NCBI GenBank assembly: GCA_030141605.1
Contig: JAQGDQ010000092.1
Coordinates: 554,001-618,000, forward strand
Direction: 5' to 3'
Length of the DNA: 64,000 bases
Source: Tubiluchus corallicola
Lineage: Eukaryota > Priapulida > Priapulimorpha > Priapulimorphida > Tubiluchidae
How positions within the stretch are numbered: position 1 is the stretch's first letter; each line of letters opens with the position of its first letter. The notes under the pieces are model-generated. The model was not told where the DNA came from. It was given only the letters and a program-made list of their open reading frames with translations, and ran no database searches. Below, piece after piece: positions 1-64,000 of this stretch. Made by a program: the position numbers and the translations under genes.

Positions 1-2789
1 ACTGGAGACCTGCAAGAGAAGTTAGGAACTACAAGGTACGCTATATGTGTGCTTGCAAGCCTAAAGTAACCTCTGAAGCCTGAAAGGGGTTTTTTAAAGT
101 GGTCTTCACAAAAATCGCCTTAAAAAGAATCACCTAAACTGCAATCTATCCAAATTATATTAGTTTATAACAATCTTAAGCGCATATCTTGCTCACGTTA
201 AAAGAAATCCCTGTTTCCTTTCATTTTAAATCTCCCGCGATATTGTTCCGATTGCGCCATTACGTTGGGTCACAAATACACAACATAGGCGTAAATGGTA
301 TTATGGTACTTGCATAGTTAGCAGACCTTGCAAAGCTGAAATACTTTTATGAGTGTTCGCGGTGTGTACACTGTACACTACAACAGTGTTCATACAGTAG
401 TTCCCAGAGTTTCACCCATAACTTATCGATTTTCTGATTGTCTAAAATCATATTGGTGGCTGGTTGAGTTGCTACACTAGTTATTATTAAAGACTATCGC
501 TTCATGGGATGTCCATGAAAAAATAGTAATAGCATCCTGTCTGTGATTCACACAGTAAGATCAATTGAACTTCGTTTTCAGTTTAAATCTAAAAAAGGTT
601 GTCCTTACAACAGCAGCCACTGCATGTGAACTTGATTCTACTAGCTGTGAAAGTCCTCACAAAAAAGTTTTATGCATTAACCGTTTATATTAACTTATTG
701 TTAGATATTTCACTGAGGATTGCAAAAAATGTTTTTGTGGGCTCTCTACCACACCTAGATTTTTAAAACCACCAAGCTTAAAGTTTTACCTGAGGAAGCA
801 TCTCATTAATTTGATAGCCATGTATTACTAATGTTTCAACTAATATTTACTTTTTAAGGTTTTCTGTTTTTTCATAAACCATTATACTGACTGAACTGCA
901 CTGACCAGGCCTCATTCCTACACATATTTTACTTGTTGGCCTGTGTTCTGTGTCCATTGCAGTGTAAGTATCAGTGCTATAATTATGAAGTACTACATTC
1001 TTATGAAAAATTTGTACAAATTTCATTATTTTTATCAAAACTCGAAAACACTCAAAATGAGGCTGGCATTCATACACTGACTGGTGGTTTTCACTCTTTT
1101 TGCAGAAGTCTGAATTTTTTTCCTACATAAACAAAAAATTTATGCAATAGCCAACAGTAAACATATGCACCAAAACTGTAAGGAAGTATACATTAGTTGA
1201 ATATATGAATAAAGCAGAAAATTGTAGTGCAACATACATTCACAGTTACAAATCGAATTGCAGTAAGCTTTATTATACAAATTTAAGTCTGTTGATGGTC
1301 AAAACGGAAATCTTACAAGTTTTTTGAAAAGAATTATGACTTTTCTTAAAATTCTACAAATGCTTTGAAAAACTATTTTAATAAATTGTTGGTTGATGGC
1401 ACTTATAGAAAAAAAGTCTTGGAAAAAACAAAAGCCAATGGGCAAATGTCACAGCAAATTTCTAGAACATTCAAAAGTTATCCAAGTGATTTTCCATACC
1501 GCGACAAGCAGTATAGCAAGCACTAGATGACAATAAAATCAGTTACACCTGTGGTAAAAATTAATTTTTCAGTTGTTTCGCTGTACCTTGTGTTTCAGAC
1601 TGATGTGAACAGATTTTAAACAATTTATGGACAACAAAGCAGCCTTTGCTTGCATTTATTTTGTTATGACACGATAGAGTACTAGAAACAAGTTTCAAGC
1701 GTTGGAACTCAAAATATCGTCTTACCAATAATACATACTGGATAGCTAATATATGTTTCATTGTTACGAGGATGTTTCTTGTGAGATTCGACGAGTGGGT
1801 TACATTGGATTGACGATCATTGATGTACTTGCAAACAGTGCAACACTATAAGGTTTTACACTCCCATAGAAGTGCATCCTTTAATTTTCTGATCTTGAGC
1901 TGGGTGAGCTCCATAATTTCGTGGTAGTATATGCTTTCTTTAAACTAGTTTTCAGTACTGAGCATAGAAAACTCAATTTATTTGTATGAAAATGTTTCTT
2001 TTCATATTATGAATTAACCTACCTGTCTTTGTAGGTCTATCCAGGTTGTCCAGTGCACTGTGGGGCATTAAACGCCGATAAACGGGTATCTTAGCGATTC
2101 TCACTACAGTGACAAGCACTCACTGAGAACATAATATCAATTATCGGTGCTGTTCAGTCATCGCATAGTGCTTTGCTTGACACTGATGTGTACAAAATTT
2201 TCAACGATTTATGCAAACAGAGGCTTCCTTCACACGTATTTCTTTTTTATGACACAATAAGTTTTGCCTATGTTTACAACCGGATAAAAAGTTAGCTTTA
2301 CTAATGTTTGTAAACAAACGTGATCAGTCGCATGTTGGTTTTTCGATTGGCGGTATAAATGAAACATGTCTGTACCAACGTTTACTGCAGCGGTTGAAAT
2401 ATTTTACAAAAATTGGAGTAAACATGAAAACATGAGTACTTTATTCGCATAAGGTCATACTAATACGAGTTTTCTAAAATTTACTTGATACTGCCCTTTT
2501 CTTGTCCTTTAAGCTTTAATGAAGCTCTAAAAGTAAGAAAGTTGTTGGCAGCTGATTTAGAGATAAAGAAGAAGACAACGTTACAAGACTAAATTAGGCT
2601 TGCACTTAGAGATAAATGCCTTCCAGACTGGAAGAGAGGCCAATGTGAAACCACTGAAACCGCTTGCAAACCAAAACCGCCCATAAGTCGGCATAGTTAA
2701 GACTATGTTATGATGCTTCAAAGAAGAATGCACCAAAACTTTGGTGAAATTTTAATTTTTAATTTTTTATTAAAACAAACACTGAATAT
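1..2789. other. AT-rich intergenic, no gene seen
   Basis: No ORF with recognisable similarity. A diverged direct duplication pairs about 1590-1680 with 2180-2260; both carry ACTGATGTG and TTATGACAC separated by similar spacing. Nothing else is supported. Confidence 0.5.
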
Positions 2790-3735
2790 GTTGGACTTTT
2801 ATATTCTAGCATCAGATTAGCAAGAAAATGCCAAAAAATACTAAAATATTAATTTTATAACCCATTGCCCACTCTTCTGACTAGATACTAGTACTAGTAG
2901 TACTGCAATTGTAAAAAACTCCTGTTTTCAAACTCCGATAGTAGCTTGTGGAAGCAGTCATTTTGCTTCTGTTTTTTTCTGTTGACAGGACCAGATCTTC
3001 GTCAGGAAGACCCATCTTTCTTGAAAATCTCATTACATCTATTGTAGGCAATGAGGTATCAACATTTATCAGAGTATTCCACCCATTTCTATCTGCAGGT
3101 AATAGCATAAGTTCTTTTACTTCTAAAAATAGATTTTGTTGAAATTTTTATCTTAGCTATCCAAATTGTTTTAGGTTTTTTGCAGGGTTTTAGGGCTTCC
3201 TTTAAGGCAATTCTTACTGGTGCTTCATTTGATAAATTTAGAAGATGTCCTAGCCATCTTAATTATCGGATCTTGACTTTTAAACTCCAAGAAGTTTCTT
3301 TCGTTCTGGTGTATAAATCTTCATTTTTGATTATGTATGGCCATCTTATCTTTAAAACTTTCTTGAGAAGACTTGTATGAAATGTGTCAATCTGCTTTTC
3401 TTGAGTAATTGCTAAACCCCAAGTTTCGCTGTCCTACATAAATATGATGGTAACGTAAGCATTAAATAATCTGTGTCTTATGTTAAGACTTAACTTCTTG
3501 CTAGTAATTAAGAGCCATCTACTGGATTTAGCATAACTTCAAAGTCCATAGCAACCACACTTTCGAGTGGTTGCTAAGTGTTTTGCAGAGAAGCGACAAA
3601 AAACAATGCCTGACTTTAACAGTGATTTTCTCAAGATTATGTTTTCCAGTGTGTAGCATGCACCTCAAGTTCAATGTGGATTATCTCAGCTTAGAAATAA
3701 CAATGAGCTTAGTATCAAAATGATCCTTATAAAAT
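2790..3735 (-). mobile_element. Decayed LINE (non-LTR retrotransposon) 3' fragment
   Basis: Read on the minus strand, about 3480 to 2880 translates with scattered stops and frameshifts to ETWGLAITQEKQIDTFH, KVLKIRWPYIIKNEDLYTRT, LRWLGHLLNLSNEAPVRIA and an open tail from 3108 to 2881. The order ETW, FH.LL, I.W, NE.LY..T, LRWLGH is the C-terminal part of LINE reverse-transcriptase proteins. The flanks (about 3735-3505 and 2970-2790) match 41697-42110 on the plus strand. It is a dead copy. Confidence 0.75.
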
Positions 3736-5431
3736 TGAGATTCAGAGTGTTTGAAGAACTAGAAAAGCTTAATTGCCGACTTATGGACGATTCTGCTATA
3801 GAAGCACTTATTTATTATTATTTAGTTTTATTAAAATTACTAGCAAAAGAGTTTGCGCATAAACCCACACCACACTACACCACTCACATCACATCATGCT
3901 ACACCCATTACACCACACCAATTGCCATATCACGCCCTACAACCACATCACGCTCATCACATTAATTCACAGTCATTGATTCGCAAACATTCTACATAGT
4001 GTTTGTAAACTCCTTCTTTTCGTTGTAATAGGCTAACATTATAACATTTACATTATAATAGCCAGGGGCAGCTTAATAATAAAATAAGTAAAAGTGCAGC
4101 AGAATACAAAAGATAATGTCACAAGCTAAGAGACCTGTATCATCGTATAGTCCTGTTCCTTCTCTTTCCAAAGAACTGTCAGTCTTTCTCCAATACCCAC
4201 CAGGCAGTTTCCTATACGGTATTCAGTCACAATTTCGAAAAAATTGGGAGCTTGGTTCTAGGGTTGCAACCACTCCTGATTTGGCCCGGAGTCTCTTGAA
4301 ATTCAGTCATGGATTCGTAGTTCGGTCAGATTTTTCAAAAATTCTGAAATCTCCTGACTTCGACCATCACCAATGCTGCAGCAAGTATTCTTGCACTTTA
4401 ACTTTAATTCACATAACATAAAGTGCCTAATAATCTGATTGTAATAAATGCTAATAATAATAATAATAATGATGATGATAATTGTAATAATGATAATCTG
4501 ATTGCTAAACTGATCCCAGAAACCTCAGAAAATGTGAGAAGTGTGACTAGAAAGAAATTCTGAAAACTAACTTTTGGATGCTCTTTCGTAAGTTTTAGAT
4601 TTTTAGGGCTTTTTTGGAACCTAAAATCAAGAATTTGTACTATTCTCTAGTTTGAACTTCTTGATTTTAGCTTCTGAAAAAGTTCTTTTATTATTTTATA
4701 CATTAGATTATTTTGAGTTATAGTTTTAAATTGGGTCCTGTTCCCCTTTAAAATTTAGATAATTATAAATTGTTCAGCAAACCCATGACGAATTACAGTG
4801 ATGTAGACCTGCAGTAGGCCTGAAATTCATTTCAATTTTCATTAGATTTTATGAAATATTAGTACATGTAATAATGCATAACACCACCATAATATTTAAA
4901 ATATACTCCATAAGTTTTCGTTTGATAGTAGTCTTTTTAGGACAATTAACGGTTATATGTTTATATGCCTATTGTTTACTAATTTTCGCGAGCTGAAACA
5001 ACATGAACGGAACGCAGTGACACGTATGTTCTACAGTTGCGTTGTAATTCGGTAAAAAGCAACAAAAGCAAAATAATAAGATTACAACTGATAGTGATAT
5101 AACTGTAGTTTCAATAATTTTTGAGATTTTTCTGTATTGAAATTTGTAATTTAGTATGTGTACACTTTACATACCACAATAGTCATAGTAGTTAAAAGAA
5201 AGATTAGACGGGCAGATAGGTCTGCTTAATGGTTAAAGGAAACGTAATGTAGAAAGATATTTTTTTGTCTTTCAAATATACACAGTTATTGGTGATCATT
5301 TACCAGGTATCTAATGTTTGAGCGTTGCGTGAAAAGAGGCAACCTATTAGTGTATCACTTTAACAGTGATTGAAACCGATATCCACCCTCAGTGAGATAT
5401 ATAGTCATATGGCGGACGTAGATGTCCCTTT
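3736..5431. other. Intergenic with simple repeats
   Basis: Contains a CAC/ACACC-rich low-complexity patch (about 3865-3960) and an AAT/GAT microsatellite (about 4450-4490). A 101-codon ORF at 4116 resembles no known protein. Nothing else seen. Confidence 0.45.
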
Positions 5432-5547
5432 GCAATTTATCTAGCAATCACTATTCATTTATTAAGCAAGCCCAATATTGCTTAACTATCTAGCAATTTA
5501 TCTAGCAATCGCTATTCATTTATTAAGCAAGCCCAATATTGCTTAAC
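5432..5547. repeat. Two-copy tandem duplication, about 61-bp period
   Basis: The unit GCAATTTATCTAGCAATC continues through ATTCATTTATTAAGCAAG to ATTGCTTAACT and occurs twice head to tail (about 5432-5492 and 5493-5547) with one visible mismatch, which indicates a recent duplication. Confidence 0.9.
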
Positions 5548-8500
5548 TTCTGTTGCTGAGATGCTACATTTGTTTTCTGAATTGAGAACGTCTATGACGT
5601 TAGCAAAGCGTGCACTGTGTCATTCATACAGGCCCACCAGATTTTCACGGTCAGTTGCACTTCTCTAGCTGCCATTTGCGCATACAGTGTACATCTCTGG
5701 ATAATTGAACGTTATTTGGCGTAGTGCTCACTGACCCCGAACCGCCTGTCTACTTGAAGTTGAATCGTGTTGGTTGCTGTGTCACTGATTTTTGTGAGAA
5801 TTTTGTCGAGTGTGCTGTAACTGCAACGAGTCAGTGACATACGAATCGTTTCAACCAGAGTTGGGAAAATTAATAATTATTTTTGTTGAAATCAGTTTTA
5901 AAATAAGATTGTTTTTGGTGTCTATAACTGCTTACTTTAGCGATAAACTAATTATGGTATGTACGCATTGATTAAGTTAAAGAATTGATTATAGACTTTT
6001 GAGGCATTATGACCCATGAATCAGTAATGAAACATATATACTGGCAGTATCACACGCTGTTCCATTTCCATGACAGTTTTTGCTCAATTTAATGAGCTTG
6101 CAAGCTTGGTTGGCAGACTGCCAAGACACACACATGTACAGTGCTCGTAGAATTAGTAAATGTACTTACATATTAAAGTCTAGTATTTAACCATACACGT
6201 CCTGCTTCGTGCATACTGTACTGTAGGGTCTTTATGCCAAGTCAGGTTATCGGGTTGGCAAGGTGTCGGCATAACTGATTGTGTAATCTTTTTCCAGGCT
6301 TTAAATTGTTTCTTGTAATCTGCACAAATTGACAAAAGTAAATAAGTGCAATAACGGATGAGTATGCTGTGACACAATAATTACATGAATTTAGTTGTGG
6401 TAAATTTGCTCCACATTGAGGATAACATAGTCCTTTGTATAGTTTGCATGCGAAAATCAGCGAAGCTTTCGTTGATTTTTTTCCTTAATGACAGTGTAGT
6501 GGTATCTTCTCAAGACAAAAAGTATTTTTGAAACATAATTTTATGGCTGTCTTACATTATTTACTTTGCTGCTTGCTTAGGCATAATTTGGAGAATCAAA
6601 AAGATCGTTTGTCACAAAAGAGTTATAAGTGAGGCTGCATGCACATCAAAATGTTCTTGTGAGTAAAAAGTCGCAAACACACGGAGCTAATAACTATTAT
6701 AATAACCTAAATTAATGATCGTAATAATAATAATACTCGTTAGTTAATAATTATTTCTTTGCTATCAGAAATTTTGTGTTGAATAATTTTTAGTTTTTCA
6801 TTTGTGTTTTGCACGTGTGCTAAACGTACTGAATATCTGCGCTGGAACTGCCTTAGGGCTAGGGAGAACTTTTTTTGTCATTGCATAAGACGGTATGCGA
6901 AAGGCTCGTCTGTCTCTGTGTTAATTGTTTTGGTGTTGCCCCTAGGTTTATGGCGACCAGTTGCATGATGCCTTTATTGCTCGAACTTGGTAAAAAATGG
7001 ACCCAATTATTCTTGAGGCTAAAAAAATATTCGTTTCTTGGGTCAAATCAGCAATTTTAGTTTGCGTGCAGTTTTTCCTGTACAAAAATATACCTTGTCC
7101 ACAAAGTAGTTTTTCAAGTCACTAGCCTTCATAAAATTGCTAATATAAGCAGTTTAGTGACAAAGTAACGCTGTTAAGACGCAAATGCTTGTCTGATAAA
7201 GAAAAGTTTTGTTCTTCAGCAAACACCGGCTATTACTCGGTGTATGCTACATTTTATGTGACCGTAGGTGCTTAATGTCAGAGAATATAAGTTCTACTGT
7301 GTTAGTATCAACAAGGATAGCGTCACGCCTCCAAAACTGTGTCATGCATAGCTTGATCATTTTTGCTTGTACACTTCACCAGTAATTCCTGTTAGTCTAG
7401 TGTATGTGTACAGTACGCGTATTTAAACTGTGGATCGTGGTGAGGCTGGTAGGCGCGTATGTACAGTGAGATAATTCACTGATACAGCATAATTTTGCAA
7501 GTGGAGAGTGAAAAAAACGAGTATGTGACGGTTGCCTGGACCGAGTAAGAATTTCTGAGGGGTAGGGAAGTGCTGTAAGCACAACGTAGTTCATTGTGTT
7601 ATCTTTTTTTCTTTAATTAGTGATTGTCGAAATAATTATAAACAAAGAATAGTATTTAGTGATTTTTTTCGAATTTTTCATCATATTTTTTCTTCCACCC
7701 CAGGGTGGCAGCGGTGCTGCATTGTGTTTTCTGATTTTTGTTGTACATAACGACCTTTAGCTTACAGAAATTGCTTTATTAAAATATTTTACCAAAGACA
7801 CTGAATACATGTAAATTGGGGGGATACGACAGAGTGATATTCATCTAATGACGTCAGGTGTGCATAAATATTTATACGTGTACAGTACACAAGCAAGTCT
7901 TATCATTGCGTGATCATGCCATGTGTGGAATTTATAGCGTCTTGCAGCTATAGCTGTACATTTTACATCATGATTTTCTCGAGTTCGTACATTCACTTCA
8001 ATTATACATGAAAATTTTGATAGTATTAAGATTGTAAATACTTAATTGCTTATCTAATCCATAGGAAATTAGGCATAAAATCATTCGTAACTAAAATTAC
8101 TTTTAATCTAATTAGACAGAATTTCTATAGTGTGAGCGACTTAATATTGGAAGTGCTGGGGAATATTGTTGCTTAGCTGTTATGACGTCGTCCTGTAAAC
8201 AGAATGTTCCTGGAATCCTAGTTTAGATTGAGATTGTGTTCTAACTTTTTCCATTTCCTATTTCTTCAAATTTTCTCTATAAGCTTACAAGAATTTAAAG
8301 TTTCTGTGCATCACTGAAATCACACTATTTTTAGAAATAAGTTTTGTGTGAGTTTTCAAGTTTCGTGGTTACTGGCTTTTGGTTTATTGAATGCCTTAAC
8401 GCCTGATAAATACTTTTCATATACAAGTGACTGATCATACTTGCATTTCGTTATCATATTTCGTTCGCATTGTACACGCTTCTTATACCTGTGATCATGC

Positions 8501-9200
8501 TTGGTTAAGCATCTAGTAATTTTCACATCCAACCCCATTTAGAAGCACGGTAAAAAGTATACATTTTAGTGCCTGTAATAATGTCAGTGCGTTTCTGATA
8601 ATTAAATAATAGGTTAAAAAGTTAATTAATAGCCTGTGAGCCCAGTTAGTGATGCCTTCACAAATGAACATAATTTTAAACAACACAAACATTCCACAAG
8701 CTTGGTGCACGTGTTTGCTAAAGCGAAAATTGATATACATTGCCTGTACAACATTCAGTATGATATACAAAATCTTGGCAAATTTTGAGTTAAAAATTAA
8801 AATTTCAAGAATGCCGCTGTGCTCACTCATCAGCTCTCGAACGTGTGCAGTAAATCTTAACTGAAGACCTCTAAATTGAAAAGTACTGCTCCTGCCCATC
8901 TAACTAGCTAAATCCATGTAATAGGGAAGAACTAATCGCATTAATGCAAGTGTGTAAGTCATTCTTGAAAAGGTTCTATGTTCCATTTCAGTACTTTGTG
9001 AGTAGATTGTTTTGAGCTATAGTTTAAGATTGAGTCCAGTTTTTTCAAGCTGTGCTTCCATTAATGAAAATGCATTGCAGCTATTAAGGAATGAACAAAT
9101 TTGGCGGTCATGCCTTAAGCACACACTTGACTAGGAAGCTGTGAGATTTTAGCTATAGCAGTTATCCTACAAATTTTTCCTACAAATATATCTTTTCCTT
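5548..9200. other. Intergenic or upstream ITPK region, nothing recognised
   Basis: AT-rich, with short ORFs on both strands lacking similarity or codon bias. Any upstream ITPK promoter or non-coding exon would be in its 3' part but is not identifiable here. Confidence 0.4.
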
Positions 9201-9251
9201 GTGTTTTTAGACCTTGTTTAATGGTGGGCTACCAATGACTTCAAACTGAAG

Positions 9252-10226
9252 ATGGCAGATGAAGATGATGATGGCAGCAGAACTAATGCAACAGGACAGT
9301 GTCCAACGGAAAAGGAGAAACTCTATTTTTCTGCAGAGTGTCTTATGGCACCTGAGCCTAAAACAGCTGAACTCAGTCCAACCAGTAGCGTCGGCACTGG
9401 TAGTGAGTACTGTGATTATTTACTAGATGACTCGAGTGTGCCTTCCTCTTCCACACAGACACCTAACTTGTTGAGTCCAGATTGTCCTGGACTTCAGTTT
9501 GCAATACGGTCCCATAGCGCAGATTCAGCTGTCGACATGCTTTCTGCTGATGATGAGCGTGAAAAAACTGCCGAGAGCATGTGCCAATTTGATCATTCCA
9601 ACTTAGAACAGAAATTTGAAACTTGCGAAATTCAGAGTTATGCAAGTGATGTTGAATTCACTATTGGTACCAGCAAGCTAACTAGTTCAGAGCCAACTAC
9701 TGGTAAAATGTCTTCAAGTGACAATATCAAGTGTCTAATGTCTGGTGAAAATTCTTCAGAGCATGCAAGCATTCTAAATGAACAACATACTGCAGAAGAG
9801 GCGAACAGTGAGTTGACAGTAGTTAAGGTTTGTAAACATCGAAAACTATCTTCACAACATCGTCATAAATACCATCATCGACCAAATTTGTTGGAATGCC
9901 ATGATCAGGAAGCATTCACAACTATCCAGTCTAACCCACGTGTGATAGTGAGTGACCATAGTACAAGCACTGATGACAGCCCTGGGACACCAGTCAAAAC
10001 CCTTGGATTTTCTTCCTTGCAAAGTCCTCCACGTCGTTCACCAAGTAGTGACTCGCTGAAACATCGTTCGCAGAGTAGTGACTCGTTGAGGCGGTACATT
10101 CCAGAACGAAAGCTGTCCAGTGGCAGTACATGTTCAGATACTTCATCTATAGGTGGCGGTATTTCAGAATCATCTTGGGAAGACTCCGATCTGGATCAAA
10201 GAATTGAAATCCTTAATAAACGTAAG
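9252..10226 (+). CDS. ITPK: ITPK alternative first coding exon A (325 codons)
   Basis: Opens at the ATG at 9252 ([10 protein letters not shown]) and stays open to a strong donor AAG/GTAAGC at 10226/10227, phase 0. The product is acidic and Ser/Thr-rich, with phospho-site-like repeats ([19 protein letters not shown]) near residues 259-278 and an ending [19 protein letters not shown]. The N-termini of ITPKs are known to be variable and to direct localisation, so no specific function is claimed. A possible acceptor (tgtttttag) ends at about 9210, so an upstream non-coding exon may exist. Confidence 0.85.
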
Positions 10227-13200
10227 GTAAGCATTGCTGTCTGTTTTTCTGATTTCTATTATTTTTGACAAAAGTTTCATCGAAATACAAATGCACCTTA
10301 AAAATTTGATTATCTATATTCGAAAGTTGTATGACAAAAATAGTCATAATTTACCAATTCATGTTATTTCCATTTAAGATGTATAAAAGATAACGTCAAC
10401 TCTATAACGTCACTCCTGTTATTTTCTCTCGAACCTACAGATTGCTATATGCTAGAAACATGAACTTGTATCATTTTACCATTTAACTTTTATGACAGTG
10501 AACTGGCCAAGTGATTGCAGAACTGTTTTGATACAAAATTATTACAACAGAGTTTTGTTTTATTTATCCCTGTTACTTGCCTAACTCCAAAGACAATCTT
10601 TCTAGTTACCCCAATGAAGTGGGCTGCAGCAAAATTGTGTCCTGTCTGTTTGTTATAGCTTTTTTGGCTGTGTAGTAATGTCTGTGCAAGTGTACTTCAT
10701 GCAGAAGTAGGTATCTGTCAAAGTTGGACTTAGAGCCTATTTATTTTTGGGTCAATCAACGCAGTTATTGAATTTTTTACCATTTTTGAAGAGTCAAATT
10801 AATGTAGCAGTACTATGAGGCTATAATTCATAAGCAAGGCAGTTAATACTTTTCAGGTGCTGTGCGCTGACGATAATCTGACTCTAGTTATTTCAATATT
10901 ATATCAAATCTAAAAAAAATTTGTTAGTTTATAGAAGTGACATCCTGAAAACCTACTGATTTCCAGTACTGATAGTTATAGAGGTTGTTTGTTTCCTGGT
11001 GTTTTATATTAATAATATCTGATTGCCATTTTTCTTAACTTTCTCTTCTTTCTTAAAATTTGGCCACATACTCCTCTGGCCTCTCAGATTTGCAAGTCTT
11101 ATATATATATGTATAATGTATACATATATATATATGTATAATGTATACATATATATATGTATACCACTTCTCACAAAAACTACTGTAAAGTTCGAATACC
11201 TGCTGGATATCTGATCATAATGACTAATGTCAGCTCATTTCACCTGGTGCCAAAAAGACATTCATTGTAAATGCTCAAGCAAAAAGAACTGAGCCATTTC
11301 TTTCCAATTACATCAAAAACGAACATCCCAATATGATCAACAAGAAAGTCCAAAAACAGACTAAATGACAACTAACAAACAAATCAATAATAATGGAAGA
11401 GTCTGAAGAGAAGAGACATCACACTATCATTTCTGTCGGGTAGATTCACATATCCAATCCACAGAATTCTAAAGAATTTCCTGATTAATGTTACCAGAGT
11501 GTTTAACATTTTTTGTAAAAATGCACTCAAATTTAAAACAGTTAGGTTGCTGGTGAGAGCCAACTTGGACACAGTGTGGGCCATGCTCCAGGAGTCCACT
11601 ATGCTTCATGTCCATCAGCAGTAAAGTATGTATTTAAACCTGGCAAAATAAAGTGTATTACATATGCATTCACTTTGCAGTGCGACCTATGCAGTTTCAA
11701 ATACATCAGTGTAACGTGTAGAGCTGTCAGTGACAGATACAATGAATATAGAATGGCAGTCATTGACGTTGAAAAAACAATGTAGTGTGTCAAGTGTCAC
11801 CACTTCTTACCAGCTCATCCTGCCAAACTGTCATAATAACTACTGGCTTTAGGAAAAACAGCATCAACTAACAATAGTTAGTCTCAATACATCTTCCCAT
11901 GTCACTATAATACTATGAGATGTAAGGAAATAGGGATCCTTATATATGTATAATCTATAAACTCCACATGATTAAATTAACCTCTATGTTTGTAACCCTG
12001 ATACCTGACCAGTAATTTTTACACCAAAGGTTTTTCATATTTGCATCTGACGATGCTGCAAAGTTCTGTGAAAATCTCTGTTTTTTGTTTTTTTTTTGTT
12101 TTATTTCTGCAGCCGATATGGAAAATTTATATTTATTATTTTAGTGAGTGGCACAGGCACTCAAAACTATTTCTAATACCTGACTGGCAACTATTTATTA
12201 TTCAGTAAACCATACTGTCTGAGCTTTCAGGAATAAAATAAATTAGTATTCATTTAAAGATTATGAGCTGTAGAACATGTGTAGTACATCACAGACTAAC
12301 ACATCTGAACTGTGAGGTACAGCACCTGTTTTTATGCAACGCTTTCTGAAATGCAGGTGCTATTGCCCTTCTAATTAGCGAATGGCGAAATGCATGTAAC
12401 AATGAAGAACTAGTGGTGCGAACGCGAAACCGCGTTTGTGTGGTAATAATTCTTTCACGTAAGGCATTCTTTAAAAAAATAGTATGTTTTCTTTCAATAT
12501 TTTAAAGACTAGATTGTTTTTGACCTAAAGTTTGGCATTGGGTGCGGTATTGCAGCAAACTTCTGCTCTTCAAAAAGCGTTCAAGATTTGCGTTTTTAAG
12601 ACGTAGTCGAAAAACACTAATAGAATTGGGACCGATAATGTTAGGGCAAAAACGACACAAATAGTTCCAAACTGGCACTATTCTAACTGCAAAATTACTT
12701 TGAGAAGCTTGAGTCTAGCAGGTTCGTTGGAAATAGCATAAGTTCCTATTTTTTGACATTTGGCCTAGCTTGTGAGTTCATTGCATCAGTCAATATTCTT
12801 GAAGTGAGTTATTAAATTCAAAATTTGTAAAATCGCATGCATTATGCTGATATGGATTTTGAGCACAAATGCAGTAGAGAGCTGGTAAGGTTGTCCGGCA
12901 TCTTTGTAGGTCAGTTGCGCGGTCCGCAATCGTGCAGAATAACAACACCACAACTTAAATTCCTAGAAGGTAATATTGCAAGGCTGATGACGTCAGCAGA
13001 CTCGCAAATAAGCTTGCCCATGTGACATATCCTCTACGGTATGTTCGCTAAGTTAAGCAAATAAAAAACTCCCTATTTCACCAGTGAAGAGCCTCAGACC
13101 TAATTCAAACTTTGCGATATAAGTGAAGGACAGTGCAGGTGAAAAATATATCGTGTTGTGTAACACTTTCGTTACGGTTTATAATCGTCGAGGTAACGAC

Positions 13201-16200
13201 AAGCAAATAAGTACAAAGCTTAATAATAAGCAATGTGTGCATGCTAGGCAGGGTGAATTGTATGTGATCATTTTTGGCAGAAACAAACGAGATTTTAAAC
13301 TTTAAGGACATGTCTTTTCATTACTTGAAATGTTTGTATGCTTCTCACAATGTAATAGCATTAATGACATAATGATAAAACATCGATAATTTCCTTTTGC
13401 GGATGATGATTCGCGGAAATGTTACTAATGGTTTGTATAAATTTGTAGTGTTTGCATATGATAGAAGATACAGGAACAGACAGTACAACTTTCCTGTACG
13501 TTAGTAGATGCAGTGTATCAGTGTTCGCAATTTATTACTGCGTATGGTGTTTTTCATATTTTAAAAAAACAGGCACGTGTAACTGGACATTGTGCTGAAT
13601 TTTCACGGTAACAGTTGCGATGGCGTCCCCGTACATTTTGAGAAGTTTTAGTCATGAATCTCCTCTAATGGAGATGACTTTACGGGCGCATAAAGCTGAG
13701 AAGACCTCATGCTTATGTTTGGCATTAGATGGCGCAACGGAGTTGAGAAAGTGCAAGCTAGAGCAGAAGCTCTGTCGTAGGTGTTTGAGATTAACACGTA
13801 GATCGTCGACAACTCAGGTATTCTCTATACAATATTAAAAATTAAGATGATGCTGAAACACTTAAAAACTGTGAAGGTGATTTAAATAGCATTCTTTCTA
13901 TATGAAACTTTAGTAATCACGTCTCGTTGAGTTTAGTACATAAACTACGCTTATTTGAACAAGTTCTTTTATTGTCCTATAAGGAATCGAAACAGAAAAC
14001 AGTTCAAAACACCAACAGATTTGTGCATAAAATGTTCTACATGTTGCGGGCATAATTTCTCACTTGATTTTTATTTACCATATTGTTATGTGACCGTATG
14101 TTTTTTTCTACATCTGTTTATTTATCAAGTTATTTGTGCCCCTCAAACATTAAATCCTCTCTACTCTTTTTGTAAATTATAGTGTACTTCTAATTCATTC
14201 TTTGTGTTGAACTGTTGATACTAGTTTAAAAATAATTTAATGTCTACCATTAATCATTAAATTTTGTATATGGTTAACTTAATCTGGTGAATTTTAAATC
14301 AATTTTGTACGCTATTCACAACGCATGTTGTGCTTATTCTCTTGTTACTTATTTAAGATAAGAATGTTTAATACATAACAGGGAAATTAGCTGCAAGATT
14401 GATTTGCAAGTCTTTGCCTATGGACTACTCCTCATACTTACTGTGCTTGTTGTAACTTTCAAGCCACTTGATTTATGAAGGGACGAATTTTTAGTAATTT
14501 ATTTTCGCTAAAGTTAATGGATCCTAATTGATCACTGATGTAAACACTATTTATTTTAAAAGCTCAAGTGCTGCTTACTCTGTGTACTGTTCAGCACCGA
14601 GACATTTTTACTAGTAACTGGATCCATTCAAGTAACCAGTTTTCTTCCGTAAATGCAAGCTAAAGTCTCAGCTTTATAAGATCTTGCTCGAAGAATTCGA
14701 TTTTTTCGTTCGCTAGATTACTTCTCGTTTTATTTATGATCTTACAATATCTATCACCGCCTTGTTATAATAGATTTTCTAACATGCGCTTTAGATTTTT
14801 GTAATATGTACTGCACTTCTGTTGTGCATTATATCCATGAGTTATATATATAAACCTTTTTCTCACTTTGCTGGTGAAATTTTGTGTATCAGTTACAGTT
14901 TGGCGATTTTTTAAATTTGAAAACATTCTTATAATTCACCTGTTACATTTGAGTTAGATTTTAGCTGGCTGAATAATTTCTAGCTGGTTTACAGCAGTGC
15001 ATGTCAGGTTGTTCTTGTTCTTTTCAAAGTCTTACATTTGAAAATTTGGTTCACTTGCAAATAGACGTTTGGGAAAATTAGCTTGCACACTAACTGTATT
15101 TTAGCAGAAAATTTGAGTCTGTGTAATGTCACTATACTCTAACCTTGATAAAGTTTGACAATTTTGGCGTGATAATTAAAACTTTGTGATCTTGGATGAA
15201 ATTAAACAAGGTCACCCGCACGGTTAAAGTTGAAGGAAGTTAAAGAAAGATACCATTTTTACCAGTGCGCTGTACCAGGGACCTGAACAGAGTGGTTTCA
15301 ATTTGGAATTTTTAACTACATATACAATTGTACATTAAGAAGTGATGATTACCTTATACATGTAAATTTACAATAAAGTAATTTATCTGCGGAAATGCAA
15401 CTCTTGTAGTCTTATGTTTGCAGGTTTACGAGAACGATGCAGAAGTTATCTTTAAAAAGTATAATCGTATAATTATTAGTATTACATATGGGTCAGTGTG
15501 CTGACAATATTACATCTCGTGTACAAACAATTTTAGTGTCCATTGGTAGTGTATTGGAGATTACTGATTGGGCACTGTAAGTTTTTAAATTGGAACCGTT
15601 TGAGAACCGTACCCCCAAATAAATTTAAATGACATTCTGAGCGCACCAATGAAACTTTGATCTCCCTAACTGGAAAATCTTGTGCTCCTTACTGAATGAA
15701 GATCAGTGGCTCTTAGGTAATGAATTTGATCATGGAAATCACATATTTGCAATTCTCAAGTTTTCAAATTGGGCGTTATATGGGGGGGGGGGGGCGCTTA
15801 AAGTACGTATATGATACCTCTTCTGCGAAAATTTTAATATTCACGTTCGTATGCAGCGTACGTACTAAGCAGATGTCTTGTACTGAATTTGTTTTGGAGA
15901 TTGTTCAAACTTTAAAATTCTCTTTTCCTAGATTGCTAATAGAACCAAAATGAACAGGATGCGTGATACTTACAAACAGTTCTAAATTTCATGATGAAAT
16001 AAATGTTGAAACTTCTCATTCATGAATCAACAATTTATTTTATTACTGAATATTGCTTTACTTGTAATATTGCAAGATCGTAACGTTGCAGAATTTTCTG
16101 GTAAATCTTTATTTTGCAAACGCTTTTCATGATGCAGTCAAATACAAATTCATATATTGTTATTGTTTGTGTGCTAAAATTCATGTATGCATACCGCGCA

Positions 16201-19200
16201 TGCTAAATGCTTGCCATTGACTACTGAAGACTTGTTTTCACACCACTACCGGACATTGGTCAACCTGTTGCTAACAGCGCTCTATGTTAACGTGAAAGTG
16301 AAGAACAGGCCTGCTTTAAAATCAGCAGTCTTATAATATCTAGCGAGCCGTTGGTTGATCCGTCCAATATCACCAGCTACAAAATTAGCGAACAATCGTT
16401 GTATACAGGCTTATGTGATCGGCACTCAAGAAGGCTTATAAATATTAAATGAGCAGTCTCCTGCGGGTAGTGTATGCCCGGGTATAAATATATAAAACAG
16501 ACTGTCTAGTGGGACATTACAGTATAAAGCTCGTTGTGTGTTGATTATGATAGAAACTAAACAGTAATTGTTGGCTTCCATGTGCTGCGTGTGTGGGCAG
16601 CATGTCTGTTTTATATCAGCATAGCAAATACGTAAAGCGGTCTTCGAATCCAGTGAGTTCAGTTTGACGCTTTGCTCTTATTACAATGTTTAGAGCTGAA
16701 TACTGAAAAACATCAGAAAGCTGTACAATGTGTAACGTTCGTGTTTAGAAAATGTGCATCGTTTTACTTACTGGTTTATTATCTCGCGGATAGCGTTCAC
16801 ATTATGAGTGTTTAGTGAATGTTACGTGATCAACGAAAATGTCGCGCTTCCTGTATCATGTGTGACCTTTAATTTAACGTAAAGTAGTTGCAAGTTTGCA
16901 GCAATTTTAAACGTAGATGTTGTGAGATTTATGCGCTTTAGTTCTGCTTATTATGACCGCGTAAACAATACACGTAATTAATAATGAAATAATACACGTA
17001 ATTAGGGAAAGTGAACGTCTATTTATTTCTCTTACTTTGCACATAACAGTCTTGAGTCTTGAAGAGCTGGTGGGCCGCATTTCAGTGTCGTGATATTTAG
17101 TTAATCTCAATGCAACATGTTTGCAATTTGTCATAATTTAAAAAATAACACTTGTAACAGACGATGATCATTCTGATCAGGTTGTTCTCCCAATTTGTCT
17201 GACAGGCAGATCAGTAGCAGATATGTATGTGTAGAGGTGCAAGTGAGTGTACTGTATCGTGAATGGACCTGGTCAGTTTTTCACGTTTTGCCTGGGTCAG
17301 TGGTCACCAAGTCTTGTTACCCGAGTTAAATTGTAAACATAGAGGAAACGTGTTTTTGCTTTAAGTTGTGTTATAATTAATTAACTATGCCTGGATCACC
17401 CAGTTCCAATTCTGTGTTGTACTCAAGATAGTATTGCCTGACTTCTGTAAATCGCCTGTTAGTACAGCAAGTTGTGCATGATAAAAAGCTAGCTGGAAGC
17501 GCATTATCTGTAGGCTGTAATTTTTAAAGAAAAAAGACAGTAGATTTGTGAGTGGTCAGCCTGGTGATATTATCAGACTGTGGCCATTAGATGAGGATAC
17601 TAACTTATGGTGGATATTTTATTATAAGTGCCTTATGGTGGAGCTCGTGCAAGGTATTAGTTTGAACCTGTGTGTATGCTGAAGTATTCATCCAAACAGA
17701 AAAACCGATAATTCACTCCTGTCAGGTTACTCCTTTCAGGATAATATGCAGCTGCAGCTTCTCGTTTGGAAGGGTTAGCTCTCGTCAGTTCCGAATTGCC
17801 ATTAGTATGTCGATCGACTTACTTTTGTATTTAGCTCATTTATTACCCTCCGTTTACATTTGTTCCAAAATAAATTTTGCTTCCAAAAACAAACAGCATT
17901 TGTAAAGTGTAATGTTAACGTAACGTTACTTGAGCAAACCTATAAATTTGACATTCTCCATTGCCAATAGTGAGGTTATAGATACTGAGGATGGTAAGGT
18001 TTATGAAATTTGATGGTAATAATAAAAATGAAGGCAGTGTGCTTTTGAAGTCACTCACTCTGCATCTGGAATCTCAACAACCATTGTCTTAATACGCACG
18101 ACCTCAGCACTGTTAGTCCACGTAGTGCCTCGCTGAATTTGTAGGCTGTCAGTAGCGTAGCTTTATACACATACATGTACGTCATATGGACAAGTTTAGA
18201 ACAACACTAAACAGATTGGCTCTGGGCAGCGTTAACGGTATTGTTTACATAAACTCGGATGTAAACATGATGGCTAAAGGAAATGAGATGGTGGGTAATT
18301 TTTTGGTGGGTGAACTAGCCCAACTGATGATTTTCGGCTGGCTTATTTTCATGTGTGTTTTATTGTGGCTTTGTAGGACTTTTTACATTAAGAAAACATT
18401 AACCGATTTTTTGCTTCTAATTCCAAAATGTTTTTGAAAAATATAAGGGATATACAAAGTAGCGCAAATTACATAATAGGGGTTGTCGAGATACAAAATA
18501 GACAAGAATGCCAGAAAGCGATTTTTATATTTGTGTGCAACATTTTATTAAAATTTATTCCTCGACGATTTATTTCTGGGAATATGGGATTTAAGCACTG
18601 AAAACAGCTTGTTTGCTATGTCTTCGAAGCCTATATTTAGGCTCTTCTCTAACTCAAAATACTAACTTTAGGGCAAACTCATTCCCAGACTCAATCCAAC
18701 GCGATAGTCGCTCAGCCTGTCGACTTTCACATGCTGTTTTCAAATTTATATCTCTGAAGCCAGTTTTCACGGGTGGGTGGCTCCAAACAAACGGACAAAG
18801 ATCTTCACTTTGCACTGCAACCTTCAATCATTAATAATTTTGTATTTACGGGTTGATAACTTGCTGTTACGAACCTCCTGCTGATAGGCGGGAGTAGCCC
18901 TCGGAAGATTTTGTGACGAAGATCTAGGGGCTATTTCTGCTAGGATTTTTGTTGTAGATTTTCAGGATTTGTTTTTGTCTGACCGGGCTTATTTTCCGTC
19001 GCGGCGAAACACTGTAGACCGAACAAACTGTGCGTTTTATTTCTGACAGTGCTTTTTATGCTTTGCAGTTGAACTTATTACTCAACACTGGCCTTGTATA
19101 TTTTATTTTATAAGGTTTGCAGTTTTAAACAGATTAAACCAATTCTTTGTTGGCTTCATACTTGACGTATTACAGACGCATTTCTGTTAAGTGGTAGAGC

Positions 19201-22200
19201 GTTGATGGAAACGAGCAGAGTTTTACATTATCCATTAATGCCACGTCTTTCGAGAAAAGTTAAACAAGTTTTGAATTTTGTTCGTTGTTCGTAACTTAGT
19301 TGAAACTTGAAGGCGCCGTGGTCACTATTGCGATGACTTCCGAAACTAAAAATTGCAACGATCTTGTTATGAAAGAGAATATCTTGGGAGCGTCCAAAAA
19401 AGAGTGTCACGAGCCATTGTTTTTAACCAGTGAGAGTTCAGTGTACCCTTCTCAGCGCAAAAATATTAGCGAAGAGCAATTTCAAAATGTTGTCACTCAT
19501 GAAATTGGTAGCACTGTCCAAGTGGCTATGAGACAGAAGCCGCCGGTGGTAAACATCGTAAAAACTGATAGTTTAGACAGTGCACTAGCTGGTTGTTCGT
19601 TAGAAAATAACGGACAGCGTAGCCCTTATGACGTCACTAACAGTGGTCATCCTCTCCTGGAGAAACGTTGCAGCAAGGAACTCGCGGACGTGTGTGATTG
19701 CGATGATTGCTTTTTGGGTATAACTGATCAACAGGTCCTGGTGAAAGCGTCACATAGAGGAAGTGTGCGCTCGGTAAGCCTAAATCATTAAGTATATATG
19801 AATGTAATCAAACCATCAGGCTTGTGTTTTCAATAATTTATGTTGTTAAGCACGAATTCACATTTTCAGTGGTTACTAGGGTTATTGCGCGTTGCTCCTA
19901 CCTTGGCTTCTACTGTCCATTTGCTGTAGAGAGTGAAGCACTGTTTAAGATCATTTATTTCAGCACTGTAAACTAATAAACGATTATGAATCCCTTGACA
20001 ATCAGTTATACAACTGTGTCGCTTATTTTTTGCATTACTGATTCAATGTGTGGCTTCACATTGGTACAGTCTTGCACTAGTAACAGTTTTGCCACTTTCT
20101 ACAACATGGACTTTCTGCAATTCCTAAACGAAGTTATTATTCTCTACATTTCTATACCATTAAAGATCGGACGGCATGTTGTGCTATGAATAGGGTCTAC
20201 GTTTGAAGTAATACTGTAAAATTTATTGGATTATATAATATATAAAATGTAACATAGTGCGAAGAACTGTCAAATCAGACACGCAGTAAGGACAATAGAT
20301 TATTTCGTCGCGAATGATATTTAATTTTGTGTAACAGAGCGCATTTGCTAAATAAAAAGCAGAATATGTCCCGAGTCAACCCTAGATTGAGAATGAAGCT
20401 GTCAGAAATGTAGCCCAGGTTTCATCGCATATTTGTGTGAAATATTGTTTGAAGCTTATTACAAAATTAATTGATGTTAACCTAGAAAGTAAATGTGGCG
20501 TATGTGAAGCCGCAATGATTCCTAGGTTGCGGCGTCTAAAGTTTCTGTTTTGCAAAGGCGTCTGCCTTCTGACTCCTGGTTAACTAGTTATAGTGAGCGT
20601 GGAAATTCCAAAAAATATGTTTTTAGATTTCTTGCCTTCATCTTCCTCTGGACATTCGGTTTGATTACAACCGTAGTAGTCGTTCAACGACAACGGTAAT
20701 CTGCTTCCATTAAACTTTCAATTTCTGCCACTTTGAAGAGCGCTTGATATTACCTGTTGAAGTCAAAGTTTCAATAAATCTAGGCCGTCCATGTCGTTTT
20801 CAAAACACTGCTATTCTCGAGTTTGTCAGTGTCGAAGGACCGTGTGCATACCAAGCATGACAGTGAAATTTGAATGTCACTCGGGTGTGACGATATCAAG
20901 CTCTCATGGTCGTCATTCATGAAATGAACAGCCAATAAGAATGCGCGCAGGTGACGGCTTTTCTTGCGGGTACGTAAACGGCGAACTGTCGCTGAAAACA
21001 ATGAATTACCGTACATGTACTAACAAAAAACAACTACAATTTTAATATTTTGTAGGTGCATAAGTGCAAAAATTTCCGTGGGTGACCTAAGGTTATTAGA
21101 CTTGTACAGGGAACTAACTGTACAGGAACTTTCGCTCCTACTGCGGCGATTAACCTGTGAAAGCGCAGTTTGGTACCTTTACAGTCTACTCTGATTATTT
21201 AGAGGTAGATTGGTCAATTACTACAGATATATAATTATACAGATTAAAATATCTGTTTCGAAGTAGCTGAACTGGGTACCTAAAACAAATTTCTGAAGAG
21301 TATCAAAAAATTTTAAATTGCGACAGTTTTGTCTTCCTTATTTGTTTTTTACAAGTGCACATTTGATATCAAATTTTACCGAATTTGCTAATGCTCTAGC
21401 TAAAAGCTATACATTTACATCAAATTATCATGCTGCGTGAAGACTGATTGATCAAATTTGATTTAGCTTCGGATCATCCCTAGCATCAGATCCACGTAAT
21501 TGGAACATGTCCTTAACGTCGCAACTATAAATGCAATATTCAACATCCAGGCTGAATACACTTGTGTCTAGTTAGCGCCACCCTCTTACTGTGTTTATCG
21601 TAGGCCACGAATCAGAAAAACCGCTTTATGCCAACCACTTCGACATAATTAGAGAAATAGTAAAGGCACGTGTTGCACTGGTAATTCACCAAAACTAAAT
21701 TTTGTCTTGACCACGAATCTTGTGAAAAATCGCAAAAAAACTAAATGCGTTCTCACAGAGTTTATTTGGTGACTCCAGGCCACAGACTGTTTTGTCAAGT
21801 CTGTTTGAGATTTTAATCATTCTAAAATCAGTTTTGATCATTCTGGCGTAGTATAGGATTCGAGCCACGCGGAAATGCGTTGGCAGGACTAAAAAATAAT
21901 TGAAATACAGTAGTGATAAACCAATATTATGATAATAAGAATGTCTCCGGGTCGCGATGACAGTCAGGTTGTCTAAAGGTTATTATCCAAAACACATATG
22001 TGCAGAGAAATTCAAGATGTTCTGTGAGTCTGGAGAATTTGTTTGGTTTGACTAATTAATGACCTTAGAAGGACACTTGTATACATAAGGATGTTGCAGT
22101 ATATTGCCGATTATCTATGGTCCAACATCATTGACCTAAAACTACATTTACCTTGCTCTTGTGTAACGCATTCCATTGTTGCATTGTAAGACAATGTGAG

Positions 22201-25200
22201 CAAAATGCAAAACACTCCCGGCTCCCTGATCATGATCTTATTTCAGAGGGGAAACAAAGGTCATCTCCACAGCATCACAAATGTGCTGGATTCTATGCGA
22301 TGATGCAGTTTGTCAATTCAAATAGCAAGTGCATTTGCATGGTTTTAGTTTTGTTGATGACTTAAGTAATAGCGTCAAGAAAAAATTGCTATAATTACTC
22401 ATGACTGCTATAATTACAGCTGAATTATTGATTACTGATTACTGATTACAAAATTTTTTGCGTCGGTTGTGAAACGTACCCGAAACTGCGCAAAGATAGT
22501 CCCAATCATGAAGATGCACATTTGAATTGAAACCAAGATTCGCGCTTTCATAAACATTTATCGCTAAATGGCTCAGTTTTCCAAGTAATTTTAAGGTCGG
22601 CAGTAAATTATAAAAAGAGGCTTTTTATTTATTTTTCATCTTGTCTAAGTCATTACTCAAATTCTTTCGAAAAGATGTCTTACTTTCTACTTGAAACACT
22701 CAATGTGAGAAATTTATGAACTTTCCTTTACAGCATAGGCATTACAAGTTGGAATGATATACAGTACTATAAAGAGTATTTTAAGTTGTAACACGCTATC
22801 GACACAATAATATTATTTTATAAAAAGTAAAAAACCTTTCAAACCACATTTTCCACTATATTTTTTTCTACTTTAGTTCTTCAGTAAATGCATTTGAATA
22901 ATATATGGAACAGCTTTAGACGCCACTGAGTGATAAGGCAAAGGATTTTCTGCATTGTAAATAAATGCATTGGGGGCGAGGGCAGATCCAGTACGCTAAC
23001 TCTGTTAATTTTATTAGGCATCTGTGGGTCTAATCGTTCCTTTTTCATTTGACAACGTACCAGCCAGTGCCCTACATGATATTAAAAATTATCTAAACTA
23101 TGACAGATACCTGCCACCACTTATGACGATTGTATGTGTATTTTTTTCACATAAATTGATATGAATTTTTGCAGTAACTTCTGTGTGACAACTATAAAAA
23201 CACGTTTTGCTTATAACCCTTAACTGCTAATGTTAATTATGCTTTTGCTGAGTCTGATAGAAACAGACGTTTACACATCTGTTGAAACTCATAGTTGATA
23301 GGTTTTAGTTTGGAAGTTATTGTTAAAAGCCTTAAGCACTCACACTCTAAGCTTATACCCTAATCAATACTGAATCCCGTCAGTCAGTCTGTTTTGCTTC
23401 TTCAATCTTTTCTTCTATTATTAAGCAGGTTAACTGTTATCCAAAAACAAAAAAAACGTCAAACATCGATATAAAATCTTAGCTAACACAAAAAAATGAG
23501 ATTTAGGATGAGAGAATATGATTCTGAATTAGGAAGCATTAGTAATCTAGCTAATGTTTGTGTTAGTTATTTTGGAGATTTGTTTTGTTTAATTCTTATT
23601 TTATAGGTAATTCTGGTTACTATGACAGAAAATGAGCGCGGGGTATGCTTGAAAGCGTATCAAACTAAAGATGCAAATTTTTGTTCTTTCACCAACAATT
23701 GGTGTTTTTATTTTTGGTCAGACGTCGATTAATAAAAGTTTGTTTGAAGTGAATCTGTTATCATTGGAGAAAAGTTGTATATCGCTATCGCATAAGTTAC
23801 TTTTTTAATTCTGTGCAGAATCTTGATTAGGACCATAATGCGGAAATTATTACTTTTCGATATTTTGAACTTTTGGATTGTTTTTAGATACTTTTTCCTT
23901 CCAGCTAATCGATATCAGCTGTCTCTTCATACGTTTCAGAATGTCTCCTCCCAGAGCTAACTTATCACTTTACTCACCCATAATTCGAATATTTTGCTCT
24001 GATAAGCTTCAATAGCCCAAGAAAATTCGTTTTTTGTCTTTTATGATTTCGGGTAAAACTAAATTTATTTTTCCGAAGAATGTATATATAGGCGTCGATT
24101 TTCTCGGTGGTTTAGTAGGCGTCTATCGTCCATATCGAAGGTATCGCACTACATTTTGTAAAGTTTGTGCTTTTGAGAGAGGGTCTTGTGATCAAGATGA
24201 TAGAGCAAGAGACGTCTTACTATATTCAGAACGAATCTGTCACCGCCGTCGTACGACTGCCTCCCAAGAAGTTGAAGTCCTGTCTGAAGAAAAAGCTTGT
24301 CAACGTGGAGACGTCGGCATCTGCTGACGTTGTCGTACCTTTGCCGCGAAGGATCACATCTCCTCGTGGCAGCATAGACCTGACGCGGCGGCGACCGAGT
24401 GACACTACTTCTAACTACATCTCTAAGTTCTACTGGGACAAAGCTCGACGAAACAGCTCCACAGGAACGTCCGATTCTGAAACGAATTGTGATGACCCAG
24501 AAGCAACGTCCATCTCCACCTCTCATTCACCATAAGACCGACTTATCGCACTTGGCATGGACATTTTTCTTACTTCACGTGACATGTAATAACAACGGAA
24601 TTGCAGTACAGCTTGTGTGGTAATGATAATATTTGTAGTTGTTGATGTAGATGCGACGTTTTTATGCAGTCGCTGATATATAAAATTTTGTTTTTATTTT
24701 TAACCTTATAGGATCTTGCCATTGCATTTCGTGTGAAGTACTTGTAAAACAATGCATATTCAATCTGCTAATTCGGTATTTCAGTCAACTCAGTATTAAG
24801 CTGTGACCATACTAATTAATAACTACTTACAATTATTAGGGTGCCCAATGCTGAATGGCGTCAGGGATGTGTAAATATTGGTATGTCGAATTTTTTATGG
24901 CGTTCTCAAGCTGTGTATATGATAATTTTTGTGTGTATTTCTTATCCTTCTTATAAGAACCTAGATAAGACCCACCAGAGACTATTTTACAGACCATTAT
25001 GGTGACCTACATCTATAATCTCGATCTTAATCTGTAGAGAAATGCTTTTTTCCTGCCTATCGAACGAAGAACATTGTGAATCACTTAACAAACTGTACCA
25101 GTTTTGGAACTAAGTAAGAGCTCTGCATTCTGACAAGAACGAACCTCTTAGCCGTCTTAATCTATCGGGTGTTGATTTTAGCGCATTCCTTTGGCCGTCC

Positions 25201-28200
25201 GCAGAACGGAGATTTCGCTTGTGCTATTGGCTTCTTTGCTGCTGTTATATACATCAAGATACCGTGGACTTAAACAGAGTGAGTGGTCACCACATTTATA
25301 CTTTAGTTGATTGGACATTTGCTGCATAAAACCAGCTGATAGTAAATTGATGTTTTCAAGGAACTAGCCATTAGCTGTTTACACAGCCTTAGCTAGATTT
25401 TGTGTACACCAAGCTATTTATACTGTGTATTACAGGAGATGAAATTGACGTAGTTTGGTTGCTACTTTGTTCGAGAGCATGGACTCCTGTTTGAACACCA
25501 GTAACCGTTGGCCTGTTATTGATACACGGTTATGATTACAGGATATGTTCCTGATATCGTATAAGATGGTTATTCCTTTCATGTATGGGATAAAGCACAT
25601 TTGTTTTAGCATTTGGAATGGAACAGTAAATTATTCCTTATTATGTGGTCACGAAGCACGGAAACAGTTAGTGTGGGTCTTGTTGTAGAAGTGTATTGAC
25701 TCGCATTTGTGCTGTTACGTACAATATTATTATCTTGTTGCTAGAGCAATTATACTGTGTATTTAACCGGATTGCTGTTATGGAGATTTGAAGCCAAAAC
25801 ATCAAACCGTGGAGTGAAATGCAATCATAGCAATTCATAGGAGTTCTTGTGGATCACACATCTTTAAGACTGTACTTAAGAAAGTATTGTACGACTTTTT
25901 CTTCTGGAGTTAACCGAATTAATTCCTTGAAAGCCCATTTTTAGTGGACGGGCGATTCTGGATTATCTCCTTATATGATTAGTGGATATTTTTAGTGGAC
26001 GGGCGATTCTGGATCATCTCCTTAGATGAGTCTTTGACTTCCTGGCCTATCTTCTTTTCTGGACAGTTTGCACTTGTGTTTATAACACTTAATTAGTACT
26101 TTGGAAAGTCCTTGGGCGACTCCAGTTTATGATGACAAATCGGACTGACATTGTTGAATCGACTGACACTGTGCAATCAGATGTCTCAGCACTGGTCATG
26201 TTGCCTGCAGTTGCAAAACGGCGGTCTGGTTCAGTTGATGCGCCCAATCCAAACCTTTTTGCGCAAAAGAATGGTATGGACAAGTTGACACCACTGCCTT
26301 CATCACTACGGAAAGGAACCGAGTGTGAGGTTAAAGTACTGAGGCCACGCAAGATCTCTCAACCACGTACACACGTAACTGCGGTCAAGGTAGTAGCTGA
26401 AGATGTTGATGGTGACCGCGTTGGTGTAGATTGGCAGGATGACTGGAGTGACGATTCTGACTGGGAGGTGGAAGCAAATGTGGTAGTGCGAAAAGTTTCA
26501 TTTCTGCCACCTCCTATACCTAAGAAGGTTGGTGCAGTATCAGAGTTTCTTGACTTTCATCAAAATGTTGCTGACAAGCTTTGAGATGAAATTTAAAGTT
26601 GAATTTTTTCATTGTATTTAAAGTCATATGATTAGAAAATGCCTGATGAATTGGAAATCTGCTAGACCTGTTAATTTTAATTATTGTTGTCTTTGTGGTG
26701 TAAAAATTACAAATATATTGCCAGTCGTTTTTTTATTCTACTACAAAAATTGTTGGATTAAAAATCATTTTTAAAAATCATAAGACGTTACATATTGGAT
26801 CTGAATCTAGATCTAGACGTAATCAAAACGTCAGCATCAGTTTTTGGTTTTAAAATTTTTGAATCATGAAAATGAAAGCTGAACATTGAGATTGTTTTAT
26901 ATTCGTATCAGCTGTTTCATTTTTTGTAGCGTTTTCTTGTTAGAACTTACGTTAGAATCATAGTATATTACCAATTATGAAATTGAATAATGTTGTAGTC
27001 AATAAAAATTTGAAATTACTGAGTTAATCAGATAAAAACTTTTAAGGAGTTTATTAACAACTAGTATAGCTAGACTAGCCTTAAGGAGTTTATTAACAAC
27101 TAGTATAGCTAGACTAGCCAATACAACGAGAATTAAAAATGAGTGAGCTAAGTTATCACCAAGTGCGCAGTGTACTAAAAAAGCTAAATTTTTGATTTTA
27201 GTGGAATCACTACTGGAAAATGCAGTTGACCACAATTAATCAACTATGCAATTTAATTGTTTGATCTTACATATAAACAAATGTTCATTTTCACGACATC
27301 TAAAAACAAAAAATTTTTACCAGAATGTAGAAGTAACTTAGAAGTACATTTATGTAGATGATAACCAAATATTGTTTGATATCTACAGATAATTTACCAA
27401 TTTAACTTACAGTCTTCGTATCTTTATTAGTATGAAACTATTTTACCAGACCATAAACTAAACATTGTTAGTTGTAATACAACTGCCGGTTGCAGAGCCA
27501 GACCAGTTCCAGGAGCAGGCCCTGGTTCTGAAATTGACTGTTCTGTTACAAATAACAATGTTTTGTTTGTGGACTGGTAAAATACTAATGAAGAAGTGTA
27601 GTTTGTAAGTTAAATTGTCGAAGTATCTGTATATGTCAATTAATATTTGGCTATTACTTATTGAATTGTACTACGCATGTTGTTCCTACATTCTGGTAAA
27701 AGTTTTTTTAGATGCCTTAAAAGTGAACAGTAATTGTTTGATACTGGTTGGCAATAACATTTTATTTTGAAGAAGTTATACTTATTTGCCAAATATATAC
27801 AATTCTAAACATACATCTACACGTTAAATGTTAGTCGCATATTATGTAGAAAATCCAATGTTAGGTATTAATATAACAATTTACAACATATGGCACTATA
27901 GACCCAAAACGCAAGCTTACATCAGACCACCAGTATTAGACAAACCAGTATTAGTAATGAATCAGTACAGCAGTACTGACTGAAGTTTTTGGAATACCTG
28001 GAAACTATGATAATTGAAGGGGAAGATTGACTTCACTTATAAGAAGGCATACACAAAATGAGTGATTAAGTGAATGATTAGGAAAAAGTTAATGATAAAT
28101 ATGTGACAATGAGGCTGCAGTTTCTTATGATGTACTTGGATTACAACAAGGTTTTCTTTGTACACCATTCATCGCGGCTTGTTTATTACGAGATATCTAT

Positions 28201-31200
28201 ATATTGTCTATTATAGTATCCTTGAGAGTCGACACTGAGGCGTGCAATTTTGAGAATCCAACTCTTTTTGAATGTGTTGTAGTTACACTATCACTTTGGT
28301 CATAATTTATTTTGCTGATTTCGGTAGGTTTAAATCTTCAGTTGATTTAATTGATTGATTGCATATTTAACCTAAGACAGCTGTTTAAGATAGCCTTGGA
28401 CCTAAGTGCGACTAGGAAATGGTGTAAGACAATAAGGTCTACCAACAGTTTAAAAGCTTAAATCTGTGACCGAAATAGAGTAACACTGAGCTTTGTCAGT
28501 AAGTGGATAGTTGACTACCATGATGACTAGGATGATACATCTGCCGTTTTGCATCCAGCTATTTATTTTGAAGGGAGAGATGTATATGTATCTGAATGTA
28601 CAGCTATGACACCTTTATCGGTTGTGGGTCTTACTATTAATACTAGTAGATTATCATTGATAATAAGTCAAGTTCTGGCCCAACGCAACCATCTACATGA
28701 CTTTTCTATGCTGTACATCTTTCTTCGTTCACCCCTCAAGGACGGTTAATATGTAATTTCAGTCTGACATATTTTATAAATATGCTGAAGGAAATCTGTG
28801 GGGATTTTTTAATGCTTTCATTTTTAGGCCAAGCGTGGTTGCTTTGGATTAATGATATAAATAAAAAAAATGTGCACTGAACGCTTGAAAAATTACTACA
28901 TAAATTTTTGAAAGCCCTTGTTTGACAACTTATGACGATGCAGACTCCATGCATATTTTAAACAAAATCTTTGACGAGTGAAAACGTGCCTTAGTTTGGC
29001 ATTTCAGTGATTTGGAATTCTGAGGTTAGAGTATACTAGAAATTTGCCAGGAAATCTAGTCCATACTAACACCTGACTGGTCTAGTTACCCATTGATGTA
29101 CCGTCTGAATCTAGAGTCACTACCTGCACTGTTATGTTGGCTGGTGCTTTTGAAAAACTGTGTCATATCAATCATCGGTCTCATGACTTGTTCCACAATG
29201 ACATCTGGTACATTTATGAAAGCTGCCATATCTGCGCATAGCCACAACCAAATTTTTAAGCTAAGCCGCTTTAGTTTTCTAATTGTTTTTCCAGATCTCA
29301 GGATGGCGAAAAATTCGCAATATGGTTCATTGGTCACCTTTTATACAGTATTACAAGAAGCAAAAGTATCCATGGGTCCAGCTTGCAGGCCATCAAGGTA
29401 AGTGGAGTCACATGCTCTGTATGATTTCTAATGTGCCTTTTCGGTTTTCGGCAGTAAGATTTTATCTAAATTAATATTTGTAATCATTGATGAAAATTGT
29501 GAAGCAATTTTTGCTTTCGTCTTCATACAGAACCAACACCATATAAATGTACTCGTATGATGCATTAGTTTGTCATAAAATGCAGATATTGCTTATGGCA
29601 TGTCGGATGTAAGAAATATTTGTTCCTAATGATGGACAAAAGTTTTACAGATTTTTAAAAAATTAGTAGATATCGGCAATTTAATTCACTTAAGGCCCAT
29701 GTCAAAGAGAGCCGGACATAATCTGTAAGGCATAAGCTGTAAGTAGAAAAAGCTGCTTTATGGAAAATGAACGTATGCTAACCAATGGTCTCTGTCAGAT
29801 AGATAACCATTTGCCGTTTTCCTTCAACTGCGGTTTGTCTACCATAAGACGTCAGACATAATCCACGGTAGGCTCCTCACAAGCCATTTTGAGCAGTTCA
29901 GAAGGCGCCTTATTATGATATGAATTTGGTATTGAATTTCATTTGTCATAACACATTTTTGGCAATCGCTAATGGATAATTAACACATTTGTGGTTTTTA
30001 GAGTGTACAATTCATTTATATGATAAAAATTCATAATACTGATGTACTAGAAACATTAAGAGGCATCTTAACCCACAACATTTATTTACGACTGCTATAT
30101 TACTACAGTGTACATGAGAAATGTATACTACATGCAGGAGGCAGCATACCAGTGAATCATATTATACAATGTATGCGACTGACAATCTTATTTGAATAAA
30201 ATGATTTGCGAGCATGTTCGTTTTTTCACTTTCGTTATTTAGTTTGCATTTGCGCTTTTTGTTGAACCATATTGCAAGTGGATCCAGTAGTACATGCATT
30301 TTCGACACTTGAATGATTCAGAAAACTGATTTGTGCCTCATGCCACAAATAGATTATGGCAAGACGACTTACTAGTTACACAGAGCAAGGCACATATCGC
30401 GGGTTACGACGTGTTCCTTACAGAAGAAGGAAGACGCCTTATGGCTTATGAATTATGGACTATGGCTTGCTCCTTATGGCTTTCTCTGTGTGACACAAGC
30501 TTATTACTTCTTTTTTTCCTGGATTATTACAGAATTATTTAAGTAATTTAGATTCAGTAATAATATTTTTTAATCTGTAAAAAGTTAATTTGTTCAGAGG
30601 AATGCATCTTGAGATTACATGTACATATTTTTGAACTAGAACTAGAACCAGAGCCATTTGAAATGTCAGCTAACCTTTCATTTTGTGCATTTCAGGTTGT
30701 TTCAAAGCTGGAGACCAGGGCACTATTTTAAAAAAGTACTGCCCAAAAGAAGCAAAATGTTTAGAAAAATTGATGAGCGACATTATGCGACCGTATGTGC
30801 CTCACTTCCAAGGTTCTGTTGACAGAGATGGGGAGAGTATCCTTTACAAGTGCATGTAATTTATTAGAAAAAGATTTTTATTTAAAAAAAAACTTGCTTC
30901 AAGTATACTGGTGTGTAGCAATCTAGTTTCAATGCGGGAAAGATACTTATATTAAGCAGTGGCAAAAGAATAATAGTAATTTAAAGTTCTTTCACAAAGT
31001 GTCTTATTTGGTCCAAATAGCATAAAGTTTTGCGAATACTGCATGCAAATGAGACTTCACGACTTTTGCCATGAATTTTGCAATGATATAGTCTATTATT
31101 GATTATTATTATTAATGTTATTATTATTAAAACTGGCACTTTTCAATCTCAGTGACTAATTTTGTCAGTCAGAAAATCCATTCAGCTTGAAATGCACAAA

Positions 31201-34200
31201 AAAGGGAATGCTAGCTCCATATGTCTGGGCAATGGCATAATCGAATGAAGAACATTTTCTGCGGCAGGATATAAAGAAGGCAAGAAATCCCTGCTTTTTG
31301 GCAATCATTTTCTGCATTACTTTTCTCTTTGTCTGTTAGTTAGCATGTAACTTGTAGAGAAGCATTGTAGCTGCTATAAAAATTCGTACAGTTTGTGTTA
31401 GCAATCATATAACATGTGTAGTCTAATAGTCTCATGTATACCCTTAAATTTTTGTGAAGTCATCATTGGTTTAAAATTGTTTTCATAATGATACTGTTCG
31501 GCCCACATTGATGTAATCTGTTTTTGTCAGTCAATCAGTTAACTGGCTAATTATGATTGTACTTTGTTTGCACAAAGAACATTGTCCTTAACGTAAACTG
31601 CAGAATATGTGAAAATGGAGGATTTACTCGCTGGTTTCGATTCACCTTGTGTCATGGATTGCAAGATTGGCGTCCGCACTTACTTAGAAGATGAACTTGC
31701 CAAAGCCCGAGAGAAGCCCAAACTTCGAAAGGTATTGTTTGTTCATCTTGTTCTCAATCTTTTGTTACTTCCTTCATCATATGTTTTGCTTTCGCATTTG
31801 AAAACATACGGCAAGTCCTGCCTGTAGACCTATAATCTTATTGTTAACTGTAACACGTAAAAATCCTATTAAAGTAGGAACGTGTTACAGAGAATTTTCC
31901 ACAGTCAATTTAACACCTAAACACCAAACCAGATGAATATTCATTCCAACTTGAAGATAGTGTTGATACAGTTTAGTATTCGTTTACCAAACTAAAACTG
32001 TGTATTAGTCCAAAATTGGTACATTAGTCAGGTGAAGATGCAAGCGCAGGTTCCAGTTTAGGTTGCTCTAGTCTATTTGATGTAAATAATTCTTGGAAGC
32101 TTCACATACTTATCCCCCATTTTAGGACATGTATGAGAAAATGATTCAAGTGAACCCAGAGGAGCCTACAGAAGAGGAGCATGCACAACAGGGAGTTACC
32201 AAACCTAGATACATGATCTGGAGGGAAACCATTAGTTCCACAGCAAGTTTGGGGTTCCGAATTGAAGGAATAAAGGTTTGTTGACTTTTTATGTCCTATG
32301 GAGTGCTCAGCATTAGTGCCTCCATTTCTCTTGCTATTTCTTTTATAATGAAAACAGGACAGAAGTTTCATATAAATAAATATGCCCATTTATCACAGGA
32401 AAGCTGTAAAAATTATGCAGTCCTATCTTCATAGTAACATTAATCCTCGACTTTAGCCTCACCTTTTCCTTAGGTCACGTTGTAGCAGCCTCTTAGTGAT
32501 AGAAATCATTTAATCAAAATTGAAAATTTGAACAGGATTAAAATCGCAGGGTTTTCAGGGCCTGTAAGTAGGACTCGGTCATGTGGATTAAACATTTCAA
32601 GTGGGTTCAAATGCTAGTGCATACATTATTTAAGACATTATTGTATTATTAAACAAAACTTATTTGTATTTGTAAACAAAACTTATTTGTATTTGCAGCA
32701 TTCTGCACCTTGTACTCATCAATGCAGGAAGCATGTTATACGTCTTAAAAATTGTTTATAGCTATCTTTGGTAAATTTTACATCAGGGCAAATTATACCG
32801 GTCATATGGATTAAACATTTTAAGTGGGTTCCAATGCTAGTGCACACATTATTTAAGACATTATTGCATTATTAAACAAAACTTATTTGTATTTGCAGCA
32901 TTCTGCACCTTATACTCATCAACGCAGAAAGCAGGTTATATGTCTTAAAAATTGGTTGTAGCTATCTTCGATAAATTTTACATTAGGGCAAATTATACAA
33001 CAAAGCATTGGTATTTTAACTGCATAAAATGGTGGGTAACTGTGAACTGCCAGAACACTGATTGATTAAATGTGCAGCTTATTATGTGCTTGCCATTTTA
33101 TCCATGTTAAAATGTAATGTGGTGTATGCTGTAGTGTATAGGCAGTTTTTCATCTGGGATTTAATTTGCATAGCCAGTTTAGTTTTTATCTGCTTAATTA
33201 GTATTATAATTATGCTTGCCAATAGTTTCTTAATTTGTTTTTCAATTTTGATTTCAGTGTATTTTTATGTACAGTCACCCTCGGATATAAGGAACACCTT
33301 GGGACCGGAAAAAACCGTCCCTTATATCAGATGTCCCTTATAGCCGAAGTTGAGTCAGAACGAGGATGTATCTAGACCTATACTTTTCTGTACTTTTACT
33401 CATATTTTTATGGATTATTGCTACACTGTACTTTTACTCATATTTTTATGGATTATTGCTACACATTCAGGGCAAACGGTATGTAGGAAGCTCCTTCAGT
33501 GATGCGAGATGTATGTGACCGCGGAAACCGAGCTGTTCGAAGGCCGAGTTTGCGAAAAATTGAGGTTAAAAATCGATCAATTTCGCTTTAATCATAGGGT
33601 CCCTTATATGCGAGATAATTTACCTGGGTTTCTATTATGCGGGACCTGAAGATATCGTCGCTTATAACCGAAAGTTCTTTATGTCCGAGTATATTATATA
33701 TGAAGATTTTTACATAGGAAAAATGTTACGAAAAATCGGGACTTGTGTTGGTGGTATAAGCGAGTGTCCCTTATAAACGAGTACCTCATACCCGAGGTTG
33801 ACTGTATATGGCTTTGGGAGACCGGGTTGGTTTAATTAGCGGTGGTGGGTTACTCCAATGTTATTAGAAAACCCAAAATAAGTACATTTCTCTGCTTGTA
33901 GGTAAAACTTATTATCTATAGTTTGGTTTTTGTAAAACCATACTAATTAAACACCCTAAGTGACATTCGGATCTGTGACATTGTAAAATATTCCGTTCTG
34001 AGTGTATTACTCAGTTCTCAACATACATTGTTATAGATTATTGAATGTGATTGTGAGTGCTGTTCAGAGGTGGAATAAAATTTTCTTAAGGACTACTTCA
34101 AATGTCATTACAAAAATTATAATGGTTTTTCATCTCGATATCTTAGTACCATTGGCGAGATTTTTCTGTGGTAACTAGTCACTTGACGTTTGTTTGTTTG

Positions 34201-35953
34201 TTTATTCCAGAGAGCCGATGGCTCATCAACGAAAGACTTCAAAACAACCAAAACCAGAGAACAGGTTACGCAAGCCTTTAAGGATTTTATTGGCACAAAC
34301 AATGAGATTACAGTGAGTCATAGAAACTGGGTAGTTAAACAGTTAGTGATTCGTATACTGATACTGATTTTGAGTTATTAAATGAATCTTTGACTATTAT
34401 GGTATATCCATGCAACGAGTTCAAATTTTCTCAAAAAACGTTAGTTTAACTATGGTATGAGTCATATAACCAAAGAAGTTGATTATTGTAGCAACTAGTT
34501 AAAGTCCGTCTTAGTAAGGGCTGTCCAGCAAGCCATTAATGCAGTTTGTGTGACCAGTTTAGAATCAGCGTGCATTGATAGAATTAATATCGAAATTCTT
34601 GTCAAGATGCTGAATTTATGATTTCCTGATCTTCTATGTTAGTTGATAAAATATTTATTTTTATAGAATTTTTATTACTTAAAAATTTTAATCGAAACTT
34701 TGATAAAGATACATTTGTTGCTAAACACTTTCCTAACAATAAAAAATTTTCTTTACAGAAAAAATACATTAGAAGATTAAGAATTTTTATTACTTAAAAT
34801 TTTGATTGAAACTTTGGTAATGATCTTAACCACAAAAAATTTTCTTTACAGAAAAAATACATTAGAAGATTAAGAGCTATTCGAACCACATGCGAAAATT
34901 CCCCATTTTTCCAACATCATGAGGTAAGAACAAAGCGTATTGTATTTAGTACGTTTCGGTTAAGTATTAATTTATTAGTAATGTAAAATGTTGTATATTT
35001 TGCTACAGAAATAAGTGTATGCCATACCAACATTTAATTGTTAATTGTTGATTCTGTTAACTAATGTGATATTAATCAATTTGTTATTGAATAATGCCAT
35101 CTCATTTGTTTTAAAATGATCACATTATCAGTAACATGAAAAATAAATTTTAAGAAAAATTTATATGTGCATATGTAAAACCTGCAATAAGTGCATTACT
35201 GTTAGTTCTTCGATTCTTTTCGTTTCTCATTTAATTTTGTTTATTGTGTTATTGTGTATTTTACCAGTAAGCTGTATCAGTATTGCACTTTGTATAATCT
35301 TAGCCTTTTTTATCATTTTATTGTTTACAGCTAATGTCTTTTAATTGTCTTTTTATTATAAATGAAATTTTATCCAGTTTTTTAACTGAAATTTTTGTAT
35401 GACAATGAACCTTTATTTATCTATTTATCTTTGCCTAGCTGCTTGTATCCTGTTGGTGACTGACTGTTAACTGCGTTGGTAATTTGATATCTGCTGTGTG
35501 AGATTCATTTTGCTTTGACTTATATTTAGCAACTTTTTGCATGACACCATTCTTTAAACACAATCGAATCCTTTGTTAATTTTACCTACTTAAACACTAC
35601 GCTGTGCTCAGCACATACTTTACCAAAATGACTAACATACACAGTAATTTTTATCTCCAGTTATTTGTATTGATTATCTTTTTGTGATTAATGTTTTCAA
35701 GATGTTTATTTATTCTTTCCAGTTAATTGGTTCCTCACTCCTGTTCGTCCATGATCATACAGCCCTGGCAAATGTGTGGGTGATCGACTTTGGCAAGACC
35801 TTGCCCATTCCACCGGGCACATCCATTACTCACAGAGACCCCTGGATTGAGGGCAACCATGAAGACGGGTATTTGTTTGGGGTTGAAAATATACTAGACA
35901 TTTTGCAGTCAATATCGTCAGAATCAAACGCCAAGACAAAGTTGGAGTCTTAG
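9252..35953 (+). CDS. ITPK: Inositol-1,4,5-trisphosphate 3-kinase (ITPK), multi-exon gene, long isoform
   Basis: Phosphorylates Ins(1,4,5)P3 to Ins(1,3,4,5)P4 in the cytosol, ending IP3-driven calcium release. Joined exons: 9252-10226, 29295-29397, 30696-30836, 31604-31731, 32126-32275, 34211-34312, 34852-34923, 35723-35953. All junctions are GT-AG and in phase, giving 633 aa. The first 325 residues are Ser-rich and low complexity. Residues 326-360 contain [14 protein letters not shown] and YPWVQLAGH, matching the calmodulin-binding/early kinase region of animal ITPKs. The inositol-phosphate kinase signature PCVMDCKIG lies at 421-429. Further family motifs are [51 protein letters not shown] and the metal-binding IDFGKT (578-583). 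Family assignment is near certain. Which first exon is used when is inference: two others (13620 and 19333) splice in the same phase and would give proteins of 374 and 455 aa. Confidence 0.93.
11100..11166. repeat. AT-rich palindromic tandem repeat
   Basis: TATATA tracts alternate with GTATAATGTATACATATAT, present twice in tandem and self-complementary. Likely to form cruciforms or hairpins. Confidence 0.85.
11384..11830 (+). mobile_element. Possible decayed Penelope-like (GIY-YIG) retroelement fragment
   Basis: Two broken plus-strand frames. The first (about 11442-11600) reads [18 protein letters not shown] and [14 protein letters not shown]. The second (11576-11785) reads [14 protein letters not shown], then [16 protein letters not shown] and DRYNEYR. 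The order CxLCxxxYIxxTxR, then RxxEY/H, resembles the C-terminal GIY-YIG endonuclease region of Penelope-like elements, following a segment like the end of their RT. The match is weak; an unrelated relic is possible. Confidence 0.35.
13620..13817 (+). CDS. ITPK: ITPK alternative first coding exon B (66 codons)
   Basis: ATG at 13620 ([19 protein letters not shown]) runs 66 codons to a donor ACTCAG/GTATTC, phase 0, matching the phase-0 acceptor at 29295. The peptide is basic, with a Cys/Arg-rich stretch ([18 protein letters not shown]). Read past the donor, the frame meets a stop after only a few codons. It would give a 374-aa kinase. Assignment to ITPK rests on position, strand, phase and donor, not on similarity, so an unrelated small ORF is possible. 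Confidence 0.5.
15782..15794. repeat. Poly-G run (13 G)
   Basis: Uninterrupted G13 in AT-rich sequence; a G-quadruplex-prone or length-variable tract and a possible sequencing weak point. Confidence 0.9.
19333..19773 (+). CDS. ITPK: ITPK alternative first coding exon C (147 codons)
   Basis: The first ATG of the frame is at 19333 ([16 protein letters not shown]). The frame continues to a strong donor CGCTCG/GTAAGC at 19773/19774, phase 0, again matching the acceptor at 29295, and would give a 455-aa isoform. The frame is also open upstream to a TTG at 19300, but the ATG is the likelier start. The peptide has no recognised domain. It contains an acidic CDCDDC cluster and ends in a basic SHRGSVRS. 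The long open frame ending at a consensus donor supports a real exon. Confidence 0.62.
24197..24535 (+). CDS. Hypothetical single-exon ORF in ITPK intron (112 aa)
   Basis: Not recognised. ATG at 24197 ([15 protein letters not shown]) runs to a TAA at 24533-24535. The product is Ser/Arg/Lys-rich, with [12 protein letters not shown] and TRRRPSD segments and a Ser/Asp-rich tail ([16 protein letters not shown]). Its base composition is visibly GC-richer than the flanks. It lies between candidate ITPK first exons, but no in-frame consensus donor is visible and it has its own stop. It could be an intronic gene, a 5' leader ORF or a chance ORF. Confidence 0.35.
   Translation: MIEQETSYYIQNESVTAVVRLPPKKLKSCLKKKLVNVETSASADVVVPLPRRITSPRGSIDLTRRRPSDTTSNYISKFYWDKARRNSSTGTSDSETNCDDPEATSISTSHSP
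25937..26029. repeat. Two-copy tandem duplication, 51-bp period
   Basis: ATTTTTAGTGGACGGGCGAT and the following TCTGGATTATCTCCTTA occur at 25937-25987 and again from 25988, just upstream of the ORF at 26129. The copies differ at a few bases. Confidence 0.88.
26129..26584 (+). CDS. Candidate fourth ITPK N-terminal exon, or small hypothetical ORF (151 aa)
   Basis: ATG at 26129 ([16 protein letters not shown]) stays open to a TGA at 26582-26584. Near residues 105-122 it reads [18 protein letters not shown] and then VRKVSF. This resembles the end of ITPK exon A ([16 protein letters not shown]), where A splices. Possible phase-0 donors are AAA/GTTTCA (after 26494) and AAG/GTTGGT (after 26527); both are weak. 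It may therefore be another ITPK first exon, read through to the stop if unspliced, or an independent short gene. Confidence 0.42.
   Translation: MMTNRTDIVESTDTVQSDVSALVMLPAVAKRRSGSVDAPNPNLFAQKNGMDKLTPLPSSLRKGTECEVKVLRPRKISQPRTHVTAVKVVAEDVDGDRVGVDWQDDWSDDSDWEVEANVVVRKVSFLPPPIPKKVGAVSEFLDFHQNVADKL
27042..27119. repeat. Perfect 39-bp tandem duplication
   Basis: TTAAGGAGTTTATTAACAAC followed by TAGTATAGCTAGACTAGCC occurs twice without mismatch (27042-27080 and 27081-27119), suggesting a very recent event. Confidence 0.95.
27295..27715. mobile_element. 421-bp foldback (long inverted repeat) element
   Basis: The left arm starts GACATCTAAAAA, with TTTTTACCAGAATGTAG following. The reverse complement of the right end starts GGCATCTAAAAA with TTTTACCAGAATGTAG. 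Similarity continues through AGCCAAATAT-like, CAATTTAACTTACA and AACATTGTTA blocks to a central CAGAGCCAGACC / GGCCCTGGTTCTG palindrome, leaving a loop of only about 10 nt. It looks like a foldback MITE; the superfamily is unknown and no clear target duplication was seen. Confidence 0.8.
29295..29397 (+). CDS. ITPK: ITPK exon 2 (first common exon; calmodulin-binding/kinase start)
   Basis: Acceptor ttttccag/ATC and donor CAAG/GTAAGT; enters in phase 0, leaves in phase 1. Encodes [16 protein letters not shown] and [14 protein letters not shown], strongly matching the basic amphipathic segment and kinase start of animal ITPKs. Confidence 0.92.
30696..30836 (+). CDS. ITPK: ITPK exon 3
   Basis: Acceptor gcatttcag/GT, donor GAGA/GTATCC, phase 1 to 1. 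Encodes [20 protein letters not shown] followed by the helix [18 protein letters not shown] and VDRDGE. This is the N-lobe, including the conserved ILKK strand that supplies the ATP-contacting lysine in the family. Confidence 0.9.
31604..31731 (+). CDS. ITPK: ITPK exon 4 (PxxxDxKxG catalytic motif)
   Basis: Acceptor actgcag/AA, donor CGAAAG/GTATTG, phase 1 to 0. Encodes [20 protein letters not shown] and continues [29 protein letters not shown] is the inositol-polyphosphate kinase signature holding the catalytic Asp and Lys; both are present. Confidence 0.95.
32126..32275 (+). CDS. ITPK: ITPK exon 5 (IP3-binding lobe)
   Basis: Acceptor cattttag/GAC, donor ATAAAG/GTTTGT, phase 0 at both ends. 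Encodes [20 protein letters not shown], then [15 protein letters not shown] and LGFRIEGIK. The EEPTEEEHA and KPRYMxWRE motifs are hallmarks of ITPK as opposed to other IPK-family enzymes. Confidence 0.94.
32576..32998. repeat. Diverged tandem duplication, about 220 bp, in ITPK intron
   Basis: Copy 1 (32576-32798) and copy 2 (32799-32998) both run from CGGTCAT.TGGATTAAACATT to GGGCAAATTATAC. Copy 1 also carries an internal duplication of AAACAAAACTTATTTGTATT, explaining its extra ~23 bp. Confidence 0.9.
33272..33804. mobile_element. Non-autonomous Tc1/mariner (pogo-like) transposon, 533 bp
   Basis: The left end is CAGTCACCCTCGGATATAAGG; the reverse complement of the right end is CAGTCAACCTCGGGTATGAGG. 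Both are flanked by TA (33270-33271 and 33805-33806), the target duplication of this superfamily. Subterminal CCCTTATA motifs are repeated in both orientations. There is no transposase ORF. It sits in ITPK intron 5 between 32275 and 34211. Confidence 0.8.
33389..33464. repeat. Perfect 38-bp direct repeat inside the pogo-like element
   Basis: TGTACTTTTACTCATATTTT followed by TATGGATTATTGCTACAC is present twice head to tail (33389-33426 and 33427-33464). Confidence 0.95.
34211..34312 (+). CDS. ITPK: ITPK exon 6
   Basis: Acceptor tttattccag/AGA, donor ATTACA/GTGAGT, phase 0 at both ends, 34 codons. Encodes [19 protein letters not shown] and then FKDFIGTN, corresponding to the KADGSCSTDFKTTRSREQV segment of mammalian ITPKA. 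Confidence 0.93.
34666..34874. repeat. Tandem duplication creating a decoy splice acceptor before ITPK exon 7
   Basis: Copy 1 (34666-34780) and copy 2 (34781-34874) both start GAATTTTTATTACTTAAAA and end in the acceptor TTTCTTTACAG plus the first bases of exon 7 (AAAAAATACATTAGAAGATT). Only copy 2 continues into the real exon. Copy 1 reads [12 protein letters not shown] and then stops. Copy 2 lacks about 20 bp internally. Confidence 0.93.
34852..34923 (+). CDS. ITPK: ITPK exon 7
   Basis: Acceptor tttctttacag/AAA, donor CATGAG/GTAAGA, phase 0 at both ends, 24 codons ([20 protein letters not shown] plus QHHE). Its acceptor and first codons are duplicated about 90 bp upstream as a truncated decoy. 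Confidence 0.92.
35723..35953 (+). CDS. ITPK: ITPK exon 8 (terminal; IDFGKT metal site)
   Basis: Acceptor tattctttccag/TTA; encodes [44 protein letters not shown] and the C-terminus through LES, with a TAG stop at 35951-35953. The Asp of IDFGKT is the Mg-ATP ligand in the family. Confidence 0.95.
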   Translation, partial: LIGSSLLFVHDHTALANVWVIDFGKTLPIPPGTSITHRDPWIEGNHEDGYLFGVENILDILQSISSESNAKTKLES

Positions 35954-37521
35954 GATAATGCTACAGCATGGATGAAAGTATGAGATTGTGTCAGTAGGCA
36001 ATTAATGCAGTCTTGATACCCCAAGACTGTGCGATAAGCTAAGTTCCATGAAATGTGATTTATGCATATTTGGCTGGTAGTGCAGCATTGTGCTGAATTT
36101 ATAATTACTGTAGTCTTAAAGGCTATTTCTATACACTGACTGCGCTGCCATAATGGAAAATTGTAGCTTTCGTTGCATTACAGTGACTGTAAAGAGAACG
36201 GTTGTTGTTTTCATTTACCTCTGTGCCACTCGAATACGTCTTTTTTACTAAACTGTTCTACCTTATTTTCATATTGATACATTTTATATTTTTGAAAATC
36301 AATATTAACTAGTTGACAATGTTTCTGGTGTGGTCAGATTTTGCTGAATGGTTATGCTCAATTAGTGTAACTGATTTCAAAAATAACTGTGGACTATGTC
36401 CTCTACATATTTGTTAACTTGGCCATTTTACATCGGGGTTTTATAGTTGGCATAGTGTACTTTTTATCACAAAAATATGTTTAACAGACAAACTTGTACT
36501 ATTATTGATGAAGTATTTGTTTGCCCAAACAACGTTTATGGTCTTTATAACAGTTAGTCTCTTTCTAAGTAACTGATTACGGAATTACTGAGTTTGATCT
36601 ATGTGCAAATTGCGGAGGCTGCCTTAGGCATCTGATAGAAATGTGTAGATGGTTCAATTTGCTTGAGACTTGTCATTACATCTTCAGATATTTACCAGTT
36701 TTTCTAGGTATGTATAAATATTGCACTAATATTTGCTTTTTAGGACAAGCACTGAACCAGTATATCCTTTTTACATGTGTTACATTTTTGCACCTTTATT
36801 AGTCGTTTTGTCGTGGGCTGTTGTTGTTTAATTACAATATTACTTTATCACTAGTTTTATAATGTGCCTTACTATCATCATCATTGTCTATAATGTGTTT
36901 TGGTAAGTATAATGTTGAATATGAATAGTGAAGACAGTAGTAAGTATTGTCAATAATGAACACATTAACTTGTCTTGAACTCATGGCTTGTGTAGATTTG
37001 GGACGCTATTTCTTTTGTTTAGTTGTCTCACTTTAGCTATTTTATATTATTATTACTTAAAAGTTAAGTAATGAGGTTTAACACTTTGTAAATCAAAATT
37101 GTTTTTTTAATAAATCAATTTTAAAATGTATATTGATTAACAGCAGTTTATTGATTAACATGCTCTAGTAAATGTTATTAAATTAGCGAGGTGGGTCACT
37201 GAGCATTTTTGCATTAATAATAGTGTTTTTTGTAATGAAAAAGTTATTCATTGGAATTTATAATTTTGATTTGGTGAAGAATTTAATGTTAAGTTGTTGC
37301 ATGCAATGTCTTCTTTTACTGATGATTTTTTTTTGTACAAATCAGTACCTGCCAGCTGTAGATTTTATCACCTCAATTGTGACTTTAAATATACAAGTTG
37401 TAGTGGTTAAGGTTCTTGTCTCGTGCCAGTTGTATGCTCATTATGTTGCACATCAGAAATAATGATGATAATCTTTGTAATGTATTATATTTAAAATGTT
37501 TTTGTTACATTCTGCAATAAA
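35954..37521 (+). other. ITPK 3' UTR with candidate polyadenylation signals
   Basis: AT-rich non-coding sequence after the ITPK stop. AATAAA hexamers lie at 37109-37114 and 37516-37521; either could end the transcript. ORFs here (37223 and 37496) are short, AT-biased and unlike known proteins. Confidence 0.5.
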
Positions 37522-37835
37522 AGATTATCCAATTTTATTCAAGAGATTTCTGTCTTGTAACCTTTATATTTTTAACCTGAACATAAACTATCAATCTTTA
37601 ATTGGCGATAATTTTGTGGGAAAAAATATGTTTCTATTGCTGTGCTGCTTGACCCCTGATCATGATTCGTGGCTCTATTATAATAACAAAGCGGAATTTA
37701 CGTAGCATCCGAATGCGTTTTGAGGGGTGCGGAATAGATAAAATCGGTTTATAGTGTTTCAATGCCGTATGTGTTCCTCTTTTTCTGTAGCTATTCTTAT
37801 TGATTATTTTCCGTATGTGGAAAACCCATCCTGAT

Positions 37836-38177
37836 TAAGGGTGAGCATCGAACGTTCGAACTCCACTGGAACTTAAAATTATAGATTTGAATAATTCAGC
37901 ACTTTAGCCCCTTCTTTATCATTAAAATGTTTTAAACGGCTTAAATTAGCACAATTTAGCTGCAATTTCAGTGCAAAATTTTTAGCAAACTATTAATGGT
38001 TTTAATGCAGAACAAAATGAAGTAATATACATGATTTTTTGTAAGACCACTTTACTAGTGGTTCGAAAATCCTTCAAACTCATTTCGGGTCCGAAATACT
38101 GAAATTGGGTGCGATTCGAATTCGAAAGTCACAGATTCGATTCGAATTCGCTTTCTGCTAGAGAATGCTCATCCCTA
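37836..38177. mobile_element. hAT-type MITE, 342 bp
   Basis: Left end TAAGGGTGAGCATCGAACG; reverse complement of the right end TAGGGATGAGCATTCTCTA. Flanked by a perfect 8-bp direct repeat ATCCTGAT (37828-37835 and 38178-38185), the target-duplication length of hAT. The interior has GATTCGAATTCG palindromes and no ORF. Confidence 0.85.
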
Positions 38178-38240
38178 ATCCTGATGCTACATAAACGCCA
38201 CTTTAGCGATGTCTAAGTGTCGCAGAATAGTGGGCTTTAA

Positions 38241-40887
38241 CCCTTCGCCGACCAAGCCGGGGTAAAAAATTACGCCAAGATTGTTTGCTCACATTCTTTA
38301 TATTAATGCACATAACGAAAAATTTTCAAACTAGTATTGATGGTTTTGTTGAAAAGTATTATTCATGCTTTTTTACATAGCATGGGTATCAGATACTACC
38401 TGATATGGGGTAACTTATTAGCCCCCTTGGTCTTTTATGTAGACAAAATTTTTGAATTTACTTTGCAGTATTTTTCTTTCCGGCAGCACATTGTGTTTAT
38501 TTTTAAAACTGAGAAGTGCTGCAAACCTCCAATTCGGCCTACAGTTTGCAAAGTGATTTTTCTAGTAATCTGTTGAGGAATTTCACATTAAAGTTTGTGG
38601 ACATTCTTCATTAATTCTAGTAATATGACGAGGACTTCAGCTGTACAGGTGACTGAGCTTGAAGCTGATGACTATGAAGCTGGTAAGGACAAAATGTTAC
38701 CTAAAGTCGTAATAGACACCATTGACTACATCTCTAAACCTTTGCAATATTTAATTAATTTATGTTTTCTTACAGGTGAAATACCAACGAAATTGAAAGA
38801 ATCAATTATTGTTCCTTTGTTTAAATCAGATGATCCCATGTCTCTGAACAATTATAGACCAGTGTCCTTATTGCCTTTTATATCAAAAATATTAGAAAAA
38901 GTTTTTTACAATCAGTTATCTCATTATTTAATAAAAAAAAAGAATTCTGAGTAATAAACAATTTGGTTTCAGAAAAGGTAGCTCCACTGAAATGGCCTTA
39001 ACAAAAATTATAGAAAATATCATTAATACTGTTGAAAAAAATGGCACATCCTACGGAGTATTTTGCGACCTATCAAAAGCATTTGATACAGTAAACCATG
39101 ACATTCTGCTAAATAAGTTGTACTATTACGGTATCAGAGGTTTGCCTCATATGTGGCTAAAGAATTATTTAACAGGGTGCACTCAGACAGTAAAATATAA
39201 TAACGCTTTTTCAGATGTAGCACCAATCAAATATGGCATCCCCCAAGGCTCAGTCCTTGGGCCACTACTTTTTCTAATTTATATTAATGACATCAAATTT
39301 TGTGTTAAAAATCACAATTTATTTCAGTTTGCTGATGATACAAGCATTTTTTTAGCTTTCATAAAATAGAAACCAATATTGACTACATAAATACAGTTGT
39401 ACATGATCTAGCTATATGGTTCAAAACAAATAAACTTTCACTAAAATCATCAAAAACAAAATACATTCAATTTAGATCCCGAAATAAACCAATTCAGGCG
39501 AACAACGATTTAATAATAGGCCACAAAAGAATTACACGTGTAAAAGAACTGAAATTTCTGGGATTAATACTGAATGAGCATCTAGACTGGCGACCACATA
39601 TATTCATGACCAGATTGAAAATATAAAAAAATATAGGTATCATCTCATATAATAAAAACTTTCTGAACACCGAACATCTTCTAACATTATACAGCAGTTT
39701 AATATTATCATATTTAAATAACTGCACAACATTATGGGGCTTTACTTATACTACAAATTTAGAATGCTTAAGAGTTTTACAACGAAAATTTTTACCTGTC
39801 ATCTTCAAACTAGACAAAAGGAGGACAATTACTACTACACATTTTAAGCAATGTCAGATATTACTTCTGGATGATGTTATTAATTTTAATGGATGTATAT
39901 ACATGTATAGAACCAACAACAACTTATTTCCAACTTTTTTTGAAAATCCAGTCAAGATAAATGTAAAACAATACAATACCAGACATAATGAATATATACC
40001 AAGACGTTGTAGAACAAATATGGCGAAACACTTCATTAGCTATATGGGACCAGTCCTATGGAACAGACTAAGCCGCAATTCGAAATGTGGTCACTCCCTT
40101 TTAACAAAACCGTCAGAAAAGAAATATTTCAAAAGTATTAAGAGTAACACAATTTGATAATGGTAATAACCTGCATTTTTTTCCACAGTAATCTTAATAT
40201 AACGTGACTATGCTCAACAGGTTACTGAACACTTTGTAACCATGATCACAGTTTTTCTTAATTCTCGCTCCATTTCATCTTTCATTCATTACTCCCCCCC
40301 CATTTTTTTTTAAGATTTCCACGTACAGTTTGGCCTGTCAAGCTATGCTTTTAGGCTCAAACTGTATGCATCAAAATTATTCTGTAATGAAATTTGCACA
40401 CGTATATCCGCATTTTGTAATTTCTCGATAATACTGCATTTATTCATATTTATAGTTATTTAAATGGATAATTATCTGTATTTTAATGATAATTGTAAGA
40501 TGCAATGTGGAAATGAATAAACTCTTGAACTCTTGAAAATTTTTTTTAAAAGATCCAGCAAGTGAAGACGAAGTGGTTGTCTTAGAATTAAACAGTAAAC
40601 ATCGTTACTAGTTCATTATAAAACTTTTCGCAAGACTTGAAAAACTAAGCATAAATAATATAGCATAAACAATATGGCCCAATGGTGGAAGGCCTCTTTT
40701 TATTCTTGCTGCCCTCATACACTTATGCCAACTTACCACAGAACTTGGTTTTGTATTAATAGGAACACATCAATTACCAGTTGGTCATTCTGTCCAGTTA
40801 GTAAAGCATATTAAGTAAAGCCTTCATGGGGTAATTTTTACCACGCTTGGTCTTCATTGAAAAATAAAAACCTGGCTCGGCTAAGGG
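38241..40887. mobile_element. piggyBac-like element interrupted by a LINE
   Basis: Left end CCCTTCGCCGACCAAGCC; reverse complement of the right end CCCTTAGCCGAGCC. Both are flanked by TTAA (38237-38240 and 40888-40891). Subterminal GACCAAGC and GGTAAAAATTAC blocks recur near each end in inverted orientation. The TTAA duplication and CCC start fit piggyBac. After removal of the LINE about 700 bp remain, so it is non-autonomous or a relic; no transposase was recognised. Confidence 0.72.
38640..40540 (+). mobile_element. LINE (Jockey/CR1-superfamily-like) fragment with reverse transcriptase, 5' truncated
   Basis: Broken frames encode, in order, an RT palm with SLNNYRPVSLLPFISKILEK, FGFRKGSSTEMALT, GVFCDLSKAFDTVNHDILL, YGIPQGSVLGPLLFLIYIND and the catalytic FADDTSIFL, then KTKYIQFRS, LKFLGLILNEHLDWRPHI and a C-terminal GPVLWNRLSRNSK near 40060. 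There is a frameshift at an A-run (about 38933-38941), another near 39355, and further stops. The 3' end is ATAAACTCTTGAACTCTTGA, a short tandem-repeat tail rather than poly(A), as in CR1-like LINEs. It is inactive and sits inside the piggyBac-like element. Confidence 0.88.
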
Positions 40888-40891
40888 TTAA

Positions 40892-41690
40892 AACAAATCA
40901 AACTGAATTGAATTTTATCGGTTAGTTTTGACAGGCATCTGCACATGCCGATTTTTTGCGTTTGCGCCGATTATGCGTTATTAAGTTAGTAACTGATAGA
41001 ACAAATTTCACAGTGTAGTTAAATTTCGTCCTTTGTGCCTTTGCTTGCTTGCTTAATAAAACAGGTGAGATGTTTGCCTGATATTCCCGTATCGCGCGGC
41101 GCCACGAACGGCCTCCCCGCGTACTCAGTACTGGCAATGTAGTACACGGGGCTTGCATAGTAAAATCGTCCATTAGTCGGCAATTAAGCTTTTCTACTCA
41201 TTCGCACATCCTGAATCATCAGTAATTTTTGATGAATTTAGAATTACAGTTTTGATTTGTTTTGTAACGTTTGGTTTTGTGAATTATTATTAGATGATAT
41301 TAATTATTTTAATTTGCACGATGTTTTGCTTCTTCCATTGTAATCTACTGTGATTTTGTACACAAATTTGTTTTTGTTCATTTAGTCAAATTATATTATT
41401 TGTTAGTTTTTTTGCTGTGTTAAATCGCCATTAAATCTAATTATTTGTTTGTATTATAATTAATTTTTAAATTGTTGTACTCCTTATATATAATATTAAG
41501 TTATATTAATTATTATATTATATTGCAGCCTGTTTCGCATTATCCATTAACTATTCAAAAAGCAAAGTAGGGTAGCTGATTCAATAACATATATTTGTCG
41601 CCATCCCTTCTCATCCACTTTGTTCATAAGTTGTATTTATTGATGTTGTATTTTTTGTTTGGGATAAAAATAAATAATTTGAATTTTGAA
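40892..41690. other. AT-rich spacer ending in a LINE-like 3' tail
   Basis: No gene seen. The end (about 41665-41692) reads AAATAAATAATTTGAATTTTGA, a tail-like short repeat that could mark the 3' end of a decayed non-LTR element. Confidence 0.35.
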
Positions 41691-41696
41691 TTTCAT

Positions 41697-42110
41697 GAGG
41701 ATCATTTTGATACCAAACTCATCGTTCTATGTTATTTCTAAGCTGAGATAATCCACATTAAAGTCGAGGTGGACCTTGCACGCTGAAAAACATAACCTTG
41801 AGAAAATCGCTAGGAAAGTTAGCCATTGTTTTTTGTTGCATTTCTACAAAACACTTAGCAACCGTTTGCCAGAACTCACTGAAGCTATGTTTAAATCCAG
41901 TAGATAGCACTTCCGGAGGACGACCTGGATTTGGCAACACAAAAAACCCGAAGCAAAATGACTGCTTTCACGAGCTACTATCAGAGTTTGAAAATACAAG
42001 TTTTTTACAATTGCAGTACTAGTTTTTAGCCAGAAAAGTGGGTTATAAAATTAGATTTTTAGTATTTTTTTCTTCTTTCTTGATAATTTGATGCTAAAAT
42101 ATAAAGGTGT
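41697..42110 (+). mobile_element. Internally deleted copy of the LINE family seen at 2.8 kb
   Basis: 41697-41910 (GGATCATTTTGATACCAAAC to AAATCCAGTAGATAGC) matches the reverse complement of 3730-3505. 41955-42110 (GAAGCAAAATGACTGCTTTC to GATGCTAAAATATAAAGG) matches the reverse complement of 2970-2790. The RT-coding middle of the other copy is missing here. Confidence 0.82.
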
Positions 42111-43246
42111 GTAGTTCGGCTATAAATAAATATCATTTAGCTCACGCGCAAAAATTGCTGTCTTGGTGTTATGCACTAACTTTGAAACGTGTACCAAATA
42201 TTGAATCTTTTAATAAGTTTCAGCAATTCTTAGCAAGGAATGGCCTTGCAACTTGTTATGTAAGCAAACTAAGCATGATGCGAAAAACTCCTAACTCTAT
42301 TTTTTTCTTTGACGATTAATTTACTGAGTGCTTTTTGTTCTCTCGGTCAATTAATTGACTATGTACTAGCAAGACAGACTGCTACAGTTAGCCTGTTTCA
42401 CTAATAGTATTTAAATCATGCTCATATACTTTACTTTCTGACCGTTTTCAGTGAGAGAATGTGTCGTGGAAAAATGATATCTATAGTATTCTTATGTAGT
42501 GGCACTCCCCTAATGTCTGACAGCTCCTTTGAGCATGCTCAGTAATTGCTCGCTGTGCAATACTATCACACATATATAATCGTCAGTCTACTTAAGCAAG
42601 CTACCTGATGATGTGTAACAGTTGTTGTCGATAGCACCATTCTTGTACATATCCATTTTTGTAATAATAACATGTTTATTTTATTGGTTTGTGTGCAACT
42701 GATATTACACATACATTGGTATGTACAACAATACATTTATCCATAAGTCCTTTCTTTTTTATAAAATACATTTCAAACTGTCCATCTGTCATCAAAGTGG
42801 GATAACTAATTAATTAATTATCATCTGCCCTTGGTACACTAAAACTTTTAATGTTATTGGGCCAAAATGAAGGTTTTGTAATGAACTGGACCGTAACGAA
42901 GCTTGTATCCCTTCTATGGTAAGCCTATAATTTCTCTGCAGTAAACAAGAAGCGACTTACTTGATCAGAATCACACTACAGCACACTTCATCAAAAAGCT
43001 CTTTTTGTCAATGTTAGTCATATTATTTTGTTTATTTATTAGTTGCTAAGAAATGAGCTTGTTGATGTGTAATATATCTTCCAATATTATTTATTGCTCA
43101 TACGTTTTCCGGTAAGTAGCAGATGTGATTTTGTAGGCAAGCCTGGTATTGCTGGCGATTTAAAATATTACACATGTTCCACTTAAGGTAATTAATAGTG
43201 TATTTGATTTTGTCGTAGTGTTTATAGATTTCATGCGTAATTTCAG
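42111..43246. other. Upstream region of DPP3, nothing recognised
   Basis: Short ORFs only. An acceptor-like TTTCAG at 43241-43246 just before the DPP3 ATG suggests a non-coding first exon in or upstream of this stretch, not located. Confidence 0.35.
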
Positions 43247-43254
43247 GTTAAAGA

Positions 43255-43404
43255 ATGTCTTCCCCTTACACTCTACCGAACAACACTCCAGTTGTACAAT
43301 TAGACTGCAAAGATGCTTTTGCTGGTCTTTCTCTTAAAGAGAAGTTATATGCACATTACTTATCTAAAGCTGCTTGGTATGGCGGACTCATTGTTCTTAT
43401 GCAG
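43255..43404 (+). CDS. DPP3: DPP3 exon 1
   Basis: ATG at 43255, donor ATGCAG/GTACAT, 50 codons, phase 0. Encodes [20 protein letters not shown] and [12 protein letters not shown], strongly conserved in the family. The ATG lies 8 nt after a TTTCAG acceptor-like site. Confidence 0.95.
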
Positions 43405-46400
43405 GTACATGTATATTAATTCACTGTGCATAATAGCTATTACATTACATACATTGTAAATAGTAAAGTTCATCAGTTGTGTTTGTGATTATCTGCATTG
43501 CTGTGTCTAGTGTACATCTTGTGCATATGTTTTTTTATCTTTGCGAACTGCTTCATTCAGTTTATGTACAATTTTTCTGTACAATGTATGTAGGATGCAC
43601 AAACCAGCTAGATGATGACAAATTGCACTATAGGCTTACATTGTTTTTAATGCATCTAGTAATCAGGTCTGGGTTATTGTGTTATTGCGTATTAACCTTG
43701 TGGACGTGAAAAAACCTTATCAGTTCTTTCCACAAAGGCTTGCAGAAAAAAATCACGTGACACTTGCTCCTAGTTGCGAAATACTATTGTACATTTTGGT
43801 TGAAATTCACTCTCGTTTGAATATTATGCATCCGTTCTGCATCCGTGATAAAAACCCTTGCATTATTTATTCCGCGGGTATTTTGAAAGAGTTTATAAGC
43901 AGCTGTATATGCAATAACACGGGCACTGCTTAACAATAAAATCAGTCCTAATCTGTGTCAGATATATTTTTCGTTACATTTTAGACATCACCAGAGTCGC
44001 CAGCTATCTTTTTAGTATTACAGAAGTTATTTCGAGCGCAACCTTTGAAAATGCTAGAGGAATTGGCACGAAGCCCTTCTTGTGGCTTCACGGAAGATGA
44101 ATGGAAGGTAGAAATTATATTTTTTGAACTTTCTTAAATGCTCTGAAACAAAGTGAAACTGTGGCACCTGCTGATTTAAAACTGATCCGTACTGCAGTAG
44201 AGATCTTTGTGTATAAAAATATCAAATTGCGTATAAAGGACCTAGTATGCTGTTCAGGTCTTTTTTCATAGAAACTGAGGTCTTTGGACTCCATACAGCG
44301 GAAAAAATGAATAATTGCATATTTGCTGTTGTTTTTGAAAGTTGTAATATAAATGGCTCTATTGACCAAAATTTCTCAGTGTGTGGCCTTGATCCAAAGC
44401 ACACACCTGTTGAGTTAAACTTTTATTTTCTGCAATACTGTTTTCATTTCATGCATGGGGATTGTTCAGTAATTTTTATCAAAATCATCTTTCACTTTTA
44501 GTTTGTCTATTAGTAATAAATCAGTCACTCAATCAGCTGTTTATTTCACACATAAAAGATGCATAGCAAACAAAAAGGCGATGTAGAAAATTAAAATTTG
44601 AAGTTATTTATAGATAGAGAATTTTTTATGTATTCATTGATGTTATTCCAAAGTCTAGGGCCAGTATTAGTGATGAAGTGCTTATACAGACTAACGTTGG
44701 TCCACCAGATAAAAGAGTGCAACCATCGAATTGACAGGCATGCACCTGAAATGTGATAATTTTATTGTTTATACGACATTTTCAAACTTAAATAATAACG
44801 TATTACTTCTAATGTATGGCAATTTGGGCTGGGATTTCATAGATTCATTGTTCTTTTGAAGGGAAGGAGAAAACATGCTGCCTGACATTACCATCACATT
44901 TTCACTTGGATGTACAAAAAATAATATCATGTTTATTAGCACTGTCTTTTACACTGATAAGTGATTTTTTGCAAAGCAACCCCACACTGAGTCACTCGTC
45001 TGCAGCATTGTTTTGAAAATGCAAATGTAGGAATATAGAAAAAAGGTGTCACTGCTCAGTGATGACTGAAGTGAAACTAATTACTCAATTTTTTTTAATC
45101 CCATGCTAAAATTATAACAATTAAAAAAACATTAATTGTACTAACATTCCACTGTAAAGTTTTCGCAACGTAACTGAAACAGGTAAATGTGATGCACGAA
45201 ATGCACAAAACACATCAATTTGCTCATTTTGCAGCGTTTTAAATTTTAATGTGCTTTTTGTTTAGTACAAGTAGCTCGTGCTGTACATGATTGTGTCACT
45301 GAATCCGCCGGGAAATTTTGCTCGAAGGCCATTCACAGCGGGTTTTTGCAAAATTGTTCAAATGCATTTTAATGCTGTGATTGCACAAATTGTTCGTAGG
45401 TAAGAAACTCGCGAAAGGCTTCGTGAATCGCACTTTAGAAAGTGCTAATGAACATGTTAGTGAACCCAGCACTTTTGCCAAATCTCATTGTTTTTAAGGC
45501 ACTAATAATATCTGAAACCGATACATATATAAAATCATTATTAATCTCATTAATGTATTTTTCTAGTTTCTACTTCACTGTTTATAACAGGATTCAGGAG
45601 GCTGTTATGATGGGCGCCCCATGCGTTTGGAATGTTTGAGTATCGGAAATGTCACTCTTAGTATTAGAAATGTGTGACTTTTTAGCATTAAATTTTCTGA
45701 TACTTTTCAAGAAAGGCAAATGATTCTTATTAGCTGACCATTGGCTAGCGACTCTATAGCCGTGCTATCATTATGTTTTTTACAATATCTTAATGCATTT
45801 TTAAATTTATACCTATTTTATTTCGCGTATGTGTACAAAGTCCCTTGTCGGGGTTTTTATAAATTTTAATTCCAGTGCTTGCTGAAGTTTGTTTTTGTTT
45901 TGCAGGCTTTACTGATCTATGCCTCAGGTGTCTATACAAATATGGGAAATTACAAGGGATTTGGCGATACAAAGTTTATTCCAAATTTGCCTCAGGTATT
46001 AAAGAAAGACATATTACATTAATTGTCATATGGGCTGTTACAATAAAAAAGCAACAAGTTTGTGGATTGTAGTATATTCAAGCATGTCGTCCAATTTTTG
46101 CCCATTACTCAGATTTTTTTTGCTTGCAGAAATCTCGTGAATAAATTAGAATCTTGGCAGTATGCCAGTCTAATTAGCTTTTTGAGATAATATTCATCGA
46201 TCACGTTCACTTAGTTGTGAATAGATCTGAGAAGCTAGTAGCTAATGTGTTCAAAAACACGGATGCCTTTTCGTATTCGTGCATGGGCTGCATTATACCC
46301 CATCTGGAGTCCTGGTGTTTTACCTTTTGCCACAAAAGTAGCTTGGACATGGATATGTTCCTCTCACTATCTAAATACTAAACAGAGCTGATTTTGTTAG

Positions 46401-49400
46401 CACTGTTGAATCAGTTGTGAGCACTTTCTAAAGGTAAATAACTGCAAATGGTGTGCCAAAGACTTTGGAATGAACATTAGAAGCAATTTTTGTGTTGCCA
46501 TTGACTGATCAAGTACATAGGCTTCCTGGTTTCGCAGATATCTTTTCACAGCAAGCAGGTTACCCATTGTACTAAATTTGTTCCTTGTCAAAAAAGAGTG
46601 TCTGGACCTCCTGGACCCTTGTCCCACTGGATCCACAACTAACACCTTATTGTGGATTTCTAGGAAAAGCTCGAAAAACTTATACAGCAGAATATAGCAT
46701 TGATGACACAGCCGCACATGGAGGAACTCTGGAGTTATTGCTCTACTGCCATGTATTCATTGACTGAGCGAGAAAAAGAACTCGGGTTGGGAGAAAATGT
46801 AAGTAACCTCTTTTGGAAACGTGATGAGGTCATGTTTTTTATTCTGAGTGTATTTGTCCCTGTGAGCCCTCGAGACTCGAGGTAATTAAAGAGTAGCTAT
46901 TACATTTTACACTGAATCTGGTTAGTGGTTGGGTTCACATCAATTTTAACATATATATAGTGGGACTTGGAAACAGGGATTACATCCATATTTATTTGAT
47001 TCAAATTTACATGGGTGAATGCGAATTGTTTAATATTATCTGTCGGCAAACACTAGACAGTTATGTTTACATCTGATTAATATTGTTAAGCTTGCATAAG
47101 TTTGTGCTGTGAGGCATTTTGTTTCCCAGAAGTAGATTATAGCTAAATGGCCTAGCTTTCGAAATTGATGGAGTTTAGATGAAAGTAATTAGCCAATGAT
47201 GTCTGGCTATTGATAATATGTAGATAATAATAAATATTGGTTAATCAGGGTTTTTACTTGTTTTATGTGTTTTTGTCTATTGGTAATATGCCAAATAATA
47301 ACATATATTGGTTAATCAGTGGATTTTACTTGTTTTGTGTGTTTTATAGCTGAAAAGTTGTAGCTTATAAGAATACTCACTTCATATTGAAAAAGAAATG
47401 GATAGCCTTCCCTACTTGAAGAACTCTAGAGATAGTATCTAATTGCTAGATTACTTTTTGGGTGAAATCTGTACAATACTTCATAATTTTTGCATTTTCT
47501 TTTAGGGCGTTAGCACATATTTTTCTGCCAATTGTACGAAGAAAGATGCTGAACTTGCTCAAAAGTTTATGGATGATAAGGTGATAACTGTTAATTGTAT
47601 ATGCAAATCAAGCAAGATTAATTGAACACTGTTGATGAGCTTATTAAGATACTTCTGAATCTCTATGGTTATACAACTGCCTTTTTTTGTATAGACAAAA
47701 AGTAAAAGTTTTGAAAATTCTCCTGCTTTTCATGCAAGTTTCCATTTTGAGATAATTTAGCAAGATTCCAGCATGACTTCATTAGTTTGAAATCCTTAAT
47801 CTGGATCCTGAATATGCATACATTTTCATTGTTTTGGCACTCTGTAAGCTAAAATCCATGGAATCTATTTAATGGAGATGGCTGTGGCATGACTGAAGTT
47901 TAGCTCATTTTCCTGTATGATCACCTAAAATGAAATACTGACCTGGCAGCAGTGTCTTAGCTATGTCCCTGAATGAAGTAAATGGTAGGGGTATTATGAC
48001 AAGTGAAACACATTTTCCCGACATTCACCTACCATTTACTGATTAGATTCAACATTACTTAATGTTGCTCACTAAGCATATGCTTTAACTATTAAACTAA
48101 TCAATTATTCCCACACTTGTTGTTGCAGATGTATGCAGTCGGTGTTATGAGCCAATGTCTTGCACTTGTCTGAATTTGTTTTGACATATTTAGCATACAA
48201 ACTGTTTTACATCTACACGTTTATATGCAGTAGTTTTTTTTGTAGGGTATAAGTCCATATAATACACGCCTTTTCAAAGTACAAAGAAATGAAAAGCCTT
48301 GTTATGAAGTTAGACTTGCCTCTGTTTACACGCTGGGTAAGCAACTTTAGAATTTTTAAATAAATTATTGTATTACTAGTTTTAAGCAGCTCGGCTCTGC
48401 GTTTGAGCTAAAACTACAAATTTGACAATTAAGTTAAACATTGTGTTAAAGTACGCAATTAAGCTGTATGGCCTACTGGTTGTTGCTTGCTGACAAATGA
48501 ATCCCATTTGTTCTGACGGACACGGTATGCTGTAGCTTAGATGTACTACCAAAAAGTTGGTAAAATTGAACGTGAAGTCTTACCTTCGGTATTAGATGAA
48601 TTACTCTTTTGACAGCTATCTTCAAACTTCACAACACTTCAAATCTTGGTTTTATCCACGTTTGGCAAATAAATGTACAATTTTTTTTTACATATTACTT
48701 ACAACTAACTAGTTTGCAACAATTTTTAATGTAGGAATTTAGCTGATCTACTAAAAAAAATTCTTGCCTTATATTGTCTGACATTGCCATAATTCTGTGT
48801 CAATGTAGCGTGTATGTTTTGAAGATACTCTGAACAGTGATGCAGACATGACAGAATTCTTAGGAGACTGCGAATTTATTGGAGAATCGTTTTCAGTAAC
48901 GAGAGGAGACTACTCAAAACTTATGTGTTATGTAACGAAATATCTACAAAAGGCTAAGGTAAATGTTCCTACCATTTTAACTCATTCCTGTAGATTCTTC
49001 ATTAAGTATCCATAATTTTGTGATAAATTTTACTATGTGCAAGGTGCAAACTCACTTTTAGAAGTAGCGATGTCTTTTGTGTATGACTGGATCTGACCAA
49101 ACAATGATCGAAGAAAAATTAAGACCAACTGTGTAACATGGAACACTAAAAATACCTTAACTACGGCTGCAAAACTTCTATTTGATTATGTGGGGAAAAA
49201 TATTAAGAAGTTTTTATGTATAAATGAAATGCTGAATAATGAGTACCAACACTGATTTCTTTGTACCAAGACTCAGAATAAATTACTTAGTTGCAGGTAA
49301 GTAGTTAGTTGATTTTCTTAAAGCCACAATTTTTTATGTGCATAGCTGGAAAGAAAGATTCGTAGTTAGTTATTATAGCTTCTTATTATTATTTTTTGCT

Positions 49401-52400
49401 ATACTTTTTTACTGTTATTACTGTCCATGGCCAAACATTTTGAAAGGCCAAAGTGCAACTTTTATAATTCCTTCTAATAAATCTGTCAGATAAAAATGAT
49501 GCCCTGCAACTTCTCACTCAGCTAGACAAGTCTGTTAATTTAGACTCAAAATTAGTTTAGTACAGAGAATTTTTTTTACCAAATGCCTTGTGTAGTATGA
49601 AAAAAACTGCAGATAGGTTTCACCTCTTCTCTCTGCTGATGTTTTCTAATCAATTTTTTTATTTTTAATTTTTCTAGCAATATGCGGCAAATGAATGTGA
49701 AGAAGCCATGTTAACGAATTATATAAATAGTTTCACTACCGGTTCACTGCCAGCTCATAAAGATGGATCTCGACATTGGATTAAAGACAAAGGACCCATC
49801 GTTGAAACGTAAATTTTACTGTACACAAAGAGTAGTTAAGTTGGAGATCCAAAGATGCCAGATACATTGTTCATTAGTAATTAATATTTTCAAAACCCCA
49901 AAAAGTTCTTCCATTTTTGGTATTAAAATCTGAATTGCATTTGAAAATTTAGGAATGGTATATTAAAGTGCATTGATTTATCCTTGTTGACTTAAAATCT
50001 ATACTAATGATAGTAGTAGTAGCAGTAGTAGTAGTGATTTTATTTACACAGTAAATAAATCATTACAATGAATTTTGCCAAGAAGCCCTCTAAAAACAAT
50101 CAGCGGACGAACCAAAGGGCACCTGTGATAATTATATCTAAATCGATAACATTGGCAATTATCGGTTCACTTTTAAAATCATATGAGCATATTTACACAT
50201 GGACATACTGTTATTGCAATTGTCAAAAAAGCTTATTAAATTGGTAAAGTTCAAATCTTTATAAATGTTTTTCTTATTTCCTCTATTTTTGCACTGTCAC
50301 ACACAACATGGTTTTCAATTTGCACAGTTTGATACAGTTTTCGGCTTGTATTGAACTTTGTTGCTTAACGTGTCTAGTTGACTAATTTGTAGTGAGGTTT
50401 AGGGCTGCCAAGTTTATTAAATTTAGTAAACGTTTACATGACAGCTACTAAACGAAACGATTCCATTTACATGCTGTAGCTATTTGTGTACTGTAAAACA
50501 TGAAATTAATGTCTACTGGAAATGTCTGCGAATTTTACGTGGACGGCCTTGATGCAATAATTTCCAGGCACATAAATTACACTAGTGATGAAGGTGCTGG
50601 CAAATGTGCAAATGCTTGTTTAGCACTGCTAAATTCAGACAACATTATTAACATAATCGCATTGCTAGTAATGTGTCTTACTGTACGGGTGCTCACCAAA
50701 CCAATGATTATGAAATGAAGACATAAATTTCCATTAATTTTTTTCCTGATAATTTGTTTAGAATCATGTATCCCAAAAATATAACTTCACAAAGAAGGCT
50801 TTGAAACCCAAATCCGATAAATTCGACTCGTATTTTTTACTATGACATGACAGTACTATACAAAGATGTGTTCTTTGGGCATGAACAATACCGCCTCACG
50901 CAATATCGCCTTTTATCATGCAGTATATTGGCTTTTTTTATCTGTATGATCCAGCTTCGAATACAATGTCTAGACTGATTAATTAATCACTGCTGCTAGA
51001 CGATTCACTAATTACTGCTGCGAGACAAAACTGTTTACATTGATATTTTGACATGGCATTCCAATCTAACATTTTGATGACCTGACATTGTAAATTTACT
51101 TCTAAATATTGGCAGTGATTTAAGTGTTGTATAATACGAGCTTGTATTCGCTTTTTTAAGCCATAAACGTATGCTGTAATATCTAACTATTTATTACAAC
51201 TGGAAAGGTTTAGGAAGGAATTTTAATGAAAAGTTCTGTGCTCTTAGCATGTTCATATTTAGTATCTTTTATAGATAATAAAAATGCATTATAAATTTGT
51301 AGATTTAAAAAAAATTGTTAGACTTTAATGTCAACTTTTTTTGTTCACTAAATTTAGACGGTATTACCGTCTGGTTATCAACAAAATGAAATGTCGCTAA
51401 AGATCACAAGGAAAGGCGATTTGCATAAAAGCTTGACAAAGAAGGAGAAAATTTGTCTAAAAACTGTCGTAAAATTGTCCACATTTAACCATTGCTGTAT
51501 TTTTCCAGGTACATTGGATTCATTGAATCGTATCGAGATCCAGTTGGTGTTCGTGGAGAATTTGAAGGTTAGTTTTAGCTTAATTAACTCATTTAAATAG
51601 CCTTTTAGGGTTCTTCGCTTTAGAAGTGATACGATAACTCACACCGATTTTGCTTGTGTTTTGTAGCTGCATTTGGCAAAATGTATGACGCTTACATTAG
51701 TGCTATGGTGCCTGAACATTTCAGTTACTTTAACAAAGTCACTCAAAGTTTGCGAGTTCCATTCTGGTGTGGAGAGTCAGAACCAGGGCCGGATTGTGGC
51801 TTTTAGGGGCCCCTAGGCTAATGAAATTATGGGGCCTCCTCAGATGGAGTCACCCTCTAACTCGCCCACAACAGTCTTGAATAATTTTTGTGCGTGATAC
51901 ATTTTACTGATAGTTACCTAGCTTGAAGTAAACTTCTTTAAATGCACTAGAATAGCTATTTTTCATTTGTCAATAAAAACATTCTTTAAGAAATACCACT
52001 GTTTTACTATTAATTGCAAACCAAATTAGTAACATATTTCAGCATAGTGAAAAAGAGATTTAAGGGGTCCTAGGCTACAGCCTATAATAGCCTATGGGAT
52101 AATCCGGCCCTGGTCAGAACAAAGACCGAATACCGATCAATCACTAGTTGTAATTTTTTTGCAGATTTGTTGATCTGATCAAAATAGATCAAGAAATAAA
52201 TTTGTACTATTGACAGAGTCTACAAATTCTTAGTAGCAAGAAAAGTATTAATTGGTGAAAATGTTCCACGACAATTCATTTCTTGTTCCTTTTCATTACT
52301 GTTAGTGACTATTAAAATTAGTATTTGTATGTTTTTTGTCACGTTGGCAGTTTTTGCATACATATACATTGCAGATGTCTAATCAAATTATTGATGATGA

Positions 52401-55400
52401 ATGAAGCCAAAATGAAGTGTGAAGTGAAATACCACATTTCATAAATAACATCTTTTATCATACTGACTAAGAATTTTTTAGCAGTAATTAAATTCGTTTT
52501 GGTCGAAGCATGTTCTATATTAAATTTTGTAGATATAAGGCCAGGTATAGGTGCCGATCAGTCAAATGTGTTTTCTAATCGATCTTAGGTTTTTCTTCCG
52601 ATACTGTTCGGTCACCGGTCACCAATACTTGATCGGATTGGTACACCGCTAGTCAAACTAACATTGTCACGTTACTTTTGAAAAATATTAAGTGTGAGAT
52701 GGCTTGTTTGGAACATTATCTAACAATGGCATGCTAATTTAAACCAGTTTTGGATGGCTTATTGTGTGTGAAACTACGCATGTACATCCAACTTGCTTCA
52801 AAATTTACCTAATATAGAATTTCCTTCTTTTAGGCTTTGTTGCCATTGTGAATAAGAAAATGAGCCAGAAGTTTCAGATGCTTGTGGAATTAGCAGAAAC
52901 GTTTCTAAAGCGGCTGCCGTGGGGAATGGATTACGAGAAGGATAAATTTCTGAAGCCGGATTTCACATCTCTAGACATTCTGGCATTTGCGGGTAGTGGC
53001 GTTCCAGCAGGAATCAATATACCCAACTGTATGTATAAAATTCATATTACCATGTTTCGGAATTATTGCCGTTGATATTGTTGTTGAATAAAAATTTGGA
53101 ATTAACTTGGCATTATGCAAAAGTTCTTAAATGACTTCAAAGCTTCACAAAACATCAAATATAAAATAACAACTATGGTTAGGGATGCATTATTTTCCAG
53201 CTGACTTAGGCAAAAAATGGATCAAATTAAATCCATGATCTGATGACATGTTAGAATCTATGACCAGTGTCGAGAACAATGCCAGTATGCCGCTTCTCGT
53301 GTAAAAGTGTTTATTTGTGGTTACTTGGATCTGCTCTTGCAAACCTGTTTCATAGTATACATTTAACTCTATGTCAACTAGTTTACATAGCATGTGTAAT
53401 CACTTGCATATAGGCTTCTTTCTCAGAAGGTATACATAGTTTTAATCTTGCCAAGATTTTTCTAGCTAACTTTGGGTGTCATACTATGACATTATGACAT
53501 TCTGCCCCTCCTCTTGGTATGTAGGCATTATATTTGTATTTTGTAGTGTTTATGTAAACTGTTTCACTCGTGCTCATTTTGATTTAGTCGTTAGCTTAAT
53601 GTAGCCAATGGCTGATACGTAGCATTTAGCTCTATTTTTCTCTGCTTAAAACATAGCATTTAGCTGTATTTATTCGCGTCACCATTATCATGTAATCATT
53701 GTAAATATCACTTGTTAAATATTCATGTAATGTTAAAATAACTATGCGCATATTTTAAATCTATCGTTCTTGTTTTCTTTAAATGGCATTACTACTCAGA
53801 ATTTTGATATTAACAAACTTTATTCTAATCATATATTTGCACCTCGCAAAATGTGGATTTGGACTTTAAAACACCAGGGTTTTTGGTCGCCCAATAATTT
53901 CTTTCCTCCCTTTCCTAAAATTTCAACAATATTTACAAAAAACAAAAACCTAATCCGCTTTCGCTACAAACCGCTTTGAGGTCAGTTTACTTTTAAACTC
54001 CTTTGAGCATTGTCGTTTTACTTTTTGGAATTAAGCTTTTGACTGGTTGAGTATCATGCAACATGCTTGTAATTTCTTTTTAATATTCTAGTCAAAAAAC
54101 CACATCTGTTTGTCTTTTCTTGTATTATTTAAATCAATGATATCTTCTATTTTAATTACACATAAATTTTTATTAGTATGATTACATTCCTATTGTCAGA
54201 TGATGACATTCGTCAAAATGAGGGATTCAAGAATGTGTCTCTAGGCAACGTGCTTAATGCTGGCTATAAGGAAGATACAATCACGTTCCTTAGTGAACAA
54301 GATAAAGTAAGATTTATATTTTTTTAGTTGCAGTTTTGTTTAACACTAAAATGTGAAGAGTGCTTCAAATGTGAAAATGAAATACACTTAGTGTAGGGCA
54401 CAGGAAATCAGACATTTTGTTCTATCAGGACGCTTGTTTTCTGTAAGTGGTTATGCTTAAACAAGTATCCTAGCCTCTTATTTAAATTACCTTTGTTTGC
54501 TAAAATTACTTTTTGTAATCTTTTTTTAAAATTATTACAATCCCAAACAAATTTCATAGCATGCACTTTTGCTCATGCTATGTATGAAGAGCATGTATGA
54601 AACTTGTTTCGGATTGTAATAATTTTAAGAAATAATTACCAAACATTTTTGTAATTGCTGGTTAGCTAGCGAAATATAATTGAATTTTTGTAATGCTCAC
54701 AGAGCAATTAAAATTGTAAGTTTTTATATTTGTGTAAAACTACAGTTGAGCTACATTGTATAGAAGATTGAAATTCGTAATAACTTACTATAGTGAATGT
54801 TTGTGATGTTACGATTTGCTTCATCGTTGTAATAAACCTGTAGATAATGCATGAATTTTAATGTCGTTATAGTTTCTGTGCATATTCATTCACCTTTTTA
54901 AATTGATGTCATTAATCTTTTCTTTGCATGTCTTTTGGAAGCTATCTTACTGTGTAAAATGCAAAATTGTTGTTAACACCAATATTTATAGGGTAAATGT
55001 AAAATTGTTGTTTTTGTTTGATGTTGATTTTTCACATAACTTTGTCTGCTTATTTATGTGCTTTTTTGCAGGAATTATATAAGAACTTCCGGATTCCAGC
55101 ATTTGAGGTACAGGTGGGATTGCATGAGCTCCTTGGTCATGGAAGCGGAAAGCTCTTTCAAGCTGACAAGGCAGGGAAACTGAATTTTGATGTTGATAAA
55201 ATCGCTAATCTTATCACAGGAGAGAAGGTATGCATGTGTAATTATCTTCACTAGTTTTCTTGATGGGGTATATATAATTAGGTTATGGGCTCAAAACCAG
55301 TATAGTGCTTTTACCATATTATCTTTTACTGCTGTTGTTTCGCTAGGAATATTGCCTGTCACTGTATGTATTATCATCGTTGTGTGTGTACTTGCAACGT

Positions 55401-58400
55401 ATTGATCATAATGCCAAAAAGTTTCAGTAATAATTTTCTTTTGAAGATAACATCTTGGTATAAACCAAATGAGACCTATGATTCAAAATTCACTGTGATA
55501 GGATCGTCGTTTGAAGAGTGTAGAGCAGAATGTGTCGGAATGTACTTATGCCTTTGGGATGATATATTGAAGTAAGATGCTTGGGTTTTTATCTTCATTT
55601 TGTCAATGAAAATTTTCAACGTATTTCTTCATTTGCATTCATATTTATATATATATATGTAGCAATTTGATCTCACGAATTTGTATTATTGCCTATGTGT
55701 TTGCAATGTATTTTTCTTTGTTTATACACTTGCAACGTACTGAAAGCCCAAATCCAGCACTCAGCAGCATAATCTGCTTATTATGTATGCTGTTATCCAA
55801 TTACAAGCCTATATACAAGCCAATAAATGGGGAATGAGGCCAGAAAAGAGACCAACATTTATGGACCAGACATCAGATTTAATGTGTCTACTTTAGCACA
55901 ACTCTGTACCTACATATGCCTGTTTTCAAATTTCTTTTCCTATTTTTGCTACTTTGTTTACCCACTGATTGCTTGTGGTTTTTAAACTCAAGTGGATTGT
56001 TAAAAGTACATAAAGTTTATTTTACACTAGTCGTTTGTTTTTACATCACTAAAGTCAGCATGACATACAGGTGTTTTAATTTATTAACAGGGTATTTGGT
56101 CATGAAGGTCAGCAAGCTGAAGACGTTATATATGTAAATTGGTTGCTTATGGTTCGTGCGGGTTTACTCAGCTTGGAGTTTTATGCACCAAATACCAAGC
56201 AGTGGAAACAGGTTAGTCTCATGAAAATGGAACGTTTTTTGAAAGCTCCATGGTGTTCAGATTATGTTAACAGTACTGTGTGAATTTTGCTCCATTGAAA
56301 TTTTGCATTATGATTATAATACATTTTTCTACTTCTGATACAAAAAGGAAGCTTAAAATTTTGAAAATATCTAGTACGATGATGTGATTTTGTGCACAAT
56401 TTAATGTAATTATTTAGATTTATTTTTTACTGCTTCACTGAAGTCAGTGTGTTACTTCATATGTGCTATTTAAAAGTAACTCATAATGATTCCATTTAAC
56501 TGACTTAATTTTGCAATTTTTCCTATTGACTTAACTCAACATTTAAGAATGTCTGCCAGAAGTAACAACATGTCTAAAAATAGCAATAATTAACTAAGAA
56601 TAGCAAAATCTTCTTGAATCTCATGCAGTTATTTCTTTATTATTAACCGTTATTCTCCGCTAACATTTGTCTTAATAACTCCAAAGCTAGGGTCACGAAG
56701 CTCACAGAGAAAGTGGGCAGCCCTGGGCGGGAGAAGGACAGCAGTATGGTCAAAAGGTGAAGGGCAGTGGGCATCGGCTAGTTTTTACTATTGTAATTAA
56801 ACTTCTTAGGGCTTTAAGTTTTTTCAAATTATTTTCACAAATATTTAGATACTGTGCAGTAGATATGCACAAGGAGTTTTAAAAGGCCAATGTCTGAAGA
56901 GGAGAGAAAATGCAAAATCATGTGTGCCCACTTTTGGGGTGACCTTTGAGACGCTTGAAAATTAAGGACCCAAAACTCACTGGGCGCACTCCCTAGACAA
57001 ACTGAACTTTGTAAACATATTACCTGACACTGTAGGTTCAAAAGTAACAGAATGCGCGGATTTTCATTTATTGTTCGTTATGTTCTATCCATTCTTATAG
57101 TTATGAGCTAGGACCACAATTTTGGGTATGCTGCTAGATTGGATTGTGAACTTGTACATGGCTAAATATAGGACATGTGCACACGGAAAAATTTTTGGGG
57201 GGACAGGAGCACCTTAAGTATTGAGTGACAGTAGCTTGTAGCGTATCAAAATGAAAGGTCTCAATGAGGCAAATCGATTGGTTATAGTTATGTCGAGAAC
57301 AGTTAACCTCTGATCCCATTAGGACAAAATAGGGATTGAGGAGACTAAAGATCAGATGAAAGGTCTCGATGAATCGAATGAAATACGTTGTCAGGATATT
57401 GTTGATCTTTCAATCTTAGGTCATGGGTTGAAAAGTTAGTTTCACTGTAAAATGCAGCTTTTAACTAAATCTTCAGTTTCTGACTACGTCAGAAATATTG
57501 TCAACTACTTATAATTTGTTTTTTGTGCGTGCAATTTAACCTGCAATGAATTGTTTTTTAGGCTCATATGCAAGCTAGATATGCCATATTACAAGTACTG
57601 CTTGCTGCTGGGAAAGAGTTGGTCACCATATCAAAGAGAATTGGTGAAGATGGTCAGCCAGATCTTTTAATGACCCTAGACAAAGATCAAATTCGGACTA
57701 TAGGAAAGGCTGCTATTGGCGACTTTTTACGAAAGATACAGGTATGTCTTCCTCATTCTTGCAGATTTGCTACAGAAACTGAAGAAGCTTTTTTATGTAG
57801 AAAATAGAAGACATTTTTTTGTAAGTGAAGAAAGTATGAGTGTTTTCATTGTCATCACCATTATTTTTGCCACTTTTGTCATTAGGAAACAGGAAAACAT
57901 TTCTAGGGTACAAGAGAGAAACTTTCTGTTACTTATTACCTAGAACTTGCACTTTAAAATATAATCATTTTGTTATAATTTTTCGATTTGATTTAGTATA
58001 AAATGCTTCGAATTTTCTCACAAATTAGTACTCTGTGTTTTTGTGAAAGGTTGCAAAAATGCATTGAGAAAAAACTAAAATAACTGCTTATTGGCAGTAT
58101 TTGCTGTGTTAGAATTTCTTAAGAAAAAAATAGAAGCAAAGAATTTTTTGCATTGCAATTCTTTCTATTGCTCACTTGGTTTTGGTGCTATGATTTATTA
58201 CAATTAGAAAAAGAGTAAGTCTTCTTGATTTGCAGCCTGCTTGCTTAACCAAGGAGCATTTTTTGCAACAACAATTTTTGTATTAAATATTGTACATAGA
58301 AAGACATATCCTGCTTTAGCTTTGGAGTCATAGCTGCACATTGAAAAGGAGTAACTATTTTACACAGAAACCAGAAAACTGGTATTCTGAAATGCCAAGA

Positions 58401-60218
58401 GTAATCATAAAGGTAAAGAGTAACGTTGTATGGAAAATTTCAATATTTTACAGGTGTATAAGTCCATGGGGGATGTGGAAAGTGCTAGAGCAATGTATGA
58501 CAAATATAGTGAAGTCAGTGATGACGGTTCTATTCCATTCCTGTCTTATAGAACTATAGTGATGGAGCGCAAGCAGCCTAGAAAAATGCTTGTTCAACCA
58601 AACACAGTAGTTGAAGGTAGTAATAGCGTTTTTTGTGTATTGTCTGTAAACTTTATATATTGTCTTGTAAACAGAATGCACAGTCAATTTTGAGGAGTCT
58701 TTTTTGACTCTATTAGCTAAGATTAAGTTATCACAACACTCGGTATTGCTTACAATTTAAAATTTAAGACTTTAGCTTGCCCCGTAGCAGCTTTACTAGT
58801 GGTCACACTCATTCACACCTGCTAACTGGGCTCATTGCTGTTAAAATTCAGCATCAAAGCACCCATTTTGACCACTCAGTTCAGCTACCCTCGCCCCTTT
58901 TTAATGAGCGTTAAGTAATAGCAATCACTACGTAAGCATGATCTCAATTTTGCTGTGTTAAAGAACAAGAAAAGAGTTCTGTAAACTAAGTTTCAGAAAA
59001 ATCAGATTTAAAATTTATATCATTTAGTGTCGATCTTTACCACCTTGATACTCACGTTAAGAGCAATTTCCATTTATTTGCATAGATTTTTAAATCTTGC
59101 GGAACTGTCACAGGCTCGCCATTGCATGACTAATGTACAATCGGCTTTAAATTTGTTGTATACTGGGTAGTACATATGGCTAGTTATTTAAACAAAGTTT
59201 ATCAAATTTTTGCGAATTAGAAATGTCCGACATAATAAGAGCACTAAAAAGTTTCTTTATGCACGTCACATGCATTGTAAATATGGTGTTGTTAAATATG
59301 CAAGGGTTAAAATATGACAAATATAAACAAGTGTGTTAATCTGCATGGCTTCGTGCTACATTTTGAGATTGGTCACTTTTCCTTTAAAAGAAAGTGAAAC
59401 CTTTCATTATGAAAATGATAAAATGTAACAAGTACTAGTAAGCGACAAACTAATTTCTACTTCTTATCAAAGCATTCTTTACATTAAAATTGTATATTGC
59501 AATTCGGACTGCTCATCTGTGCAGAAAAATACATTTTCTTCTGTGTCTCTCTCTTTTCTTTCTCTCTTTACTAAACAAGCAGTGTTTACTAGTAGAGTAG
59601 TACACATATATACAACACATTTTACCATTTGCGGGTTTCTTTACAAAGTGCAGGCCTTCTAACCAATATCAGAAAGTCAATAAATGTTACTAGCAAGAGT
59701 ACCAGACCCACTTTACATAGTTATGTAACTATTAGCAACATGCTTTGACTCCTAAGTTATTCATTGCATTTGCATGTACTTAAAGATTTGCTTGGCGCAT
59801 AGGTGATGTCATGTAATGGTGCCCCCGAGATAGTATTGCGGGAGTATTTAAAATGAAAACAAACAGGAATTTCTTTTAACACAAGTATCATGTATGCTTA
59901 AGATTGTTACTAAACTATATAAATCTTCAAGCTATTTTTTCTGAAGCTTAGTTTAAAAAACACTTTTCTTAGCCTTTAAATCACTGATAAGTTAAGCAAT
60001 TGCCAGAGGCCATGTCAAAGAAACTATACCATGCAGAGCTGTGTGTTACAGACAAATGAACATATTTTTATATAGGAAATGATGAAGCTGTAAAATTGAC
60101 AGAATATGAATCAAGTCCCGAGGGTCTCATCCAGTCATTTGCTGAGCGCTTTCCAAATGCTGACGTCGAAGAAGCAATTTTCTCACTGTGGGAGAAAGAT
60201 CACAGTCATTTTTCTTAG
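43255..60218 (+). CDS. DPP3: Dipeptidyl peptidase 3 (DPP III), 17 coding exons, 725 aa
   Basis: Zinc-dependent cytosolic aminopeptidase of family M49 that removes dipeptides from the N-terminus of short peptides. Exons: 43255-43404, 43985-44107, 45906-45995, 46664-46798, 47506-47580, 48246-48336, 48825-48958, 49678-49808, 51509-51567, 52834-53028, 54200-54306, 55072-55227, 55447-55571, 56091-56211, 57562-57741, 58454-58616, 60076-60218. All junctions are GT-AG and in phase. The start reads [20 protein letters not shown], matching the family N-terminus. The zinc motif HELLGH is at residues 448-453 and the third-ligand motif EECRAE at 505-510, close to the human positions; length is near human DPP3 (737 aa). 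No break or missing catalytic residue was seen, so it appears functional. A polyadenylation signal may be ATTAAA at 60342 or AATAAA at 60759. Confidence 0.96.
43985..44107 (+). CDS. DPP3: DPP3 exon 2
   Basis: Acceptor acattttag/ACA, donor TGGAAG/GTAGAA, phase 0. Encodes [20 protein letters not shown] and a less conserved helix ending GFTEDEWK. Confidence 0.93.
44500..44910 (-). mobile_element. LINE C-terminal remnant in DPP3 intron 2
   Basis: On the minus strand about 44715-44589 reads [20 protein letters not shown], then [14 protein letters not shown] and a stop. GPRLWNxx..IKxSxSxxxFK is the typical end of LINE reverse-transcriptase proteins, comparable to GPVLWNRL in the element at 40 kb. 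Upstream sequence is too decayed to read. Confidence 0.7.
45906..45995 (+). CDS. DPP3: DPP3 exon 3
   Basis: Acceptor ttttgcag/GCT, donor CCTCAG/GTATTA, 30 codons, phase 0. Encodes [20 protein letters not shown] and [10 protein letters not shown], one of the most conserved DPP3 blocks. Confidence 0.95.
46664..46798 (+). CDS. DPP3: DPP3 exon 4
   Basis: Acceptor gatttctag/GAA, donor GAAAAT/GTAAGT, 45 codons, phase 0. Encodes [31 protein letters not shown] and ending LGLGEN. Confidence 0.92.
47207..47346. repeat. Diverged tandem duplication, 70-bp period, in DPP3 intron 4
   Basis: CTATTG.TAATATG, ATATTGGTTAATCAG and TTTTACTTGTTTT recur in the same order at 47207-47276 and 47277-47346. Confidence 0.85.
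47506..47580 (+). CDS. DPP3: DPP3 exon 5
   Basis: Acceptor tcttttag/GGC, donor GATAAG/GTGATA, 25 codons, phase 0. Encodes [17 protein letters not shown] and AQKFMDDK, corresponding to ITTYFSGNCTMEDAKLAQ in human. Confidence 0.94.
48246..48336 (+). CDS. DPP3: DPP3 exon 6
   Basis: Acceptor ttttttgtag/GGT, donor CGCTGG/GTAAGC, phase 0 to 1. Encodes [18 protein letters not shown] and [10 protein letters not shown]. Confidence 0.93.
48825..48958 (+). CDS. DPP3: DPP3 exon 7
   Basis: Acceptor chosen as atgttttgaag/AT because exon 6 leaves phase 1 and the nearer TAG at 48808 would give an in-frame TGA. Donor GCTAAG/GTAAAT. Encodes [28 protein letters not shown] and YLQKAK. The family motif VTRGDY is intact. 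Confidence 0.88.
49678..49808 (+). CDS. DPP3: DPP3 exon 8
   Basis: Acceptor atttttctag/CAA, donor GAAAC/GTAAAT, phase 0 to 2. Encodes [39 protein letters not shown] and VE. Confidence 0.93.
50008..50075 (-). mobile_element. Possible LINE 3' tail in DPP3 intron 8
   Basis: (TAG)n-like repeat followed by TGATTTTATTTACACAGTAA. Read on the minus strand it looks like a non-LTR 3' end with a short tandem tail. No coding part recognised. Confidence 0.3.
51509..51567 (+). CDS. DPP3: DPP3 exon 9
   Basis: Acceptor tttttccag/GTAC, donor GAAG/GTTAGT, phase 2 to 1. Encodes [20 protein letters not shown], near-identical to the family block. Confidence 0.95.
51667..51783 (+). pseudogene. Exon-like remnant in DPP3 intron 9
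   Basis: Strong acceptor tgttttgtag/CT, in the right phase after exon 9, opens about 39 codons ([29 protein letters not shown]) before running into a hAT MITE, where a stop follows. No such segment exists in human DPP3 and the peptide is not recognised. It may be a disrupted or poison cassette exon, or chance. Confidence 0.35.
51784..52112. mobile_element. hAT-type MITE, 329 bp, in DPP3 intron 9
   Basis: Terminal inverted repeats CAGGGCCGGATT at both ends, flanked by a perfect 8-bp direct repeat GTCAGAAC (51776-51783 and 52113-52120). The interior is non-coding. TIR start CAGGG and 8-bp duplication are diagnostic of hAT. Confidence 0.92.
52535..52665. mobile_element. Possible small MITE remnant
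   Basis: Left AGGTGCCGATCAGTC and right GATCGGATTGGTACACCGCT are imperfect inverted repeats around a CGGTCACCGGTCACC palindromic core. No clear target duplication. Confidence 0.35.
52834..53028 (+). CDS. DPP3: DPP3 exon 10
   Basis: Acceptor ttcttttag/GC, donor CCCAACT/GTATGT, phase 1 to 1. Encodes [37 protein letters not shown] and [14 protein letters not shown]. Confidence 0.95.
54200..54306 (+). CDS. DPP3: DPP3 exon 11
   Basis: Acceptor tattgtcag/AT, donor GATAAA/GTAAGA, phase 1 to 0. Encodes [19 protein letters not shown] and ITFLSEQDK. Confidence 0.95.
55072..55227 (+). CDS. DPP3: DPP3 exon 12 (HELLGH zinc motif)
   Basis: Acceptor cttttttgcag/GAA, donor GAGAAG/GTATGC, 52 codons, phase 0. 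Encodes [25 protein letters not shown] is the M49 zinc-binding motif (two His ligands and the catalytic Glu); it is intact. Confidence 0.97.
55447..55571 (+). CDS. DPP3: DPP3 exon 13 (EECRAE motif)
   Basis: Acceptor ttcttttgaag/ATA, donor TTGAA/GTAAGA, phase 0 to 2. Encodes [20 protein letters not shown], then EECRAE (third zinc ligand Glu) and [13 protein letters not shown]. Confidence 0.96.
56091..56211 (+). CDS. DPP3: DPP3 exon 14
   Basis: Acceptor ttattaacag/G, donor AAACAG/GTTAGT, phase 2 to 0. Encodes [20 protein letters not shown] and [13 protein letters not shown]. Confidence 0.95.
57562..57741 (+). CDS. DPP3: DPP3 exon 15
   Basis: Acceptor gttttttag/GCT, donor ATACAG/GTATGT, 60 codons, phase 0. 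Encodes [39 protein letters not shown] and GDFLRKIQ. Confidence 0.95.
58454..58616 (+). CDS. DPP3: DPP3 exon 16
   Basis: Acceptor tattttacag/GTG, donor TTGAAG/GTAGTA, phase 0 to 1. Encodes [20 protein letters not shown] and [12 protein letters not shown]. Confidence 0.94.
60076..60218 (+). CDS. DPP3: DPP3 exon 17 (terminal)
   Basis: Acceptor tttttatatag/GA, stop TAG at 60216-60218. Encodes [26 protein letters not shown] and ending HSHFS. The tail is shorter than in human, which is a variable region. Confidence 0.93.
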
Positions 60219-62814
60219 TAATGCCTGTTATGCAGCTGCCTGTGAAGTATTTGCTTTTCTAATGTTTTACTGTTTTCATCAATATTTATAATCGGATTGG
60301 ATATGAGTACTATACGATAAACAGCATGTCTAATGTTGCCTATTAAACAGCATCGTTGCTCAGGTTAAAGTACTGAAACTTTATTTATTTGTATTATTGT
60401 AGTTTGCTTGTTTGCTAGTTAAATAGACTGAGTTTGAAATTTGAAAATTTGAAATTTAAATGTTCCTGGTCATAAGATCGTTGTTAGGATTGTAACATCA
60501 AATTTTTTAAAGTAAAATGAAATTCATCAATTGCAACTCACTATAATGAGAAATCAGTGTCAGATATTTCATTATTTCAGGTATCCGGTTACTTTTCATT
60601 ACATCCTGAGCTACAATATGACAAGTTTTATTTTATTTTAGCAATTGTGACAGTACTGATGACGGATGATGATATTATGACTAAAACATTTACTGAGTTT
60701 CTTCCTTTGAGCCTCAATAAATATATTTTTAATAATCTGTAAATTGGCTTCTTGCTTGAATAAAGTCACAAGATTTAGTTTGCCTATTGATTATTACTAC
60801 ATCTGGTTTGATCTATTGGTTGTTTTGATTGATTACATGGCATGATTGATATAGCTCCCTGGAACTTTAATTAAGCTTAAATCTGACAATGTATAATTAA
60901 TTTTATAGCCAATTTCTAAAGAATTTATGTGGCCAGACAGTTTCAGTAAAAAAATTAAGAGTGGCAATAAAGTTTGTTGCCACTGCTGTGCTGTATATAT
61001 TCTGTTGATGTTAGCTTGGGTACTTACATGTAAACTGTAAGATAAAAAGTTAATGTTTTTGCAAAAAAATGTTACAAAAAAACAACAACTTATTGCACAT
61101 TATTTCATAATTTTGCGAGTTTGGTGATAGAGGCAACTGTAATTTAACGGCCTGTTTTGACCTGAAACTTTTCACGTAAAAAACAGAAATCTTTCATTTG
61201 TTAATTATTTTTCTACTTGTTTGGTTTCCGTATTGTTTGAAAAATACATGTAAGCAAATAAAATTCACCTTTGTTAAATTAATAATACGCATTGTTTTTA
61301 TAAAAAGAATGAGAATGTTTGGTAAATTTGCAAGTTATTACAATTACTAATTCATAAAAATTGATAAAATAAATATTAATTATAATAGTTGTTGCTGGAG
61401 TGGCTATTATTATTATTATCATTCTCGTTATTAGTATTATGAAAATGTTTCATTGGATTAAAAATATTAGCCACTCAGTGTTTTGTAACTCTGTATAGGA
61501 CATTGCGAGTGCATCTGCATGTGCTGACTATATGGGCTATAACATCAAGCCTAATGAATATCACATTGTCTGTCTATATTAATAAATAATATTATGACGT
61601 TTAATTATGTCAAGTTTAAAACGGGACAACAAGCTGAGATTTTGCCGCCACCTCAAACTTCATTCACTTGCCCACTATAATGAAATCAGAAGGTTGTGCG
61701 AAAATAAACTCTCCAACCTGCGTTTCTCAAAAAAAATTCACTTACAAAAACTACTTGAATAGCAAAGTGCTATTTATCTTGGCGTCTTACAGAAATCACA
61801 AAAATGATGTTAATCTGTTTGGAGAATTTCTCCACAAAGGCAACAAAAATTTCACAAAAACAAATAGTGACTGACACAAGTATGTAGGTAATAAAAACGT
61901 GAAACCCAAAAGTTAAGTCAAATTACCATACTTTTATGCAAGTTCCCTTTTCTGTTTTAGGCTATATTAAGTGAAATTATTATTTTATATATTTTTATGT
62001 CTAATATGCATTATATCATTAATTTGCATATCTATATTACTTAAATAACATATATGTTTGACAAAATAATGTTTTTAAATCATTTCTGTTAGATATTGCA
62101 CAATTAAATACTTTAATGTTTTAATTTCAGCTAATATGTGTCGTCTACAGAAACATATTTACCACAAGCTTGAGCTATATAGCTCGCTTGTATAATTTTT
62201 TTGTCCGACATTGTTTTTTGTAATTAATACCTACACAAATTTAATATTATGTTATATTCACCAGCAGCTGAATTCACATTAAATTTTTGCCATCATAAAA
62301 ATAGAGCAGGTTTTTTACTGCTTTGCTACTTGTACAATAAGTCAGACTCATGTGAACCAAGATAATAACTTCTAGCAGTAGCTTCCTGTAATAATATTTT
62401 AAGACTCTACTTTGTACTGTGTTTCTAAAGCTCCTAATGACTTGTAATGTAATTTTCGTATTAAGCATTCTGCAATTCTATTTTTTCTTGTGTCTTTGAC
62501 TGATGTGTTTTTAGTAATTCTTGTTAAATGGCATTCACCTGGCATTCAGAATGCGTATGCGTTATCCACCTACTGAATAGTTGCGTATAAAAAATCAGTA
62601 GCAAATGGCTGCAGAAAAAATAACACATAACGAATGTCTGATTAACGGTGCACTGAAAACAATATAAACTTAATTTGTCTATTCCGCAGCCGCACTCCGA
62701 ATATGTTAGGTAAATGCCACTTTAGACGTAGAATTTGTCAAATCTACTCCGTAACTACTATTGTGTGTGTGTTTGCGCAATAAAATTGAATTGAATTGAA
62801 TAAAAATTTTGTGA
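60219..62814. other. DPP3 3' UTR and intergenic spacer
   Basis: Polyadenylation candidates ATTAAA (60342-60347) and AATAAA (60759-60764). The rest is AT-rich without recognisable genes. AAATTGAATTGAATTGAAT near 62783-62801 resembles a CR1-like LINE tail. Confidence 0.45.
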
Positions 62815-62844
62815 ACGGCGCGAATGGTGACGCCTCTGTCGCGG
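62815..62844 (+). promoter_or_regulatory. Candidate first (non-coding) exon/promoter of the Rsf1-like gene
   Basis: A locally GC-rich patch (GGCGCGAATGGTGACGCCTC) ends in a donor-like GCG/GTAAAC at about 62842. The coding exon begins at an acceptor (63152), so an upstream non-coding exon is required; this is the best visible candidate, but not proven. Confidence 0.3.
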
Positions 62845-63161
62845 TAAACGTGTAGGTGAAATTCTTTGTTTGCCGGCATTTAATTTTTAGTAACGATTGG
62901 ATTTTGCAGAAATTGTTTACATTATTAAGGCGGATTTCACCTGTATAACGATAAGTAATATCATTCAGTCAGTTTATCATAATAGTTATATTATTTCGTT
63001 ACAACTTGATAATTACGTTTGTGATTATGACAGTGTTTTTCTGTTTTCAGCGTGTGCGTTAATGTTAGAGCCTAGTTCTTTACAAGGTAGTACGAAGACA
63101 TCATTTTACAAGTTAAAAAACAAAAAATAAATTTATATATTTTGTGTTTCAGGCTTTAGTC

Positions 63162-63719
63162 ATGAGTCAGAGTCAGAACTGTCGTCTTTTCGTTGGTGGA
63201 CTTAAAGAACAAATCGGCAAAGAAGATATTGAAAGAGAATTCGGTCATTTTGGGCGTATCCGTGATATATGGCTAGCACACGATCCGCCAGGCTTCGCTT
63301 TCGTCGAATTCACGGATGAAACTGATGCGCATGAGTGTATTAAAGGCCTGAATGGGCAGAAGATCATGGGTTGTCAAATTCGTGTCGAAATTTCTAAAGG
63401 TCGGCCACGAGAAGGTGGTGGTGGTCGTGGAGGTCGTGGGGGTGGGGGTCGAGGGTTTGGTCGTGGTGGTGGTGGCAGGGGCAGGGGTGGGAGGGGTGGT
63501 GGAAGAGATTTTGGCGGTCGTGACAGGTACCCGCCTGCTCGAGATTACGCACCTCAGACAAGATCTTACGCGGACGATTATTATAGAGACGATTATCCAC
63601 CGCCACCTAGAGAAAGAGCGTATATTAGAGCGTATGATAATGGGTGGGCAGATCGCCGCACGCCTCCAATAGGCTATCGAAGTCGTTCACCGGTCACACG
63701 CAGGTATATAGCAAGATGA
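63162..63719 (+). CDS. RRM/RGG splicing-factor-like protein, similar to Drosophila Rsf1 (185 aa)
   Basis: Nuclear RNA-binding protein likely to modulate pre-mRNA splicing. The exon starts after the acceptor tgtgtttcag at 63152. The first ATG of the mature exon is 63162 (MSQSQNCRLFVGGL), preferred over the intronic ATG at 63144. One RRM: RNP2 LFVGGL at residues 9-14 and RNP1 GFAFVEF at 44-50, ending in VEISKGRPR. A Gly/Arg RGG-rich region (about 85-125) and an Arg/Tyr/Asp/Pro-rich tail follow, ending YRSRSPVTRRYIAR. The NPPGFAFVEF-like block, VEISKGRPR and the terminal RSRSPV match Rsf1-type SR-like factors; there is no zinc knuckle, unlike SRSF7. The stop is TGA 63717-63719. A late donor-like CAG/GTATAT at about 63703 could give another C-terminus. 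Confidence 0.88.
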   Translation: MSQSQNCRLFVGGLKEQIGKEDIEREFGHFGRIRDIWLAHDPPGFAFVEFTDETDAHECIKGLNGQKIMGCQIRVEISKGRPREGGGGRGGRGGGGRGFGRGGGGRGRGGRGGGRDFGGRDRYPPARDYAPQTRSYADDYYRDDYPPPPRERAYIRAYDNGWADRRTPPIGYRSRSPVTRRYIAR

Positions 63720-64000
63720 TATGTAACCTTGTAGCTTCACACCAGTATCGCACACTTGAATTATATTAGCTGTTAGCGTATTGCTATTCCTTGCTTTCAT
63801 CGCTGTTTAATCAAATTTTTTCTGTAGCCTGGGACGATCAAGCACCATGAAATATGCTTGACTGTTATTTACTAGTAATGCTTAATTTTTCTTTCAGGAA
63901 CAGTGTGCATGATACAGCAGTCGCATTTAGCTTTATAATGATTCCGCGTCAGTCGATTGAAAGTTGAAATTCATTCTGTACTCGGGATCCTAATTTTGGT

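Follow-up and report, generated by a model that had tools for sequence, protein, structure and literature searches.

A single IP3 3-kinase gene with at least two candidate alternative N-terminal coding exons in the priapulid Tubiluchus corallicola

Introduction

Alternative first exons are common on signalling enzymes. Among the IP3 3-kinases (ITPK/IP3K) of vertebrates, N-terminal diversity is spread over ITPK paralogues. The N-terminus of vertebrate ITPKA binds F-actin via the motif VxxLxxxFE (PMC13364712). In Drosophila, the gene IP3K2 (wavy, CG1630) has several transcript isoforms with four contiguous 3' coding exons in common; these exons hold the PxxxDxKxG core and the calmodulin-binding Trp, a conserved residue with a role in calmodulin binding (PMC4751550). 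One IP3K locus with several isoforms is already known, then, from the fly IP3K2 (PMC4751550). Genomes of C. elegans, Nematostella and Ciona contain one IP3K each, and that of Drosophila contains two (PMC11000326).

In this study, a stretch of 64,000 nucleotides of Tubiluchus corallicola DNA (the window, whose positions are used below) was found to contain a complete IP3K gene. Its predicted architecture is the same as that of Drosophila IP3K2, namely isoforms with common 3' coding exons (PMC4751550); whereas Drosophila has two IP3Ks and four shared 3' coding exons, the window gene is single and has seven. With vertebrate ITPKA, ITPKB and ITPKC it has the kinase core in common, and there too the N-termini vary while the core is kept. 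With a probability of roughly three in four, we read the locus as a single IP3K gene whose exon at 29295 is spliced to one of at least two alternative, mutually exclusive coding exons for the N-terminus (9252-10226 or 19333-19773), selected mainly by where transcription starts.

Methods

The shared exons were assembled by hand. IPK-family loci were sought by a profile search with PF03770 in the organism's own 343-Mb genome. For the coding tests, codon and inhomogeneous dinucleotide models were trained on protein-kinase exons of the same genome. In the frame test, each stretch served as its own reference, read in the two remaining frames, which makes the result independent of base composition. 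As a control, the model was retrained without the tested gene, and the true frame was picked in 83 of 84 known coding pieces of 66 codons; as a null, the best of 46 chance open reading frames (ORFs) of 112 codons reached +15.7 bits. The second measure was the codon score of a stretch against its own dinucleotide shuffles (z).

Results

The seven shared exons span 29295-35953 and join into one uninterrupted protein of 308 residues. This common kinase part and the phase-0 acceptor before 29295 are as the original prediction, made from the sequence of the window, had described them. The exons are:

29295..29397, + strand: first shared exon; phase-0 acceptor TTTTTCCAG/ATC; 34 residues including the putative calmodulin-binding segment
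30696..30836, + strand: shared kinase exon, followed by a U12-type intron
31604..31731, + strand: shared kinase exon with the active-site motif PCVMDCKIG (PxxxDxKxG)
32126..32275, + strand: shared kinase exon with the IP3-binding insert
34211..34312, + strand: shared kinase exon
34852..34923, + strand: shared kinase exon
35723..35953, + strand: last coding exon, stop TAG at 35951-35953

The homology of the kinase part is seen directly. Over their full length, its 308 residues can be aligned with human/mouse ITPKB, ITPKA and ITPKC (best E 6.3e-129, ITPKB 2aqx), and they also match the ITPKA structure 9qgk, in which the first shared exon is aligned with KNHWQKIRTMVN. The exons of the gene (contig C775) exceed the curated cut-off of the IPK domain PF03770, and the PxxxDxKxG motif is present as PCVMDCKIG. 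The long IP3-binding insert (RKDMYEKM...), absent from IPMK and IP6K, aligns to ITPKA/B without gaps. N-terminal to the core, a putative calmodulin-binding segment with the conserved Trp aligns to KNHWQKIRTMV of ITPKA. Every IP3K-family feature tested was found, and on this comparison of sequences the window gene is an animal IP3K.

One donor in the kinase part, AGA/GTATCC, is odd. It is a U12-type 5' splice site, GTATCCTTT at 30837, and is paired with the branch site TCCTTAAC at 31585, close to the acceptor of the intron 30837-31603; the same genome has a gene for U12 snRNA (C246:124599-124748). Because of this site pair and the snRNA gene, the junction is considered sound. A partial tandem duplication at 34715-34885, offset by 93 bp, copies the acceptor and first codons of the exon at 34852; the decoy acceptor that it places upstream of that exon would reach a stop within about 13 codons.

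The PF03770 search revealed three IPK loci, of which only the window gene is an IP3K. The two others were assigned to families by motif: the one at C2222, a gene of a single exon, to IPMK (PSVLDIKIG), and the one at C1461 to IP6K (PCVLDLKMGTRQHG). With one IP3K in its genome, T. corallicola resembles C. elegans, Nematostella and Ciona (PMC11000326).

Upstream of the shared exons, the following open frames were considered as N-termini:

9211..10226, + strand: N-terminal exon N1; acceptor, 41 nt leader, ATG at 9252, 325 codons, phase-0 donor AAG/GTAAGC after 10226
13620..13817, + strand: reported frame N2; 66 codons, phase-0 donor CAG/GTATTC, in single-copy DNA
19333..19773, + strand: candidate N-terminal exon N3; ATG at 19333, 147 codons, phase-0 donor TCG/GTAAGC after 19773
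24197..24532, + strand: frame N4; 112 codons, own stop, TATA-like box at 24083, no usable donor
26129..26581, + strand: frame N5; 151 codons, TGA after 26581, phase-0 donor AAG/GTTGGT after 26527

The ATGs at 9252, 13620 and 19333 and the phase-0 donors after 10226, 13817 and 19773 lie exactly where the original prediction had placed them. The N5 frame with its donor and the splice acceptor at 9211 were not listed in it. Its claim of at least three N-terminal exons holds for two of the frames named. The coding character of the frames at 9252 and 19333 is seen directly, with margins of +47.3 and +33.5 bits that chance ORFs never attained and codon z values of 3.6 and 1.8; in N3, each half contributes about +16 to +17 bits. 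The donors of N1 (score 7.0, second among the gene's donors, of which the best scores 8.0) and N3 (4.1) coincide with the end of the coding signal. The N1 sequence occurs at one place in the genome, and a genome search with N3 found it nowhere else. That a single N-terminus is translated, upstream starts merely varying the 5' UTR and the other frames being untranslated or chance, is extremely improbable: two independent measures call both 9252 and 19333 coding.

The third of the reported frames, 13620-13817, fails every coding test and was rejected as a coding exon. The frame test favours another frame over its own (-8.6 bits, which puts it at the 4th percentile even among chance ORFs), its z is -1.1, and chance alone would supply 0.19 ORFs of 66 codons or more followed by an equally good phase-0 donor in 29.3 kb. 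It is probably a chance open frame. These results make it very improbable that all three reported frames and the one at 26129 are real N-terminal exons of at least four isoforms, even though every one of them has an ATG, a phase-0 donor and an upstream in-frame stop, and the 13620 donor is comparable in strength to two kinase-part donors (1.4, against 0.5 and 1.5).

From 10226 to 29295, no further firm coding exon was found on the + strand beyond the one at 19333 and the frame 26129-26581. The latter is as clearly coding as 9252 and 19333, with +42 bits over the 133 codons up to its donor (26129-26527) and a z of 3.8. The 18 codons past the donor still look coding, a score reached by 3.3% of noncoding windows. 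Because the coding signal seems to continue past the donor to its own stop, the frame may be a nested single-exon gene in the ITPK intron; that it is a third N-terminal exon of the kinase is a tentative reading, which we hold at somewhat less than even odds. For 24197-24532, the coding status is uncertain: all GT sites are weak, the z is 1.8, and 20% of chance ORFs score as high as its margin of +10.4 bits.

The exon at 19333 could itself be part of a nested gene. On that account only 9252-10226 would be an N-terminal exon of the kinase, and 19333, 26129 and perhaps 24197 would form one or more small nested genes on the same strand in a long first intron. The start and stop of the 26129 frame and its coding-like stretch beyond the phase-0 donor are in keeping with this, as are the TATA-like box and stop of the donorless 24197 frame, and a phase-0 join from 19773 to the AG at 26124-26125 is formally possible. 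However, that AG before 26126 has no good pyrimidine tract (it is not among the sites with at least 11 pyrimidines of 16), no nested-gene family was recognised in the Pfam search, and a good donor, in phase with 29295, closes the 19333 frame. We consider nested genes of this kind unlikely.

The phases and splice motifs of N1 and N3 are observed features, with the caveat that phase agreement alone arises once in three per exon. An in-frame stop lies upstream of each ATG (TAA at 9219 for N1, a stop at 19297 for N3). Each ATG is therefore read as a start, and 9252 and 19333 are not consecutive coding exons, unless a splice site inside the second frame is used. For the two-exon reading, the junctions 10226/29295 and 19773/29295 are predicted from these sites.

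Discussion

The single IP3K gene with two alternative N-terminal exons may work as follows. A transcript begun at a distant upstream site, its 5' UTR exon joined to the acceptor at 9211, would carry the first N-terminus; one begun ahead of 19333, within the first large intron, would carry the second. Each N-terminal exon would be joined in phase 0 to the exon at 29295. We infer promoter choice between the two exons, and with it separate promoters. A strong acceptor, CTTTTCCTTGTGTTTTTAG before 9211, stands 41 nt upstream of the ATG at 9252, so the promoter of this exon is not adjacent, and the exon is probably the second of its own transcript. The promoter probably lies upstream, between the 9252 exon and a gene which we take, by recognition, to be GFM2-like and to end near 547.9 kb of the contig. 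This same-strand upstream neighbour is a mitochondrial elongation factor G2-like gene. CpG-high stretches hold 13620, 19333 and 24197, but CpG islands were dropped as a promoter mark: the starts of 23 other genes are CpG-high no more often than 3' flanks (22% each).

Both enzymes would keep catalysis and activation by Ca2+/calmodulin, and would differ in their presumably disordered N-termini, and with them in location, partners and phosphorylation. The original prediction had the N-termini set regulation as well as localisation. This is overstated with respect to regulation: the putative calmodulin-binding segment sits in a shared exon, so the isoforms would differ in targeting, not in calmodulin control. 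Ser and Thr make up 26% of the 9252 N-terminus, which has several RxxS sites. A 30-nt tandem repeat within this exon (10031-10089) encodes a 20-residue repeat stretch. The end of the exon (RKLSSGS...SWEDSDLD) weakly resembles the ITPKB sequence just before the kinase core (p 0.03 against shuffles), and is no more than a lead.

No similarity was found among the candidate N-termini. Nothing of note was found for them in Pfam, nor in a PDB search with three of them, none of which matches full-length human ITPKA. They were also scanned for F-actin, NLS, NES and RVxF motifs. VxxLxxxFE, in strict or relaxed form, is absent from all of them, which sets the window gene apart from the actin-binding ITPKA subtype. 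The scan gave one RVxF-like match, KVSF in the 26129 frame; we estimate that a single such match is about the chance level.

If confirmed, the arrangement would let one IP3K locus supply calmodulin-regulated kinases with different targeting, no duplication of the gene being needed. It would also provide a usable outgroup for the question of whether vertebrate ITPK paralogues divided N-terminal isoforms that already existed. In a far-reaching version, which is very improbable, a single-copy IP3K uses separate promoters for 9252, 19333 and 26129 to make at least three N-terminal isoforms, and this ancestral set was later parcelled out to vertebrate ITPKA, B and C.

Other features of the window and of the genome were also observed. 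A remnant of a non-LTR reverse transcriptase lies at 38595-39610 on the + strand, and the same-strand neighbours at 43991-60200 and 63144-63719 are a dipeptidyl peptidase III gene (HELLGH motif) and a gene for an SR-type RNA-binding protein. A protein-kinase fragment was found with identical score on six contigs (C1974, C2072, C2074, C2107, C1752 and C1831), as 594-bp matches with one TAG each, which suggests that it is dispersed within a repeat. The phosphagen kinases of the genome are of creatine-kinase type, which speaks against an arthropod; searches for COX1, GFP-family and arthropod hemocyanin sequences gave no match, a result that does not establish their absence. Elsewhere in the genome, long uninterrupted frames hold many protein kinases, some of which look like testis-specific kinases, and likewise two creatine-kinase-type phosphagen kinases; such frames suggest retrocopies or intron loss.
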